Positions 1 through 64,000 of a stretch of DNA of 64,000 bases are shown in pieces. Made by a program: the position numbers and the translations under genes. The notes beneath the pieces were generated by a model, which did no database searches, was not told where the DNA came from, and worked only from the letters and a program-made list of their open reading frames with translations. The stretch is from Porphyridium purpureum (taxonomy: Eukaryota > Rhodophyta > Bangiophyceae > Porphyridiales > Porphyridiaceae): NCBI GenBank assembly GCA_008690995.1, contig VRMN01000005.1, forward strand, positions 682,001 through 746,000, read 5' to 3'. How positions within the stretch are numbered: position 1 is the stretch's first letter; every line of letters begins with the position of its first letter.

Positions 1-660
1 TCTCATGCGTTGCACTTGTGCCGAGCGCTGATTTTGATGCTTCACTCTCAGCGATTTTCTTTTCTCTTTCACCGCGACACAGAGTGTGGACGCTATACAC
101 CACTGTGCACTAATACTACTGCCAAATACCCACAACTGAACAGAGGAATCAAATGCGCGGGAAAAAAGTATTCTCCCAGTAAATACACGCCGATAACTGC
201 AAGTATGATTCTAAGCTAGATCACACGGAAAGACGGAAGCGCCTTACTTCTCCACTCGATTCCTGGGTCAAATGTCGAGAAATAATGACACTTTCCAGAT
301 TGTGACTGCTTCTAAGCGTGGCTTCCTTTCGAACCCAATGCCCAGCCGCCGCGCCCAAATACTGGCTCTCTCGCCGGAACCTGCTCTACCACCGCGGCCC
401 TGTATTCGAAGCCCCACTCTGCCGCTTCGTATGCTATGCACTTACACCATCAGTGCTGGTCAGCTCAAGAGGCTCAGTCTGATCCTTTGCATCCATCGTA
501 AATTTGACCCTTTCAAAATCTCAAAGTCTAGCCAAGCATTCCCATATTGCACGTATTGTGAAACTACGCCATTTTAGTAATAATATTTGAATAGTGCGGT
601 GATGTAATGCACACCAACAACTTGAAGAAAATAGCGTCAACTTAGACGCACGCGAAGAAA
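1..660. other. Spacer without recognisable gene
   Basis: Only short open frames with no recognisable domain or codon character are seen here. It is the left flank of the first transposon, and the true transposon edge may lie inside it; I could not find a terminal inverted repeat by eye. Confidence 0.5.
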
Positions 661-775
661 GGGTCGGACGAGTGGGTCGGACGAGTGGGCCGGACGATAG
701 GACGGGACGAGTGGGCCGGACGATAGGACGGGACGAGTGGGCCGGACGAGAGGACGAGACGATTGGACGGCGCGA
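661..775. repeat. Tandem repeats at the 5-prime end of element 1
   Basis: Two 13-bp units (GGGTCGGACGAGT) are followed by two 26-bp units that start GGGCCGGACGATAGG and by a degenerate third. The array ends about 55 bp before the transposase ATG. Subterminal repeat arrays are usual in CACTA-like DNA transposons, where they bind transposase, so this is the likely left subterminal region of element 1. An open frame running through it is a by-product of the repeat. Confidence 0.7.
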
Positions 776-830
776 GGGGGCCGGGGAAGGGGGCCGTGCG
801 AGGGGAGTTAAAGGGATTCGGCGCATAGGC

Positions 831-3800
831 ATGGATAGTCGTGAGAGCCTCGCCCACAAGCCGTGGCATCGTCGTCGAGAGAAACGATTACAATGCGATG
901 GTGTCAACTGCGATTTTTCACCGCCTGAAGGACAAGGTTTATCTTACACTGCGCGGGTCCAAGTCATGCGAGAACACAAACTGTGCTGCAGACTGCGTGT
1001 ACGCACAGGGCGCATTCCATACGCGAATCTTCGACGGTCGACTGCTGTGTACGGTGGCCCATGCGATGACGATACACGCAGTGGAATTGACTTTGACGTC
1101 AGTGCCGGCATAGACAATCATGACGACAGCGCACGGGACAGCGACAATGACGGCGGTGATGACTTCGTGGACCCAGAAGAGCAGATTGAATCGGATGATG
1201 ATCTTGCTCTAGAGAATGACGCGGCAGACAATGATGAAGCCAACGAAGCAGAACGTATGGGACACGATGCAGCACAGATGAGCGATGCGTATCCTAGTCG
1301 AGAGATTGACGTCGAAACGCTTGTGACCCGTTATGCAAAGCGTTTTGAGAGATTACTCGACCAGAAGACTTTACGCCAGCGCCTACAACACCGCGACGAC
1401 AGCATCTCGAAGTACGTGCGCACGTTGACTGGCATAGGCTCATCGGAGAACATTGACATCGACGATGCAGTCGAAGTTCTAAGGTTTAAAAGTGAACAGG
1501 AGATGTTTATGCACAAGCACGCCATTTCCACTCGCGAAGCACTTGAACTAAAGTCGATGGAGATGCAGCTGTTACGCATCACTACTCGCACGACTCTTCG
1601 GTATATTACTCGAATAATCAGGCGTGCCTTTACGGATTTGAGAAGGAATCTATCGACCTGCGATGCATCTTTACTTGAGAAGGCCTTCTCTGTGATGCAA
1701 ACAAGTATCAACGAATCAGCTGCGGGTCTGGTTAAGCGAGCTTCGACCCTTCTTTTCACCCACAGATCTAAGCAATGCATATCGGATATCATCGGAAACA
1801 CAGTCATCGATGCTCAGGAGGCAATTATTGAATACGGCGCAGGGAAGACACTGCATGGGAAGATTTTACCTCGCAATGTGGTCCAAAAGATTCGCTTCCG
1901 TGAGCCAATGGAGCTCGCAGTAAATTCGGTTGTTTCCATCATCAGGGAATACGGTTTGGACGCCTTGAAAATCAATCTCTTCGAAGACCAACAGCGCAAG
2001 TCCCTCGTTTTCCCGCAAGATGGTAACCTGTGTGTCAACGCAGCTCGTCGCATCGCATTCGAAGTCAGGCAGAAATATGGTCCGGACCCACCTGAGGCAG
2101 TTCTATTTCCGCTGCAGATATACGCTGACGAAGCGCACATGACACAGAACGGGCGTCATACAATGACGCCGCTCAAGATCCGTATCGTGCATCGTCGCAT
2201 GTTCTGCTCAGATGCTCACCGTGAGCCACATGTCGTCGCGTATTTACCTGCGGTGGACACTGAATGCGTTGCTAGAGCATTCGGAGCGAGCCAAAACCTC
2301 CACATCAATGCAAAGTTGGCTCGACGTGAGCTCGAATCGTCGATGTATCACGCGATCATGAGCAAAACATTTTACGACACGCTAGCTGCTAACAAACATG
2401 GCATCCCAGTAACATGGCAGCAGCGTCGACTGCTTTTCTTTCCCATCGTGTACAAATTATCGATGGACATGCCAATGATATCAAAGTGCTCTTTCACCAA
2501 GGCATCGTTTGTATCCGGTGGGCGCGCGCAGAAAATGCCCTGTCATCAATGTATGGTACAAGCTCCACAATCATCGATACACACGCTCAGCACACCAGCG
2601 GCGCCACATCAAACAGAAAATGATGAGTTCTGGGTTACACGACGTCCCCTGCAGTATCGATCAGAGAAGAAAATTGAACACCTTGTGACCCAACACTTAT
2701 CCGAATGGGGAGCTTCGATGAGAAAGGCACATTCTCTGCAGTTCATCGGAGAACATGCAGCGATCGGATGGAATCGCTTCGACGAGAATGATGACAAAGA
2801 TTTCAACGAACTTGCAGCTGGATACGAGGAACACATAAGGCTTCTTAATCGTGGAAGGTTCCAACTGACCAGTATCGATGGGCTTCACGGTTTCTTGGCG
2901 TTCTGGTTCCGCGGCATAACCGTTGCCGGACTCAAGGCATTACTGAGCAAGCCAAATGTCACCCACCGAGTAGCAAACGTTGTCTTTGAACTCACGGAAG
3001 CGCAAGAGCGCGCGAAGCAATATTCAAAGCATGGGGAGGAAGAAGACGCAATCGGTGCCATGGCATCGCTTGATAGAAGCGAAGATACATGTGCCAGTGC
3101 AGGCGAGAGCAACAGCGAACATGGTTCCGAATCCAACAGCGAATGCGCGTCTGACATCGATGGACCATCACAATCTGGACAAGCGTCACCCGCAAAGAAA
3201 CGAAAGACAGCAAGCGCTCCGCCCAGCGGGACGAGATTTTCACACTCGAGTGCACATGGCCGTGCGCTCCCATTGAAGACGGCAACTCCAAAGCACAAAG
3301 GCAGCGCAACAGATCAGCTTCGCGGAATCATTGACTCAGCCGCTGGAAAAGCATGGAGCCGAATAGCCACGAATATCATGAATGAAGCCAGCTTCCGACG
3401 ACACGCTGTGTACACGCGAATTCGCTCCTCTAACTTCTTACTCGACTTGACAAAACTCGCTGAACAATCATACTCGCTTGGTCACCTTCTCCAAATGGTC
3501 GTACTCATACAACAGGAAGACATCCTCGAGGATCATGCACGCATTGCCTTCACCAATCTTGCAATTCGATGTATTCAGTTGTACGGCGTACTATATCTGC
3601 GAGTGATTCCCCGTGACCTGCTGATTCGCATCCCAAGTCTCACAAGTGAAGTGCAATCGCGGCTTCGAATATTCACACAGCGCATTAATCTACCTTGGAA
3701 TGCTCCAAAGATCCATGCGCTTTCTCACTTTGGCGATAATTTGGCGGACTTCGGGCCGATGAAATTTTGGGATACGACGGACGGTGAAAAATCCTTCCAA

Positions 3801-3917
3801 GTTGACAAGGTCTGGTTCAAGTCGCTGGTTGGTTCGGACACTTGGAAGCCGCATGAATCTATGCTACGCCGCGCTGCTAAGCACGAACTTGCATCGTTTT
3901 CGAATCGCTGGCTCTGA
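831..3917 (+). CDS. Plavaka/CACTA-like transposase, main part (copy 1)
   Basis: Predicted transposase of a large DNA transposon. The ATG at 831 is chosen because the second copy at 16,347 starts at the same point (MDxxxxLxxxxWHRRRxKR). A C2HC zinc finger follows (C22-x4-C27-x21-H49-x3-C53, conserved in both copies), then an acidic linker. The conserved core has the blocks YADEAHMTQNGRHT (Asp433), LSMDMPMISKCSFTKASF (Asp546) followed by CHQC, GLHGFLAFWFRGITVAGLK, and HALSHFGDNL...FWDTTDGEKSF (Glu986). This order is what I recall for Plavaka and other TNP2-like transposases; D433/D546/E986 as the catalytic triad is inference. The frame stops at TGA 3915-3917 but stays open in the same frame beyond it, and copy 2 reads through the equivalent point (YWFDKLTR against RWL-stop-QLTR). 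So this copy is one nonsense codon from full length, or the stop is read through. Confidence 0.72.
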   Translation: MDSRESLAHKPWHRRREKRLQCDGVNCDFSPPEGQGLSYTARVQVMREHKLCCRLRVRTGRIPYANLRRSTAVYGGPCDDDTRSGIDFDVSAGIDNHDDSARDSDNDGGDDFVDPEEQIESDDDLALENDAADNDEANEAERMGHDAAQMSDAYPSREIDVETLVTRYAKRFERLLDQKTLRQRLQHRDDSISKYVRTLTGIGSSENIDIDDAVEVLRFKSEQEMFMHKHAISTREALELKSMEMQLLRITTRTTLRYITRIIRRAFTDLRRNLSTCDASLLEKAFSVMQTSINESAAGLVKRASTLLFTHRSKQCISDIIGNTVIDAQEAIIEYGAGKTLHGKILPRNVVQKIRFREPMELAVNSVVSIIREYGLDALKINLFEDQQRKSLVFPQDGNLCVNAARRIAFEVRQKYGPDPPEAVLFPLQIYADEAHMTQNGRHTMTPLKIRIVHRRMFCSDAHREPHVVAYLPAVDTECVARAFGASQNLHINAKLARRELESSMYHAIMSKTFYDTLAANKHGIPVTWQQRRLLFFPIVYKLSMDMPMISKCSFTKASFVSGGRAQKMPCHQCMVQAPQSSIHTLSTPAAPHQTENDEFWVTRRPLQYRSEKKIEHLVTQHLSEWGASMRKAHSLQFIGEHAAIGWNRFDENDDKDFNELAAGYEEHIRLLNRGRFQLTSIDGLHGFLAFWFRGITVAGLKALLSKPNVTHRVANVVFELTEAQERAKQYSKHGEEEDAIGAMASLDRSEDTCASAGESNSEHGSESNSECASDIDGPSQSGQASPAKKRKTASAPPSGTRFSHSSAHGRALPLKTATPKHKGSATDQLRGIIDSAAGKAWSRIATNIMNEASFRRHAVYTRIRSSNFLLDLTKLAEQSYSLGHLLQMVVLIQQEDILEDHARIAFTNLAIRCIQLYGVLYLRVIPRDLLIRIPSLTSEVQSRLRIFTQRINLPWNAPKIHALSHFGDNLADFGPMKFWDTTDGEKSFQVDKVWFKSLVGSDTWKPHESMLRRAAKHELASFSNRWL

Positions 3918-3938
3918 CAACTAACGCGAGACGCGTAT

Positions 3939-4745
3939 TTGAATGAGGGCCAACAATCAGACGTGCGGACGTTCACCAACACGGCACCAAATGTGAACAC
4001 AGCAAATCAAAGACACCCATGGTACCGGCATCGAGGATCGTCAATACATTTCTCATCGTCTTTATTCGGTGTCTGGCGCGACGCATGCACCGTCTGGACA
4101 TATACCAGAGAGAACGGGTTTCGAAGTGCTTTGGAATGGCAACCACAAATATGGAACCCATACGCTTCGCGTACATCCAACAGCACAAACAGCAACGCTG
4201 AAAGGGTAGCTCTATGGGCGAGAATGGATAGCGCTTTGAAACGTTTCGCGATGAACAAGTTCCGCGCTGAAGCGACGCATGCATCAGTTGTACTCGAGGC
4301 TTTTCGACAAATGCAGCTCAAGCACCGAAGGCAGACTGTCGAATGCATCGTCGCGCATCCGGATCACTATAAGAATCCACGATGGGACTTCGTCGAGTAC
4401 TCAAAGCACTCGACCCACCCGGACCAGTACGCGTACGGGAAATGCATCTTAATCGCCCGGATCACGATAAATACGGATGAGCACAACGAGACCTTCGATG
4501 TCGCAGTGATTCAGGACTTCGAAGGGCATGATGGAGAATCCTCCAAGTCGCCGTGCGCCAGCAAGTGCATGCGTCTCGAGCCCGTGTTCCACCACCAGAG
4601 ATTGCAAAGCGACTCCGTGCAAGTGATAGACGCGACGATGATAACAGGGAGGGTGACAGCATTCCAGGATACATCGCAGAAGCTTAGCCGATGGTATTAC
4701 TTCGTGAACCCGAACACATTTGAGGGCGTACAGGCATACAATTGA
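3939..4745 (+). CDS. C-terminal part of the copy-1 transposase
   Basis: Open in the same frame as 831-3917 and starting 21 bases after its stop. It matches the C-terminal end of the copy-2 transposase, which has this region in one frame with the core (WYRHR-SS, LFG-W, ECIVAHP-HY), and the displaced copy-2 tail at 26.6 kb (GKCILI-RI, VIQD-E-HDGE, ITGRVTAF, SRWYYV). The region therefore belongs to one polypeptide of about 1,304 residues. It appears to be a small globular C-terminal domain; its function is unknown. An independent start at the ATG 3939 is possible but is not supported by copy 2. Confidence 0.65.
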   Translation: MNEGQQSDVRTFTNTAPNVNTANQRHPWYRHRGSSIHFSSSLFGVWRDACTVWTYTRENGFRSALEWQPQIWNPYASRTSNSTNSNAERVALWARMDSALKRFAMNKFRAEATHASVVLEAFRQMQLKHRRQTVECIVAHPDHYKNPRWDFVEYSKHSTHPDQYAYGKCILIARITINTDEHNETFDVAVIQDFEGHDGESSKSPCASKCMRLEPVFHHQRLQSDSVQVIDATMITGRVTAFQDTSQKLSRWYYFVNPNTFEGVQAYN

Positions 4746-4784
4746 AGTTGCGGTATACGAATCACTTCCCCTTTCACGCGAATC

Positions 4785-5050
4785 CCATGCTTTTTCCGGC
4801 TGTTTTTCTCCGAGTTTTTCAATTCGTACAAGAAACGTTTTTCCAAAATTCAAGAAGATGCGATTGAAATACCTCAGATCACTCTACTATTCTGAAAGGA
4901 CAGCGGCTGAACAGATTTTCCACGAGTTTTTCTGCCATTTATTATTAGAGTTTTCTCAAAAAAGACAGACAATGGAAAAAGCACTGTACTTTTCGTGCTG
5001 ACACTGCAAGGAGTTTTTCCAAGAGTTTTTCCGGGCGTTTTTTTGCCATT
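4785..5050. repeat. Degenerate TTTTTCsG-type array after element 1
   Basis: Irregular repeats of a T-tract followed by CC or CG (GAGTTTTTCC, GCGTTTTTTTGCC and similar) begin about 40 bp past the transposase stop. A much cleaner array of the same kind (GTTTTTCGGGAA units) lies at 27,036-27,270, just after the copy-2 transposase. The shared position suggests a 3-prime subterminal repeat of this transposon family. Confidence 0.6.
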
Positions 5051-5449
5051 TAGCACACGGACTGTCCGTGCGGAGCATATCCTCACAAAAGTTTTCGCAC
5101 TCTTGGATGTGAATACACACGCCCACGACCGCAAATATTTCTGCCTTGATCCGTGTCGTCTCTTGCGAGTAGAAACATATGTGTAGAGGAAAGCATGTCG
5201 ATGAATTTTGCCCCCTTCGCTCACTTTGAAGACCAACAATGCGATACCTTCCGTAGCTCGTCCCGCTCTGCCTCGGTATCTCCAGCCCACCCATGAGCGC
5301 GCGGCTCCACGGGTTTGCATTTGCACATGCAGGGCCTCGAAAGGCGTCCGGTAAATCGTTTACGCCGGGCGTAACGTAGCGATACAAAGTCACACCGTTG
5401 CCCAATACTACTTCGAGCTCCCAGCGAAGGAGAGGGAGGTGGTTTATGG

Positions 5450-6415
5450 ATGAAAACGCCAGTCCTTGTGGAGACAGCAAGCGAACCGATGAGAAAAACG
5501 AATAACGCGCGGGGTTCAAAGCGTAAGCGTACCGGCGTCGAACCAGGTGTGGAGCCAGTGGGTCCACGCGCGGTGCCATCCCATTTGGCTCGCGCAGCCC
5601 AGATGCAACGTGAACATGATGGTGCAAAGTCAATTGACATTGCGGATATCCGGCACTTGCACGACTTGGGTCGTGCGAGCGATGGTATGGCGGTCAGTGA
5701 CGACGACGGTGTTGTCCATCGACTGCTCCGCGTACTGATGTTCGCCACTGACGTGATAGAAGACCGTGCCCGGATCAAGGAGCTTGAGATGAGGGTAGCA
5801 GCATTGTCCCGGAAGGTCACAATATTGGAGACTCGGATACACGGGAGCGTCGCCGTTGACTCGCTGGATGTCCGCGATATTGAGACACCAAAGTCGGTAA
5901 TTGGTGACGTGAGCCTTGCACAGTTCACGAGAGCCGCCCCGATATCGGACGCAGTAGCCGGGAATATCCGCGACATTTACACTCGTAGATGCGGCATCGC
6001 AAAAACATGGCTGCGTTCCATAGCCCCGCATGACAGACCTTACCCATATGAACTGGTTCTTGCAAGATACGCCGGATGGCCATGGTGGCCGGCCGTGGTG
6101 GTTCTCAGTATTGACGGACTTGGCCCTGAAGTTCTTATGAAAGGGTGCGTGCGAGATACCTCTGAAGAAGGCCGCAAGAAAGCCGACGAAGATGTGATGA
6201 CATTGAGGAAGGGTTGCATCGTTGTCCGTTTCCTTGGGAAAAGCGCCGCATCTTTTGTGTGGGTCCTCATGGAGCACACACATATGAAGCACGATTTTAC
6301 CCTTGTGGATGGTACGCCGAAAGGGCGCACAAAGCCATCGAAAGAGTTGGCGTCGGCGTATGCCATGGCGAAACAGTATGCTGATATCAGACTCAACGGC
6401 GCAAAGACCCGTTGA
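5450..6415 (+). CDS. PWWP-domain protein carried by element A
   Basis: 321-residue protein starting at the ATG 5450. A basic patch (GSKRKR, residues 22-27) could be a nuclear signal. Residues about 105-131 (RIKELEMRVAALSRKVTILE) look like a short coiled coil. A PWWP domain lies at about 197-280: YELVLARYAGWPWWPAVVV (GWPWWP at 209-214), an acidic insert, then GCIVVRFLGKSAASFVWV. PWWP domains bind methylated histone H3 tails plus DNA, so this is a predicted nuclear chromatin reader. No transposase or enzyme domain is seen. The gene is the first of a block in which NATATN palindromes are very dense, and five or six of these lie inside it, so it probably belongs to element A rather than the host. 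The upstream 5.05-5.45 kb would hold its promoter; no clear TATA box was found. The PWWP call is firm; the role in a transposon is inference. Confidence 0.75.
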   Translation: MKTPVLVETASEPMRKTNNARGSKRKRTGVEPGVEPVGPRAVPSHLARAAQMQREHDGAKSIDIADIRHLHDLGRASDGMAVSDDDGVVHRLLRVLMFATDVIEDRARIKELEMRVAALSRKVTILETRIHGSVAVDSLDVRDIETPKSVIGDVSLAQFTRAAPISDAVAGNIRDIYTRRCGIAKTWLRSIAPHDRPYPYELVLARYAGWPWWPAVVVLSIDGLGPEVLMKGCVRDTSEEGRKKADEDVMTLRKGCIVVRFLGKSAASFVWVLMEHTHMKHDFTLVDGTPKGRTKPSKELASAYAMAKQYADIRLNGAKTR

Positions 6416-6473
6416 TGACATTTTGTCTGCGCAAGGCGAGCAATAAACTCCATTTATAAGCAGTACACTATGT

Positions 6474-6914
6474 TCAAGGTTTCGTGTCCGAACCAGAATA
6501 TTCCATGTAGTCCAGGAACGAAGGTGCAGATGCCGCGGATGGTGCGCCCATAGCTTGTTCGATATCGTCGCTTTCATTCATTGAGTTCACCGTTGGAGCA
6601 TGTGAAGGTCGGGGCAAACGACTAACAGACGCGCGCGGGCAATTGATGAGGCGCAATTGAGTTGCACGATATCGGATGGCTCGACACAAGCGTAGGTCTC
6701 CGTCGTTGATTGCGATATCGCTGTCACGGACACAAATTCGGCCCTCTTCGTCCAGCTGTATGGAATGGATATCCGAGCGAAACCAGCGTCGGCATGTCTG
6801 GATACACTTCAATATGCCCATGAAGCCCTTCTCAGGCAGCTTTCCATCAGCCCAAGACGTATATGTTTCCCAGTGTATTGGAATATTCCATTCGTCTTCA
6901 TTATCTCCAGGCAT
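6474..6914 (-). CDS. Acidic protein, probable C-terminal part of the neighbouring minus-strand gene
   Basis: 146-residue frame starting MPGDNEDEWNIPIHW. It lies downstream of the 6939-8108 minus-strand frame, in the same phase, and the eight codons between them read DRSEESDD in frame, which fits the acidic sequence on either side. The two may therefore be one protein of about 540 residues interrupted by a single TAA. No domain is recognised. Several element-A palindromes fall inside (GATATC at 6563, 6669, 6715 and 6769). Confidence 0.45.
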   Translation of the reverse strand: MPGDNEDEWNIPIHWETYTSWADGKLPEKGFMGILKCIQTCRRWFRSDIHSIQLDEEGRICVRDSDIAINDGDLRLCRAIRYRATQLRLINCPRASVSRLPRPSHAPTVNSMNESDDIEQAMGAPSAASAPSFLDYMEYSGSDTKP

Positions 6915-6938
6915 GTCATCACTTTCCTCCGATCGGTC

Positions 6939-8108
6939 TTACCAGTCCGATGCGGTGTCATCACGTGCTTGACACACTTTCGATATCGATGGTGCCCGCG
7001 GTTGAGCCGAAGAGACAAAGAGGGAGTGCATCTGCAGCTTACACAGCCCTTCCAAGTTGAGTCCGATATCAGCAAACGGAAAGTCTTTTCCATCCTTCGC
7101 ACCCGAGCGCAGGCCCAACAGTGACAGCATGAGCGAGTTTGACCACAGTGTCGACGACCAAGCCTTGTCAGATTCGGAACCGTCCCTATCCGGACGTAGC
7201 CATATGGAGTCCGCTTCATCGATTTTCAGCTCACGACAAAGGACACTGTAGTATGGATCTCTTTCAAGCGCCAATATTGATCGGCCATACTTTCCCAGGA
7301 CCTGCGTGATTGCGCAGTAGATCGCAGTCATCCAAGTGATACCGATATCGAGAGCTTCCTTCTCCTCGTTTGGCGTGATGCGGTCATCCAGTGGAGCTAA
7401 ATTTGTACCATATGGTGATACTGGCGTTCCGAACTTTCTGTACAGTCTAGAACTTAATAATGGCCGACAGGCAAACGACTTGACCGGTTCCTCAACCGTC
7501 CCGTCTCGCGTTATGCAGTCGACGACGCGACGCGCGGTTCCCAAGTGGGCCTTGAAAGCTGCCGCGAGCGACAAACGAATATTCCTACGGAGCCTATTTT
7601 TGGCACCTTCCAGCGATTCCTGCATCAAAGTAGTAAGTGCTTCGTCTTCCATCATGGACGGAGGATCCACAAACCCAATGTCAGTGTACCACATGGTAAA
7701 CATTGTCAAGCCCGGCGATGCCGCTGGCGTGTACGGCTCGCGATGATCATATGTAGCGGCAAGGCGCTCGAACTTGCGCCAGAAGTCCATACAGCCCGTA
7801 CCCGCGTCGTCGACCTTTACAACAGCAGGTAACAGCCCACGATTCACAATATTGCGCACAAAGATATCGGTCGCGGAGCCTCTTCTGGCTCGCTTCTTCG
7901 CTCTGTCTTTCCCGCGGCGCCGCCGCCCAAAATTGGAGCCATCGACTGTGGAAGACAAGGCTGGTGTGACCACAGCCTCCGCCGGCGCGTCCTCGTCCCC
8001 CCGCAGCCGCCGGGCCACTGCGCTGCGCGACGATATCTCAGCGCTGCGACTCATTCTAATATTGACACCCGCGCCACGGACACGCGCACCCCTTCCCAAG
8101 TCTGCCAT
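6939..8108 (-). CDS. Element-A protein of unknown function (minus strand)
   Basis: 389 residues from the first ATG at 8108 (the frame is open further upstream but with no ATG). The N-terminal 90 residues are Arg/Ala/Ser rich with basic clusters (GRRRRGKDRAKKRARRG) typical of nuclear localisation or DNA contact. The remainder is predicted to be globular and helical, with blocks such as FWRKFERLAATYDHREPY and ALDIGITWMTAIYCAITQVL. I do not recognise a family. It diverges from the plus-strand gene at 8392, so the pair probably shares a promoter. It carries many NATATN palindromes at coding positions. A DNA-binding role is only suggested by the basic N-terminus. Confidence 0.55.
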   Translation of the reverse strand: MADLGRGARVRGAGVNIRMSRSAEISSRSAVARRLRGDEDAPAEAVVTPALSSTVDGSNFGRRRRGKDRAKKRARRGSATDIFVRNIVNRGLLPAVVKVDDAGTGCMDFWRKFERLAATYDHREPYTPAASPGLTMFTMWYTDIGFVDPPSMMEDEALTTLMQESLEGAKNRLRRNIRLSLAAAFKAHLGTARRVVDCITRDGTVEEPVKSFACRPLLSSRLYRKFGTPVSPYGTNLAPLDDRITPNEEKEALDIGITWMTAIYCAITQVLGKYGRSILALERDPYYSVLCRELKIDEADSIWLRPDRDGSESDKAWSSTLWSNSLMLSLLGLRSGAKDGKDFPFADIGLNLEGLCKLQMHSLFVSSAQPRAPSISKVCQARDDTASDW

Positions 8109-8391
8109 ATGGCGCGCCACCTTCGAGACGCACAAGTTCGCCTATCTCTCTTCTCCCCCTTGGCGAGAGCGCGCGCAAAAAGACAAGTCGAGATTGGAAA
8201 AATAGAGCTATTTTCATATGAAAACGTGACCTTTTGGACGTGACCCGTGTGGGGTGTTGGGGACGGGATCGCATGCCGGCAAGTTGCGAAGGGGTCGCTT
8301 GCTCGCGGAGAGAGAGGGGAGCGGCGATATCGCGACAGAGGCAGGTTCTGCGGAGACGGGGATTTGCCGGCTGACGACAGCACTTGTCCAT
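8109..8391. promoter_or_regulatory. Divergent promoter region of element A
   Basis: 283 bp between the ATG of the minus-strand gene and the first ATG of the plus-strand gene. It holds a CATATG (8216) and a GATATC (8327) of the element-A motif set; the ATGs on both sides are themselves part of CATATG words (8107, 8390). No convincing TATA box was seen. Confidence 0.35.
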
Positions 8392-9990
8392 ATGGAACGC
8401 TCGCTCGATTCATACCGGGCGGAGGCATGGGAGCTGGAAGACTTGTACGTGTCCGGGGATATCACCCAGGATGACTTGGACGCCACTCCATATGGACAAA
8501 GGATGTGTTTCGGGCCGCTGCTGCCGCCCGATCTTCTGCAGGTCTCTCGGGTGCGGCGCACGGAAGCCTTGCGCCGTGACGAGACGGCCGCGTCGGACCC
8601 GATGTCTCACGCCGATATTGGAGCCCGCGAGGCGCACCTGGGCATCGCTGTGAGCCATGCCTTTTTGATGTACTTCAGCAATATTGTTGGAGCTCTCAAG
8701 TGTCCACGTGGCGGCGTCACGGTGGCCCACTGGATCGCAGAAACCCCATATGGGCAGCATCACTATTCAGCCCATATGGGAGAGCGGGAGGTGGCACTGT
8801 ATCGCATGTTTCTGGCGGCGCAGCGCACGGAACGCCTCTTTGCGTGGTCATATGACGAATTCACGGGTGCGGTTGCCGACCAAAGTGCTCCGCGCCAGCT
8901 TTCATATGGACATAAGCGCAGGCGCACTGACGCAGGTGCACTCGGATATCCGAGCCGTGCACGCATTGAAGAGAGTCTAGACTTGGAGGCATGGCTGCTG
9001 AAGCAGAGATGCGAGTGGCCTCGCCGCCTGACAACCGTTGGCCCATATGAGCTCAGCCCAAAGCCGACGCGAAGTGACGGCTGGAACAGCGCATATGCTC
9101 ATTTTTACCATTTGCGCTCGCTTATGCCTACTGCGTACGGTGCGCCATCATATGATGCTGCGTTGGTGGTTCGCGGCCACGATGATGCGGTGGAGCGCAT
9201 CTCGAGGCTTACTCGCAACGCTTATCGGCTTCCTCAATTGCCGCGCAATATTGCATGCCCGTGCAACACAACAGGATACCCGGCCGTCATCTTCGTCCAC
9301 GAAGGCCCAAGGCTCCATGTGGAGACGATGCGGACACGTCCGCGCAGGGCAAGAGACGGTGACGAATTGTTCCCGAAGGGATGCTTGGCGCGCTTAGAAC
9401 GCATCCGCGCCGTGCGCGTGATGATGGACTTTGCGACAACGCTCCTCGATATCAGCACGTATGCTACCATATGGTTTGGCAGAGATGCTGCTCTTGCGCA
9501 TATGCGAAACTTGGTCCAAGAGCTCCGGAGCCGTGTCGTATCCGCTGACTACTCGGGGTCGGTCTTCCCATATGGGCCCACCGAGATGGATGAACAGCCG
9601 CAAAGGGTGTTTCGCTGGCCGCCACACCATACAGAGTATCATGGGCGCCGGCTGCGCGAAGCCTTCAGGATGGAAAACGTCCCGACCCAGCAGATTTCTG
9701 CAGATGGGCAGACTTATACCGTCCCACGCTACTCCGAGAGGCACGCCGTCGACATATGTGTAGCACGGCTGCGGAGCGCTCAGCTGTATGCTTGGCCTTC
9801 GATTGCGAGGACGCAATTGTATGCGTTCCGGGACGCGATAAATCCAGATGGAATGCACGTCCCGGAGTTACTCGCACCACGCTTCGATGTCGGCATGTGC
9901 AACATCCTGGAATGGGGCATTGAGCTATGGGACCACACGGTAGAGGCGCACAATCGAATATTCGCACATGTGACGCATGACTACCTGTAG
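8392..9990 (+). CDS. Element-A large protein, N-terminal half, unknown function
   Basis: 532 residues from the ATG at 8392; the open frame extends 138 bases upstream to 8254 but without an ATG. No known domain is recognised. Repeated short strings such as TPYGQ, LSYGH, GPYEL and FPYGP are caused by CATATG words read in one frame, and HMGE/HMER/HMRN strings by the same word in another, so the DNA motif shapes the protein. The frame ends at TAG 9988-9990, and the next 549-residue ORF is in the same phase with open sequence between them. The two may be one protein of about 1,110 residues interrupted once, or read through. Confidence 0.55.
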   Translation: MERSLDSYRAEAWELEDLYVSGDITQDDLDATPYGQRMCFGPLLPPDLLQVSRVRRTEALRRDETAASDPMSHADIGAREAHLGIAVSHAFLMYFSNIVGALKCPRGGVTVAHWIAETPYGQHHYSAHMGEREVALYRMFLAAQRTERLFAWSYDEFTGAVADQSAPRQLSYGHKRRRTDAGALGYPSRARIEESLDLEAWLLKQRCEWPRRLTTVGPYELSPKPTRSDGWNSAYAHFYHLRSLMPTAYGAPSYDAALVVRGHDDAVERISRLTRNAYRLPQLPRNIACPCNTTGYPAVIFVHEGPRLHVETMRTRPRRARDGDELFPKGCLARLERIRAVRVMMDFATTLLDISTYATIWFGRDAALAHMRNLVQELRSRVVSADYSGSVFPYGPTEMDEQPQRVFRWPPHHTEYHGRRLREAFRMENVPTQQISADGQTYTVPRYSERHAVDICVARLRSAQLYAWPSIARTQLYAFRDAINPDGMHVPELLAPRFDVGMCNILEWGIELWDHTVEAHNRIFAHVTHDYL

Positions 9991-10032
9991 GACGACCTGC
10001 CCGAACTGCATGCCACACCGAGGGACACGGAC

Positions 10033-11682
10033 TTGGCCATTGCCAAGGTGTTTGGCAGCTTCCATATGGAGCACGGAGGTAGCAGGATCAACTTTGGCCT
10101 TCCTGAAGACCTCAATATTGATGCAGCCTCGCACGCAGCATCCATCGAGCTCGACACGGCAGCAATCCAGTATTGGAAGGCGCAAGAGACTGCCTTTGCC
10201 TGGGATCGGGGGAGCAGCAGCGTGTGGGTGCAATGGTTATCTGGCAACGTGACCCGAAGACATACGTACCGCGGACACCAGTGCACATCTAATGTGCGAT
10301 CAATAGAGTATGGGGGGTCCGCGCCATATAGTGTCTGGGTCGCCATGCTCAGGCGATTGTGGACGGATGGCTGGCAGCTGCAGAGGGGCCTTGAACGTGC
10401 GGCGGAGATGCTACCACGCCCATCCGAGCCGCGCACGCCACATGGCACCCGTGTTGAGGAGCCTTTTGCCCCGCAAACGTACCGCACGTCCAGCCTCGCA
10501 GGCGGTACTTATGGGCATATGCGATTGCCAGCGGCCAGCCAAAGTTGGAGCGATGTGGACATCGTGCGAAGCCCGATATCGGCATCTGCGCGTGCACTTC
10601 CGGCGTCCGCACACGTGGATATCCAAGACTGCTTGATCTGTCAATTTCCGGTGACAGACCAGTTCATCTACGAGTGCACGACCCTGCACCCGACATGCAC
10701 TAGCTGCCTGCGCATGACATATGCCTTTAAGGTGGCGAACATGTACAGCATAGAACTGTCGAACTTTCACGTGGATGACAGGTTCATGCGCAATTATAGC
10801 ATGTGCGAATTGTGCAGGAAGGCCGTTGGCGTCTGCCGCATATGCGAACAAAATTACGCATTCGCGCCCTTCCTTTTTGCCGGCGCAATCTGTACGGAAG
10901 GCTTCTCGGACGCTTTCGTCGACCATATGGAGAGATGTCTTTTAACATGGCACGTCACAGATTTTGCTGCCTTGGCCGGCTGCATCGCCGAACCCAGAAG
11001 CTCGGGCAGGTGGCGGATGTCCACGAACCCACCGCTCGTCGAACTGGTAGCAAGCCAGGCGCGGCGCCACTTCGCGCACAGCATATGCCACAATATTGTT
11101 CGCATAATGCTCGTCGAAATGCGCCGGGCCCGGGCTCGCCAGATGAGTTTACCAGTGGAGGATATCCAGGAGTTGCTGGGGTATTTCCCTGGAAATCGAC
11201 GCAGGCCGTATGGAATATCCCGCAAGCTTGCGTTTGACGTTCTGGACACGCGCCGATTTCCTGTGTGGGACGATATCGTCAACGAGTACAACATGTACTG
11301 GGATATCCGACCGGTCGTACAGGCAATTGGCTCGAGCCCAGATTGGCCTCACCCGCCGAACTTGCCCTGGTGCCAACATATGAACAGTACGTGGCGACCT
11401 GGGTATATCCGGCATTATCCGGGTCAGCGCATAATGGAGGATATCCTTTCATATGAGCAACAGCGGGCTCGCTGCTGGTGCAATTACTTCGTGTCGGAAA
11501 CCAAGCTCCGCATGCGGCAGGCACTAAGCGATCATTTGGTCTCGCTGCAGGAAGGCGGCACCGGGTTAATACCGCCGCGACTGCAAGAGCTTTGCGTGTG
11601 CGACGAGTGCAGGACAGGGCAAGGCGTGGCTGCTCATATGAGAAGATACCCAGGGCTGGCGGACGACATGAAGATCGCGTGA
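10033..11682 (+). CDS. RING-finger protein of element A (C-terminal half of the large protein)
   Basis: 549 residues from the ATG at 10033. Residues 200-261 fit a C3HC4 RING: C200-x2-C203, then C-x3-H-x2-C-x2-C (ECTTLHPTCTSC), then C258-x2-C261 (CELC). A second cysteine/histidine cluster follows directly (CRICEQNYAF from residue 268, then a C and an HMERC), which could be an atypical zinc finger as in TRAF-like or RBR-like proteins. RING domains usually recruit E2 enzymes for ubiquitin transfer, so an E3 ligase role is likely from the family but not shown. The tail has one more cysteine pair (CVCDEC). The preceding ORF is in the same frame. About 17 NATATN palindromes lie inside. Confidence 0.6.
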   Translation: MAIAKVFGSFHMEHGGSRINFGLPEDLNIDAASHAASIELDTAAIQYWKAQETAFAWDRGSSSVWVQWLSGNVTRRHTYRGHQCTSNVRSIEYGGSAPYSVWVAMLRRLWTDGWQLQRGLERAAEMLPRPSEPRTPHGTRVEEPFAPQTYRTSSLAGGTYGHMRLPAASQSWSDVDIVRSPISASARALPASAHVDIQDCLICQFPVTDQFIYECTTLHPTCTSCLRMTYAFKVANMYSIELSNFHVDDRFMRNYSMCELCRKAVGVCRICEQNYAFAPFLFAGAICTEGFSDAFVDHMERCLLTWHVTDFAALAGCIAEPRSSGRWRMSTNPPLVELVASQARRHFAHSICHNIVRIMLVEMRRARARQMSLPVEDIQELLGYFPGNRRRPYGISRKLAFDVLDTRRFPVWDDIVNEYNMYWDIRPVVQAIGSSPDWPHPPNLPWCQHMNSTWRPGYIRHYPGQRIMEDILSYEQQRARCWCNYFVSETKLRMRQALSDHLVSLQEGGTGLIPPRLQELCVCDECRTGQGVAAHMRRYPGLADDMKIA

Positions 11683-11752
11683 TAGCTTGCCAAGAAGGCC
11701 ATCGCATATGCGAACCACGGCCTCGTGACGGGGCCGTTCAATACTTACCAGG

Positions 11753-12010
11753 TGTTATCCGCCGACCCCGCGGATACCTAGTCTTGCGGGATCCTTGCTG
11801 TGGCCTTGCTGTGGCCTTGCTGGAACCTTGCTGGTCCACTGTCATTTTTCTCACAGTGCTACCCGGCGAGCTGGAGAACACGGGGCGGCAGTCTATAAAA
11901 AGGCGTGGAGACCCGCGAGCAGGCTCGGGGACAAAAAAGAAGAAGAGAGAGAGGAGCGAAGGGGAGAGAAGAAGGAGAGGGAAAGTAAAAGGAAAAGGAG
12001 GTTCATAACA
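11753..12010 (+). mobile_element. Solo LTR with intact ends and target-site duplication
   Basis: 258 bp with short inverted ends TGTTAT and ATAACA, flanked on both sides by CCAGG, a perfect 5-bp target-site duplication. A TATA box (TATAAAAAGG, about 11,896) is followed by a purine-rich stretch, as in the LTRs of the copia element at 19.8 kb, but the sequence is a different family. No internal region is present, so it arose by recombination between two LTRs. It sits in the right edge of element A. Confidence 0.85.
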
Positions 12011-12285
12011 CCAGGTGCCGTCAATATTGACGTGGTCACTGAGTCAATGCCGTGACCACGCTCACAGCACAGAATGATCCATGTAGACGGGGTACAGGAA
12101 GTTGAAATATATTAAATATTAATAAATTCAAAAAAATAATTCTTTGGCGTAGAAAACAAAACTTGTTGTCCCTGGAGGTACAGCCAGACCAAATGGTTAC
12201 GAGGAACCCTAAAATCCTTAACTGTTAAGGATTTTAGTATTAACGAATTACATGTCCGCATTAGTGGAAAGTATGAACGGGAGTG
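12011..12285. other. AT-rich junction between elements A and B
   Basis: No gene. The sequence becomes AT-rich (12,110-12,140) and ends in the perfect palindrome described separately. The last element-A palindrome is at 12,022 and the first element-B CGGAT word at about 12,375, so the boundary of the two blocks lies here. Confidence 0.55.
12209..12237. repeat. Perfect 29-bp palindrome at the A/B junction
   Basis: Two 14-bp arms (CTAAAATCCTTAAC and its complement) with a single T between them. It lies 50 bp past the stop of the minus-strand gene ending at 12,286, so it could act as a 3-prime hairpin, or be a joint of two abutting element ends. Confidence 0.75.
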
Positions 12286-13608
12286 TCAACGGGCGAGTAA
12301 CCTTAAATACACGGTTGTGGATGTCCACTCGTCAACGCATTCGTGGTGGGCTAGCATATACGCTTCGAAGCTTCCGGATGAAGGTACAAGAACACAATCC
12401 TGGATTATCTTTTTCAATGCAATGTTCGACCTGCTGTAGCGCGTGCCCGGCGCGAGCTCTGCACGGATGACCTGGAGTATGCGGTGCTTGAATCCGATGA
12501 AACTCTTATTGTGCTCCTCGGCCAATTCGAAATACTTGCTGGCAAGCTCCGTTCGGAGCTTGCGATTCATCTGACCGATCCTCATCGAGGTCTCTTCCCC
12601 CGTATGCCGCATTCTTGACCATGTCGTTGTTCTGCGCGAAATGAGTCCATCCGGTTCGAAGAGAATTCGAAGCTTGATCAGTTCATCCGATATCGTGCGC
12701 ACTTGTCCGTAGTCAGCGTATTCGGACATAGCGTCAATATCAGGATCTCTCATACGTTGCTGAAAACCATTGTTGTTCAGATCCTTGGGCTCGACGAGGA
12801 TCTGCCACGAATGCAAGAAATGTGGCGTCGGATTCAACCACATCAATACTTCTGGCACATTTGCAAATATCGCAGCCGTACAAGAATCCGTATGCATCGT
12901 CCTAGTGATTGAATCAATGTATCCGGGTGAGAGCCATACGCGCGGTGGCATTTCCCATGATCTTGCCGACGTTCGACGGCGACGCGAACCCACCTTGTAT
13001 TCGTATTTGTCATCTTCCACCGGATTCTCAGCACGACGAAATAGATCCCATGTAAATTCGACAATCGCTGGAACTGCACGAACGAAGTATTCGATGATAT
13101 CATTCATTGCCGGATCATGCTTTTCGTAGTCCTTGAATACATATCGGCTCTGAAAGTGGTCCACGATCTGCCGCGTGATACGAATTTGAGCTGCAAAGTA
13201 ATGCCATGCGATGTGATAGCGTGCGACCCACAGTCGTGTATGAAGTTCGCTGAATCGATTATACTGGTCCATTCGAAAGCTCCTTCCGTGTTTATCCGAA
13301 TCAGCGTGATGGCGCGTTACATCGAATACAGGCCATTGCCTCCTCCATTCAATCACACTTTCTACTCGCACCTGGAACGACGGCCAGTAGGCACAGATCT
13401 CATGGAATGCAGTAATCGTATGCACGCTCGATAGGTATGAACCACTCGGATAACCATTCACTGTATCCATTTCTGGCGAGAAGCTCGTGGAGGTATCCGA
13501 ATATTTTCTGAGCACCTGGTCATACGCGAAAACATCAATTTCCTTTGTTTCAGCGAGCAACATTCGCCGCGTCACTTGATTCCGACCGAATCCAACCCTG
13601 GCATCCAT
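12286..13608 (-). CDS. Element-B large protein, C-terminal part, unknown function
   Basis: 440 residues from an in-frame ATG at 13,608; the frame is open up to 13,893, overlapping the end of the upstream minus-strand ORF. Aromatic-rich and probably globular (LWVARYHIAWHYFAAQIRI, EYFVRAVPAIVEFTWDLF); no family recognised. The overlap begins at a run of seven C on the plus strand (13,666-13,672, GGGGGGG in the coding sense). A one-base slip there would join it to the ORF above into one product of about 1,200 residues. This could be a sequencing error, a mutation or programmed frameshifting. CGGAT/ATCCG words are dense here (about 14). Confidence 0.5.
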   Translation of the reverse strand: MDARVGFGRNQVTRRMLLAETKEIDVFAYDQVLRKYSDTSTSFSPEMDTVNGYPSGSYLSSVHTITAFHEICAYWPSFQVRVESVIEWRRQWPVFDVTRHHADSDKHGRSFRMDQYNRFSELHTRLWVARYHIAWHYFAAQIRITRQIVDHFQSRYVFKDYEKHDPAMNDIIEYFVRAVPAIVEFTWDLFRRAENPVEDDKYEYKVGSRRRRTSARSWEMPPRVWLSPGYIDSITRTMHTDSCTAAIFANVPEVLMWLNPTPHFLHSWQILVEPKDLNNNGFQQRMRDPDIDAMSEYADYGQVRTISDELIKLRILFEPDGLISRRTTTWSRMRHTGEETSMRIGQMNRKLRTELASKYFELAEEHNKSFIGFKHRILQVIRAELAPGTRYSRSNIALKKIIQDCVLVPSSGSFEAYMLAHHECVDEWTSTTVYLRLLAR

Positions 13609-13663
13609 CGACCGTTTGTAATACGCATGTTCATATGCTGCTTCGATGCATCGTTGTTCTTGA

Positions 13664-15895
13664 TCACCCCCCCATCGTTTTCTTCCGGCACAACAAGAAT
13701 CGATGTGCGTATCGGATGCCACGCAGCACATCCTGAAGAGGATGAACCGGAAGGCGCTCCACAGTGCCAATCGGATTCGTATACACATCTTCGTAAGAGA
13801 AATCATCGCATGAACATCCGTATCGAGAATCACATTTGTTTCCCATCGAAGCCGTATGCGTGTATCGACATGGTCTGTATGCCATACAGGCAAGCGCGCC
13901 TTGGACTGCGCAAGTCACCGCATACCATTCGTTGGCTAGAGATTCAAAGTGACCTAAGGCATCAAATCCACGTCGCATCTCCGCTGGTTGCATTAATTCC
14001 GTATTATCCATCGGATGTGCAAATCGGAGCCTTGCGTACGCATTATTCATATTCAAGGCATTGATACGGATTAGATCCCAGAGCATTGCTGTATCTCTCA
14101 GCATCCATGAAAACATGCCGCTATCCGCTATCGTGAAGCCAGTTGGGTCTGATGGATGATTCATCACCCGAATAATATAATCCTCGGATGCAAACTTTCG
14201 TCCTCGGTAACCCGTCGTCTTCTTCGTCGCCAGGTGGGGTACCTTCTGAATGAGGTACGCACCGATATCCGCGTGCAGGAATTGACAGTCATCCGAAGTA
14301 AACGCGAATTCATCCGTAAAGTATTCGTCTACTGTGTAGTTGCTGTACAGCAGCGCATTCGGAAGCTCTGCACCGTTATGGTCTTCGCGTGGAGAGTCTT
14401 CGCACGGAGTGACTTCGAAAAATTCGAGCCCGGTCAGACCGTCGGTGAAATTCTGATGCGGATCTTTGTTCTCGAACGACCATGCCGTAAGCATTCGCAT
14501 GTAGAAGTCGACGTTCAGAATCACATCCAAAAGATGCAGACCCACCTTGTCATTTTCCTTGGCCTCTATGTGAATGGCCTTATACGTATTCTCACTTGCA
14601 TCCTTGTACATCGCACTGAATCGATCTATGATATCGTAATGCGAAAAGCCTCGTCTGATGGACTTAGGTTGCTGCATCGGATGACTGCTTCGACCGAGAG
14701 TGCACGTATCTGTCCGTGCACGCTTCGGATCCTGACGTGAAGCAAATATCCCAGGCACATTTCGGATATCACTTCGAATTTCTCCTCGGATATAGCTAGC
14801 TCCCGGATCGTCTTCGCGGCTGTATGAAGCCGTGTCATACTTGACATTCCCATATCCGCGGGGAATCTGTCCCGGGCGCGGGAGCGAACTGCTTCCTCGC
14901 CTTTCGAATGGCGCACGGTACGTTCCGGATCCAGAACCACTTGGCATATCAATTCTACCATACCCAGGCGGGCCTCGTAGCGTTTTCTGGGTATTCGGAT
15001 TCAGCGCAGCGGCCCCAAGTCGCAGCGAACTCGCCGAATTACTACGGATGAGTCCACCACGAATGCGACGGCTGCGCTCATCAGCATCCGATGCTTCACT
15101 ACTTTCGATCGAATCCGACATTCGTCGTTTCCCTTTGTCAACAGTCGAGACCCTTTTCGATCGCCGAGTATTCGGATTCACGTCAGACTCAGCATGCTGT
15201 CCTGAAGGTGCGTTCGAATCACGCAAATTCGTTCCAGGCGTTCTCTTGACACGCATATCCGTATCCATTTTCGCAGCGTCCAACGAATCTCCGGATGCAT
15301 ATTTCTCTGCACCAGCACCTGCTGCAGGTAGTCCGGTATCCGCTGGAAGGTGTCCGCGCAATGCTCTTGCCGACACACTCTGCGAATCCGACGACACAGA
15401 AACCGCGCGAATCGGAGATCGACGGCCAACACTGGACATGGATGTGGTCGACTTCTTCGCAGTATCCGAAGCCTTTCCCACGATATCGGACGGTTTCGCA
15501 CCGACGTCCTTCACTGGATCCTCCTTCGGATTTGCACCGACGTCCTTCACTAGATCCTCCTTCGGATTCGTCTCCGCGTCCGCGCATTTCGCACCAATCG
15601 GATCACCTACCGCAGCCGTCTCAACTGAAGCCGTAGCTGGCGCGGACTCCGACGGCACTTTTTCCACATCCCTCTCAACTTCATCATTCGGATGACCTCG
15701 GACGGCTGCCTTCAGTTTCGACGATGCTCCTCGCACTGCCGAACCCTGACCCGCACCGGACGCACGCCCAGGCTCCACCTTTTTCGTCGCCGCCGGATAC
15801 GTCGCTTTACCCCCCTTGCCCTGCGCACTTCCGGATACCACTTTCCTTCCTTTCGACGGATTCGGATCCGCCACTTTCTTCCCGGTGTTCTCCAT
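13664..15895 (-). CDS. Element-B large protein, N-terminal part, low-complexity then globular
   Basis: 743 residues from the first ATG at 15,895. The first half is Ser/Gly/Lys/Asp-rich and probably disordered; it contains a short internal duplication of a KED-VKDVGA-type unit (coded near 15,490-15,580) and basic Ser-rich stretches (RRSKRVSTVDKGKRRM). The second half, from about residue 415 (GFSHYDIIDRFSAMY), looks folded, with a Cys-rich end (CDSRYGCSCDD). No known domain is recognised. It diverges from the copy-2 transposase at 16,347. The C-terminal overlap with the next ORF suggests one gene split at a homopolymer. About 36 CGGAT/ATCCG words lie in this gene. Confidence 0.55.
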   Translation of the reverse strand: MENTGKKVADPNPSKGRKVVSGSAQGKGGKATYPAATKKVEPGRASGAGQGSAVRGASSKLKAAVRGHPNDEVERDVEKVPSESAPATASVETAAVGDPIGAKCADAETNPKEDLVKDVGANPKEDPVKDVGAKPSDIVGKASDTAKKSTTSMSSVGRRSPIRAVSVSSDSQSVSARALRGHLPADTGLPAAGAGAEKYASGDSLDAAKMDTDMRVKRTPGTNLRDSNAPSGQHAESDVNPNTRRSKRVSTVDKGKRRMSDSIESSEASDADERSRRIRGGLIRSNSASSLRLGAAALNPNTQKTLRGPPGYGRIDMPSGSGSGTYRAPFERRGSSSLPRPGQIPRGYGNVKYDTASYSREDDPGASYIRGEIRSDIRNVPGIFASRQDPKRARTDTCTLGRSSHPMQQPKSIRRGFSHYDIIDRFSAMYKDASENTYKAIHIEAKENDKVGLHLLDVILNVDFYMRMLTAWSFENKDPHQNFTDGLTGLEFFEVTPCEDSPREDHNGAELPNALLYSNYTVDEYFTDEFAFTSDDCQFLHADIGAYLIQKVPHLATKKTTGYRGRKFASEDYIIRVMNHPSDPTGFTIADSGMFSWMLRDTAMLWDLIRINALNMNNAYARLRFAHPMDNTELMQPAEMRRGFDALGHFESLANEWYAVTCAVQGALACMAYRPCRYTHTASMGNKCDSRYGCSCDDFSYEDVYTNPIGTVERLPVHPLQDVLRGIRYAHRFLLCRKKTMGG

Positions 15896-16346
15896 CTCGT
15901 CCCGCTCACCACCACTCACGCACCCGCACTGTCCACCTCCGCGCTACCGCGCTACCGCCCTCTCCGCCTTGTCCGCCTTGTCCGCCTTCCCAGCGCTTCC
16001 TACCTTCGCACAACCCACCTTCTCCGGATCACACCAACTTCCCCACACGACCTGCTCTTCGCCACACGGCCACTGCGGCCTGCGCGTTTGACTTGTATCG
16101 AATTTGATGGACCCAAATGAAAAAAATGGCAGAATTGAATGGCATGTGGGGTTTTGTCGGGAAAATTACGCATTCACAGAGAGAAAGCTTTACATTAACT
16201 ACCTCTTTGGCTTGCCGTGGTACAAACGCTACGCCTGCGTCCAGGAAAGACACGCGCGTCGGATTGACGGAAGGCTTTGGAGGCGGAACGGATACAGCGT
16301 GACGTGCGCGAAAACATACGGATAGGAAGACTTCCCCAAACCGCGA
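15896..16346. promoter_or_regulatory. Divergent promoter region of element B
   Basis: 450 bp between the ATGs of the large minus-strand gene and the copy-2 transposase. It contains short repeats (CGCGCTACCGCGCTACCG, and three CCGCCTTGT-like units at 15,960-15,990). Short open frames in it have no recognisable character. No clear TATA box is seen. Confidence 0.4.
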
Positions 16347-17051
16347 ATGGACAGACAGCAAGGCCTCGAGAGCAACGCTTGGCATCGACGTAGAAACAAA
16401 CGTATCCGATGCGATGGGACCCGATGCGACTTCACCGTACCAGAGGATGAGGGATTGACTTACTCCACGCGACTTCACATGATGCAGTCACACAAGCGCA
16501 AATGTAAACTTCGCATGCATCCGAATCGACTCCCGTATACGCAGGCCTACTTATTTGATGCGGACGACGGTAGTTTGCGGAGGGAGGACAGTCCGGATGA
16601 TACGGGAAGCGCAAATACAGAAACGATGACTGGACGAGGCAGTGAGCTTCCTGATATCCGGATGGATGACGAGGACCCGGAAATGCAATTTCATTCGGAT
16701 CGTGACATTGACAGCGGTTGCGAGAGCTTGCATGCAAACCTGACACAGGATGCGGAAATGTATCTAAGACCGATGGAGCCGGTGCGTTGCGGAGAAGAAG
16801 GAGAAGAGCAAGTCGAATATATCTTAGGTCCGTATGCCAAGCACTTTACTGCGTTATTAAACCAAAAGACTTTACGAGAGCGCTTGCAAGATCGTGACGA
16901 CGAGATGTCAAAATTCGTACGGAGTCTGACAGGCGCGGGTGAAATGGAAGATGTTGATCTGGATGAAGCAATCGAGATGATACGATTAAAAACGACCAGG
17001 AAGTATTCATCCAGAAGCATGGGATATCCGTACGTCATGCCACGGACTTAA
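16347..17051 (+). CDS. Plavaka/CACTA-like transposase copy 2, N-terminal part
   Basis: 234-residue frame starting MDRQQGLESNAWHRRRNKR, homologous to the start of copy 1. The C2HC finger is intact (C22, C27, H49, C53), followed by an acidic linker and a block alike in both copies (LNQKTLRERLQDRDDEMSKFVRSLTG). Homology leaves this frame at about 16,990, next to an A-run, and continues in another frame (QEVFIQKHGIS, against QEMFMHKHAIS in copy 1). One frameshift therefore separates it from the main part. Confidence 0.65.
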   Translation: MDRQQGLESNAWHRRRNKRIRCDGTRCDFTVPEDEGLTYSTRLHMMQSHKRKCKLRMHPNRLPYTQAYLFDADDGSLRREDSPDDTGSANTETMTGRGSELPDIRMDDEDPEMQFHSDRDIDSGCESLHANLTQDAEMYLRPMEPVRCGEEGEEQVEYILGPYAKHFTALLNQKTLRERLQDRDDEMSKFVRSLTGAGEMEDVDLDEAIEMIRLKTTRKYSSRSMGYPYVMPRT

Positions 17052-17089
17052 AGTCGATTGAAACCAAACTCTTACAAATTGCTATCCGT

Positions 17090-19845
17090 ATGACTCAGCG
17101 CCAAGTAAGCCAGCTGACAAAACACTCATTTACCATGTTGAAAAGGTATCCGTTAAACCACGAGGCGTCTCGAATCGACGCTGTATACGCTGCATTACAA
17201 AGCAAATTGAACATAGCTTCCTCTCACGTGCTGAAACGAGCAACAAAACTTCTTTTCATATTCAGATCTTCGAAGCGGATGTCTTCGCTTCTTGGCAATC
17301 CGAGTATTAAACCTGTTGAGACGTACGTCGAGTATGGTCGCGGAATCCGACTGAGACGAAACACCCTACGCCGGAACGTGAAGCAAACGATCCGATTTCG
17401 TGAATCGATGGACATCGTCATGCGTTCAGCTGCAGCTATTATTGATGAATACGGATTGGAGCCATTCGTTATCGACTTATTCAAAACCCGGGATCGCGAA
17501 ATAGTGATGCATCCGCAGGATGGAAACCTCTGCATCAGCGCAGCCCGTCGGATAGAATTTGAAGTGAATCGAAAACATGGACCGGATCCACCTCAGGTTG
17601 TAATTCTTCCAATACAGATATTTGCGGATGAGTCCCATATGACCCAGAATGGACGACACACAGTCACGCCACTGAAGATACGAATAGTACATCGAAGGCT
17701 GTTTGATACACACTCTTCCCGTATTCCTCAAGTCGTCGCATACTTACCACCTGTGGATACCCGAAGTATTGCACGAGCATTTGGTGAGGAAACAAGTATC
17801 CGCATTGATCCGAAGCTAGCCAAAAGAGAGCTCGAATCGTCCATGTACCATGCAATTATGAATAAGGCATTCCACCATCTCATGATCGCGAATAAATTCG
17901 GAGTGCCAGTCCTGTGGAATCATCGCCGCTTGCTTCTTTTTCCTATTGCATACAAGTTGTCAATGGACATGCCGATGATCTCAAAATGCTCATTTACGAA
18001 AGCTTCTTTTGTATCCGGATCCCGTGCTCGAACCATGCCATGCCATCAATGCATGGTGATAGCACCAGAGGCCACAACTCGAGCAGTCGAAGCAGGACCA
18101 AAGTCGGATGCATCCAAGGCAGAAGAGTTCTGGATTACGCGTATTCCTCTGCAATATCGCTGTGAGAAGCAGGTTGAACCTTTCATCACGCAGAATTTAT
18201 CTGCATGGGGCACGCTACAGAGAAAAGAACAATCTCTCCACTTTCTCGGTGACTCAGCGGCTATCGGATGGAATCGATTTGATGATGCCGATGACGTTGC
18301 ATTCAATGCAACGATATCCGCATTCAAACACAAAATACATCTGCGCAACCGCGGGAGATTTCAACTGACAGGCATAGATGGCTTGCACGGATTCCTTGCA
18401 TTTTGGCTTCGAGGTATCACAGTCGCTGGTCTCAAAGCATTGCTGAGCAAACCGAATACTGTACACGAGGTAGGCCTCGTCGCTGAGAGACTCACGGAAG
18501 CGCAGCAGCGAGCTACGCGACACTTGAACGAAGTAGAACATTCGGATTTTCCACGCATGTGGGCTTCACTCGATTTCGATGAACAAAGACATGGAAGTGC
18601 ATCCGAAGATACCAGTGGCGATGATTCAGAGTCGCATGACGAATACTCTTCGGATGATGAAATTGTCCGCGCGAATGAAAGAAATTCGTCACAAACGAAT
18701 ACACGTCAAAGACCAAAGGCCAAAACAAAGACGAACGACTCTCACATCAATCCGAGGAGGGCAGAGTCCAACAGAAAGGGCAGCGTATCTGACCAACTTC
18801 GAGGTATCATTGACTCAGCAGCAGGTAAAGCTTGGAACCAAATTGCAACGAAGATAACGGATGAGGCGAGGTTCCGGCGACCAGCGACATACTCTCCGAT
18901 ACGATTATCTTCGTTTTTATCCGACTTACCCAAATTCGCAGAACAATCATATTCGCTGGGCTTTCTACTTCAAATGATTGTTCTTGTACACCAGGAGCAT
19001 TTACTCTCGGATCGTACACGTGAAAGCTTTACCGAACTTGCAACCAGATGTATCCGACTGTATGGCGTACTATACAAAGAAAAGCTGCGTCGACCATGGC
19101 TTGAACTCATCCCAAGGCTCACATCCGACTTGCAATCCCGACTCGATTTATACAAACGGCAGATCAATCTACGTTGGAATGCTCCGAAAATACATGCACT
19201 GTCTCACTTCGGGGACAACTTGACGGATCTGGGACCGATAAAGTTTTGGGATACTACGGATGGAGAGAAATCGTTTCAAATCGGCAAGGCGTGGTTCAAA
19301 TCACTGGTCAGCGCAGATACGAATATCCCACATAATGTCATGCTGCAGCGCGCAGAGGTGTTCGAAATCGGATCTTCTTCTTCGTACTGGTTTGATAAAC
19401 TTACAAGGAACAAGGATTCGAATGCAATTGCATATACACACGAACAAGTATCCGATAAAGCATACACACATACACGAGAATCGGATGCCGCTCGAGCGTG
19501 GTACCGGCACCGCTCGTCTTCTGTGAACTGTTCATCGATCCTTTTCGGAATTTGGCAGAACGCGTGCACTACTCTGACGTACAGCAGCGAATCCGGATTT
19601 GAGGCTGCCCCTTCATGGCGACCAACGGCATGGAACCCTTCTATATCATTCGAATCCGCTGATGACGAAGAAACGAACATGCTCTGGTTGCACACGGATA
19701 CGGCTTTGAAGACGTATGCATCCGAGAAACTCCAAACGGCTGTGACTGATGATACTGCAACCTTCCAAGCTTTCAGACAAGTTCAACTGAAAAAGCCTTG
19801 CGACGAAGCCGAATGCATTGTTGCACATCCGAATCACTATCGTTC
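17090..19845 (+). CDS. Plavaka/CACTA-like transposase copy 2, core
   Basis: About 919 codons that align with copy 1 throughout: FADESHMTQNGRHTVTPLKIRIVHRR, LSMDMPMISKCSFTKASFVSG with CHQC, GLHGFLAFWLRGITVAGLKALLSKPN, and HALSHFGDNLTDLGPIKFWDTTDGEKSF. It carries the position that is TGA in copy 1 as a sense codon (WFDKLTR). The frame runs into the 5-prime LTR of the copia element at 19,846, and the final domain is displaced to 26,564. The copy is thus dead through the insertion and one upstream frameshift. Synonymous sites are often fixed to spell CGGAT or ATCCG where copy 1 does not. Confidence 0.7.
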
Positions 19846-20104
19846 TGTCAATTAATTAAATAATTAATTAACTCTCGCTGTACCTACAGGGGTACAGCCC
19901 CCCTCAATATAACCACTTGGTTATAATGAGGGTCTCCATCTCTCTCCCTGCTAGTCCTAGTATAAAACTACGCCGAGTCGCGGCCGGCCTAGCCGTCAAA
20001 AAGTAAACAGACAGAGTCGACAGAAAAGAAGAAGAGTTCATAAAACTTTGTTGGGTCGCCGAGATAGCTTGGCAACTCGGCTCTCAGATCCGTAGGGATT
20101 GACA
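19846..20104 (+). repeat. 5-prime LTR of the nested copia element
   Basis: 259 bp, TGTCAATTAATT...GATTGACA. It has an inverted repeat with GTAC cores (GCTGTACC/GGTACAGC, 19,877-19,898) about 60 bp before a TATA box (TATAAAAC, about 19,961). Confidence 0.9.
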
Positions 20105-21076
20105 TTAGCTAATTACGTTCCTAACGGTGAAAGAATACAAGTGACTGAAGACAGATGACGCGACCGACGCGGAATACCGCGGGCGCGGGTGGAAGTAGTG
20201 TCACGGGAGTAGCCCGTGTGTTAAGGAAATGATTAAAAAATAGCCATAGTCCGTGGCCGGATACCTGGTCGCGCCGGACCCACTGTACTGTAGGTGTACA
20301 AGGGGGCGCGTGGTAGGCCTGAAGGCCCCTACCCTTAGGGACCAGACGCGCGATGACCACCCAGTATGGAATGGGTGTACAGCCAGGAGGTGGCTGGAAC
20401 CTTCTGGAAGGTTCTAGACTCAGCGACAGCAAGGCACTGTACCTCGGGGGTACAGTGGTCGCAATGGGTATAAAAAGACGCGCGGGTCGGCAACCAAGGG
20501 GGGGAGAGGGGGGCCGGGAGACAGAAGGAGTAAGGTGGATCTAAGTAAAAACAGGTGTATGCAAGGAAGCGTGTTCGGGCCTTGGGTACCTGTTGAGGAG
20601 CGGGGGTACAGCGGGAGTACAGCGGGAGTACAGCGGGAGTACAGCGCGAGCGAGCGAGCGGGGGGTTTAACGGGGAAGGTTCGCGGATGCCCTGGGGTAA
20701 GGCGTCATTAGACGGTCCTTGTTCGGAAGCGGATCCGGGGGTGGTACGTGGGCGGGGGCGGATAAAGGAGTGATAGGCCGTTTGAAGCCGAAAGGTGAGG
20801 TAACCTCCTCTGGCTAACCCCGGCTGCCCACAACGCCTCCCCGGGTCCCGGATCACCGTAAGGTGTGGCCGAACGGGATCCCGGTTGGGCAGCGGACGCC
20901 TGGTTCCCCCGTTACGCGCGTCTTCCGTGTGTGTGCTTTTGGTTGGCTGTGCCTGCTCCGTGCGTGTGCTCTTGGTTGGCTGTGTCTTTCCCGTGTGTCT
21001 GCTCTTGGTTGGTTCTGTCGGTCCCGTGTGTGGGTGCTCTTGGCTGTTTGCGTGTGAGCAGCGTGCGTGAGCGTCG
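20105..21076. other. Leader region of the nested copia element
   Basis: GC-rich, with no convincing gene. It includes a second promoter-like stretch: a GTAC-cored inverted repeat (20,435-20,457) just before TATAAAAAGACG (20,470), and four short repeats ending in GTACAG (20,605-20,645). It may contain part of another LTR, but I could not define ends. Confidence 0.45.
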
Positions 21077-22255
21077 TTGGTTCCGGGTTTCCTGCCTGCC
21101 GCAGGTCCAGTTGACTGCGGGTGTCTTGTGTTTCCTCTTGGTTGCGTGGATTGTCCAGCTTGTGTGCGTGCGTGTGCCGCTTGGCTTGCTGTTGGGTGTG
21201 CCGCTGTGTCCTGGGCCAGCACGGTTCGTGACAGTAGCGACGGAGACCGTCGAATTGGCGCTGCAGCGGAGCAATCTCCGGATCAAGATACACAGGTAAA
21301 TATAGAGACAAATCGTGAGGACATTCGTCTGGTCTCCGCGGGTGTTGCCGATACTTCCATTACGACAGCTTTGGCTTCGATCGATTTATCCGGTTTCTCC
21401 TTTGAGAAGAGACTTGCCATAGAAGATCTGCAAGAATTTGTCACGATGTTCCGTCAGTACAACGGTGTAGCTCTCATGACGCAGATGGTACGTCGCTTAC
21501 CATTTTCGAGCATCATGAACGCTGGAATCCTCGCCAGAGAAGAATTTGTTTCCTTTTTAATGAATACGGAAGTTCCAGGATTCCGTGCGACGGATCCACG
21601 CGTTTCTACAGAGGAGAAGTTTCGTCGAATTTATGACAACGCGCGTAGCACATCGATCGATCAAGGAAGCACGGTGCGAGCTGATGAGCCATCGCCATCC
21701 AACCATCGCACGGGATCACGCGACGGCGAGGTCTCAGGCATGGCTGCTATTTCGCTCTTGACCAGTTCGAATCCCGCAACCGGTCGGACATTGGCACAGA
21801 GCGCGGCGGATATGTCAAAACTCGTGCGCTCGGATATGATTTTCCACATGGATGAGTTCGTTGACAAAGTTTCGTATCGAGCTTGGAAAGAAGAACTCGC
21901 GCTCTCTTTCGTGCGAGCGGAGGTTGCCGCTGAGCACCGTCCGCTCCTCGTTGGGCTTACTTTGGGCGGCGCAATTAAGGAGCACTACCAGCAAAATGCG
22001 CGTTATGACGCACCTATTTCAGATGTTTTTGCAATTCTCGACAACAAGGTGTTTTCAGGTGAATACAACGAACACATGATGCACAATTTCGAAACAACAA
22101 AGTTTAGTGACTTGGTTGTACGCATGCGGGGGGCTCGGACCAAAGCAATTCTTTATAATCTGTATCATCGAGTGCTGAAGTATGCACAAAACTGGTTACC
22201 GGATGAATACCTCGGAGACAAACGTCTTCTGCGTGCCTTGCGCAACGCGGTTTAA
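21077..22255 (+). pseudogene. gag-like part of the nested copia element
   Basis: The credible gag-like portion begins at about 21,300 (nucleocapsid precursor region, helix-rich); the earlier part of the frame is low complexity. Identified by position between LTR and pol. Confidence 0.55.
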
Positions 22256-22806
22256 GACGAGCACTTCGCATCCGGCGTACTTCTCAAGAATTTCGACAAA
22301 GGCGACGATCTATACGAACACCTCGCTGGCTGCTTGAACAGGCGTGCGCGTTAACGCACCGACAATTCCGATCGGAGAATCCACGCCAACGCTGCGAACA
22401 CGCGACAACTCGTAGAAGGGCCGATCGCCACTTCGCATCGCCCGCTTTTCGCTCGCGATCTACGTCATGTACGTGATCAAGATTCCCGTCGCGCAAATCA
22501 TGCAGACAGTCGGGCATGTCTTAACTGCAATCAACCCGGTCATCTTTTTCGCGCGTGTCCTTCGCCTCTGCGTCCAGAGCTGCAACGTCAGCTTGCAACA
22601 CAGCCTGTCCGTTCACTCCTCCAGACATTTGATTTCGAATATGACTGTACATCGACCGCACAAGAACCGACTGAGTCGCCGGACGACACACAACAGGATG
22701 ATGAGTTTTATGGTCCCGTCCCATACGCACAGAATGATTCGGGGGAAGAGCACGGGGTTCCGGACAACTGATAACCAATTCGGGACCCCTATATTCGGAC
22801 TACGAG

Positions 22807-25800
22807 ATGTGGGCCTTACTTCAAAGTAATGCGGCGCGCATCATGCGCAGCCACAGTGCGATCAACGTATCATGGCGAAAGTCCTTTTGGGGCATATGCG
22901 TGGATACAGGTGCAGTGAAAAGTTTCTGTTCACTGCCGCAATGGCTTGAATTTTGTCGCGTCGTAAACCAGAGCACTACTTTACGCTCGGCCAAATTCTA
23001 CAGTCATTCTTTGGACATCGGTCTGCTGCATTCGCTGGGCTCCGGGACTGCTCGTCTTCCCATCACATCTGATTTGATTTTAACCTTTGATGTTGACGTT
23101 CTGGATACTCGTCGTCAAACTGATCCAAATTGGCCACCGATGGTCCTCGGTTTAGAAGATTTGGATGCGGCTCGGTGCTACGTGAACAACTTGGACAATT
23201 CACTGGTCTTCGAACGCGTTCGCTACCGATTAGTTCGACGTCTTCGCCGTCTTTTTCTGGTACCGGACTTTGAACATGTGTCCAATGTATTATTGACATA
23301 CGCCGAGCTTCGGAAAATTCATCGCAAGTTTGCACACGCGTCGGCGGACCGTCTGGCACACATTTTTGATGTGGCTGACGCTCCGCTATCCAATGATGAT
23401 ATCAACTCTCTTCGCGAACTGACCAAGTCCTGCCACATATGTCAACGATTTGCTCGAGCACCGCGTCATTTCCAATTGTCCGCTTCTGTTGATGTAGTTT
23501 TCAATCATACAGTGGTTATGGATCACTTCTCACTCCTTCAATCTTCGACACAACGTCAGCGCGCTGTCATGCATATCATATGCGAAAGCACGAGGTTCCA
23601 GGTTGGGCAGTGGATGCCAGAAGATTGTACCGCGCGGGCGCTATGGGAAATGTTTACTTTATGTTGGGCAACTGCGTACACTGGCTATCCGCACATCATC
23701 AAAGTCGACGCCGGCTCAACGCACGGTAGCGCCGAATTCAAGTCTCTAGCGTCGGCTTATTCTGTGCATGTGGCTGTGCAGCCCATCGAAGGTCATCATA
23801 GTATCGGTCGCGTCGAACGCGCGCATGGGATCATTCGTGACATGTATGACAAGATTGTGGAAGCTGATGTTGACGCGGATGACGACGAAGCTCTTTCGCA
23901 GTGCTTTTTCATTGCCAACAGCTTTCCCAGCCATTCGTCTATTCCTCCGTGTTTGATGGTTTTTGGAACACTGCCGCGCCTTCTCATCGCGTCAGTTGAG
24001 TCCGTTCCTTCGCAAGCGCAACGCATTCGTGCAATCCTCATCGCTCGCAGAAGCTTCGAAGAATACATTGCGAAATCCTATTTGAATACGGCACTGCGAC
24101 GACGGCATCAAGCCGCCACGCCTTCAGACGATCTTTACCCTCAGCCAGGGGCCTTCGTTCTTGTGGCTCGCGAATCTACCAAAAGGGGCCGCAAGTACAC
24201 ACGCTACGAAGGCCCTTGTCTATGCAGTTCCGTATCTGGTAATTCGGTCGGTATTTGTATGCCGCCAACAGGCTCGGTGCGACATTATCATGTGAATCAC
24301 GTCAGACGCTACATCTCAGATGATCACATATCAACGTCCGCGCTACTAACACGACCTGTCACCGCGGCTGAATTTCGCTCCAACACAGCCTTACGAGAGC
24401 AGTTTTACAACAGCGACATAGAAGAACTCAAGTGGCTTTATTCTCGTGGCGTTTTTGAGCGTGCGGACAAAATTGCCAAATGTGCAATTATCCTACCAGC
24501 GTCCATGGTTCGTGTTTTCAAAAATGCGGAAACTGCAAATCCGATTCCGAAATCCAGACTTGTTGCGCTTGGCAACTTGGATCCAGACAAGAAGAATATC
24601 GTCGTTGAGAGCCCAATGCTATCCATGTGGGGCTTCCGTGTCATTCTTAGTATCGCAGCCAACCGCGGCTGGCAGCTGTTTACGATTGATGCCAAGAAGG
24701 CGTACGTGCAGAGTTCGAGCGCGCTGCGGCGTCCTATCTTCCTTGTTTTGCGGTCACCGCTCAGCAATTTATTTGCCACAGCAATATCCTCGCCGTGTTC
24801 GGGGTCGCGAATATATTTGAAGCTGTTGAAGCCACTGTATGGCCTCACGGAAGCTGGTACATACTGGTGGTTTACCATCCATGATGCTCTATGTACTTTG
24901 CATTTGAGTGTTTCGCCTCTTGACATGTGCTTCTTCTATTCTTCTTTTGGCCTAGTTGGCGTCCTGAGCGACAATCTTATATACTGCGGCACTGACCAAT
25001 TTGTCCACGACCTTCAACAAGTCTTGGAAGCTTTTGTCATGTCCGCTGTGGAAAGTCCGCCCATGAACTTCAATGGTTGTGTCGTACTGTCCAATCCTAT
25101 TCGCATCTCGTCCACAGCCTTCGTCGACAGCCTTTTATCATGTGATTTGACAACATTACCGTTGCCTCAGGTTCGCGGCAAATTTCGCTGGCTAGCGTCG
25201 CTGTCCCGACCAGATTTGTACACCGCAGTACCAGACAAAGTCGATAACGCTGGTTGGCTTTCTACCATTCGTCGCAAGCTTATGGATACTCGCAACTTCG
25301 CCTTGCCGTTTATTCCTCTTACAAACTCGCTAGAACTATGTGCATACGCAGATGCGGCCTTTTCTGTTGATGACACGTTGCGCAGCCGTCTCGGATGGAC
25401 TATTTTCTTGCGCGACGCCACGGGTCTGGCCCATTTTCTGCAAGCGCGATCATTCAAGTCAGCTCGCGTCGTTCGCTCCGTTCTTGCCGCTGAAATTTAT
25501 GCGCTGTCCGATTGCCTTGACTTTGTTCTTGCGCTTCGCGATTCGCTGTTGCCCATTTATAATGTGCTGATACCGATTCGGCTCTTTACCGATTCGCAGT
25601 CAATCTTTGACACTGTCCATCGTTGTCGTACCATTCAAGAGAAGCGTTTGATGATCGACGTTACCATTCTACGTGATGCCGTGCGCGAGAATACCGTCAC
25701 GGATCTGTCACACATTCGTGCTCCGGACAACATAGCAGACTCCTTGACCAAGCAGGGCACCCGGGAGTCCATGTGGCTAACATTCTACAGAGACGGACGG

Positions 25801-25857
25801 CTCGTCCATCCAGTTCATCTTAGCACGGCACCGATCAAGCATTCGCCCGACCAATAA
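22807..25857 (+). pseudogene. pol part of the nested copia element
   Basis: About 1,000 codons with, in order, a zinc-binding pre-integrase domain (about 23,300-23,470), an integrase core (about 23,480-24,000), reverse transcriptase (about 24,480-25,100) and RNase H (about 25,330-25,780). Integrase before reverse transcriptase is the copia hallmark. Treated as a fossil. Confidence 0.85.
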
Positions 25858-26303
25858 CCAGGCCCGCGTCCTGTCGCACCATTTGTAGGTGCTGACGCCA
25901 GCTCGCAGCGTAACCCATGCAAGTTCATGGTCAAGACGCCGACCATTTTCGCTCAAGTTCTGTCTGCAACGGTTCCGTGGCACACCACGGATGATTCCGA
26001 CGACCTTTCGCCCATTGCAGGCACCGTGTCCGACATGCGCCCAAGTGATCCTGCCCGCAAACCGATTCTCGCCTTGCGCAGTCCCTCGCGAAACGCCTTC
26101 TCCGTCGCCAACAGGTCCGCTTTTTCGTGCGGGGGACTTTCCTCGGGTACTCGCTGCGTTGGCGTTCTCGAAATTTCATTCTCGCAATCTGTTCTCATCG
26201 AGATGAACTTGCTCCTCTTCTCGTCATCTCGTGCGCCCCTGCCCCACGTCGGTCTCATGTTTCAATGAATTTTATAACATGACCCAGCAGAAAAATACTG
26301 GAG

Positions 26304-26562
26304 TGTCAATTAATTAAATAATTAATTAACTCTCGCTGTACCCACAGGGGTGCAGCCCCCCTCACTATAACCACTTGGTTATAATGAGGGTCTCCATCTC
26401 TCTCCCTGCTAGCCCTAGTATAAAACTACGCCGAGTCGCGGCCGGCCTAGCCGTCAAAAAGTAAACAGACAGAGTCGACAGAAAAGAAGAAGAGTTCATA
26501 AAACTTTCTTGGGTCGCCGAGATAGCTTGGCAACTCGGCTCTCGGATCCGTAGGGACTGACA
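26304..26562 (+). repeat. 3-prime LTR of the nested copia element
   Basis: 259 bp, same ends and TATA box as the 5-prime copy, with about 7 differences. The transposase tail resumes directly after it. Confidence 0.9.
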
Positions 26563-26895
26563 TGTTCTCCGAGATGGGACATTCTCGAATACACACTACA
26601 AACTGGTCACCCTGAACGCCACGGATATGGAAAATGCATCCTAATTGTCCGGATCAAATTACAGGGACCTTACGACAAATCCTTTGACGTGGTGGTGATA
26701 CAAGATTTAGAGGCGCACGATGGAGAAATCGACAAGTCGGAGCGCATATGCAAATGCAAGCGCCTAGATCCGGTGTTGCATCAAACCCTACTAAGTAATA
26801 ATTCGGTAAGATTGTTAGACACGGCGAAGATAACCGGACGAGTGACAGCATTCAAGGATATCCGCATGAAGAACAGCCGATGGTACTACGTTTAA
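26563..26895 (+). pseudogene. Displaced 3-prime end of transposase copy 2
   Basis: Continues the transposase homology directly after the 3-prime LTR: GKCILIVRI, VVVIQDLEAHDGE, RLDPVLHQTLL, TAKITGRVTAF and NSRWYYV all have close matches near the end of copy 1. It ends at TAA 26,893-26,895. A few codons around the insertion point are degenerate. It carries four CGGAT/ATCCG words, agreeing with element B. Confidence 0.75.
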
Positions 26896-27035
26896 ACCCA
26901 AGCATATTCGAAGGCGTGTTAGAATAAAATTAAAAGTCGGAGTCCAATGAAGTTTCATCTTTGCATGATTAAACCTATATGCTACCACCCATCTCGCAAA
27001 GTTTAAAGTTGTAGGCGGCACCACACAGTTTGTCG

Positions 27036-27270
27036 TTAGTTTTTCGGGAAGTTTTTCGGGAAGTTTTTCGGGAAGTTTTTCGAGAAGTTTTTCGAGAAGT
27101 TTTTCGGGCAGGTTTTCGGGCAGGTTTTCGGGCAGGTTTTCGGGCAGGTTTTCGGGCAGGTTTTCGGGCAGGTTTTCGGGCAGGTTTTCGGGCAGGTTTT
27201 CGGGCAGTTTTTCTGGCAATTTTTCGGGCAGTTTTTCGGGCACTTTTGGGACAGTTTTTGGGACAGTTTT
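27036..27270. repeat. 12-bp minisatellite after transposase copy 2
   Basis: About 19 units of GTTTTTCGGGAA or GGTTTTCGGGCA in one direction. Because 12 is a multiple of 3, both strands show long repeating open frames (VFREVFREV, LPENLPEN); these are not genes. It occupies the same place as the looser array after copy 1 (4,785-5,050) and probably is the 3-prime subterminal array of element B. Confidence 0.85.
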
Positions 27271-27590
27271 CCGGGCAAATGATATTGCAGTTCTTCTATA
27301 AGGACTAATAAATGCTGTACGCACCCATAGTCTACTGTACCTACAATTTTCATCTGTTGTCGATCAGTTTTCGGTCAATTCTCGATCAGTTTTTCGATCA
27401 ATTTTTCGACACTTCAGCATCACAATGTTTGGACGCTGCACGACAGGTACAGCAATAAACAATGCAATACATGCTTACATCTATTTCAGTTTTCCGGTCA
27501 GTTTTTCGCCCATTTGTGTAAAGATTAATCTTTACTCCAACTCGAGGATTACAAGGCGGCACAGAAGCTGTGATTTCCTCTCTTTCAATC
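27271..27590. other. Spacer with short palindrome
   Basis: No gene. Further TTTTTCG-type words continue to about 27,500. A perfect 18-bp palindrome (GTAAAGAT-TA-ATCTTTAC) lies at about 27,517-27,534. The right end of element B may be here. Confidence 0.4.
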
Positions 27591-30500
27591 ATTGGATGAA
27601 CACTTCTTGTCGTGGCAAGATGATATGCTTTTATTTGCAGACACTGAACAAGAGTTTCTGCGTTTCATTACCGGAATATTAGTGCTGTTCGTAAATTAGG
27701 GCCTCAAACTGCATGGTCGTAAGTGCCAGTTCTACAAAATAGAAATTTTTTTCTGCGGATGAGTAATAGATCGGAATGGTATTTGCCTGAGTCCAAAGTA
27801 GTTCTCATCCTTGATCCATATGCGACCACCTCGCACAGGAACCGAGCTGCTGCAGTTCTTGCGTGCCCTAAAAAGAATGCGGACGAGCATTTGCGAGTAC
27901 GCTAAGCTTACGGCGCTCTTGAAAAATGTCATGGAAGAGTGCTACAGGCTTGCAGGAAGACGGACGGCGAAAAGCATTCGAGCCATTGTGCTTGCTGAGC
28001 TCCGCGAAAAAGAGTCTTCAACAGCTTTCGAAGCTTTGAACACTTCAATAGCCCAGCAATATACTCTGGCGCATTTTAGTCCTCAATTGGCGACATGCTT
28101 ATTTACAGACGCTTTGGATACCCATCAGGCAGGAACATTGACGCACATGTCCAGACACGACTGGGAGCTAGGAATACAAGATCAGCGGCACACTCCGCTG
28201 GGATTTGTGTCATGATCATTTGTAGGAGCAGCATCACGTTGGAGCGTTCCTGAAAAGGAGGCCTTTGCCATATTGGAATCAATGTGCCGCCTAGAGCACC
28301 ATACGGTTACGAACATCGTGCACATCTTTACAGACCAAGCCAATCTGATATACATTTTCAATCCGCGCGGCACTTGTCCTTGCATTGGTCGCCAAACGGC
28401 TAGCAAACCGTTCAGGTGGGCGCCCAAAAGGAGCGGCTTTAGGTACGTCATTGAAAGTATCCCGGGCGAAGAAATTGTTTGGGCAGACATGTGTTCCAGA
28501 TAGGCGGCCGAGACAACAATGCTAGTCGAAGAATCTTCTAAAATTACGTTGCTTGTTAAAGCACTTGTTCTGCCGAGCAGTGACCCCGAAAAGTATGTGT
28601 GACCAAAAGTAAAGACAATTCAAGGCAAAAAAGGGCCTGCAAAGAGGCAATCCCTGAGCGATTTATTAGCGCAGGAGCACTCGTCACAGACAGAAATGGC
28701 ATTCTCTGGATTCCAATAGCAGACAAGGCTCTCCAGACGTGGCTCTTTGTAGCAGCTCACTTTGGTCTAGCGGGCCACAGAGGCATGGAGCCCACCATGA
28801 AGAACTTGATGAAAGTTGCTTGGAAAATAGGTAGTGAAAATGATGTACGCACTTTCTGCAAGTCCTTTCTGCATTGTGCGATGACAACGGGACGCCAGAT
28901 TACACCTCAAGCGCTGAGCGAGACTCGCCATGCGGACTCTTCCGATGAGCTCATCCACTTCGACTATCTCTACAATGGACAGAGTAGGAGTAAATTGGCA
29001 TACATCCTGGTCTGCAAGGCGACTTCTCTGGTCAGTCCACAAGCTCAAACCTACAAGAAGGCCCGGAACGTCTCTCATAAGGTCTCGAGTACAGTGAGTG
29101 TGTTTGTGTCAGTGTGCGTGTGTGTGTGTGTGTTGGATGTGGGGAGAGGGGCGGGGGGGGACTTGGGACGAGTACAACACCCAACCAGCGAAAGCGCGGC
29201 AATATGGCGATGAAAAACGAAGTCGTGGAGGGACTTCGCGGAGCTGAAGCTGCGGCAGTGCGGAAGCCGCGCCTGCAGTTGTTTCTGGAGGACTAGGAAG
29301 AGGTGGAATACTCAGAGCCTCCAACGGGCAGGATGTCTGGTGCAGCAGTGCAGGGTGTGAATCGGCCGGCCATGCAATCGCATGCGCGCCAGACCGTACA
29401 AAACAGGCCTAGCGCTGACCAGGAAATGGCGATGCAGAGGATTCTTTCCGATGGGTCCCAATACGACCGTGTTTGTCTTTAGACACGTGGACTTTGGTGT
29501 GCGCGCGGGCTTGTACCAGGGACAATTGTATCAGCAATCGTTGAGGTGGCAGGATGGCATGTTTGAATCACTGGACTGGTATTGCAATCAGTGCGCAGTC
29601 GTGAAGAACCACATCGGCAGGCTCATTAAACGAGGGCAATCTGAATGTGAACTCCTGATCTGTTGACTTGGCACGGATCCAGATTTGAAAGGCGTACGCT
29701 ATGACATTTATGGTCTTGGGAGTCCGAGAAATCGATCTCGGGACAAAATGGAGCGAATGTGACGAGGGCCAATGTCGGTGCGGGTTGTCGAGTTCGAATT
29801 CTTGGCTCTACACTTGACCAATCATACCAACACACTCGCGCTCGTGGTGTCGGCACTCGTCGCCAAGCAACGTTCCTCGACGGAGAAAGAAAATGTCAAG
29901 AATCCTTGGGAGGTTGACTGGGACTTTGCAGCACTGTACCGCTGCGTGAAATGATAAGTTTGTGCACTGGATTTTTTTTCTAACTATTCAACAGGGCTCT
30001 TTTCCGAACGGGGCACGGTATTCGAGATGGTGATGGCCCCCTCCTGGGAAAATGTACAGAGAACACCTCCGAACTGGCCGTTGCCACTAACAGTCTTCCT
30101 ACCAATCAGCCACATGGACAAAATCTTGAGAACGCTGGACACGCGCGCAACTGCGAAAAAAACTGTACGGAATGTCCCTGAATTCTTCGATATGATGGCG
30201 CCGTCATCGCACTTCATGGTCCGTTGGTGATGCATTGACCGTCGTGTTTGCCGGCGAGCCGAGCGCAGCCCGCAAGTGCGCGCGGCCATGGCAAAAGGTA
30301 CCGAAGAGATCCTCTCGTTTGAGTTGTTCTGCTACCCGCTCTGGCAACAATCATTTGGTCGGTATGCTCGGCTCGAAGATTTCTCGAAATGTTACTTTCG
30401 TTTGTCCGGCATGTTCAATGTACCAGGAGTCCTTGTGCGATACGTGCTGGAGTGGGCCAATGAAAGAACAGTGGGCTCGACTTTGTCAAAGGTGGTCGCA

Positions 30501-30760
30501 TTCGCCAACCGTGAACTGCGCAATCGTGCCGCGGATCAAATGCGTACCTGGGACGAAGAGTCTGATGACAGAAAGATAATATCAAAATCTTGCGACTTGT
30601 TACACAATCGCCCGTCGTCGACTCTCGCTGGGTCTATGCAGCACTCGCTGGGGAGCTGATTGCTTTTTCCGACGAAGACGAAGACCGCCCCGGCACTCGC
30701 AGAGAATGGAAGGAAGCGGTGGACTGGGTCATGGAAGAGCTGTATGGGTAGCGCTAGCAA
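27590..30760 (+). mobile_element. Ty3/Gypsy-like pol fossil
   Basis: Scattered frames resemble, in order, the end of a reverse transcriptase (from about 27,590), a Gypsy-type RNase H (about 27,950-28,500; WSVPEKEAFAI followed by an FTDQANLIYIF block), and an integrase with an HHCC zinc-binding segment (about 28,750-29,050), then poorly defined sequence to 30,760. Reverse transcriptase before integrase is the Ty3/Gypsy order. Badly broken, with many interruptions; no LTRs recognised; clearly older than the nested copia element. Confidence 0.65.
29096..29160. repeat. GT microsatellite and G-rich stretch
   Basis: A (GT)n tract with interruptions followed by a run of G, inside the Gypsy-like fossil. 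Confidence 0.8.
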
Positions 30761-32056
30761 TCGTTGTGAAATTCAGAATAAAGAAGTCCTTTGTTTTGTT
30801 ACTAGGGTGTGATCATGCGACGTCGCGGAGCAACTTTTACTGGAGCAATGGAGCACTCGTCGGTGAGGTGCGCGCTCGATATTAACCGAAAACATTGGAG
30901 ACTGAACTCTCAAGAGCTTCTGCTCAACTCGTGCAGAAAAAAAGGCGCGCAAAGAATATGGCGCGCTAAGAATATGGCGCGCTGGGCTCGCACAAGGGTG
31001 GAAACTAGAAGACACCATATTGAAGATTTGGCATCTATGTACGAAATCTTACGAGCGCGCCAAAACTTGAACATTGCGAAAGTCCAAGGTCATCCATGTG
31101 GATGTCGCTCGTGTCTGAACAGTTCTTGTTGCGTGTGAAGTGGAAGTGGATATCAAGGATTTCCCTGCTACGACTAGTACAAAGTGCAGTCTTTCTACAT
31201 GGGAAGGTGGTCAAGGTGGCTCTCCGGCGACGCCGAGTCTTACCAATGCTGTGCCTTTGACTCACTCTCTGCTTCCCTCTTCTCACTCCGAGCAAGACCT
31301 GACCGGCTAGTCCGGGCAGGTGCGTCGCCTTCTTGTACCCATACTTCCGCCAGAGACAGCAAGCAGCCAAGAGAAATGACAATGCAAATCACTGTCATTT
31401 CTGCGCACGTCTAAAAGTTTCTGGAACCTCGAGAAGCTTGTAGAAACGGTTAAACGGTCTCACGCTTTAACGGCTTACCGGTTTCCAATTTACCGAACCG
31501 TTCTAGGTGACTAGGGTCGAACGCATAACACTCTGGTCAACAAGAGGCATTGTTCAGAAAGTTGGAAAAGTGCTGGGTTTCATGCGCCCACATCGAGATT
31601 TTGGCTGCCCCGCTGATCTTCAGCGTCCTTTTACACGCACATAGCAAGGTGACATGCGCAACACTTTCATTCATCGCATATGCTAATCCTCTTGTTTCTT
31701 GGACTTTGCGCGAGCGTGCGATAAAAAACACGAGCACTTGTTCAGCCATACCAGCCAAGCGGAGGCCCTCCCTGGGCCATGCAATGACTCGGTAGAAGGC
31801 CTAGATAAAAGCCTCACTGTTCCGTGTCTTCAAGCACTCCTCTGATTGGGAAAAGCGACGCTGGGAGGGCCTGCAATCAGAAAAAAGACCAAGCACTTTG
31901 GCTGCTTGTCACGCTCACACGCCGACGCTGTTTGCGCCAAAACAAACGTCGTCAGTGGCCTCTTCTATGGCGCGGAAAGTTGCCCGTCCCACTCGTCGAT
32001 GGGTGTGCGGAAGGGCGAGTGCGAACATACCGGGACGTCGTGGCGGGGATTCAGCG
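30761..32056. other. Gene-poor interval
   Basis: A 110-residue plus-strand frame (30,809-31,138) has no recognisable domain and is not proposed as a gene. At 31,440-31,500 there is a cluster of AACGGTTAAAC-like words in both orientations, also seen at 38.6 and 43.1 kb. Confidence 0.4.
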
Positions 32057-32172
32057 GGTGTGATGTGATGTGACTCGACTAGCGTCCCGCCGGATGCCGA
32101 TGTGACGTGACTCGACTAGCGTCCCGCCGGATGCCGATGTGACGTGACTCGATGTGATGTGACTCGATGTGG
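32057..32172. repeat. Tandem repeat of GTGACTCGA-type units
   Basis: Two units of about 39 bp (GTGACTCGACTAGCGTCCCG followed by CCGGATGCCGATGTGA) with flanking shorter GATGTGACTCGATGTG copies. Confidence 0.85.
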
Positions 32173-32619
32173 TCAGATTGCATCAACAAGGGCCCGACGG
32201 GCGTCTATATAGTGGGTGCGGTCGCGCAGAGATGGCAGACGAATAAGCCTAGAAAAAAAAGGAAGAGGTGAGGGGAATAGTAAAAGGGTTCTTCGTTGAT
32301 CGTTAACAGAAAACCCACGTATGGCCCAGTGGCGTTGGTACCCATCACCTCTCTCGTCATAACGAGCATCACAGTGTCTTGAAGTTGCTTCATCCTTCGC
32401 CCGTGACGAACTTTTTATCGCACACGCCCTCATTGTAATGTCGGAGGAAATGAGATGGTATAGTTATGAGGCACAGTTCTTTAATCGATTACGGGGGACT
32501 GATGTCCGTTGGAACCGATTCCAACTCCCAATAACCATGAACCATTACAGGTAACTGCACCACTGTTCTCCAAAAACGGTTTCGACCCTAGATATAAACG
32601 AACCAGTCGTATCTGAGTT

Positions 32620-35600
32620 CGGGTTGGCGGCTAGGTATAAAAGCCCGCTGCTGCGTTTACGGGCAAAAAGAAAAACGAATGAGAGAGGCACAGTGAGCGG
32701 GAAGGAAGTTTACTCCATACTGAAAAGACGCGCACGCTAGGAGCGCTCAAGTCCGGTGAAACCCGAGGGACACGAGGGTCGGAGAATTCCACAAAATCGT
32801 GAGCGATATTCGCAACCGCGTTCCTCGAGCACGTCCATCTGCGGAGACCGATGACGAATACGTGATTCAGGCAATGCTACGCAGCACGTACGGTGCCGAA
32901 ATCACCCTTGCCTCCGCTGACAGGTCCGGACCAGAGTTCACGTCCCAGATGCGAGTATTTTTGGGTGCGAAGGATTCTTCGCAGTCCATCACTAGCGGCT
33001 CCAGTGCACTGTTCTACGGAGCTCCGCCTCGCCGTATGGAAGGACCTGCCAACCGCCCCAACGACCCTAGCGCCGCTCGGAGCCGCGCGGTTGGCACCGT
33101 TCGTTTTCCCGACAATCCGAACAATCGTGCAGGAGAGGCTTCCGATCGACGCGTACAATGCCAACACTGTGGCCGGATGGGTCACACTCTCGACACTTGC
33201 TGGCGCAGGAGCATGCCGGCAAACGAAGCACGTACCATCATTGGACTCACGGACTATCAATATGATGATGCTATCACGCAGGCTCAAAGCGAGCTGCCGA
33301 TTACACGCAGTGCCCAGCAAGGCATTGATGGTTGCGACGATGATGCGAACGAAGCCGACACGCCAAGTATTCACATGGCCTGACGGTGTCAGGGCAGTGC
33401 CGCCATTTACACGGTCACAAATGCACTGCCCGATGTCGCACGCACGGACTGTGTCCTGGTCGATAGCGGCGCGCCACGTTCATGCGCTGGTCTCCGCGCC
33501 TACTGCGCATATAGACAAACACGTGGAGAACCCGTCGACTTGGCACCTGCGCGCAATTCTGAGCCAATCGTTTGGGGCACCTCGTATCCTGTTCAGGGAG
33601 GCGGCACCGTTCGTGTTGCGCTCGGTTCCGACCATTTCCTACAATTCACCGTCGCAGTGGTCGCCGCGCCGTTGCCAATCATCCTCGGAACCGACGTCGT
33701 CCTCGCACAGCAACTTCAAGTCCAGTACGGTCGTCACCCAACGCTGACAACTGCCTCCGGAGCAGTCGAAAAGTTGAAGTGGTCGCGAAACAATCATCTC
33801 TTGCTTGGGTCAGGACAGCCACGTTTATTGGCTACCCTACTGTACACCCAGAAAGAACTTGACACAATGCACAAGCGATTCGGTCACGCCAGTGCACCGC
33901 AGATGCTCAAGCTTCTGCGCCTCGCCGGCGAGCCACTCGACGCCGTCCAGCGGCGTGAACTCGAGGAGCGCATCGCTCAGTGCTCCACTTGCCAGTGGTA
34001 CCGTGGCAACCGCTCAACATTCAAAATTGCCGCGGATGTAGAAGTTTCGTTCAACCACACCGTATCCATGGACTTCGTGTTTCTTGAAACACACAAGACT
34101 CTTCACGCGGTGTGCAATGGAACAAAATTCCAAATGGCAATGTTCTGCGGGGAAGATGCCACCGCAACCGGTGTTTATCGCATTTTCTTTAACAATTGGA
34201 TTGCCATCGTTGGGGCTCCGCACCGCGTTGTCGTGGACAAGGAACGCGTCACCGTGTCGCATGATTTGCGCGTGCTTCTGGAAGCGGAATGCTGTGCGTT
34301 GGTCGACATTCCTGTTGAGGCTCACTGGTCCTTAGGCCAGGTTGAAAGATACCACGAGCCACTGAGAAAGGTATTCCTCCGTGTCGCGCGTGAGGCTCCC
34401 GACCTTACGGCCCATGATCAATTGGCCATTACGGTGCGGGCACTCAATGTTACGTGTGGTCCGGAAGGAATTATTCCGGCCCTTTTGGTTTTTGGCACCG
34501 TGCCACGTATGCAACTACGCCCGGAGGTGGCGCAACACGATCATATGGAGACACAAGCCGGACGAATCGCAGCCATTTTTGCTGCGCGCAATGAGTTCGA
34601 GAAGTGGATATCCGCGCGCAAGCTTGCTCAAGCACGACGTTCAAGGGCACCGAGTTATCCAAATGCCGCGCCGGGCCATGAAATTACACCGGGAACAGCC
34701 GTCTTGGTTCGCCGCGAGAGTGCATACGAATGGCAAGGGCCTTACATCGCGTTGAAGGTCGACGCACCAAGGGTAACCGTCGTATTACCGTCAACAGTAA
34801 GCGCCGCGCGCGCCCGCCAACAAGAATTCCACATCAACAATGTGAAGGTATACCGGCTCGAGACACCCGCCACTTTGTTTGTTGACACACCTGCAAGCGT
34901 TCAAGATCTTTACAAAACATTCCCTCAAGCCAGTGCCACCAGCAACGCCAGCTGGGATGACGCTGATTTACTTGAGCTAAATGGCATCATCAACCGTCAA
35001 GTCCTCGAACCATGTCCAGACCTTCCAGCAATGGCCAACGTTATTGGATCCAGAATGAAGTGGGTTCGTCAAATCAAATGGTCAGTCTAAAAGCAGGTTT
35101 ATCGTGCTAGATCGCCGGGAAAATGAGTCAAATATTACTGCAGTCAATGGATCAACCTTGACGCGCTTCATGCTGTTTTTCTTGATTTCCGCTTCCGCCG
35201 TCACCCGCTGGCCGCTACCCTACTGCGAGAATACTCAAGAATAACTTCAACCGCAATGGCCTCTGACCCGACAAGAGTGTCTCAAATAGAAACCGGCAGT
35301 TAGCATTGTGCTAGCCCGCGTCGGCTCAAGGAATGCGACGTCTATTGTGAACAATGCACCCGCCTGTCCTGCCCACTCGCGTATCCATAAGCCATTGTAC
35401 GGGCTTGTAGACAGTGGAACATACTGGCACGGAACCGTGCACTCCGAGTTGCTTGATGAAAATTTCATTTGCGTCGCATTAGACCTAGGATTTTACTACT
35501 CGAAAATTCCATGTCATCGGGAAATGCTTGACATCCTCCTTGACGACTTTTGTCCACTCGCACGCCACCATTTTGGGTCGTGGAAAATCGTGGTTCGAGT

Positions 35601-36430
35601 CGTCTGGACAATGAGGGTCTCCGTGCGGTCCCGTTTGCATTTCATGGATTGGAAATCAGCTCTTTCAAAGGTACCGTAATAATAACGCACAGTGAATTAT
35701 GCCAAGCGTGAGTTGACGGCTAGCACGGTCGCAGGCTTCGAGGAAACATCGTCGCTTTCGGCACCCGGCCAGCCATCGCATGTGCCGTCGTCAAGAGCTC
35801 CCGGATCACCGCGCAGGCGTGCACGCGGATGCACAGTGGTCGGCTTCTTGTTTCGGCCGCCACGGTTTGCTAAACTCTGCGCGAAATTGTCTACGCAGGG
35901 CTAATAGATTCTTTTCGCCTCCGGGTATCCGCCGATGCGTCGTATGTCAGCAACGACGATGGTGCTTCCCAACCGGGATACGTAATCTCTCTGGGAGATC
36001 AGAGTCCAAGAGTGTATCTTTTACACTACGCATCGCACAAAGCTCGTCAAGTTTGCCACTCTGTCTTGTCTGCCGAACTACTTGCGCTATATTCAGCCTA
36101 TGATTTGGCCGACGCACTCCAAGTCGAGCTCATGCGCGCAGGTTTGGATGCATCCGTCGACCTAGCCACCGACAGCAAGTGAATACTTGACATGGCGTCG
36201 CGCAGCCCCATTCTCGCAGAGAAGCGCCGCATGGTGCACATGATGCTGTTGTACGAGAAACTTTTTACGATATGAATTCGCAAAATCCTGCAAGTTCCCT
36301 GGAAGTCCAATATTGCAGATGCGCTGACAAAGCCGCGCGCGCTTCGTCTCTGGGACAGAATTCTCACCACCAACGGCAAACTCAAAAATAACGATGCCAA
36401 GCAAATGTGTATGATGTGGTGATGCATTCG
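32620..36430 (+). mobile_element. Second Ty1/copia fossil
   Basis: Begins with a promoter-like TATAAAAGCCC (about 32,635). Parts in order: gag with a CCHC zinc knuckle (32,799-33,383), protease and integrase with a zinc-binding pre-integrase domain (33,450-35,090), reverse transcriptase remains (about 35,300-35,700) and RNase H remains (about 35,900-36,420). Broken, with several interruptions concentrated in the 3-prime half. LTR ends not resolved. Different lineage from the 19.8-kb element and closest to the fragment at 38.9-40.8 kb. Confidence 0.75.
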
Positions 36431-38223
36431 TAAATGAACATATGCCCACCACGGAACAACATAACATCCAATATGAGCAAGTGCGAAGCAAGAAGAGCAA
36501 CAAAACAGGAGTGCAGCAGTCCCTGGAAGGCGACAGAAAAAAAAGGCGGAGTGTCGCTATGGACATGTACACACAGCTGTTCTACAAAGAGAAGCCGAGC
36601 TCTCCGGTGCAAAACATTCGGAGGGTTTAAGTCGGTCCACCAGACGAGAGACCGTGATTTGGAAGAGAATATACCGTAGAGTTTATTAGGTAGCAGTGAG
36701 GATGTATCTTATCCTTCTATTTCTTTTCACCCGTCCTTTTTCCTTCATGTCACTTTAGCCTCTCTCTCTCTCTTCGTCCTCCGTCATAAAGTCCGCCTTC
36801 CACGACCGACTTCACTAATAGAAGGCCGGGCCAGACCTAAGCATAATCGAGTGTGGGTTTGATCTAGGGCTCCGGAGGTAAGGAGGAGGCACTGCTTTGA
36901 AGATTCGATTAATTGAATGTCAGGTTAGGCTTAAGACCTTCGGACGCTTGCCTACTTACGAAAGAGGAGCAGGCGCTCGAAGTCCAAGCCAAACTATTCT
37001 TGTCTCAAACAGCACCACCGATAATAGCGACGCATAGGTATTGAATTATACGGCTTACTTTTGCCTAAATAACTTAGCCGTCGTGTCCTCCCTCGCAGGT
37101 CGAGCTATCGAGAAAAGTCAGCAGATCGAAATGACCTTTGTTGCGTGGAGATAAACCACCGTTTACAACATACAACTGAGCGCCTGAGGCTATTCGCTCA
37201 TCGCTCTGTGCTCGTATGCACGCACACCCGTGGCCAGACGGCTCGCGGATGCGTTGAATATTTGTCTCGGTGCGAGTTGACGGCATCGCTCAGGGACGCA
37301 ACGCGGGATTTTGCAACAAGAGCGATTGTAGCAGTGATATTCTTTTCTTGTGGTCATTTGGAAGGATTTCACCCTTGTGGGTGCTCGTACGGGTGTTGTT
37401 GCATTTTTGCTGTTTAAGGATTGAGTCTTTTTGAGATTCTCGTGCTTTTTGTGTATTCATTGGTTTTACGCTGATATGATGACCCGCAGTGAGGGGAAGC
37501 AGGTCCGAACCGCAGCGCCCACCATGCCACAAGGGGTTTCCGTTGCCAACACGTGTTCTGCGACCCCGGCAGCGGCTTTACACGGTGGCCACGGCTGTAA
37601 TATGGCATTTGGCCGAGTCGCTCAGCACGGTTTGACCCTAGGTGATTTCTTCCGGTGTCGAGCCACCGTCAGTTGCCACGCCTCGCGTCCGAGGCGGCAG
37701 AGCTCTCCCCGTTGATGAGTCCCACACAAGCACTTTTCCGCCTCGCCTCGCAACGAATCCGCATTGTCTTATTGGCACACCGCCGGAGAGTCCGATGCGA
37801 TATAGAGACGATTGGCTGCCGCCTGGTGTTGCGCCAGCAGCGTATAGGCATGACCCGTTGTGTTCGATCGCGCCTACACCCAGCTGGTGGCCCGCCGCCA
37901 TATAGCGGAGCAAGCAGGAGATCCACGCTCTCGAGCTCTTCGAGGCCGGGTCAAATAAAAGCCCTCAACGAATGATGATCGACGGCATTGTAACATGGGA
38001 TTGGCTAGTGGATGCTGATGGACCGGCAGCTGTGTACACGTTGTAGGACATGTGCCGGAGGCGTCGGCTGCCGTTCTTTGAAAATGGCACCAATGGGCGA
38101 TCGTCGTCTGAAGCCTACGCACGTCACGCAAACTATGCACTTTGTAGTGATCAGGACTTTTAGGGTACACCCGTAAGTGGGCCGACGACATCTGCACCGC
38201 CGCCTCCACCAGTACAATCTCCA
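36431..38223. other. Gene-poor interval
   Basis: Only short overlapping frames on both strands with no recognised domain; a CT-rich microsatellite lies near 36,760. A minus-strand frame at 37,638-37,913 is not supported by any similarity I recognise. Confidence 0.4.
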
Positions 38224-38643
38224 TTGCCACCATCACCCCCTAGTCATTCACTTTCATCTCAAATTTCCAGTCCTCACGAGAACAACAACATCGTACCTAC
38301 GTCATTCTCTTCTCTATCGAAGTTCATCAAGGACTTGTCAGAGGAAAGGTTTACGAGAGAAAAGGGGGTTAAAGCGTTTGCGAGGTGGATAAGGAGAGTG
38401 CTTCCGGCACAAAGGACATTTGCGCTAAGTGTGGACCTTGTGGTACGTGCGCTGCCCTTGATCGTGGGTGGTAGAGCAGAATCTATATTGTTCCGGAGCG
38501 CGGAGACGCATCCGCGGCTTGTACAGATGTTGTCGCTGTTGGGAGGCACATTTGCGTCTGAAGCCGCGCTTCAGGTGCATCGAATTTGTCACGGGACACA
38601 AAAGATGGTATTGGTTCAGCGATTTCATCGTGAAACGGTTTAA
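38224..38643 (+). CDS. Possible small protein or gene fragment, unknown
   Basis: 139-residue frame starting at an ATG: Ser/Pro-rich N-terminus, then a helical-looking part (FIKDLSEERFTREKGVKAFARWIRRVL, split here as a description of residues about 36-62). No family recognised. It has no neighbours of the host type and lies between two copia fossils, next to an AACGGTTTAACC word, so it may be a relic of another mobile element. Confidence 0.25.
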   Translation: MPPSPPSHSLSSQISSPHENNNIVPTSFSSLSKFIKDLSEERFTREKGVKAFARWIRRVLPAQRTFALSVDLVVRALPLIVGGRAESILFRSAETHPRLVQMLSLLGGTFASEAALQVHRICHGTQKMVLVQRFHRETV

Positions 38644-38872
38644 CCGATGCTGAGATTATTGGGTTTCTGGTTTAACGGTCCAAAGCGAGCACATCAGGGC
38701 GCTGAACGAAGTCGGTGCAAGGAACCGTTAAATTGATGGTAGGCATGATCCGTATATACGACAAGAGACGTCACAAAAGACAGCGCGGGCGTCGAAGCGG
38801 AAGAGAGAGAGGGAGAGACTTATACTGCGAAAGACGGCGGTCGCTTGAGAGGACCGTCCATGACAAATTGGC

Positions 38873-40770
38873 TTGAAACAAGTGAATTTCCATCGTTTGG
38901 TCAAGGATTCTGGGTCGCTCATGGCAGCGTTCGACGCCATGAATCGCGCGGCAGAGGAGCATTGTGCTGCTTTGGGCGACGGCAGTGATGATCCGAGTTC
39001 GGTGTCTGAGTTGGTGATGGATGCGATGTTTCATTCTTGCTTTGCTCCATCACTGGTGAGCTTTCAGGACAGAAAGGGCCACAGCGTTATTCGGAGCGTT
39101 CATGCATACTTGACCAACTTGGAGGGGACCGATGTACGTCTCGTCCCTAGCCTTTCCGCTCGCTACACGTACCACAGCGAGGACCGACGTAATAAAAATG
39201 ACGAGAGTGCATGCTACACAGGGCGCCTGGTCCGCAATGATGCCAAAAAGAATGTGAGAAAAGGTACTAGTAATCCAGTGGCCCATGCGGGTTCCGAGCA
39301 AAAATCCATGCGTGATTTCTGTGGGAAAAAGAGGCACATGCGAGCTGTTGCATCCAGGGATGGTCGCCATCGTTGGTGATGACGAGGCAGGACCACAGAA
39401 TGACCTGAATGCTAAAGTGGAGTCGACGCACTCGTCGGTTTGTGCCTAGACGATTGCTCCATATCGGCGGTGTTACCAGCCTTGCTTGATTGGAGCGTAC
39501 TCGATGATTTTGGTACTGGCCGCTCGGTTGCAGGTTTGAGTGCGCACAAGCGGTATTGTGCAGCCCTCGGGCGCCCGACAAACCTCAAGCCGGCGCATGG
39601 TGAGGCACGAGTTCGATGGGCACGCTGCTAAACCCTCTCGGCATTGGCCTCATGCGCTTACCTGTCGGAGAAGACTATTTCGTCGAGTTTTGGCCAATGG
39701 TATTTGAATGAAATGATTTACCAATTTGATTGGGTACAAAGGTCAGGACAAGATTGGCTTCAATTTGATCCTAACAAGCAAGCCACCCTGTCTTTGCTTT
39801 CATACATTCAAATTTCCTCTTCTCAGTCTTCCACCTGGTCACCTCGTCATCCATTTCGATTTATCGAATGGAAGACCGCGTACGCTTGAAACCGCTCTCT
39901 AAAACGTTAACGAGCTCATGGTACTGCGCAAGAAGTTTGGAAACGGGTCAGGTCGTCCAATCCGCAAACTGCTTGAGTTGTCAAAAGATATAGTGGAGCC
40001 TCAAGCAATACAAAGGTTCTTGTCAAAGGTTAAGGAATGCGCAGTATGTCAATGGTACACGGGTCGTCGGTCGACACAATAGGTCGCGGCAAAGGTCACC
40101 GTGGATTTAATTATGTTGTTCTGATGGGTTCCGCTTTCTCTCCATGTGAACGGAACGAGGTATAAGGTCCTCCACGCCGTTTGCGGTGGCACAAAATGGG
40201 ACGCTGCGGGCGTCGCACAGGATGAAACTGCATCCGGGCTATTCAATAAATTCTCCCAGATTCAGATCCAGTTCTTTGGGACGCCAAATCGATTACGTGT
40301 GGACAGAGAGAAGCTTTTGGAGGCGCGGGATCTCAAGTTGCTTCTCGAAAATGAGGGGCGCGTGCTGGACCCGGTTGTAATCGAAGGACATTGGCAGTTT
40401 GGGGTGGTCGGGCGCCACCACGAGTCGCTGCGCAAGCTTTGTACACGTTTCTCTGTTGACTCTCCGTCTTTGGTAATCGCAGATGTTCGCGCCGTTTCCT
40501 GCCGTGCAAGTAACAATACAGTACGGTCCGAGAGCTTAATGCCATCCCTTCTCGTATACGGCACCGTACCTCGCATGTCTTTGTATCCACGCGTGGCGCA
40601 GCATGGCTCAGGAGAAGCGCGAGTCGAGCGCATAACTGCTATGCAATTCGCGCGTGAGGAGTGGGCCGCAATCGGCTCCCAGATCAAGCTAAAGGCTGCG
40701 TGCCACGTCGCGGTCCTCCGCGACGTACGACGCTACTTGCCCCGCCCCACAGCCTCACAGCTACGGAGCC
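38873..40770 (+). mobile_element. Third Ty1/copia fossil, same lineage as the second
   Basis: Remains in order: a gag-like frame (38,873-39,240), a protease-like stretch (about 39,430-39,630), a pre-integrase zinc-binding segment (about 39,910-40,080) and an integrase core (40,146-40,700). These parallel the second fossil part by part. Heavily broken with many interruptions; LTRs not found. Older than the other two. Confidence 0.65.
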
Positions 40771-41144
40771 CCAACTTATACCCCACTCCCACTGGCCCCA
40801 TCGGCCCTCCTTTTTACAAGATAGCTAGCGCGCCGTGGGCGACGCGCATAAATACTCTACCCTACTCTACTGTGGAATCCCTGTAATAACTGGAGGCGCC
40901 AGTTAGAATGAGCGTGGGATCCAGTGGGTTCTGTGTGTCGTTCATTTCTATTCCCCATCAGGCTATCCCACGGGGCGGAAGGTTTGATCTTTTCCCATAC
41001 ACCCTTAACCTTTTATTTTTGTTCTAGTGCTACTTTCCCGCCGCCGCTCGCCGCGTATTTATACGCTGGTCAAGAAATTGAGGGTTCGGGTAACCCTCAA
41101 AGTGACTTGGTAAAGCTAAAACTGTACCTGGTCAATTACATGGA

Positions 41145-43215
41145 TTAAAAGTGTTCCGGTCCGAGAGACGCCCTGGGTGTACACCCGGAGGTACGGCGTC
41201 TCGGAATTGTTTGAGGTACAGGGGCTTTTTCGCCCGCGTGGTTTTTTACCCTGTACCTCTGGTTTTGTGCATTGTTGTCTTTCGCCCCGAGGAGCCGGAG
41301 TCGCGTGTCCGAGGGAAGCAGGAGCCGCTTGGCGGCCGGCCGGCACCCATTGAGCCGCTTGCTGACGTGGCTGGCTGTGGCTTCGTTCTGTGGAACGAAC
41401 GGAGGAAAGCCCAGCCTTTTGGGAGAAATAATTTCTCCCTTCCGCGTCAAGGACAGCAAGGACGGCGGGGTATATAATGGGCGCGGGCCTGTGCGGTTCC
41501 CCGGATTTTCTTTAGAGCGGAAGAAGAAGAGGCAAGGGAGTAGGGCACAGAGAATAAAAGAGGAGTTGGTTCTTTGGTGTCGGGTGCCTGGGCGTGGTCG
41601 TTGGAAGGCGTGGGGCCTTTTGCTGAGCCTGTGTAGCAGAGCCAGCAGCACATCGTGTCTGGGGGGTTTCGGTGCTCTTAGAGCACTGAAGGCAGACGGC
41701 TGCTTTGTCCGTTACGACACCCTGTCCCTGTCGAGACCGGTGCTGTCTGTGCCGACGCGAAGGGCAATAGTAGAGGCCCTATACGTTGGATTTTCCACGC
41801 CCCGGGTATTCGTCGTCTGTGTTGTGTGCGTCGTGTGGTTGTGTTCTCTGTGCTGTGTGCGTCGTGTTGCTGGGGTTCGGTCATCTGAGAAGGGTTGTGT
41901 CATCCGAGCTCGTGCGCTTGTCATCATCAAGCGTGCGAGAATTTAAAGAATTATTCACACTGATACTTGACACTGTGTAGTGCTGCGGTGGGAGGTACAG
42001 TGCGGTAGAGAGTATCATTGCAGACGTCTCCCTTCAGTGCTCCAAGAGCACCGAAACCCCCAGACACGATGTGCGGATGGCTCCGCTATACAGGTTCAGC
42101 AAAAGGCCCCATGTACTTCAGCGAGCACTCCCAGGCACCCGACACCAAAGAAACAACTCTTTATTGCCTGTGCCCTTACTCCCTTGCCTCTACTTATTCC
42201 GCTCCCAAGAAATCCGAGGGACCGCACAGGCCCGCGCCCATTATATACCACGCCGTCTTTGATGTCCTTGACGCGGAAGGGAGAAATATTTCCTCCAAAA
42301 AAGCCGGGCTTCCCTCCGTTCGTTCCGCAGAACGAAGCCACAGCCAGCCACGTCAACAAGGGGCTCAATGGGCGCCGGCCGGCCATCAGACGGCTCCTGC
42401 TCCCCACGGACACGCGACTCCGGCTCCTCGGGGCGAAAGACAGCAATGCAGACACTAGAGGTACAGGGTGAAGAACCACGTGGACGAAAAGCCCTTTGAC
42501 CTCAAACGACAGAAGTATTGTCATGCTATCCGCAAGGGGATTGTGTAGACTCAAGATATTGAGGAAACACTTTTTACCCGTAGGGACTAAGGTTAGGAAC
42601 CACACTGCTTCCAACCTAGGCTAGAAGCCGAGTAGTTCTCGCCCGGCGACGGCCTTTGCCATGCCCTCTTACAGCCCGCGCGGACGCAGCTCCGTGAGCG
42701 CGCGAGCAGCGCGAGCGGCTGCTCCGGCTCCACATTCCAAACCGCAACGGCTGACGCCGGCGGAAACACTGCAGCCTATCTCCGCTTCTTCACAACGGCT
42801 GCACAGCCGGTTTGTACAGTCGTCCCCCATATTTCCTTACATAAACTGTTCGGAAACCTCGATCCGCTGATGGACAACCTCCAATCCAACGACCAAGTTA
42901 ATCAAGTTCTAAACGTACAACTTTTCCAACTCGCACTCCGTACCGAAGACCACCACGGTCGCGCTCTGCGCCGAGCTTCGCGCGCGACTTGCAACTCGAC
43001 AGACCCTTTCTCCAACGCTCCTGTCGCCGGCCGAGAACCGCAGCCAAGAAATTCCCTTCTCGCGTCACATCTCTTATCAGGTATCGGCTTAACGGTTTAA
43101 CGAATACAATTTAACGGTTGGCCGACCCATGACTCGCCCCGCATCATAAAATGAGCGATTCTAAGACGCCGTACCTCTGGGTGTACACCCAGAGTGTCGC
43201 TTGGATCGGACCATT
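41145..43215. repeat. Large inverted repeat of LTR-like sequence
   Basis: The left arm (about 41,145-41,700) and right arm (about 42,025-42,515, resuming at about 43,150-43,215) are inverted copies, roughly 85-90% alike by eye. Each arm carries a TATATAA promoter-like box (about 41,472 plus; about 42,245 minus) pointing inward, and the outer ends share the palindromic GGGTGTACACCC. About 635 bp (42,515-43,150) interrupts the right arm. It could be two LTR-like repeats inserted in opposite orientation, or one foldback-type element with long terminal inverted repeats. No coding region is seen in the 320-bp centre. Confidence 0.7.
42516..43150. other. Insertion within the right arm of the inverted repeat
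   Basis: Absent from the left arm. No gene recognised; a 69-codon Ala/Ser/Pro-rich frame (42,661-42,870) is not convincing. Contains AACGGTTTAACG and TTTAACGGTT words at about 43,090-43,120. Confidence 0.45.
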
Positions 43216-43830
43216 TTAATGCATGGTTTCATGATCCAAAAAGGCTTTTTTTTCTTCCCCATTCAAGCTGTTTCGCCGCGCACGCACTTTCGCAGATGTT
43301 GCTCGATTTTGGTTCTCCGTGAAAAAACAACCGAACCCGAGGACTCGTGAACACCCTATTCAAACTGAGCCACTCTGAGGGTGCTCTGGACGTTCTGTAC
43401 AATGGAAAAAGCAAGGCGCCTGCAAAGGAACACAAATCAGACTAGTTTATGCCCAGCTGTTGCGTTTGATGATCGTCGCGCAATTGAGGTAGAAAATTAT
43501 GTCCATGCTGGGATTTAAGCGCCGTTTCAGCAGCTTGTAACGCGAGTACGAATGAATCGCTGGACTTACAGACAACGTGTCGAGTTGCACCTTCGCGAGC
43601 GGCCGGCGGGGAGCAGGAAGCAGCCTTGCCGTTGTGCAGCATCTGCGTGAAGCCATATCTGGGAGGAGTGTATCCGGCGCGCAGTTGCCTCACGAGGCGT
43701 GTGGCTTCACCGTGAAGCGTCTCTCAGAAGGATATCGCGTGGCCTGCCGCGGCGCCAAGCGTTCAAAGAGTGTACGTGCGCGGAAAGGTCACGGATACTT
43801 GTGCTGTGGGGCATAGAATAGGAAGATCCT
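43216..43830. other. Spacer upstream of the O-fucosyltransferase-like gene
   Basis: No gene recognised; this is the transition from mobile elements to the host gene set and probably holds the promoter of the gene at 43,831. Confidence 0.4.
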
Positions 43831-45165
43831 ATGGCGCTACACGCGAGTCCGTCAGCAATGCGGACGAACGCCGTTCACTTTGCGTTCGCGTCAGCCATGC
43901 TTCTCGCCGTGTTGGTTTGTGTGGGCTCCACTTTGAGCTGGAAATTTATGCGCGCATCAACTCCGCGCCGACAGGTGCGTGCTTTAGATCAGGAATGGAA
44001 TCCTGCACCTTTCGGGATGCACGCCGCGCCAGATTCCACGCCGAGTCCTCCCCCGCCTCGCATCGTCCTTGGCATGCTCAATGTGCGCACCGCGGGGGTG
44101 GGCAACGTGCTGCAATTCATGTACAAGTTTCTATCGCTTTCACGCTGTCTCGATGCCGACGCAGTAATACCAACTCACAGTATCAACAAGATTGGTCCTA
44201 ATGTCGATAGGCGGTTCCTACGGGGCGAAGATATGTCGCTCTACGATTTGGACGTCTTGGCTGACTATGCTCGCACAGTGCACTACAAATCAGTGTGCAA
44301 CTGCATCGATGTGACCGTACTCAAAAACGGCACTGGCTTCACGGATTCTGGTGCTGAGGGTGCCGCGCTCATAGAAATTGCCACACGGAAAACGATGTTC
44401 AGCAGCCCCCGCGGCCTATCACCGGACGCGTTGATAGCGGAAATGTTGGAAGGCGTGGGGCCCAGCCGATGCGGCAACCCGCTCCCGTGTGTTCCGCTGG
44501 GTAATCACAACACCGCGATGGAGGCCATGGCCAGAATGGACACGGCGGCGTGTCGCGGGCGCCCCGTGGAATTGCCCGACGGTGTAGGTGAATATTCTGA
44601 TCAAGCGGCTTCTTCATTTGTGGTTCCGAGTCCCTTGATGCGTTCGTGGGCTAAAAGCCTCCTTCCGAGAGATTGGGACTTTGATAGTCTGTTGGTTGTT
44701 CATCTGCGGTACGTTTGTGGAGAATACAAGCGCAAGGATGACATTTGCAATCGGGGCGACACTGTGTGTGTAGGGCGTGCTGAGGAGCCCCTCCGTGCAA
44801 TGAAAGTGAATGATTTTGGGAATCTGGTGAAATTACTTGCTCAAAAGCTTGGGTGCAAACACGTTTTCCCCATCCTGCCACCTCCGTTTACGAGTCAGGC
44901 GCTCCGAACAAATGTTTCGCAAGTATTTGGCTTGAATTTCGAGGACTTGATCTCGAGCAAGAATCTTGACTTGTTCTGGACCCTTATGGTCGAGCGCAGC
45001 GTAGCAACATATGCCAAGCATCTCGTCGACGAGACGAGGTCCTCATTTGCAACCACGCTAGAGCGCTCTCGCTTGCGACTGAATCTGACTGACTTTATAC
45101 CCTTGTGGCAGACGTTGGAGGCGTTGAACTCGACCCAATTTGAAATCATCGACAAACCTCGGTAA
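43831..45165 (+). CDS. Type II membrane glycosyltransferase, O-fucosyltransferase-like
   Basis: 444 residues from an ATG. A single membrane anchor near the N-terminus (AFASAMLLAVLVCVGS, about residues 18-33) followed by a Pro-rich stem is the layout of Golgi type II enzymes. The lumenal part has a GVGNVLQFMYKFLSLSRCL block (about 90-108, like the Gly-Asn-rich entry of GDP-fucose protein O-fucosyltransferases), VVHLRYV (about 290, like their HxR motif), and near the end an SSFATTLERSR block. These suggest a GT-B O-fucosyltransferase-like fold; the donor and acceptor are unknown. The gene converges on another glycosyltransferase gene 433 bp away. The call is moderately sure; another GT-B family is possible. 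Confidence 0.6.
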   Translation: MALHASPSAMRTNAVHFAFASAMLLAVLVCVGSTLSWKFMRASTPRRQVRALDQEWNPAPFGMHAAPDSTPSPPPPRIVLGMLNVRTAGVGNVLQFMYKFLSLSRCLDADAVIPTHSINKIGPNVDRRFLRGEDMSLYDLDVLADYARTVHYKSVCNCIDVTVLKNGTGFTDSGAEGAALIEIATRKTMFSSPRGLSPDALIAEMLEGVGPSRCGNPLPCVPLGNHNTAMEAMARMDTAACRGRPVELPDGVGEYSDQAASSFVVPSPLMRSWAKSLLPRDWDFDSLLVVHLRYVCGEYKRKDDICNRGDTVCVGRAEEPLRAMKVNDFGNLVKLLAQKLGCKHVFPILPPPFTSQALRTNVSQVFGLNFEDLISSKNLDLFWTLMVERSVATYAKHLVDETRSSFATTLERSRLRLNLTDFIPLWQTLEALNSTQFEIIDKPR

Positions 45166-45598
45166 TCAGCGGAAAAGAACAGCTACGAGTCTGGCGGCCT
45201 GTTGGAATGGTAGAAGGAAGCCACATGGCGTTTCTTTTCATACGTTGATAGAGCCAAGATTTCCCATTAAAAGAAGGGCGTCCTCGTTTAGGAGCTAAGA
45301 AAAAGTTGCACGATTTTGTTTCACTTGAGGCCGTACACTCACCGCAAGCAGAGTACGCAGCTGCACTTGGACAGAAGTCCGAAAGAGAGGAGGCGCAGTC
45401 CTTGAAACATGTGTCCATTGCAAAATTTCCAAGTCCAACATGGACAAAAAGAAATCCTGAAGCTCTGACAAAACCAGGGGCCTGTGAGACCCCTTCCACC
45501 TCTCACACACGATCTGGGTTCACAGTTCCTGTTGTCGTAATCATCAGAATTCGTGTCAGTCCAATGGCGCTCCAAACTCTCGTGAACGTAGGCTACCT
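45166..45598. other. Convergent intergenic region
   Basis: 433 bp between the stops of two glycosyltransferase genes; no gene recognised. Must contain both 3-prime ends. Confidence 0.5.
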
Positions 45599-47026
45599 CT
45601 AGCTCTGACCCGCACTGCCCGCAACACTCGAGTTTAACGGGCACGGGCGCTTGTGCTGGATCAATCCGCTGGACCGCCACTCCTTTACGTCAAACGCGTG
45701 CTGTTTGTAAGCGTCAGGGAAGAAAAGACCCCATATATTCGACCAAAACTGCTGGTCACCCCATCGCTGCTCCCGCAGGCCTTCTTTAAAATCTCGATAG
45801 GTGATCGCAAATCGACTAACTTCCGGCGAAGTCGTAAGACCCAGCCAAAAGCCAAAAAAGTTTGCCTCCGGAACAAGTAGGGAAATATCCCACCATACAC
45901 GTTTCTCTGCTTGCGCCTGAAAGCGGGATCCACAGTGCTTCTCTTCCTGGTCCAGGAAGAGGAAGAGGACATCTTTGTTTCTCCCGCCGCAAGAACGATC
46001 TGCTCCGATTTTGCACGTCATGTATGGCGCGTGTGACCGAACCATTTCGTCCACCATTTCAAGCGGAGCGGGCCCGCACGCCATCAGGTCCGTGTCAATT
46101 TTGAACGCAAAGTCAAAATAGTCCATCACCTGTAAGAATGGAAGCCCGAACCCGTACCAATTCGTTGCGTATGTGTACTGGAGCGCAAAATAGCAGCAGT
46201 TTTTGCATCTTGTCTTTTGGACCTCGGCAAACTTCTCAAAAGAGAGCTTCGAGTCCTCACCGAAAACGGGCGGGATAAAGGCCGGCTCGTATGTTACCCA
46301 CACGTGCATTCCCGATTCCTTCGCGACAAAAACGCGATATCCATTGTCCAGGGAATCTAATTGCGCACAAAATGCTCTGTTGTGCTTGGTGTTACAGTCG
46401 AGTACATCAATGGAGCTCGAAATGGTCCCCGCAAAGGCATCAACCGAAGCCTCTGTCCCTTCGAGCAGAACAACCACCATCACGTACGATTTGCTCGGTT
46501 CCGGGCCCAGAAGAAATCGCTGCCACGAGTCCATCACCGCGGCCAGTCCATCCTCGTATCGCTCGCCCATCACCGCGACAACAATAGCACTCCGGGTGTC
46601 GTGCTGAACAGGCACCGGGCGATTCGGCGTGAACTTGAGTTTACGAGTCGTGTGAGAAAGATTCCCTTCGATGACCTCGTGGCAAACATCCCTGTATCCC
46701 TCATGATTGAGCCCGAGGCTCCGATTTCTCCACACTAGAGTCGTACCTGCCTTGATATCCTTGAAAATCAACGTCTGTTTGCTGGCTTCCGTTGCCATTC
46801 CCAACCACGGGCGAGCGCTCTCAAGCAACGAAGGCGCGCGATGTCCTAAAGGAAGGACTCGTGCTGGCCGCATGTTCTCCTCTAGCGCAACGTTCCACTC
46901 GTGCTCGCTTTCAAGCACCCCGACGGGCTCGTTCGAGGCTGGCCACAGAACCGCAATACCAATCAGCGCGCCGAGAAGCACGAGCCCGGCTGCGGCAGCG
47001 AGCCGTACGGAGCGCAGCAACTCCAT
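45599..47026 (-). CDS. Type II membrane glycosyltransferase, GT-A fold, GT15-like
   Basis: 475 residues from the ATG at 47,026; the frame is open 108 bases further but has no ATG. This start places a textbook signal anchor at the N-terminus (LAAAAGLVLLGALIGIAVLWP). The lumenal domain has SAIVVAVMGERYEDGLAAVMDSW, then a DxD motif in FKIDTDL, ANFFGFWLGL, and near the end EGLREQRWGDQQFW, which resembles the ERWGD block of KRE2/MNT1 alpha-1,2-mannosyltransferases (GT15). Cysteines are abundant, as in secretory enzymes. Likely a Golgi hexosyltransferase for glycoprotein or cell-wall polysaccharide; GT15 membership is plausible but not certain. Confidence 0.6.
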   Translation of the reverse strand: MELLRSVRLAAAAGLVLLGALIGIAVLWPASNEPVGVLESEHEWNVALEENMRPARVLPLGHRAPSLLESARPWLGMATEASKQTLIFKDIKAGTTLVWRNRSLGLNHEGYRDVCHEVIEGNLSHTTRKLKFTPNRPVPVQHDTRSAIVVAVMGERYEDGLAAVMDSWQRFLLGPEPSKSYVMVVVLLEGTEASVDAFAGTISSSIDVLDCNTKHNRAFCAQLDSLDNGYRVFVAKESGMHVWVTYEPAFIPPVFGEDSKLSFEKFAEVQKTRCKNCCYFALQYTYATNWYGFGLPFLQVMDYFDFAFKIDTDLMACGPAPLEMVDEMVRSHAPYMTCKIGADRSCGGRNKDVLFLFLDQEEKHCGSRFQAQAEKRVWWDISLLVPEANFFGFWLGLTTSPEVSRFAITYRDFKEGLREQRWGDQQFWSNIWGLFFPDAYKQHAFDVKEWRSSGLIQHKRPCPLNSSVAGSAGQS

Positions 47027-48672
47027 AGGCGAGGCAAGCGGTCGCAGATTCCGCACAAGCTTTGCGAACAGCAACGCCGAGCCCCCCGGCTCACCGAATA
47101 GGGTTATTCTCAAGAAGCACTCGTGCGGCGACAATCAAACAGGCCCGTACGAGCTTTGCCGCGCAATCCACAGCCGCGCTCTCTGCCGATGCTCATGTCT
47201 CCGAGATCAAGCCCTGCGGGATCAATTGCTAGGGTTTCGGATGGATATGATTTGCATGCCGCTGCAGCTCTCACAGCCACGAACGCTTGTGCGCGCGGCG
47301 CCGCGCACCGCGCCGTGTGGGCGTGCCGGGACGCTTGAGCGAGGCTCGGGCTTCTGCGCGTTGCCACGCAAGCAGCGACGCACAATCTACTGCTGTGACT
47401 GACCGTGCGACTGTGCTGGCGTCACGCCCAGCCCTACTAGCACATTTTCAGTTCCGAGCTGACACACGACTCTCAACCGGTGAACACCACGACGAGTGGA
47501 CTATTCTACGGAGTGCGCAATGACTGTGCCGCCTGCTCAGTGACACATCAAAACATGCACGACGCGCGGCTTGCTCAAAAGTCGAACTGACAAGAGCACG
47601 CTGCTCCGTTCCGCAAAGCGCCGCGGTGCATGCAATCCCCTGACAGACTCAGGTGCTCCCGAGCCTCTGCCTGAAAATTGTGTTCGTGGTTCTGTGCTCG
47701 TGAGGATGTGCGTTGATTGGAGCTTCGCCATCGTTCGAGGCGGCAGTCCGCTTGGCGAGTCTGTAAGTCGATCGCTTGATCTGGGAACCTTCACGCCTTG
47801 GTAGCTTTGAGCATGTTGAGTCAAGAACTAGTTTGCACCTTTTTGCAAATCGCTATCTCGAATGGCGCCAATCAAAGCACGTTCCTCCGGTGAGTGCGGT
47901 TTCTAAGGAAGTTAAAGATGCTCCATTACTCTCGTGCCGAACTATGCTCACAAGCATGCGGCGGCAAACTACAAAACCAATGCTGTCTTCGCTCTGCACC
48001 ATTTTTCTCAAGAGCCCGTGCGGGCGACGCCAAGCTTTGCAAAGTCAGACCTCCAGTCTGCAGCTGCCGTAGCCCGGTTGGCGACTCAATCTGCATTCCG
48101 ATTCAGCACTTGGCCGACAATATTGTACCTACTTTTTGCTCAAATCAAGGTCCATTCTCTGCACACCACTGACGCCAGAGCGGTCGCTCAATGGCCGGGG
48201 CGAGCTCCCGCCGTCTCCTTCGCCGGACCCGAATACTAATGAGGATACGTGCGACCTCCTGCCCAATATTCCTTCAGACGTCAGTCAAAGCTTCTCGACT
48301 TGCAGGCGCTTGCCGGGAGTGCCGTATTGCAGATCCGCAAATCTACGCGGAAGTGTTGCTTTTTTTTCACTGCCCAAGCGCTGCGGGGTATAGCCTTCGC
48401 GATATCATTCTGGACATGTTTTCAAAGACGGCCGCCTGCGCAGGGACACACCCCGCGGCGTGGACAATTGAAATACTGCTCAGCGGTATTGCAAGCACCC
48501 GATGAACATGGATTCCGCTCTCCACTTTTCCCCGGGCTGACAGTGGACGCAGAGCTGCACACACGAATGCTTACCAAGTAGCAGCGGTGCGCATACTGTC
48601 CCTTCTGTGCACTTTGCTTTCATATTCACATCTGCACGCCTCCGCAGTGGATCTGCTGATCCTAGGCTATGA
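47027..48672. other. Long spacer without recognisable gene
   Basis: 1.65 kb between the start of the GT15-like gene and the stop of the pseudouridine synthase gene, both on the minus strand. Frames up to about 100 codons occur in several phases but none has recognisable domains. Confidence 0.45.
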
Positions 48673-50844
48673 TCACTGTGCGAGCATCGCTTCCACTGGT
48701 CGAGCATTCGCACTGGCTTTAGCGTCCGAGTCTTGTTTGGTAAGCTCGCGAATAAACATTGTCGCGTACGCGGCCGGACGCAACGTGAAATTGAGGATCA
48801 GAGCAAGCCGCTCTGGGCCTGCTGTCATGTCGCCGCCTGGGGCCGAATCTACTGGTACGCTCGTTGCGCTCATGGTGACAGCTGCGCGCGACGCTGATGT
48901 GGGCACTTGAACGGGCAGCTCCGTAGAAATCAGGTCCACCTTTTCGTTGCAGTATGTCACAAAGTCAAACTGCACGTCTTGAGCGAACGAGAGCAATCGC
49001 CGATACGATCCAATCAAATTAAACTCTGTGACGGCCGAGTTGGCCGCACTCAAGTCGACCTTATGCTTCTCCAAGAGGGCACTGAGCGCTTCACCCACTT
49101 CGCCTGCAGGTCGAAGCACGTCGTAGCCGACCATGGGAAGCACCACCTGATGAATCGAGATTTGATTTCTCTCGTCGGGCTGCACCACGCGCACCTGCGC
49201 ACGAAAGCTCAGGTCGACCTCAAAACTCGATGCCACATCCAAGTCACCAACCTTGTTCGCAACAACAAGGTCACCAGGCTCGGCATACTCGCGGCAGCGC
49301 CCGGGCTGCATCCGCACCGTCGCCATCGAGTTCCACAGAAAGCTTTGCACAGCATGCACATACATTTTTCTTAAATTAAAGGGAATCGCCGAGAAGGCGG
49401 CTTTGTGGTCCACGATGCCTCCTTGTTTGCTGTAGCTCTCCAAGAGGCGTTTTTCGAGACCGCCGTTGCCTCGGCACGCAGGAAGTGTGCGCAGCGCTTC
49501 TTGCGCAGAAATGGTGTTGTCAAGAAAAGAATGCATCACCTTCAGCTTTGCTTCGCGCTCGGGATATATTTGCTTCGATGGATCACCGTCAGTTGGGTCA
49601 AATGGCGTCATGATCATCCGGCAAGCCTTTGCAAAATCATTGCGGAGCACTTCAAAGCCAATCACATGTGTGGCGTATGCGCCCGACCCGAAGCGCTGCA
49701 AGCCAAAATAGTTGATGAAGCCACGCGTGGACACATTCCTGATGGCGCGCTCAATAGTGCTGCGCAAATGCGGCACATCGTCTTCGGACTTTTCTCGACC
49801 ACTCAGCGCTCGCAGCACAATGGTGAACTTGTTTCCCAGCAGATCCCCCAACGCCAGTCGCCCTGTCTTGGCTAGGTTCGCATTCCCGACACGTGCGTCT
49901 CGCAAGGCGCCGTTCAACTGCAAGATGCGTTCCGGGCTGAAGCCTCGGACCACTACGAACTGGAACGTGATGGCGCGCTTGTCCTTTGTGCCCGCCGTCG
50001 AAAGCCGCGACACCGGCACATTGAGAAGCTTTGCCACGCTGCACAACACGTCGTGAGTGTCTCGATTTCGTTTTGCAAGCACAAATTCAACATCTGCCAC
50101 ATGATAATTGACCCGCTTGGACACACGATCCGTTCCCGGGTCAGATGAATCTGGCTTGCGCTTGCGCTGCGCCGACGTCTGGAAAGTCACCAAGATGCGC
50201 TTCACCCCACCGTGTTCTTGGACTGCGCTGTCGAGCTGAGCGTGAGCTTCGCGAACTGCCAGATGCAGCGCCCTGCGAAAGGCTTTGTCGTCGATCTTGT
50301 CCACACCTTCAATCACCACGAACCGAGTCTTGGATTCCGCGTGCGCTCCGTCTCGCGCGAGCTCAGCCAGCTGTAAGGCTCGCTCGACTCCAATCAGCTC
50401 TGCGAGCTGGGCATCTGGTTCTAGCCGCATTCCTTGAACTGCTTTCCCGTCGTCGCGGGCCGCAGCCGCATTGCGCGGCGATGCAGCTGGCATGTCAATC
50501 GACACGGCGTCAGCACATGCATGATTAACTGAAGCACCTTCGCTGTGTCCCGGCTGCGAGCCGCTACCCTTACAATTTTCGTCACCATCCTGATCCTCTT
50601 GATCGGCGCGCGGCGCAGCAGGCTTGCCAGGCTGTGGCACATCTCCGCCTGCCTGCGGTGAAGCGGGAGCCGGTGCTGGTACTAGTGCGGGTGCCGCGGC
50701 CAGAGCAGGGAGCGCGGCGACGCGGCCGTCTGGCGCGATCTCGCGCACAACAAAGTCTGCAAACCTGTCGCGGACCAGCGCACTGAACGGCTCGTGGTCG
50801 CTCACGAACGCCACAATGCCGACTCCAGCCTCCTCCACGTTCAT
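48673..50844 (-). CDS. PUS7: tRNA pseudouridine synthase of the TruD/PUS7 family
   Basis: 723 residues from the first ATG at 50,844 (the open frame extends to 51,087 without ATG). Converts uridine to pseudouridine in tRNA and other RNAs, in PUS7 typically at U13 and U35. Family signatures seen: DRFADFVVREI near the start, the catalytic TAGTKDKRA with Asp288 (GxKDxxA motif), AKTGRLALGDLLGNKFTIVLR, GFINYFGLQRFGSG, and MYVHAVQSFLWN. An Ala/Pro/Gly-rich acidic stretch (about residues 40-130) interrupts the N-terminal part, longer than in yeast. Probably nuclear. The complete set of motifs in one intact frame makes this a functional host gene without introns. Confidence 0.93.
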   Translation of the reverse strand: MNVEEAGVGIVAFVSDHEPFSALVRDRFADFVVREIAPDGRVAALPALAAAPALVPAPAPASPQAGGDVPQPGKPAAPRADQEDQDGDENCKGSGSQPGHSEGASVNHACADAVSIDMPAASPRNAAAARDDGKAVQGMRLEPDAQLAELIGVERALQLAELARDGAHAESKTRFVVIEGVDKIDDKAFRRALHLAVREAHAQLDSAVQEHGGVKRILVTFQTSAQRKRKPDSSDPGTDRVSKRVNYHVADVEFVLAKRNRDTHDVLCSVAKLLNVPVSRLSTAGTKDKRAITFQFVVVRGFSPERILQLNGALRDARVGNANLAKTGRLALGDLLGNKFTIVLRALSGREKSEDDVPHLRSTIERAIRNVSTRGFINYFGLQRFGSGAYATHVIGFEVLRNDFAKACRMIMTPFDPTDGDPSKQIYPEREAKLKVMHSFLDNTISAQEALRTLPACRGNGGLEKRLLESYSKQGGIVDHKAAFSAIPFNLRKMYVHAVQSFLWNSMATVRMQPGRCREYAEPGDLVVANKVGDLDVASSFEVDLSFRAQVRVVQPDERNQISIHQVVLPMVGYDVLRPAGEVGEALSALLEKHKVDLSAANSAVTEFNLIGSYRRLLSFAQDVQFDFVTYCNEKVDLISTELPVQVPTSASRAAVTMSATSVPVDSAPGGDMTAGPERLALILNFTLRPAAYATMFIRELTKQDSDAKASANARPVEAMLAQ

Positions 50845-53644
50845 CTCATCGTCGCTCTGCCGTCGATCCCCGACTACTGTCGAGTGCGCCGCCAGTCGCC
50901 GGCGTCGGTTCTCAGAGTCACCAGAAGCACGCCTTTTAAAAGGAAACTCCGATCCAGGTCGAGCCGTGTGTCCGCGCCAACAAGCAGTGCCGTGCCGGAC
51001 GTTCCAGTCACACGCGCACACAGCGCAGCAGGCGACGGGCCTGACGCTTGCCGCGACGCGTGGCTTGCAAGACGCGTACGATGACACTCAGACTGGGTGT
51101 GAATTCGTAGCTGTCATTGGGATGTTCAAGTTTGCAGCGCGGACAGGCAAACGCCGCAGAACGAGCGCTCTGGTTCGACGCGGCCGTTCGACGCGGCCGT
51201 TCGACGCGGCCGTTCGACGCGAACAACAGAACATCAGTGGGTATGGTGCAGGCGATTATCACGTACTGAATCAGAGTTGCGCGCCTGCTTCGCCTGCAAG
51301 GTGTGCTCGACCTCGTCGTGGTGATACACTGGTACGATGCCAACGCGTGCGCGCCCCATGGAAAAGTGCAAGCCCTACCGGCCGGGCTGTGTGCTCGCGT
51401 CGGGTGCTATGGCCTGGGAAGCTGCTTCGCCGCACGGCAAGCGCGAGCACTACCTCTACACGCGGCCCGCTCAGTTGTTTTGTCGCGGCCGCCGCGATCG
51501 GATGGTCTGCGTGATCATTCGCGAAACGTCCGACACCACTTCCTTTGAGCAAACTCGCGAGGTCTGACCCAGAGCGCAGCGCGCCATGAGTGCGTCTGAG
51601 CAGCTTGATGGCGAGACCGGATGCTCCTATCACGAGGTGCTGTCGGTCTGCCAAATTGTAGCGAGCTGACGGGGGCGGACATATGACCATCACTTCGGGC
51701 GGGAGGCGCTGCTGTACGGCTGTGCGCGTATTGTGCAGCGCCACGAGCATTACAAGTAAATGTACGCTGATCTGCCGGCACTCATAGCATCGGACCGCAC
51801 ACTGTTACAAGCAGTCGTCGAACATGCCGCATGCGAGACGCGGACAAAGCTACTCGCGTCGGAAAAGCTCCCAGTCACGTTCCGGACCCGCCGAATCAAA
51901 TTGGAGATGGAGCTGGACCACGCTGTTCCAGAACAAAAAGTGCAGCGCGTTCATTTGTCTGCGAGTGCTGAGCCTATCGAGAGGCACGGACTAGCCTTAG
52001 CCCGCTTTCTCTGAGTACCTTTGCCGGAGATCCAGAGCCAATGACTGGATCAGCAGAATCAATTTGGCCGCGTGCGAACATGCTTGAGTTCTTGGTGATC
52101 GTACGTAGGCTCGTGAGCGAATCAGTCGACACTTGATTACGGAGCCATCCCTTCTTCCGCCGTCCTCTTCATCACAGAGTCGATCGTTGGTGTCGCAATG
52201 TGCTCAGCGCTAAATGCAGCCCTTAAGATCGCAAGCCGCGGATATATTGAGCACTTGAAGCAGATGCAATGTAAACGATCAGGCCGATTCGGAAAATGGC
52301 CCTCGCAGCTGCACGCTCACGCATTTCGCACTGTCACGAACCCACATTGTCACAAGAATTCTTGCGCGCGCTGTTGTGGCTGAAGACAAATTGTTTGCTC
52401 TCTTCAACTTGGACTTCACATGCGTCATTACGTGCTGATGAAGGAAGTCACTCCGTATCAGCCTACTGATAAAATCTGCCGTGATGACCACAACACGCTG
52501 CAGAACGGGCGTATGAAGCGCAGAAAAGTGCTTCTATCCATAATCAGTTGTTACACTGCGTATTTCGAGATAGTTCGTAAACATCCGACTTCCACGCGCT
52601 TATCCATATCCGGCTGCTCCACGAGGCCTGCGTGCTCTTTCTTCACGCTTCTCTGACTGGTCTCCCAGCAGTTGCCACCGCCTCTTCAAATGCCCACTGC
52701 CATTTCGCCTGTTGCGCAGGATGGCCCCGCGTGCTACGCAGTTCCATTTCCAGACTTTCCATTTCGGTTGGATGGGGATTCACGTCTTGTTCTAGATGGG
52801 CACTGTGCTGGGGAGTTAGCATCCTGATCACTCTGACAACACTTACCTGAGTAAGCACCCACAAAGTAACTTTGTCTAGGGGCACGTCACGAAGGCGCTC
52901 AAAGTATGTCTATGTAGCGGTTCGCGTCTTGTGATCGTTCTGAGCACCAGCCGAGCCCCTTTCTCTGTCCGTTCGATGACGACCCACACGCACAAAGGAG
53001 ACTGCGGGGCACCAAAGCACCTTCTCAAAGTGTCAACTAGACCATGCGACGCTTTGGATCATGTCTCTAGGCCTTCCTGATTCGGCGGTCGCAGAGCACG
53101 TAAAGCCCACATATCCCAGACGCGCCCCCAAAGACAGGAAGCGCCACGTGCAGAAGCATGCCCGCAGTAGCCTGTCTGTGCATACTCCTCCGCGAAGCAG
53201 CGCATTCTTTGACCGCTCCACAGTCGACACGTCTCAGGTTCGTCAGGAGTATACTGACCCCCCACTACACTTTCGCCTTTGTCACGGAAGACAACCATAG
53301 GCGCAAGGTGAGCGCTGGCATCGAAAACGGTACTGCTTTGGCCTGCCATAAGAAATGCACTGAAGGAAGACTTACCTTTGGCTTGCACAAGGCCACGTTC
53401 AATATCGGGCTTGGCAGGTACAATCTCGATACCCGCAAGCACAACGCGCTAGGTCCCGACTGTGTTTCAGATCCAAAAAAAATTCAAGGTCAGACTGGGA
53501 CATCGGAAGATGAAATCATTCATCAGAGTGTGCCAGCTCGAGCCGCCCCTGTGTCGACCTCGTACCGCGACAGGGCTGAACTCTGAACTGAGCAGTTGTC
53601 TCGCCGTTTCTTCTTCTCTCTTTCAATGCTTTCCGCGAGATCTG
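50845..53644. other. Long spacer with possible decayed coding remnants
   Basis: 2.8 kb with no intact gene. Short plus-strand frames at 51,337-51,567 and 51,760-52,014 have protein-like composition, with stops between them, and might be remnants of one lost gene; I do not recognise it. A large plus-strand frame over 50,624-51,514 lies mostly antisense to PUS7 and is not a gene. Confidence 0.4.
51173..51222. repeat. 13-bp tandem repeat
   Basis: About 3.8 direct copies of GTTCGACGCGGCC upstream of the PUS7 gene. Confidence 0.9.
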
Positions 53645-55396
53645 CTATCGTAAGGAACGCGTCGAGTATCCTCTGGCGCAGAACAAACGATCAAGAGGAT
53701 GCCCGGGTGACTGCTGACGCATTAGCTCACCACTTTCGTGATTACTCCTCGTGCTCAGAATAGATGCGTTCGCTCGAGGAAACGCATCCAGGATAGCTCT
53801 CGTCCAGAGCGGAATATTATGTGCGACGCGAGAAGAAAAGACTACGCGCTTCAGGGTGTCTGGATCGTCTGCAATATCAGCGGCCTTTTTCAACAGCAAC
53901 TTGGAAAATGCCTTGGCAATGGTGAAATGTTTCAGGAACACCCCGCTTGAGTCTGTATCGCACATCGCTGCGCGGTAGGGGCCTCTCGGGATTTGCTCAA
54001 CTTCATGAACCGAAGCGGGCCAGAATCCGTTCCAAACATTGCAACGCATTGCAAACTTCCTGCCATTGAAAAAGCTTCTTTTGCATGACTCAATAATGCT
54101 TTCTGTTGATCGGTTTTTGTAGAGGGCATCGAGCGCCGTAATGCTGAGCTGACTACTACCTGTAGCCCTAAACAGAGCATGTTTCTCCATCCAAAGAGAG
54201 CTAACTCGCTTCATGTTCGCGAGGTAAAAGGTCAAGGAATGATCAGCGGCGAGTTCATTGTCCATCACCTGTACTGGATGTGCAAGCTGAGACACCACGG
54301 ACTCCAAAGAGTCGTTATTCGTACTGAACACCCGCTCTGACCCAAATGAGATCGCTTGCGCAAAGTGTCCAAAAACTTCATTCCAAGACATGTCTTCGAA
54401 AGGCCATGTCAGCACTTCGTCGAGATCCACAAAAAGCACCCACTCACTATTGAGATGCATGGCTTTCAGCCAGCAGTCAAGTTGAGCCAATCGCTGGCCA
54501 TGGTAGTGTGACTTGCCGTTCCAGCCGTCGAGGAATATCGTCTCTAAACGAGGATGCGCTCCACGAACAGCGAGACTCAAAACCTCGCTGTCCGAATAGA
54601 CAAACAAATGATCCATCCCGTGCACCTCTTGATAGTACTGGGCATACTGTGCGACGTACGAGCGAAAGCGATGCATCTGGTGGACGAATTGGGCACCAAA
54701 TAAAGTCGGTACGCACACAGTTAGCCCACGTGGCTTGTACGGTCGCAGCGTACGCGCAAATTCGGTACGAATGTCCAGAAAGCGAATAGCATGCTGAGAT
54801 TTCACTGCGGATTGAAAGTGCTTTTCCACGCGCCCCAAATCGAAGAAGCATAATACGACAGCAGCGCCCCATCTGCCGCGCTCCTCCTTAAAATTCATCT
54901 TTATCCACACCGTCTGGGATTCAAGCATATTGTCGATCACGCACGCATCCTGGAGCTCTTGAATGTGCGCCGTGGCGTTTGTAAACACATACTCGAGACG
55001 GTACGATACGATGGCCACAACGAAACCTTCTGGATCGACGCCAGTCGACGGCGGCACGCGCTCCGTGCTGTAAGGCAACGCATACGCTTTCAGCCACAAT
55101 CCTTCTTCTTCCTCAGTTGTCATTTCTCCCGCGCCCAAGCGAGCTAATCGCTGGCCTTCTGAATACGAACGGCTTGGAACATCTTCGTGTCGTGGAGCAA
55201 AGTCGGACTTCACATTTTGAGCGCAAAGCGACACGATGAACGAGATGGGCACTAAAACCATCCAAGACCGGCACACGCAAGACGATCTACTTCGCGGCAC
55301 GCGCCCGAGGCATCTTGAGCTCACAGTGCGCGTACCCAACATCGCACTTGCGTCACAAGTTTCGGCAATCTGCCTGCCACGACCATCAGGTCGCAT
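53645..55396 (-). CDS. Type II membrane glycosyltransferase, GT92 (DUF23)-like
   Basis: 583 residues from the ATG at 55,396 (alternatives at 55,342 and 55,261; the frame opens at 55,504 without ATG). A short hydrophobic anchor (MVLVPISFIVSLCA) follows the third ATG, so the start is uncertain. The catalytic region fits GT92: AQYAQYYQEVHGMDHLFVYSD, then QRLAQLDCWLKAMH leading to WVLFVDLDEVL, the acidic metal-binding motif. A later WMEKHALFRATG and VHEVEQI resemble the family C-terminus. GT92 enzymes transfer hexoses such as galactose onto glycans. Third glycosyltransferase within 12 kb, suggesting glycan assembly is a theme, though not an operon. Confidence 0.65.
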   Translation of the reverse strand: MRPDGRGRQIAETCDASAMLGTRTVSSRCLGRVPRSRSSCVCRSWMVLVPISFIVSLCAQNVKSDFAPRHEDVPSRSYSEGQRLARLGAGEMTTEEEEGLWLKAYALPYSTERVPPSTGVDPEGFVVAIVSYRLEYVFTNATAHIQELQDACVIDNMLESQTVWIKMNFKEERGRWGAAVVLCFFDLGRVEKHFQSAVKSQHAIRFLDIRTEFARTLRPYKPRGLTVCVPTLFGAQFVHQMHRFRSYVAQYAQYYQEVHGMDHLFVYSDSEVLSLAVRGAHPRLETIFLDGWNGKSHYHGQRLAQLDCWLKAMHLNSEWVLFVDLDEVLTWPFEDMSWNEVFGHFAQAISFGSERVFSTNNDSLESVVSQLAHPVQVMDNELAADHSLTFYLANMKRVSSLWMEKHALFRATGSSQLSITALDALYKNRSTESIIESCKRSFFNGRKFAMRCNVWNGFWPASVHEVEQIPRGPYRAAMCDTDSSGVFLKHFTIAKAFSKLLLKKAADIADDPDTLKRVVFSSRVAHNIPLWTRAILDAFPRANASILSTRSNHESGELMRQQSPGHPLDRLFCARGYSTRSLR

Positions 55397-58300
55397 GAAA
55401 TCCCAAAGGCACCTCAACAACAAAGGAAGGAAAGTGCGCGGCAACCCGCCGAGGCAACGGGCGCATCCCTGACTTGGAGAGAAGGTTCCTTTCACAAGGA
55501 CCACGTGGGGAACCGTGGCGCAAGCCTGCGGTTATGCGACTCTTCACGCGTACGTAATTCTTTCAATTACAAGCTTGACCTTCTGAATCAACGCTTGAGC
55601 AAATGCGCACATTGTTGGCGCGAGCGTCGTTAAATCGCTGTGTGCAGCCTCGGCTAGACTCCAGCTGACAGAAGATTCGATCGATCGCCTCGCGATGCGA
55701 GATGCAGACGGCCCGCGGGAAAAGGATTAGCACCACAGCTGGCGTGCAACCCGCGAATGAGACACAGAACGGTGAGACACGTCCGGAAGCTCTCAACATG
55801 GACAACGACTAGAGGTGAGGCTACTGATCTCATTCTCACTTTCCGAGTTGTGTTTGAGGTTTTGGCGAGCAATAGATCGATCCTTTATCTGCTTGATTCG
55901 CAGCCTGCGCGACAGAGCGATCTTGGCGCTGGCGCGAGGGCAGATGGGCGCGGTAAACAGGCGTCGTTCGTAAAGCGCCTTGCTCCTGCACCAATACGGA
56001 GCAAACTCATTGGCCATGAGGGCCTGTTGATCGCAATGCTGAAGCGATCTTTCGAGATACCAACTGACCATTCACGTACGTACGCGCCCGGCGATGGTCG
56101 TCACCTGACCAACACGGCATTCCTGGTTCAAAATCTGTCGTCGGGTGACACCAGGACACTCGCTCGACACGGCGAGTGAGAGTCCCTGAGTGATGGTGTC
56201 GAGATTCTGGATCGACAGAGGGAGGCTCGAGATGAGTAAGGGCGGTGGTTCCAGCTGTGTTTGCACCGCGCATCGTGCACTCGCGAATGCCAGGACGTGG
56301 TACTCGTTGGGAACATTGTGTGGCTACTTGAGCTCGTGGAAATCAACACGCGTCTGTGCTTTCCGACGCGCACACAACACAAACCGTTGCTGTCGCATTG
56401 GTTAATCCGGAGGCTGATAGTTTTTAGAAAGCAGACCGGTTCTTGTCGCTGAACGACCAGGCAAAAGAATCATTTATGGCCGTGACGGACCCGATCGGGT
56501 AAAAGCAGAGGAGCACGGCCATGTGTGGCGACTCAGTTACAGAGGACGATTCACTTGCACAAGCAAATTATTCTCGCGTCGTTCAGAATAAGAGCTTGGA
56601 GACAGAGCCCCTGCCATTTTCCAGTGTGTCGTTCGCTGGTGCCGCGTGACGAAATAGACCACTTCTCAGTTTTTCACTGCGAAGTTCACGAACTCGAGAA
56701 GAAGCAGAATCTTGTGCCGGGCGTGCTGGGCTGCGCGCGTACGGTAGATCTGCTGGTACGCACCCGGTATGCCGCGAGCGAAACTTGGGAGCCTGCCCTG
56801 TTTGACAGTCGTGCTCCGACTGGACGTTTGGAGAGCCTGACAGTGTGTCTCACTCGGCGCATCCCGTTCCAGTGCGCAGCGGAGCGCACAAGCTCGACAC
56901 TGCAGAGAGTGGATTTGTTAGAGCAAATTGGTTCATTTCAAGTCACAAGGTTCCGCTAAATCCTTGTCGGAGAAGTTCTTCGCCTTTTGTTGGAGCTGCA
57001 AGGTAACGCGATGGTCGGTGCGCTGGACTTTGACTAGCAACACCGGCGGTGCAAACGTGCAACAGAGCATTGGCAGAGCGTTGTTTTGAGCGAGGAACCT
57101 GCTCCATTGTGCTGTTTCACGTAAGCCTGACTTCAAGCGATCAGGCTCTGTTGTGTTTGATCCGAGACGCGCTAAACGCCGTGCTTGGCGACAGGCGCTC
57201 TCCGCGTGGGGGCGAAAGTCATGCGTCCGTACGCTTCGCCCGTCAATTTTACTGCCCACACCGTGTTGGAAATCTGTTTGACACACCGCGGAAAGTGTGT
57301 GCGAGAAGATCGAATATTGTCTTGTGAACCGGCGCTCTTTGTGGTCGTTCGATCCGGCTATAACCTGTCCGCTTATGAATGAGAGCTTTCTTGTCATTGT
57401 AATTACTTCTGTGGACGCTCTCGCGAAGTTGAGACATCATGGGTCGAATCGAACGCGCTTAGGTTTTCATAAATTGTGGCCAGGACGCGCGTTCATGTCA
57501 ACTTTGACGACGATGAGTACGGTCTGCTGTTCGCGGATAGGAAATGGTCCGACCATGGCCAGCAAGTGATTTCACAATAGGCACTTCCGGTGGAGCGTCG
57601 GGTTGCGCTTCTGGCGCGCTTACTAGGGACCGGAGGATTCTGCTTTTATTTTGGCAATATAGGTCTCACATTGAGTCTGCCCGGTCAGGGAAGTGGATGT
57701 CGAGTTTGCATGGATCCGAGCAGCGATGATACAGGCGACAGCAGAAATCAGTCTGATGGCACTGTCGCCACCGGCGTGATTATGAAATATCTCCGAGCGG
57801 CGACCAAGTTGTTCTTTCAGTAGGAGATGGTCCCGATTGCATCCTCTGGACATGCTGCGGCATTTGAGACGCTTTCATTCGGCACTCTGTGCAGCGCGCT
57901 GCAGCGCAAATAGGATATACAATGTGTACGCTTGGCCCGACTCGTGGATAGTTTTGAGATTGTACACGTGCCGCAACGCGGCGTCTGTATTCACGTGTTC
58001 CGAGTACGCAGAGCAGGGGACTTACCTGGATGAATGAGCCGTAGCGAGAAAGGGGAAATCGTCATGGTTTGAAATGATTCTGCGAGTCAGCCGGAATGGT
58101 CCCCGACTGGGTGGGTCTTCAGTCAGAAGCTAAACGAGGCCAAGAAGATGCTTGAACTTGCCGCGTTGCTTTGCCAGGAGACACAGCAACACACACGTGC
58201 GGCGGGCGAGCCTGAATTGTACGGTGGAAGGTTTTATGTGCGCGACAAAATGTATGCGGGTCTGCTCAATGACACTCACAAATTTGAGGCGGCGTGAAGT

Positions 58301-58538
58301 CGAATTGAAGCTTCCGTGGCGGAAGAATGGTAAGGGAACATTCGGCGCGCGAGAGGCCAAACAAGACGCGAGACAATTACTCACCGGACCGCTCTTGCGA
58401 GTTTCGAAGTATTTCGTGTTTCACTAAAACTCTCATCACTTCTTAGTTTATAGCAGCAGCTCAACCAACCAGGTACACGCACTCAACAGCTTTTTTTCTA
58501 CACGGCACAAATATGTTTGAGTTTTTTGCACTAGTGGG
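55397..58538. other. Long spacer with possible decayed coding remnants
   Basis: 3.1 kb with no intact recognisable gene. A plus-strand frame at 56,525-56,959 has protein-like composition in its second half, and other short frames follow at 57,049-57,327 and 57,590-57,823. They could be pieces of one degraded gene; no family is recognised. Confidence 0.4.
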
Positions 58539-60008
58539 ATGGAGCTGTCTTTGCCAGTGGCATTCGACGACGCGGCCGGTTCGCGCAAGGTTTTCGAGGA
58601 CACGCTGAGCTTCCTCATCTCGTCGCATGGTCAGACGCACAGTCTGTCGGCGGTGCTACTCGACCATGTCCAAGACTACTTCTCGGCGCCCGACGCGCGT
58701 CTTTTTCGGTTTCTAATAGGCAAACTCTTGTCGGCGAACTCCGTACAGCATGAGGATATGCTAGAGGATGTGCTGCTTCACCTCCGCGATGCCTTTTACC
58801 GTCTGCGCATGAACAATGGTCGAGGCGGCTCCAAGGGTCCTCAAGTACAGCATGGTTGTCTGTCACCGCTTGGCTTTTGTGAGCAAACGCAAGAGGGCGG
58901 TGTCGGCTCGTCGGAGGTGTTCTGGGACGTCCTAGAAGAAATACTCAGCTCAGTGGCCGACGCCAAAGTCCCAGAGCGCCTGCTGCACTATACCGCGAAC
59001 GGCGAATGTCACACTTTGCGAAATGACGCAAGCCGTGCGCACCACTCGAGTCTGGTTGAGTTCTACTTCGAATGGGAAAAACCGCGGGCAGCGACAGGCC
59101 ACGGCAAAAGACGTGCGTCTGAGTGGGAGCACGAGCTGATGGAAGCAGACGAGCATGAGGAGACTGGCGCCGGAACTCGGAAAAGTGCTGCCCAGTTGGT
59201 TGTGGAGCGCCAAGCTTTGCGGTTGCGCAGCTTGAACTTTTTATGTTCTTTCGCGGCGCATGTGTTGAGCATAGGGCCTGTCGACGACGATGGCCATCGT
59301 GGTGCCGCAGGTAGTAGCACGACGAGAAGCACGGCACTTTGTCGTGCGGGCGGCTGGGCCGTATTGTTTGCAAATCTCGGCAGACACCGCGCTGGCAGAC
59401 CGGTGGTGCAGGTGCGAAAGGTGCTGGCGAGGTTGCACAATGCCTCTACGATGCGTCGTTCATGGAATCATCGTGAAGATGACGACGGCCATGAATTGTC
59501 GGGAGCGCCATTTGAACATTGCATATCGTCGTTTTGCGATTCCGTGTCGCTTTCCGAACGAGAAGAGCTCGCCGACGCGCTTCTGGAGTACTGTTTACAC
59601 ATTCCAGTCGAAGCCTACATGAGCCTCGCGCTTTTCATGAGTGGCATTGCGCACAGCTGGGTGCGCTTCAAAGTTGCGTACAAACTGATGCTTAAGCGAT
59701 ATCCGCTTGCTGTTCATGTCAGAAGTGGTGCGCGCGCGGTATCGGCCGGGACGTCGTTCCTGTGGCGCGAATGGGAGCTGCAATGCCTTCCTCGACGTCC
59801 GCCGCCGTCTCATCCTGAAAGCGCAGCTCTGCTGAAAGTGTTGCTTCGTGTCGTGTTTGACTCTGCCGTGGAGCTCGCGCAGGCTGAGAGGATGGCACAT
59901 GAGAATCGAGGCGTGGTAGACGCATCCGCAGGTACTGAGCCTTTCGATGTGAGGGTGGAGCTGGCCTCACGGTGTCGTGAACTGGATGCACACTTGGACT
60001 CTTTTTAG
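58539..60008 (+). CDS. Hypothetical host protein
   Basis: 489 residues from an ATG, intact. Mostly helical-looking, with charged and low-complexity linkers (about residues 180-205 and 245-265). Recognisable features are a Leu-rich N-terminus (LSAVLLDHVQDYF, LFRFLIGKLL) and repeated hydrophobic helices near VEAYMSLALFMSGIAHSWVRF. No signal peptide or catalytic motif seen. I cannot assign a family. The long uninterrupted frame with reasonable protein composition supports a real gene; expression evidence would settle it. Confidence 0.7.
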   Translation: MELSLPVAFDDAAGSRKVFEDTLSFLISSHGQTHSLSAVLLDHVQDYFSAPDARLFRFLIGKLLSANSVQHEDMLEDVLLHLRDAFYRLRMNNGRGGSKGPQVQHGCLSPLGFCEQTQEGGVGSSEVFWDVLEEILSSVADAKVPERLLHYTANGECHTLRNDASRAHHSSLVEFYFEWEKPRAATGHGKRRASEWEHELMEADEHEETGAGTRKSAAQLVVERQALRLRSLNFLCSFAAHVLSIGPVDDDGHRGAAGSSTTRSTALCRAGGWAVLFANLGRHRAGRPVVQVRKVLARLHNASTMRRSWNHREDDDGHELSGAPFEHCISSFCDSVSLSEREELADALLEYCLHIPVEAYMSLALFMSGIAHSWVRFKVAYKLMLKRYPLAVHVRSGARAVSAGTSFLWREWELQCLPRRPPPSHPESAALLKVLLRVVFDSAVELAQAERMAHENRGVVDASAGTEPFDVRVELASRCRELDAHLDSF

Positions 60009-60950
60009 ACATGCCGATGGTGATGCCTCTTGATTTTTCACGGAGACCATTGCAGGCTTTGGGTCACCTGCTGCATGCTTTCGAAGCGCATCAACGTGGT
60101 TGATTTGAACTTGAAGCAGAGGCGCAATCGCGCCGGAACCACCTCTAAACTCAAGCTCATTGGTGCGAGCGCGGTTTTCTGAAGGTGAATCAGTCAGCTT
60201 GACAAGCCAAGTCGCAATGTAGTGTTTCCGTTGGAGTGGGAAGCGTGTGCCTTGCAAATCTTTGACCAGAGAGATGACCACAAGTTAATTTCTAAGCATT
60301 CCTGGGTGGAGAGGACCAAATTGGCTGGCTGTGATCTTGCTTGTTTGCTGGTGCGACGGTAGAGCGCTTGATTGAGCGCTAAAACTTTACATTGAAGCTC
60401 GAGCACAAACTCAAGCTCGAGTGGCTCCGTGGCTCCATGGCTCCATGACCCAATCAAAATGACGGGGACCTGATGCTCTCTCGACACATTCGCTGACATG
60501 ATTCCATTTTTGCTTACCATGTGCGAAATGCAAACAAATGCCACAAAGTCGCGCGCCGCCTTTACCGAAACCGTCTCGACCCCCCGCGACGCATTTCAAG
60601 CTTTGGTGGCCGTGGGTTCAAATGCTGTCATGCTTCAGCGGAGATCGGCAATTCACGTCCTACATTCACGCAGAACACAGCTTGTACAAAAGAACGCCAT
60701 GTTTGAGGTTTTTGCTCGTCACTGCAAAGAAATTCCAATTAAACCCGTGCTTCTCTGTGAGTGCTCGTGCGCGTGCGCGTGACTCATGAGATATGATATA
60801 GGAGAAATACAAGCTGTATCAAGTCGGTGGAAGAAAGCAGCCTGGATTTGCCTTGCATTGCTTTTACAGGAAAGCCGGACTTTGCCATGAGTCCCGAGCC
60901 TCAAATGGCAGATGGATATCCGCTTTTTCGGACGATGCAGCTTCTGTTTT
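60009..60950. other. Spacer without recognisable gene
   Basis: No gene recognised. Includes a short stretch of GGCTCCATG/GCTCGAG repeats at about 60,395-60,450. Confidence 0.45.
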
Positions 60951-60954
60951 CACA

Positions 60955-61381
60955 ACGAGTGCGTTCGCCGTGTATGCAAACTTCACTCCGTCATATTAGT
61001 AGGGAACGGGGGACTGCACTTTCCGCCACTTGCTGATAAATTTTTGTCGACACACAAGTTTCGCTGCACCCGAGACACCCACGGCAAGGAGACGTACGCG
61101 AAGAAGTAACGCGAGTGCATGCAACAGCGAAAGCGGGAGCTGGCAGTGTCCTCAGACACGGACTCGTGAAGTGTAAGACTTGCTCGAGGCCACGGAAAAG
61201 GGACACGAATGCCGCCTCGAACATCTTGAAGGTAGCGGTCAGCGCGATTCGAGGAGGAAAGCGACCGGGTTTTCTTCGACGAGCCTGGGGCCTACTCAGT
61301 CGTGCTACGTCGGTTTTACACAAGGAAGATTTACCCTGGGATGAGCAGACCAGGCAGTTGCTGTCTATATTCGGTTTGTAG
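60955..61381 (+). pseudogene. Decayed Fanzor/TnpB-like nuclease, C-terminal remnant
   Basis: The frame 61,115-61,381 contains GLVKCKTCSRPRKRDTNAASNIL followed by AIRGGKRPGFLRR (given as residue blocks). This fits the C-terminal end of TnpB and Fanzor proteins: a zinc-ribbon C-x2-C, the RuvC-III RDxNAAxNI box with its catalytic Asp, and the Gly-x-x-RP tail seen in Fanzors. Just upstream, in another frame (60,912-61,109), VILVGNGGLHFPP resembles the RuvC-II (GDG) region. A stop and a frame change separate the two, and nothing longer is present, so it is a dead remnant. Fanzors are eukaryotic RNA-guided endonucleases spread by transposons. No transposon ends or guide RNA could be recognised. Confidence 0.6.
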
Positions 61382-61866
61382 TCAGGAAAGGACGCCATGC
61401 GAGTTCAATCTGGCAAAAGTCGTGTCCTTTTGCCTATGTCAATGTTCTTTAATGCACTCACTCGAGCTGCTCATTGTTTTGATCTCGGTATGTGGTCGAA
61501 ACGTCAAACGCAAGATCATGCCCGCTCTGACGTAAGCGGTCAGGAACACGGAGAATCCCGGCTCCTGCAAGTTGCAACACAATCATTCACGACACCATTC
61601 AGATGAGGTACCGCACACTATAGGCGCATGTCACAGCTTGACCGCGGCGGCCTTGAGGCTTTGACAGTCGACGAGTCTCGGTACTCGCACGCACGCTCAA
61701 AGCCTTCGCCGTGCAAACGCGTGGCGCGTGCTCGCTCGATGCATACGTCAGACTCACTGTACCTCTGAGTACAGTGGTGGGTTCTGGAGGTTCAGCGCGC
61801 GCAACCTGCGGCCGATGCAGCTGCGTGTGGAGGAGAGGCATGTCAAGTGCGTGAGGAGTTGACACG
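61382..61866. promoter_or_regulatory. Promoter region of the carrier gene with GTAC inverted repeat
   Basis: 485 bp without a gene. At 61,755-61,776 there is an inverted repeat CACTGTAC-6-GTACAGTG, about 90 bp before the carrier ATG, similar to those in the LTR promoters at 19.88 and 20.44 kb. It could be a regulatory site or an LTR relic. Confidence 0.4.
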
Positions 61867-62925
61867 ATGGTGGAAGGCGTCGATGGCGGGAAGCAGGCAC
61901 GCGCGCATCCGCCGCTGCGGCGTGCGCGCGCGGTGTATACGACAATGGTCGCGGCGGTGACGCAGCAGGGTGGGATTGGCGTGGCGTCGCGCGTATCGCG
62001 CACTGCCGCCGCCGCCTCCGGTGCTACCGCGGCGCAGCAGCTGAGCTTTGTGGAGCGCATGCTGTGCGGTGCCGTCGCGCGCGGCGTCGCGCAGACCACC
62101 CTGCACCCCGTCGATGTCATGCGGACTCGATTGCAGGTGCGTAAAATCACGTCCAAACTCGAGCTTCGCACTTTTCTAAAGGGCGTGATCCCGCAGATCA
62201 CGCTCGCCGTGCCGGCGGGAGCCATCCAGTTTGTCGCCTTCGAGCTCGCAAGGGAGGAGCTCGCCAAGCTGGATCCAGACAATAAATTTGGATCCGCGCG
62301 CCAGCTTATTGCGGGCGCAATTGGTGCGCTCAGTGCGGCTGTGGTGCGAGTGCCTCAGGAGGTGTGCAAGCAGCGCATTCAGGCCGATATCTACCCCAAT
62401 GTCGCAGTTGCAGTGCGCGAAATTATGGCAGCCGACGGCATCGCCGGGTTTTATAAGGGCTGGCTTGCCACCATATCTCGCGACGTGCCTTGGAACGCTC
62501 TGTCCTTCTTGTTTCACGGAGAGACGAAGAAAGTGTTTACCTTGGTAACCAAAAAGCAACCCGATGATCGGCAGAACCTTTTGCTCGCGTCATTTTCTGG
62601 GATGCTCGCTGCGATGATCATGACACCCATCGACGTGGCCAAGACACGGATCATGACGCAGCGCGCAGGCGAAGCGGTCAAGTACTCTGGTCTTGTCAAC
62701 ACTATTCGCATCGTTATGCAGGAAGAAGGTGTGGCTGCGCTTTTCAAAGGCACCATTCCGCGCGTTATGTATTTGGCGCCTTTGGCCGGCATCACTCTGT
62801 CCGTGTACGAGGCCATTAGTAAGCAGATCTTGCGAAGGAAAGCGAGCGCGCGCTCGGCTTCGCTCAAGACGGCGCGCGGCATGCGATTTGACAATCGGCC
62901 TGCACCTGCCGTGTGTCTCTTGTAG
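61867..62925 (+). CDS. Mitochondrial carrier family protein, possibly S-adenosylmethionine carrier-like
   Basis: 352 residues from an ATG. Three carrier repeats carry the signatures HPVDVMRTRLQ, VPQEVCKQRIQ and TPIDVAKTRIM (PX[DE]XX[KR]X[KR] motif), each followed by the matching Gly-rich helix (IMAADGIAGFYKGW, MQEEGVAALFKG). These transport metabolites across the inner membrane of mitochondria or the plastid envelope. The VPQEV-KQR second signature is typical of SAM carriers (SLC25A26/SAMC group), which is a guess at substrate. The first 60 residues are rich in Ala and Arg with few acids and may be an organelle targeting extension. It converges with TRAPPC3 80 bp downstream. Confidence 0.85.
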   Translation: MVEGVDGGKQARAHPPLRRARAVYTTMVAAVTQQGGIGVASRVSRTAAAASGATAAQQLSFVERMLCGAVARGVAQTTLHPVDVMRTRLQVRKITSKLELRTFLKGVIPQITLAVPAGAIQFVAFELAREELAKLDPDNKFGSARQLIAGAIGALSAAVVRVPQEVCKQRIQADIYPNVAVAVREIMAADGIAGFYKGWLATISRDVPWNALSFLFHGETKKVFTLVTKKQPDDRQNLLLASFSGMLAAMIMTPIDVAKTRIMTQRAGEAVKYSGLVNTIRIVMQEEGVAALFKGTIPRVMYLAPLAGITLSVYEAISKQILRRKASARSASLKTARGMRFDNRPAPAVCLL

Positions 62926-63005
62926 TCGGCAACCTTGCGGCTCTGATGCCGCAACAAAAAGGCCTGTAGCGTTTCGTAGGATCATTTTCTAGGAATCACA
63001 ATTTA

Positions 63006-63635
63006 TTAGTCTTCGTCGTCTTCTGGTGCACTTTCTCTCAGCATTTCAACAAGAGAGATGCGGATTTCGTTCATCTCGTTCCCCTGCAACGTGGAACGCA
63101 CAAACTCGCATTTTACCACGAGCAGCAACATCTCCAAAGCGCCTCGGATGACGCCGCACACGAGGTTGGAGAAGCTCAGCTGGGCATACTCCTCTGGCAA
63201 TTCGGTGAACTCGGCGAGAGGGTTTTCGTCGAAAAGAATACTGTACGCGGTGTTGTCCGCGTTCCACAGGTCGACGCTCGCCTGCACGTTGAGATACATT
63301 TTGAAGCCCACCTTTGCGACGATCTCCGCCGAATCCTGGAACGAGCGACAGTCCGAAACTCCGCTCTTCGCGAAAAAATCGTCCGCCAGCCGCACGCCAA
63401 TGTTGTACCCCATCAGATCCAACTGCTTATTCACCTCTTCGATGGACTCATAGTCGGCAATCACTTGTCGCACCAAGCTCCCGTACGTCAGCGCCAATAG
63501 CTCCACTGGCACTCGCTCGCCCTTCTGCAGGGCGAGCTCGCCGAGCTTTTGCATGTTGCCGCCCTTCGACATGCTCAATGCCCCAGCCGCCTCCTTCACT
63601 CGCTGCCTTTTGCCCTTCAAACCGGCAACTGCCAT
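63006..63635 (-). CDS. BET3: TRAPP complex subunit TRAPPC3/Bet3
   Basis: 209 residues from the ATG at 63,635; the frame opens at 63,668 but without ATG, and a second ATG at 63,572 is also possible. Core subunit of the TRAPP tethering complexes acting in ER-Golgi traffic. The family pattern is complete: LLALTYGSLVRQVIADYES, VNKQLDLMGYNIGVRLADDF, VAKVGFKMYLNVQ, FDENPLAEFTELPEEY and CGVIRGALEMLL. The N-terminal 40 residues are extra relative to yeast and animal Bet3. The stop overlaps an AATAAA (TAATAAA in the coding sense), a possible poly(A) signal. It diverges from the urease gene. Confidence 0.95.
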   Translation of the reverse strand: MAVAGLKGKRQRVKEAAGALSMSKGGNMQKLGELALQKGERVPVELLALTYGSLVRQVIADYESIEEVNKQLDLMGYNIGVRLADDFFAKSGVSDCRSFQDSAEIVAKVGFKMYLNVQASVDLWNADNTAYSILFDENPLAEFTELPEEYAQLSFSNLVCGVIRGALEMLLLVVKCEFVRSTLQGNEMNEIRISLVEMLRESAPEDDED

Positions 63636-63784
63636 GCCATGCACGCTACTCGCTCGTCCGTTAATCACTTGCTTCTCGGGGAGACACGGAGCTTTATCGT
63701 GGCGTGCCGTTCGGCAACGCGTGAGAGCGCGCAGCGTTGCAAGGGGCAGACTCTGCTGCGAGCAACCGTCAGAGCATCATCAGA
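63636..63784. promoter_or_regulatory. Shared TRAPPC3/urease promoter
   Basis: 149 bp between the two divergent ATGs. It must carry both promoters and 5-prime leaders; no TATA box is evident. Confidence 0.6.
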
Positions 63785-64000
63785 ATGAAACTGTGCCCGC
63801 GCGAGCTGGACCACCTGGTGTTGTGCCAGGTGGGGCAGCTGGCGCAACGACGTCTGGCGCGCGGTTTGCGACTCAACTACCCGGAAGCGCAGGGGCTGAT
63901 CGCACTTGTTACGCTCGAGTGGATCCGGGACGGAGTTCACAGTGTCGCGGAGCTGATGGCGCGCGGAAAGCGCGTGCTGGGACTGGCCAATGTCCTGCCT
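63785..64000 (+). CDS. Urease, N-terminal (gamma) region, cut by the window end
   Basis: 72 residues from the ATG at 63,785 to the window edge, matching the gamma-subunit start of urease: MKLCPRELDHLVLCQVGQLA, then RGLRLNYPEA and VLGLANVLP (given as separate blocks). Urease hydrolyses urea to ammonia and carbamate with a nickel centre. In plants, fungi and algae gamma, beta and alpha parts are fused in one chain; whether this is so here cannot be seen. A eukaryotic single-chain enzyme is expected from the neighbours. Confidence 0.93.
   Translation, partial: MKLCPRELDHLVLCQVGQLAQRRLARGLRLNYPEAQGLIALVTLEWIRDGVHSVAELMARGKRVLGLANVLP

Follow-up and report, generated by a model that had tools for sequence, protein, structure and literature searches.

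Dense, self-complementary ATAT-centred sites within the genes of a DNA transposon-like element of Porphyridium purpureum

Element A, a DNA transposon-like element of 10,954 bp in the single-celled red alga Porphyridium purpureum, has an ATAT-centred site about every 83 bp, and most of these sites are self-complementary over 6 to 10 bp. At every site the core is strictly ATAT, flanked by arms that pair over at most three positions. Roughly 100 such sites per transposon, each with a constant 4-bp core between arms that are free yet matched, fit no kind of dense motif described in the literature that we searched, which lay mostly outside the subscription journals. The pattern is strong enough to bend the element's protein sequences, and whatever reads the sites must sense symmetry or pairing; the outcome would be either a self-tag of mobile DNA of a new kind or a nucleic-acid reader that forms a class of its own. 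Given that the genome of P. purpureum has been sequenced by Nanopore (PMC6811547) and that the alga is reported to be transformable (PMC6110788), the readings discussed below are directly testable.

The window, which is the whole stretch of 64,000 nucleotides analysed here (contig VRMN01000005.1), holds one copy of element A (Table 1), and a copy with both ends lies on another contig, C8. The element has terminal inverted repeats with ends CAGTCCATAACCG, and its transposase part falls outside the window. A preliminary description of this DNA had placed the block at 5640..12030 with five ORFs; element A extends beyond both limits, and it has four genes, two of which are each in two pieces in the window copy. 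In the second piece of the 1186-aa gene, Cys and His are spaced in what we take to be a RING-like manner, without a Pfam match.

Table 1. Features of the window (positions are those of the window).
Feature	Position	Strand	Basis
Element A, window copy	5065..~12321	+	homologous to four further copies in the genome, one of them partial, at ~97 percent
73 ATAT-centred sites, 65 first-flank palindromic, arms paired to 3 bp	5646..12027	.	counts, positions, pairing profile
321-aa ORF with PWWP domain	5450..6415	+	Pfam PF00855, E 1.5e-6, above its cut-off
553-aa gene, C-terminal piece, detached in window copy	6474..6914	-	intact 553-aa ORF in locus L005; FVE85_9349, FVE85_4211
553-aa gene, N-terminal piece (398-aa ORF)	6939..8135	-	intact 553-aa ORF in locus L005
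1186-aa gene, first piece (578 aa), ends at stop	8254..9990	+	frame longer in four other copies
1186-aa gene, second piece (549 aa)	10033..11682	+	comparison with other copies
Solo LTR, 258 bp, TGTTA...TAACA	11753..12010	+	missing in other copies; 5-bp repeat CCAGG on both sides
Family B transposon, right part	1..5064	+	junctions; relatedness to element A

Within 5640-12030 there are 73 ATAT words, and the first flank is palindromic in 65 of them (30 CATATG, 22 GATATC, 13 AATATT and no TATATA) and non-matching in 8; at an expectation of 0.25, the probability of at least 65 palindromic first flanks is P = 1e-30. T stands at the first flank in none of the palindromic sites, which gives the core the form V-ATAT-B. 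Together, GATATC, CATATG and AATATT reach 10.2 per kb in the block, against 0.70 per kb (31 in 44 kb) at 20001-64000, and the solo LTR contains no ATAT at all. These counts agree with the preliminary description, which had given about 65 words at roughly 10 per kb, fewer than 1 per kb on the right, about 8 cores with non-matching flanks, and no sites in the solo LTR. Its six-letter unit, however, is too short: flanks in the block are paired in 89, 79 and 55 percent of cases at positions 1-3 and in about 26 percent beyond, and the true unit by this profile is the 10-bp palindrome NNNATATNNN. For the 120 sites of the C8 copy, pairing runs outward at 84, 73, 54 and 30 percent.

The 46 perfect 10-bp sites use 28 different arms. 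With arms so nearly free, it is self-complementarity that is kept, not a word. Arms vary independently of one another, yet the left arm matches the right; a mixture of words was considered and rejected, as the counts of pairs at positions 1 and 2 are those expected from multiplying the single positions. The spacing of sites shows neither helical nor codon periodicity. In the C8 copy, 117 of the 120 sites lie inside the four ORFs, and the 1,369 bp of non-coding DNA hold only 3 (P = 1e-4), the terminal regions and spacers being nearly site-free. The sites had been said to cross ORFs and spacers, which holds for the ORFs but not for the spacers.

Codon-preserving shuffles (1000 per ORF for three ORFs and, separately, 300 runs over four ORFs) and codon resampling with the usage of 7 long window ORFs right of 21 kb reproduce about half of the ATAT words and roughly a tenth of the 10-bp palindromes. 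Perfect sites number 46, compared with a mean of 4.6 and a maximum of 14 in 300 synonymous shuffles; the PWWP ORF taken alone has a weak excess in the codon-preserving shuffle (8 ATAT versus 4.8 expected). The shuffle had been named beforehand as the test that might refute the pattern, and it did not do so. Moreover, the first flank is paired in 31 of 36 sites whose two flanking bases both fall at codon positions 1 and 2, and the amino acid pairs DI, HM and NI occur 32, 15 and 17 times per 3195 aa in element A versus 13, 3 and 5 times per 3527 aa in two related elements. Thus, the proteins bend to the DNA. The shuffles and the first-flank pairing support the proposal of the preliminary description, made on the strength of repeated PYG/SYG, HM and DI pairs, that selection acts on the nucleic acid and not on the protein. 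In the transposase, 9 of 80 invariant residues lie inside sites versus 5.4 expected; several of its sites sit on conserved motifs, EAHM among them, whose alignment is gap-free, which rejects insertion footprints as the origin of the sites. Chance, base composition or codon usage as the maker of the palindromes can be dismissed with near certainty, since the shuffles over four ORFs refute it and both the 10-bp pairing profile and the density of block versus rest oppose it, even if ATAT alone is only about twofold above shuffle and the small PWWP ORF scarcely exceeds it.

Between the copies of element A, variable columns are equally frequent in sites (38 of 796) and outside (263 of 5836). In landed copies, therefore, constraint on the sites is no longer visible, and no site-making process is visible now. 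Core columns vary in 10 of 308 cases versus 97 of 2495 A/T columns outside; hence raised mutation at the core, as the footprint of a modified base, is not seen between copies. Of four ATAT cores in the stretch that aligns with a relic about 20 percent diverged, three survive in the relic, which suggests that the palindromic sites are old.

The pattern searches run on the genome, a check proposed with the preliminary description, returned no second block of this kind, and within the stretches and patterns searched the site clusters are confined to one element family. In a scan of the window and 11 other stretches for paired flanks around cores of 0 and 2-8 bases, the excess was that of ATAT in element A; the sole other score above 5 outside element A belongs to a GTTGCTGT/TGTT array in locus L055 (z 5.9). 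When only the window was scanned (cores 2-6), the runner-up outside the element was AT at 19501 (z 4.7), and the scan found no palindrome excess in the family B part. Among 236 further loci (L061-L296), of which the 224 with at least 8 ATAT were scored, none resembles element A (best z 4.5, 27 ATAT in 14.4 kb). Among the roughly 8000 candidates scored per search, no relative of the 1186-aa protein was found, viral contigs included, none was found elsewhere for the transposase profile, and the 553-aa protein brought up only two P. purpureum records. Neither protein matches Pfam, PADLOC or PDB sequences or scores above cut-off in NCBIfam (one stray match, E 0.027), and neither has a counterpart in the related element families among the loci compared. 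Rfam gave no match to window 5000-12400.

Among the described systems closest to this pattern, Arabidopsis VANDAL transposons carry YAGTATTAY motifs associated with VANC proteins, and the VANDAL21 motif is read by an element-encoded protein (PMC5735166, PMC10398659). There, as in element A, a short motif is dense in one transposon family and, over the stretches and patterns searched, rare in related ones. As described in these sources, however, the VANDAL motif is fixed, non-palindromic, in one orientation, tandem and non-coding, whereas element A has free symmetric arms inside ORFs and not in tandem. Furthermore, the VANDAL motif counters DNA methylation, while the P. purpureum genome has 0 matches to the C5 DNA methylase profile PF00145 (the control matched in 10 of 14 genomes). 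Another such system is HIP1, the highly iterated palindrome GCGATCGC of cyanobacteria, which is linked to orphan methyltransferases (PMC4390886). It is likewise a hyperabundant short palindrome, and a few HIP1 genomes vary palindromically around the same GATC core; from that account, HIP1 comprises one or two words spread genome-wide, unlike sites that are confined to one element and whose arms differ from one to the next.

The explanation that we tentatively place first, though with less than even confidence, is that the sites act at the level of nucleic acid, serve a two-fold-symmetric reader and were selected while element A was active. Substitutions would have created them, and selection acting on the nucleic acid would have retained them in the transposing lineage, since a two-fold-symmetric nucleoprotein complex would bind them along the body of the element. 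The complex would most likely be built by an element-encoded protein, at a guess the 553-aa or the 1186-aa product. Binding would tag element A as self, and this tag could, again as a guess, keep the element's genes expressed or shield them from host silencing. The sharp 10-bp limit and the strict ATAT core favour a symmetric reader, as do the excess over shuffles and codon resampling, the free but symmetric arms, the strand-neutral mismatches, the first-flank pairing at non-synonymous positions, the sites on invariant transposase residues, the lack of a second block in the searches made and the age of the sites. Against it, matching arms would not result from a dimer whose halves each read a half-site independently. 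The lack of visible constraint between present copies and the lack of database matches for the 553-aa and 1186-aa proteins also count against it. We infer that a two-fold symmetric object is read, as had been suggested at the outset; given that the arms are free yet matched, the simple dimeric reader of a fixed word suggested with it is insufficient. A role at the transcript level explains the near absence from spacers as well as a DNA-bound reader does.

A second, somewhat unlikely possibility is that each site folds in one strand, mRNA or single-stranded DNA, into a small stem-loop with a 3-bp stem and AUAU or ATAT as its loop, to which a loop-specific protein would bind. Stem-loop ligands usually combine a constant loop with arms that are free but pair, and the strict core, the freely covarying arms and the placement of nearly all sites in ORFs agree with this reading. 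As RNA, 34 of the 46 perfect 10-mers have a minimum free energy below 0, 16 of them below -1 kcal/mol; as DNA, however, 22 fall below 0 and not one reaches values under -1 kcal/mol. The stems end at 3 bp, and on this reading the self-complementarity of the loop, a property of 16 of 256 tetramers, would be coincidental. Nor are sense G-U pairs favoured over A-C mismatches at positions 1-3 (24 versus 22; by position 5/5, 7/11 and 12/6, a small sample); mismatches are strand-neutral, and a sense-RNA wobble bias is absent overall. Smaug recognition elements and integron attC sites likewise combine a fixed loop or fixed ends with free self-complementary arms, but they have longer stems, one or few sites, and a loop that is not known to be two-fold symmetric.

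Alternatively, and rather doubtfully, self-complementarity might itself be the signal. A given 10-mer finds a perfect partner only in itself or in a like-armed site, within the same molecule or in another copy, so that the approximately 100 self-pairing tags would form a distributed identity code. A reader that tests for symmetry and not for sequence would then recognise the nucleic acid or assemble it homotypically.

A functionless, mutational origin, in which templated repair or fold-back at ATAT copies one arm onto the other, is improbable. The outward fall in pairing and the indifference of first-flank pairing to codon position are in its favour. It nevertheless leaves unexplained the ATAT excess itself, the absence from the other elements and genes examined, and the 3-bp limit together with the near absence in non-coding parts; differences between copies also hit sites as often as their surroundings.

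We give still less weight to RNA interference, in which small RNAs of the element that carry the self-complementary 10-mer would pair with themselves or with both strands and so blunt silencing or feed it. The genome has four Piwi-domain loci, and ping-pong small RNAs overlap by 10 nt, the length of the site. However, the strict ATAT core is left unexplained and, by arithmetic, at 83-bp spacing a complete site falls in only about one of six 22-nt stretches.

Equally improbable is N6-methyladenine placed symmetrically at ApT and maintained on both strands, a mark which the preliminary description had offered. The core is two-fold symmetric and ApT-rich, and the lack of T at the palindromic first flank recalls the V of the VATB context (PMC12695648). 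The sites also resemble AMT1 sites, which are symmetric, adenine-thymine centred and in genes. Nevertheless, AMT1 favours SATS, and methylation in AMT1 species except Trichomonas is lowest at TAT and WATW (PMC12695648); as every site is ATAT, the base next to each ApT is a T or an A, so that no SATS-type context arises. The free matched arms are not accounted for, matched arms not being described in the portions of PMC12695648 available to us, and the core is not hypermutable. MT-A70 has 0 matches in the genome, although the positive control was equally silent (0 of 14 genomes), so that this count carries no weight, and one sub-threshold N6_N4 MTase match is all that was obtained.

With regard to its class, element A shares terminal inverted repeats and a transposase-like gene with accessory genes with CACTA/EnSpm DNA transposons, whose ends begin CACT and which have a 2-3 bp target-site repeat. 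Apparent 2-bp target repeats are present as well, GA beside element A on C8 and TC around the family B insertion, each seen in one copy and hence weak. Unlike CACTA/EnSpm, the ends read CAGTCC (CAGTCCATAACCG in element A, CAGTCCG in family B). A search for tnp2 that admitted E values up to 5 gave no match for the element A ORF (first 950 residues), the C12 ORF or the B and C ORFs; the transposase-like ORFs have no Pfam match above cut-off, and a profile of four has no PDB match. Finally, the window copy of element A, besides holding the solo LTR, has its left part cut at 5065 by a 9.4-kb insertion. This is the family B transposon (9.39 kb, ends CAGTCCG(C/T)GTG, transposase-like ORF at 672-3917), a relative inserted in element A.

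A recount of the element A block within the window (5640-12030) shows that the hand counts of the preliminary description were exact: it holds 22 GATATC, 30 CATATG, 13 AATATT and 8 other ATAT. The enrichment that it had claimed also stands, as the three words occur at 10.2/kb in the block versus 0.70/kb to its right (31 in 44 kb, 20001-64000), and so does the preference for palindromic flanks, which are found at 65 of the 73 ATAT (P(≥65/73) = 1e-30 with 25 percent expected). Counted outward from the core, flanking positions 1-3 are paired in 65, 58 and 40 of these 73 ATAT, and positions 4-6 in only 19, 17 and 18. In the copy of element A on contig C8, which contains 120 ATAT, the corresponding numbers are 101, 88 and 65, and 36, 29 and 27. 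The palindromic unit in the block is ten base pairs, and we refer to a site as perfect when all three flank pairs are complementary.

None of the remaining palindromic tetranucleotides in the block displays outward pairing like that of ATAT. Paired-flank excess belonged to ATAT in element A in a scan of the window with cores of 2-6 bases, and again when the scan was widened to 11 further stretches besides the window, with core lengths of 0 and 2-8. The sole score above 5 outside element A in the latter set is a GTTGCTGT/TGTT array within C8:813401-823400 (z 5.9 around GTTGCTGT), perhaps a tandem repeat. Cores one base off ATAT have no more than a slight excess, of similar size on the two strands, which is the pattern expected of decayed sites.

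The property that is kept is symmetry, not a word. Among the 120 sites of the C8 copy, the left base of a matched position-1 pair is A in 27, C in 38, G in 36 and T in none; position 2 leans towards C, position 3 has a slight preference only, positions 1 and 2 combine freely, and 28 arms are found among the 46 perfect sites. Independent arms of the observed compositions would be paired at position 1 in 38.3 of the 120 sites (P(≥101) = 3e-32).

The preliminary description had proposed that DNA rather than protein is being selected; codon-preserving shuffles support a shaping of the nucleic acid rather than the protein, and speak against chance. Over the four ORFs, 117 ATAT and 99, 78 and 46 palindromes of 6, 8 and 10 bp are observed; the shuffle means are far lower (58.6, 25.9, 10.3 and 4.6), with maxima of 74, 40, 20 and 14 over 300 synonymous shuffles. 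Resampling gave 49.1, 22.5, 8.6 and 4.4, using the codon usage of seven ORFs picked for their length beyond 21 kb in the window (putative genes, 12.4 kb together). The short PWWP ORF by itself is weak, with 8 ATAT observed versus 4.8 expected. Position 1 is paired in 68/81 cases with the third codon position involved and in 31/36 without it; pooled over positions 1-3, the counts are 153/198 versus 97/153 (Fisher P 0.006, in a comparison that mixes positions), and hence selection on the protein may oppose pairing in the outer part of the arms. DI, HM and NI residue pairs are commoner in element A proteins than in two related elements, and the C8-copy proteins contain PYG five times and SYG once. 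In the transposase-like protein, site residues are conserved as much as other residues (identity 0.32, n=41, versus 0.30, n=525).

With respect to placement, 117 of the 120 ATAT in the C8 copy lie inside ORFs (transposase-like 43, PWWP 8, 553-aa 21, 1186-aa 45), and the non-coding sequence, 1,369 bp in all, holds the other 3 (P = 1e-4). Two of these are in the terminal non-coding DNA (684 + 248 bp), both within an AT-rich run, and one is in the internal spacers (437 bp). Given that the non-coding DNA is mostly terminal, exclusion from the element ends is the firmer part of this scarcity. Site spacing averages 83 bp (coefficient of variation 0.72) and has no helical or codon period.

Features of element A and its neighbours in the window and on contig C8
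Feature	Position	Length	Strand	Remarks
Element A, C8 copy	799964-810917	10,954 bp		both ends present
Gene 1, C8 copy		1131 aa, stop to stop	+	transposase-like ORF
Gene 2, C8 copy		321 aa	+	PWWP protein
Gene 3, C8 copy		553 aa	-
Gene 4, C8 copy		1186 aa	+	RING-like cysteine pattern
Element A, window copy	cut at 5065			transposase-like part cut away by related element B (9.39 kb); TC 2-bp target repeat
Solo LTR, window copy	11753-12010
Families B and C, adjoining element A in the window	1-5064 and 12286-19855

Near-identical copies of the block, about 97 percent alike, are present on contigs C8, C12 and C1, with a partial copy on C11; the closest pairs are C1/C12 (99.9 percent) and C8/C11 (99.4 percent), and a decayed relic lies on C20. 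The C8 copy carries four genes and ends in a perfect 13-bp inverted repeat, CAGTCCATAACCG, with the two bases GA outside either end. Close to both ends are TTAATACTCG/TTAATACGCG-like subterminal repeats (loci L054, 6464-6600, and L005, 7300-7415), perhaps transposase binding sites. For the 553-aa protein, the matches are FVE85_9349 and FVE85_4211, both annotated as hypothetical proteins in Porphyridium purpureum. The cysteines of the 1186-aa protein follow what we take to be a RING-like pattern; Pfam did not return RING for it.

Our tentatively favoured reading is that a symmetric reader, itself a candidate only, acts on the DNA; a folded strand ranks second, and the remaining readings lower. 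A stem in sense-strand RNA predicts G-U above A-C mismatches, and the 24 G-U versus 22 A-C found, in a small sample (12 versus 6 at position 3 alone), do not support a sense-mRNA stem, although stems required on both strands would mask such a bias. The short stems are marginal: of the 46 perfect sites, 34 have a folding energy below 0 when treated as RNA, and 22 when treated as DNA. There is no sign of a mutation-raising base modification (variable columns 10/308 in cores versus 97/2495 at A/T outside).

No present constraint on the sites is visible among the copies (variable columns 38/796 in sites versus 263/5836 outside), as expected if selection acts on the transposing lineage only. The C20 relic, with about 640 bp aligned, retains three of four ATAT cores, and the surrounding 9.9 kb has no site excess.

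The genome contains four Piwi-domain loci. A search for C5 DNA methylase gave no match in the genome, its control being positive in 10 of 14 genomes; MT-A70 gave 0 matches with an equally silent control, which makes this result uninformative, and N6_N4 methylase a single sub-threshold match. Thus, host silencing more probably works through RNA interference. VANC removes DNA methylation, and the methylase results make such a role unlikely for the element A sites.

Further blocks were looked for genome-wide, in a non-exhaustive way, with two patterns of clustered sites. The first, CATATG/GATATC within 34 bp, occurs at 49 places, versus 2 in a backward-read control, and 12 of the 49 are in element A copies; at 18 of the 37 other places, 61/144 ATAT are palindromic, 36 of them by construction, and the rest are at baseline. 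The second, three SATATS in a row, occurs at 21 places (0 in the control); 9 of them belong to element A, and the other 12 form no second cluster save for one tandem repeat on C8. The palindrome block is real and strange, and no described counterpart was found in the literature searched. A separate word, CATATGACAACGATATC, is repeated on C6, C7, C21, C25, C29, C33, C40, C41 and C43, often near contig ends; it marks another repeat family, whose examined loci show no excess like that of element A.

We call the first ORF of element A a transposase because a number of element families share it as their large gene, and two of these families have like ends. Pfam returned nothing over the cut-off for this ORF and no match for the large ORFs of families B and C. 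It is related to ORFs of both flanking elements and of about twenty further places in the genome. The large ORFs of element A and families B and C have the motifs DE(A/S)HM, MDMPM, PC.QC and PK.H in common, and slightly changed forms of them occur in one more family, represented on C12, C11 and C40. These ORFs may define a transposase superfamily that has not been described, with 2-bp target repeats and with the CAGTCC ends observed for A and B. Accessory genes of the PWWP type are also met apart from the palindromes: a second, PWWP-like ORF on C12 matches the element A PWWP protein (blastp E 5e-5), and near it lies a 1515-aa transposase-like ORF (locus L057, 1823-6367).
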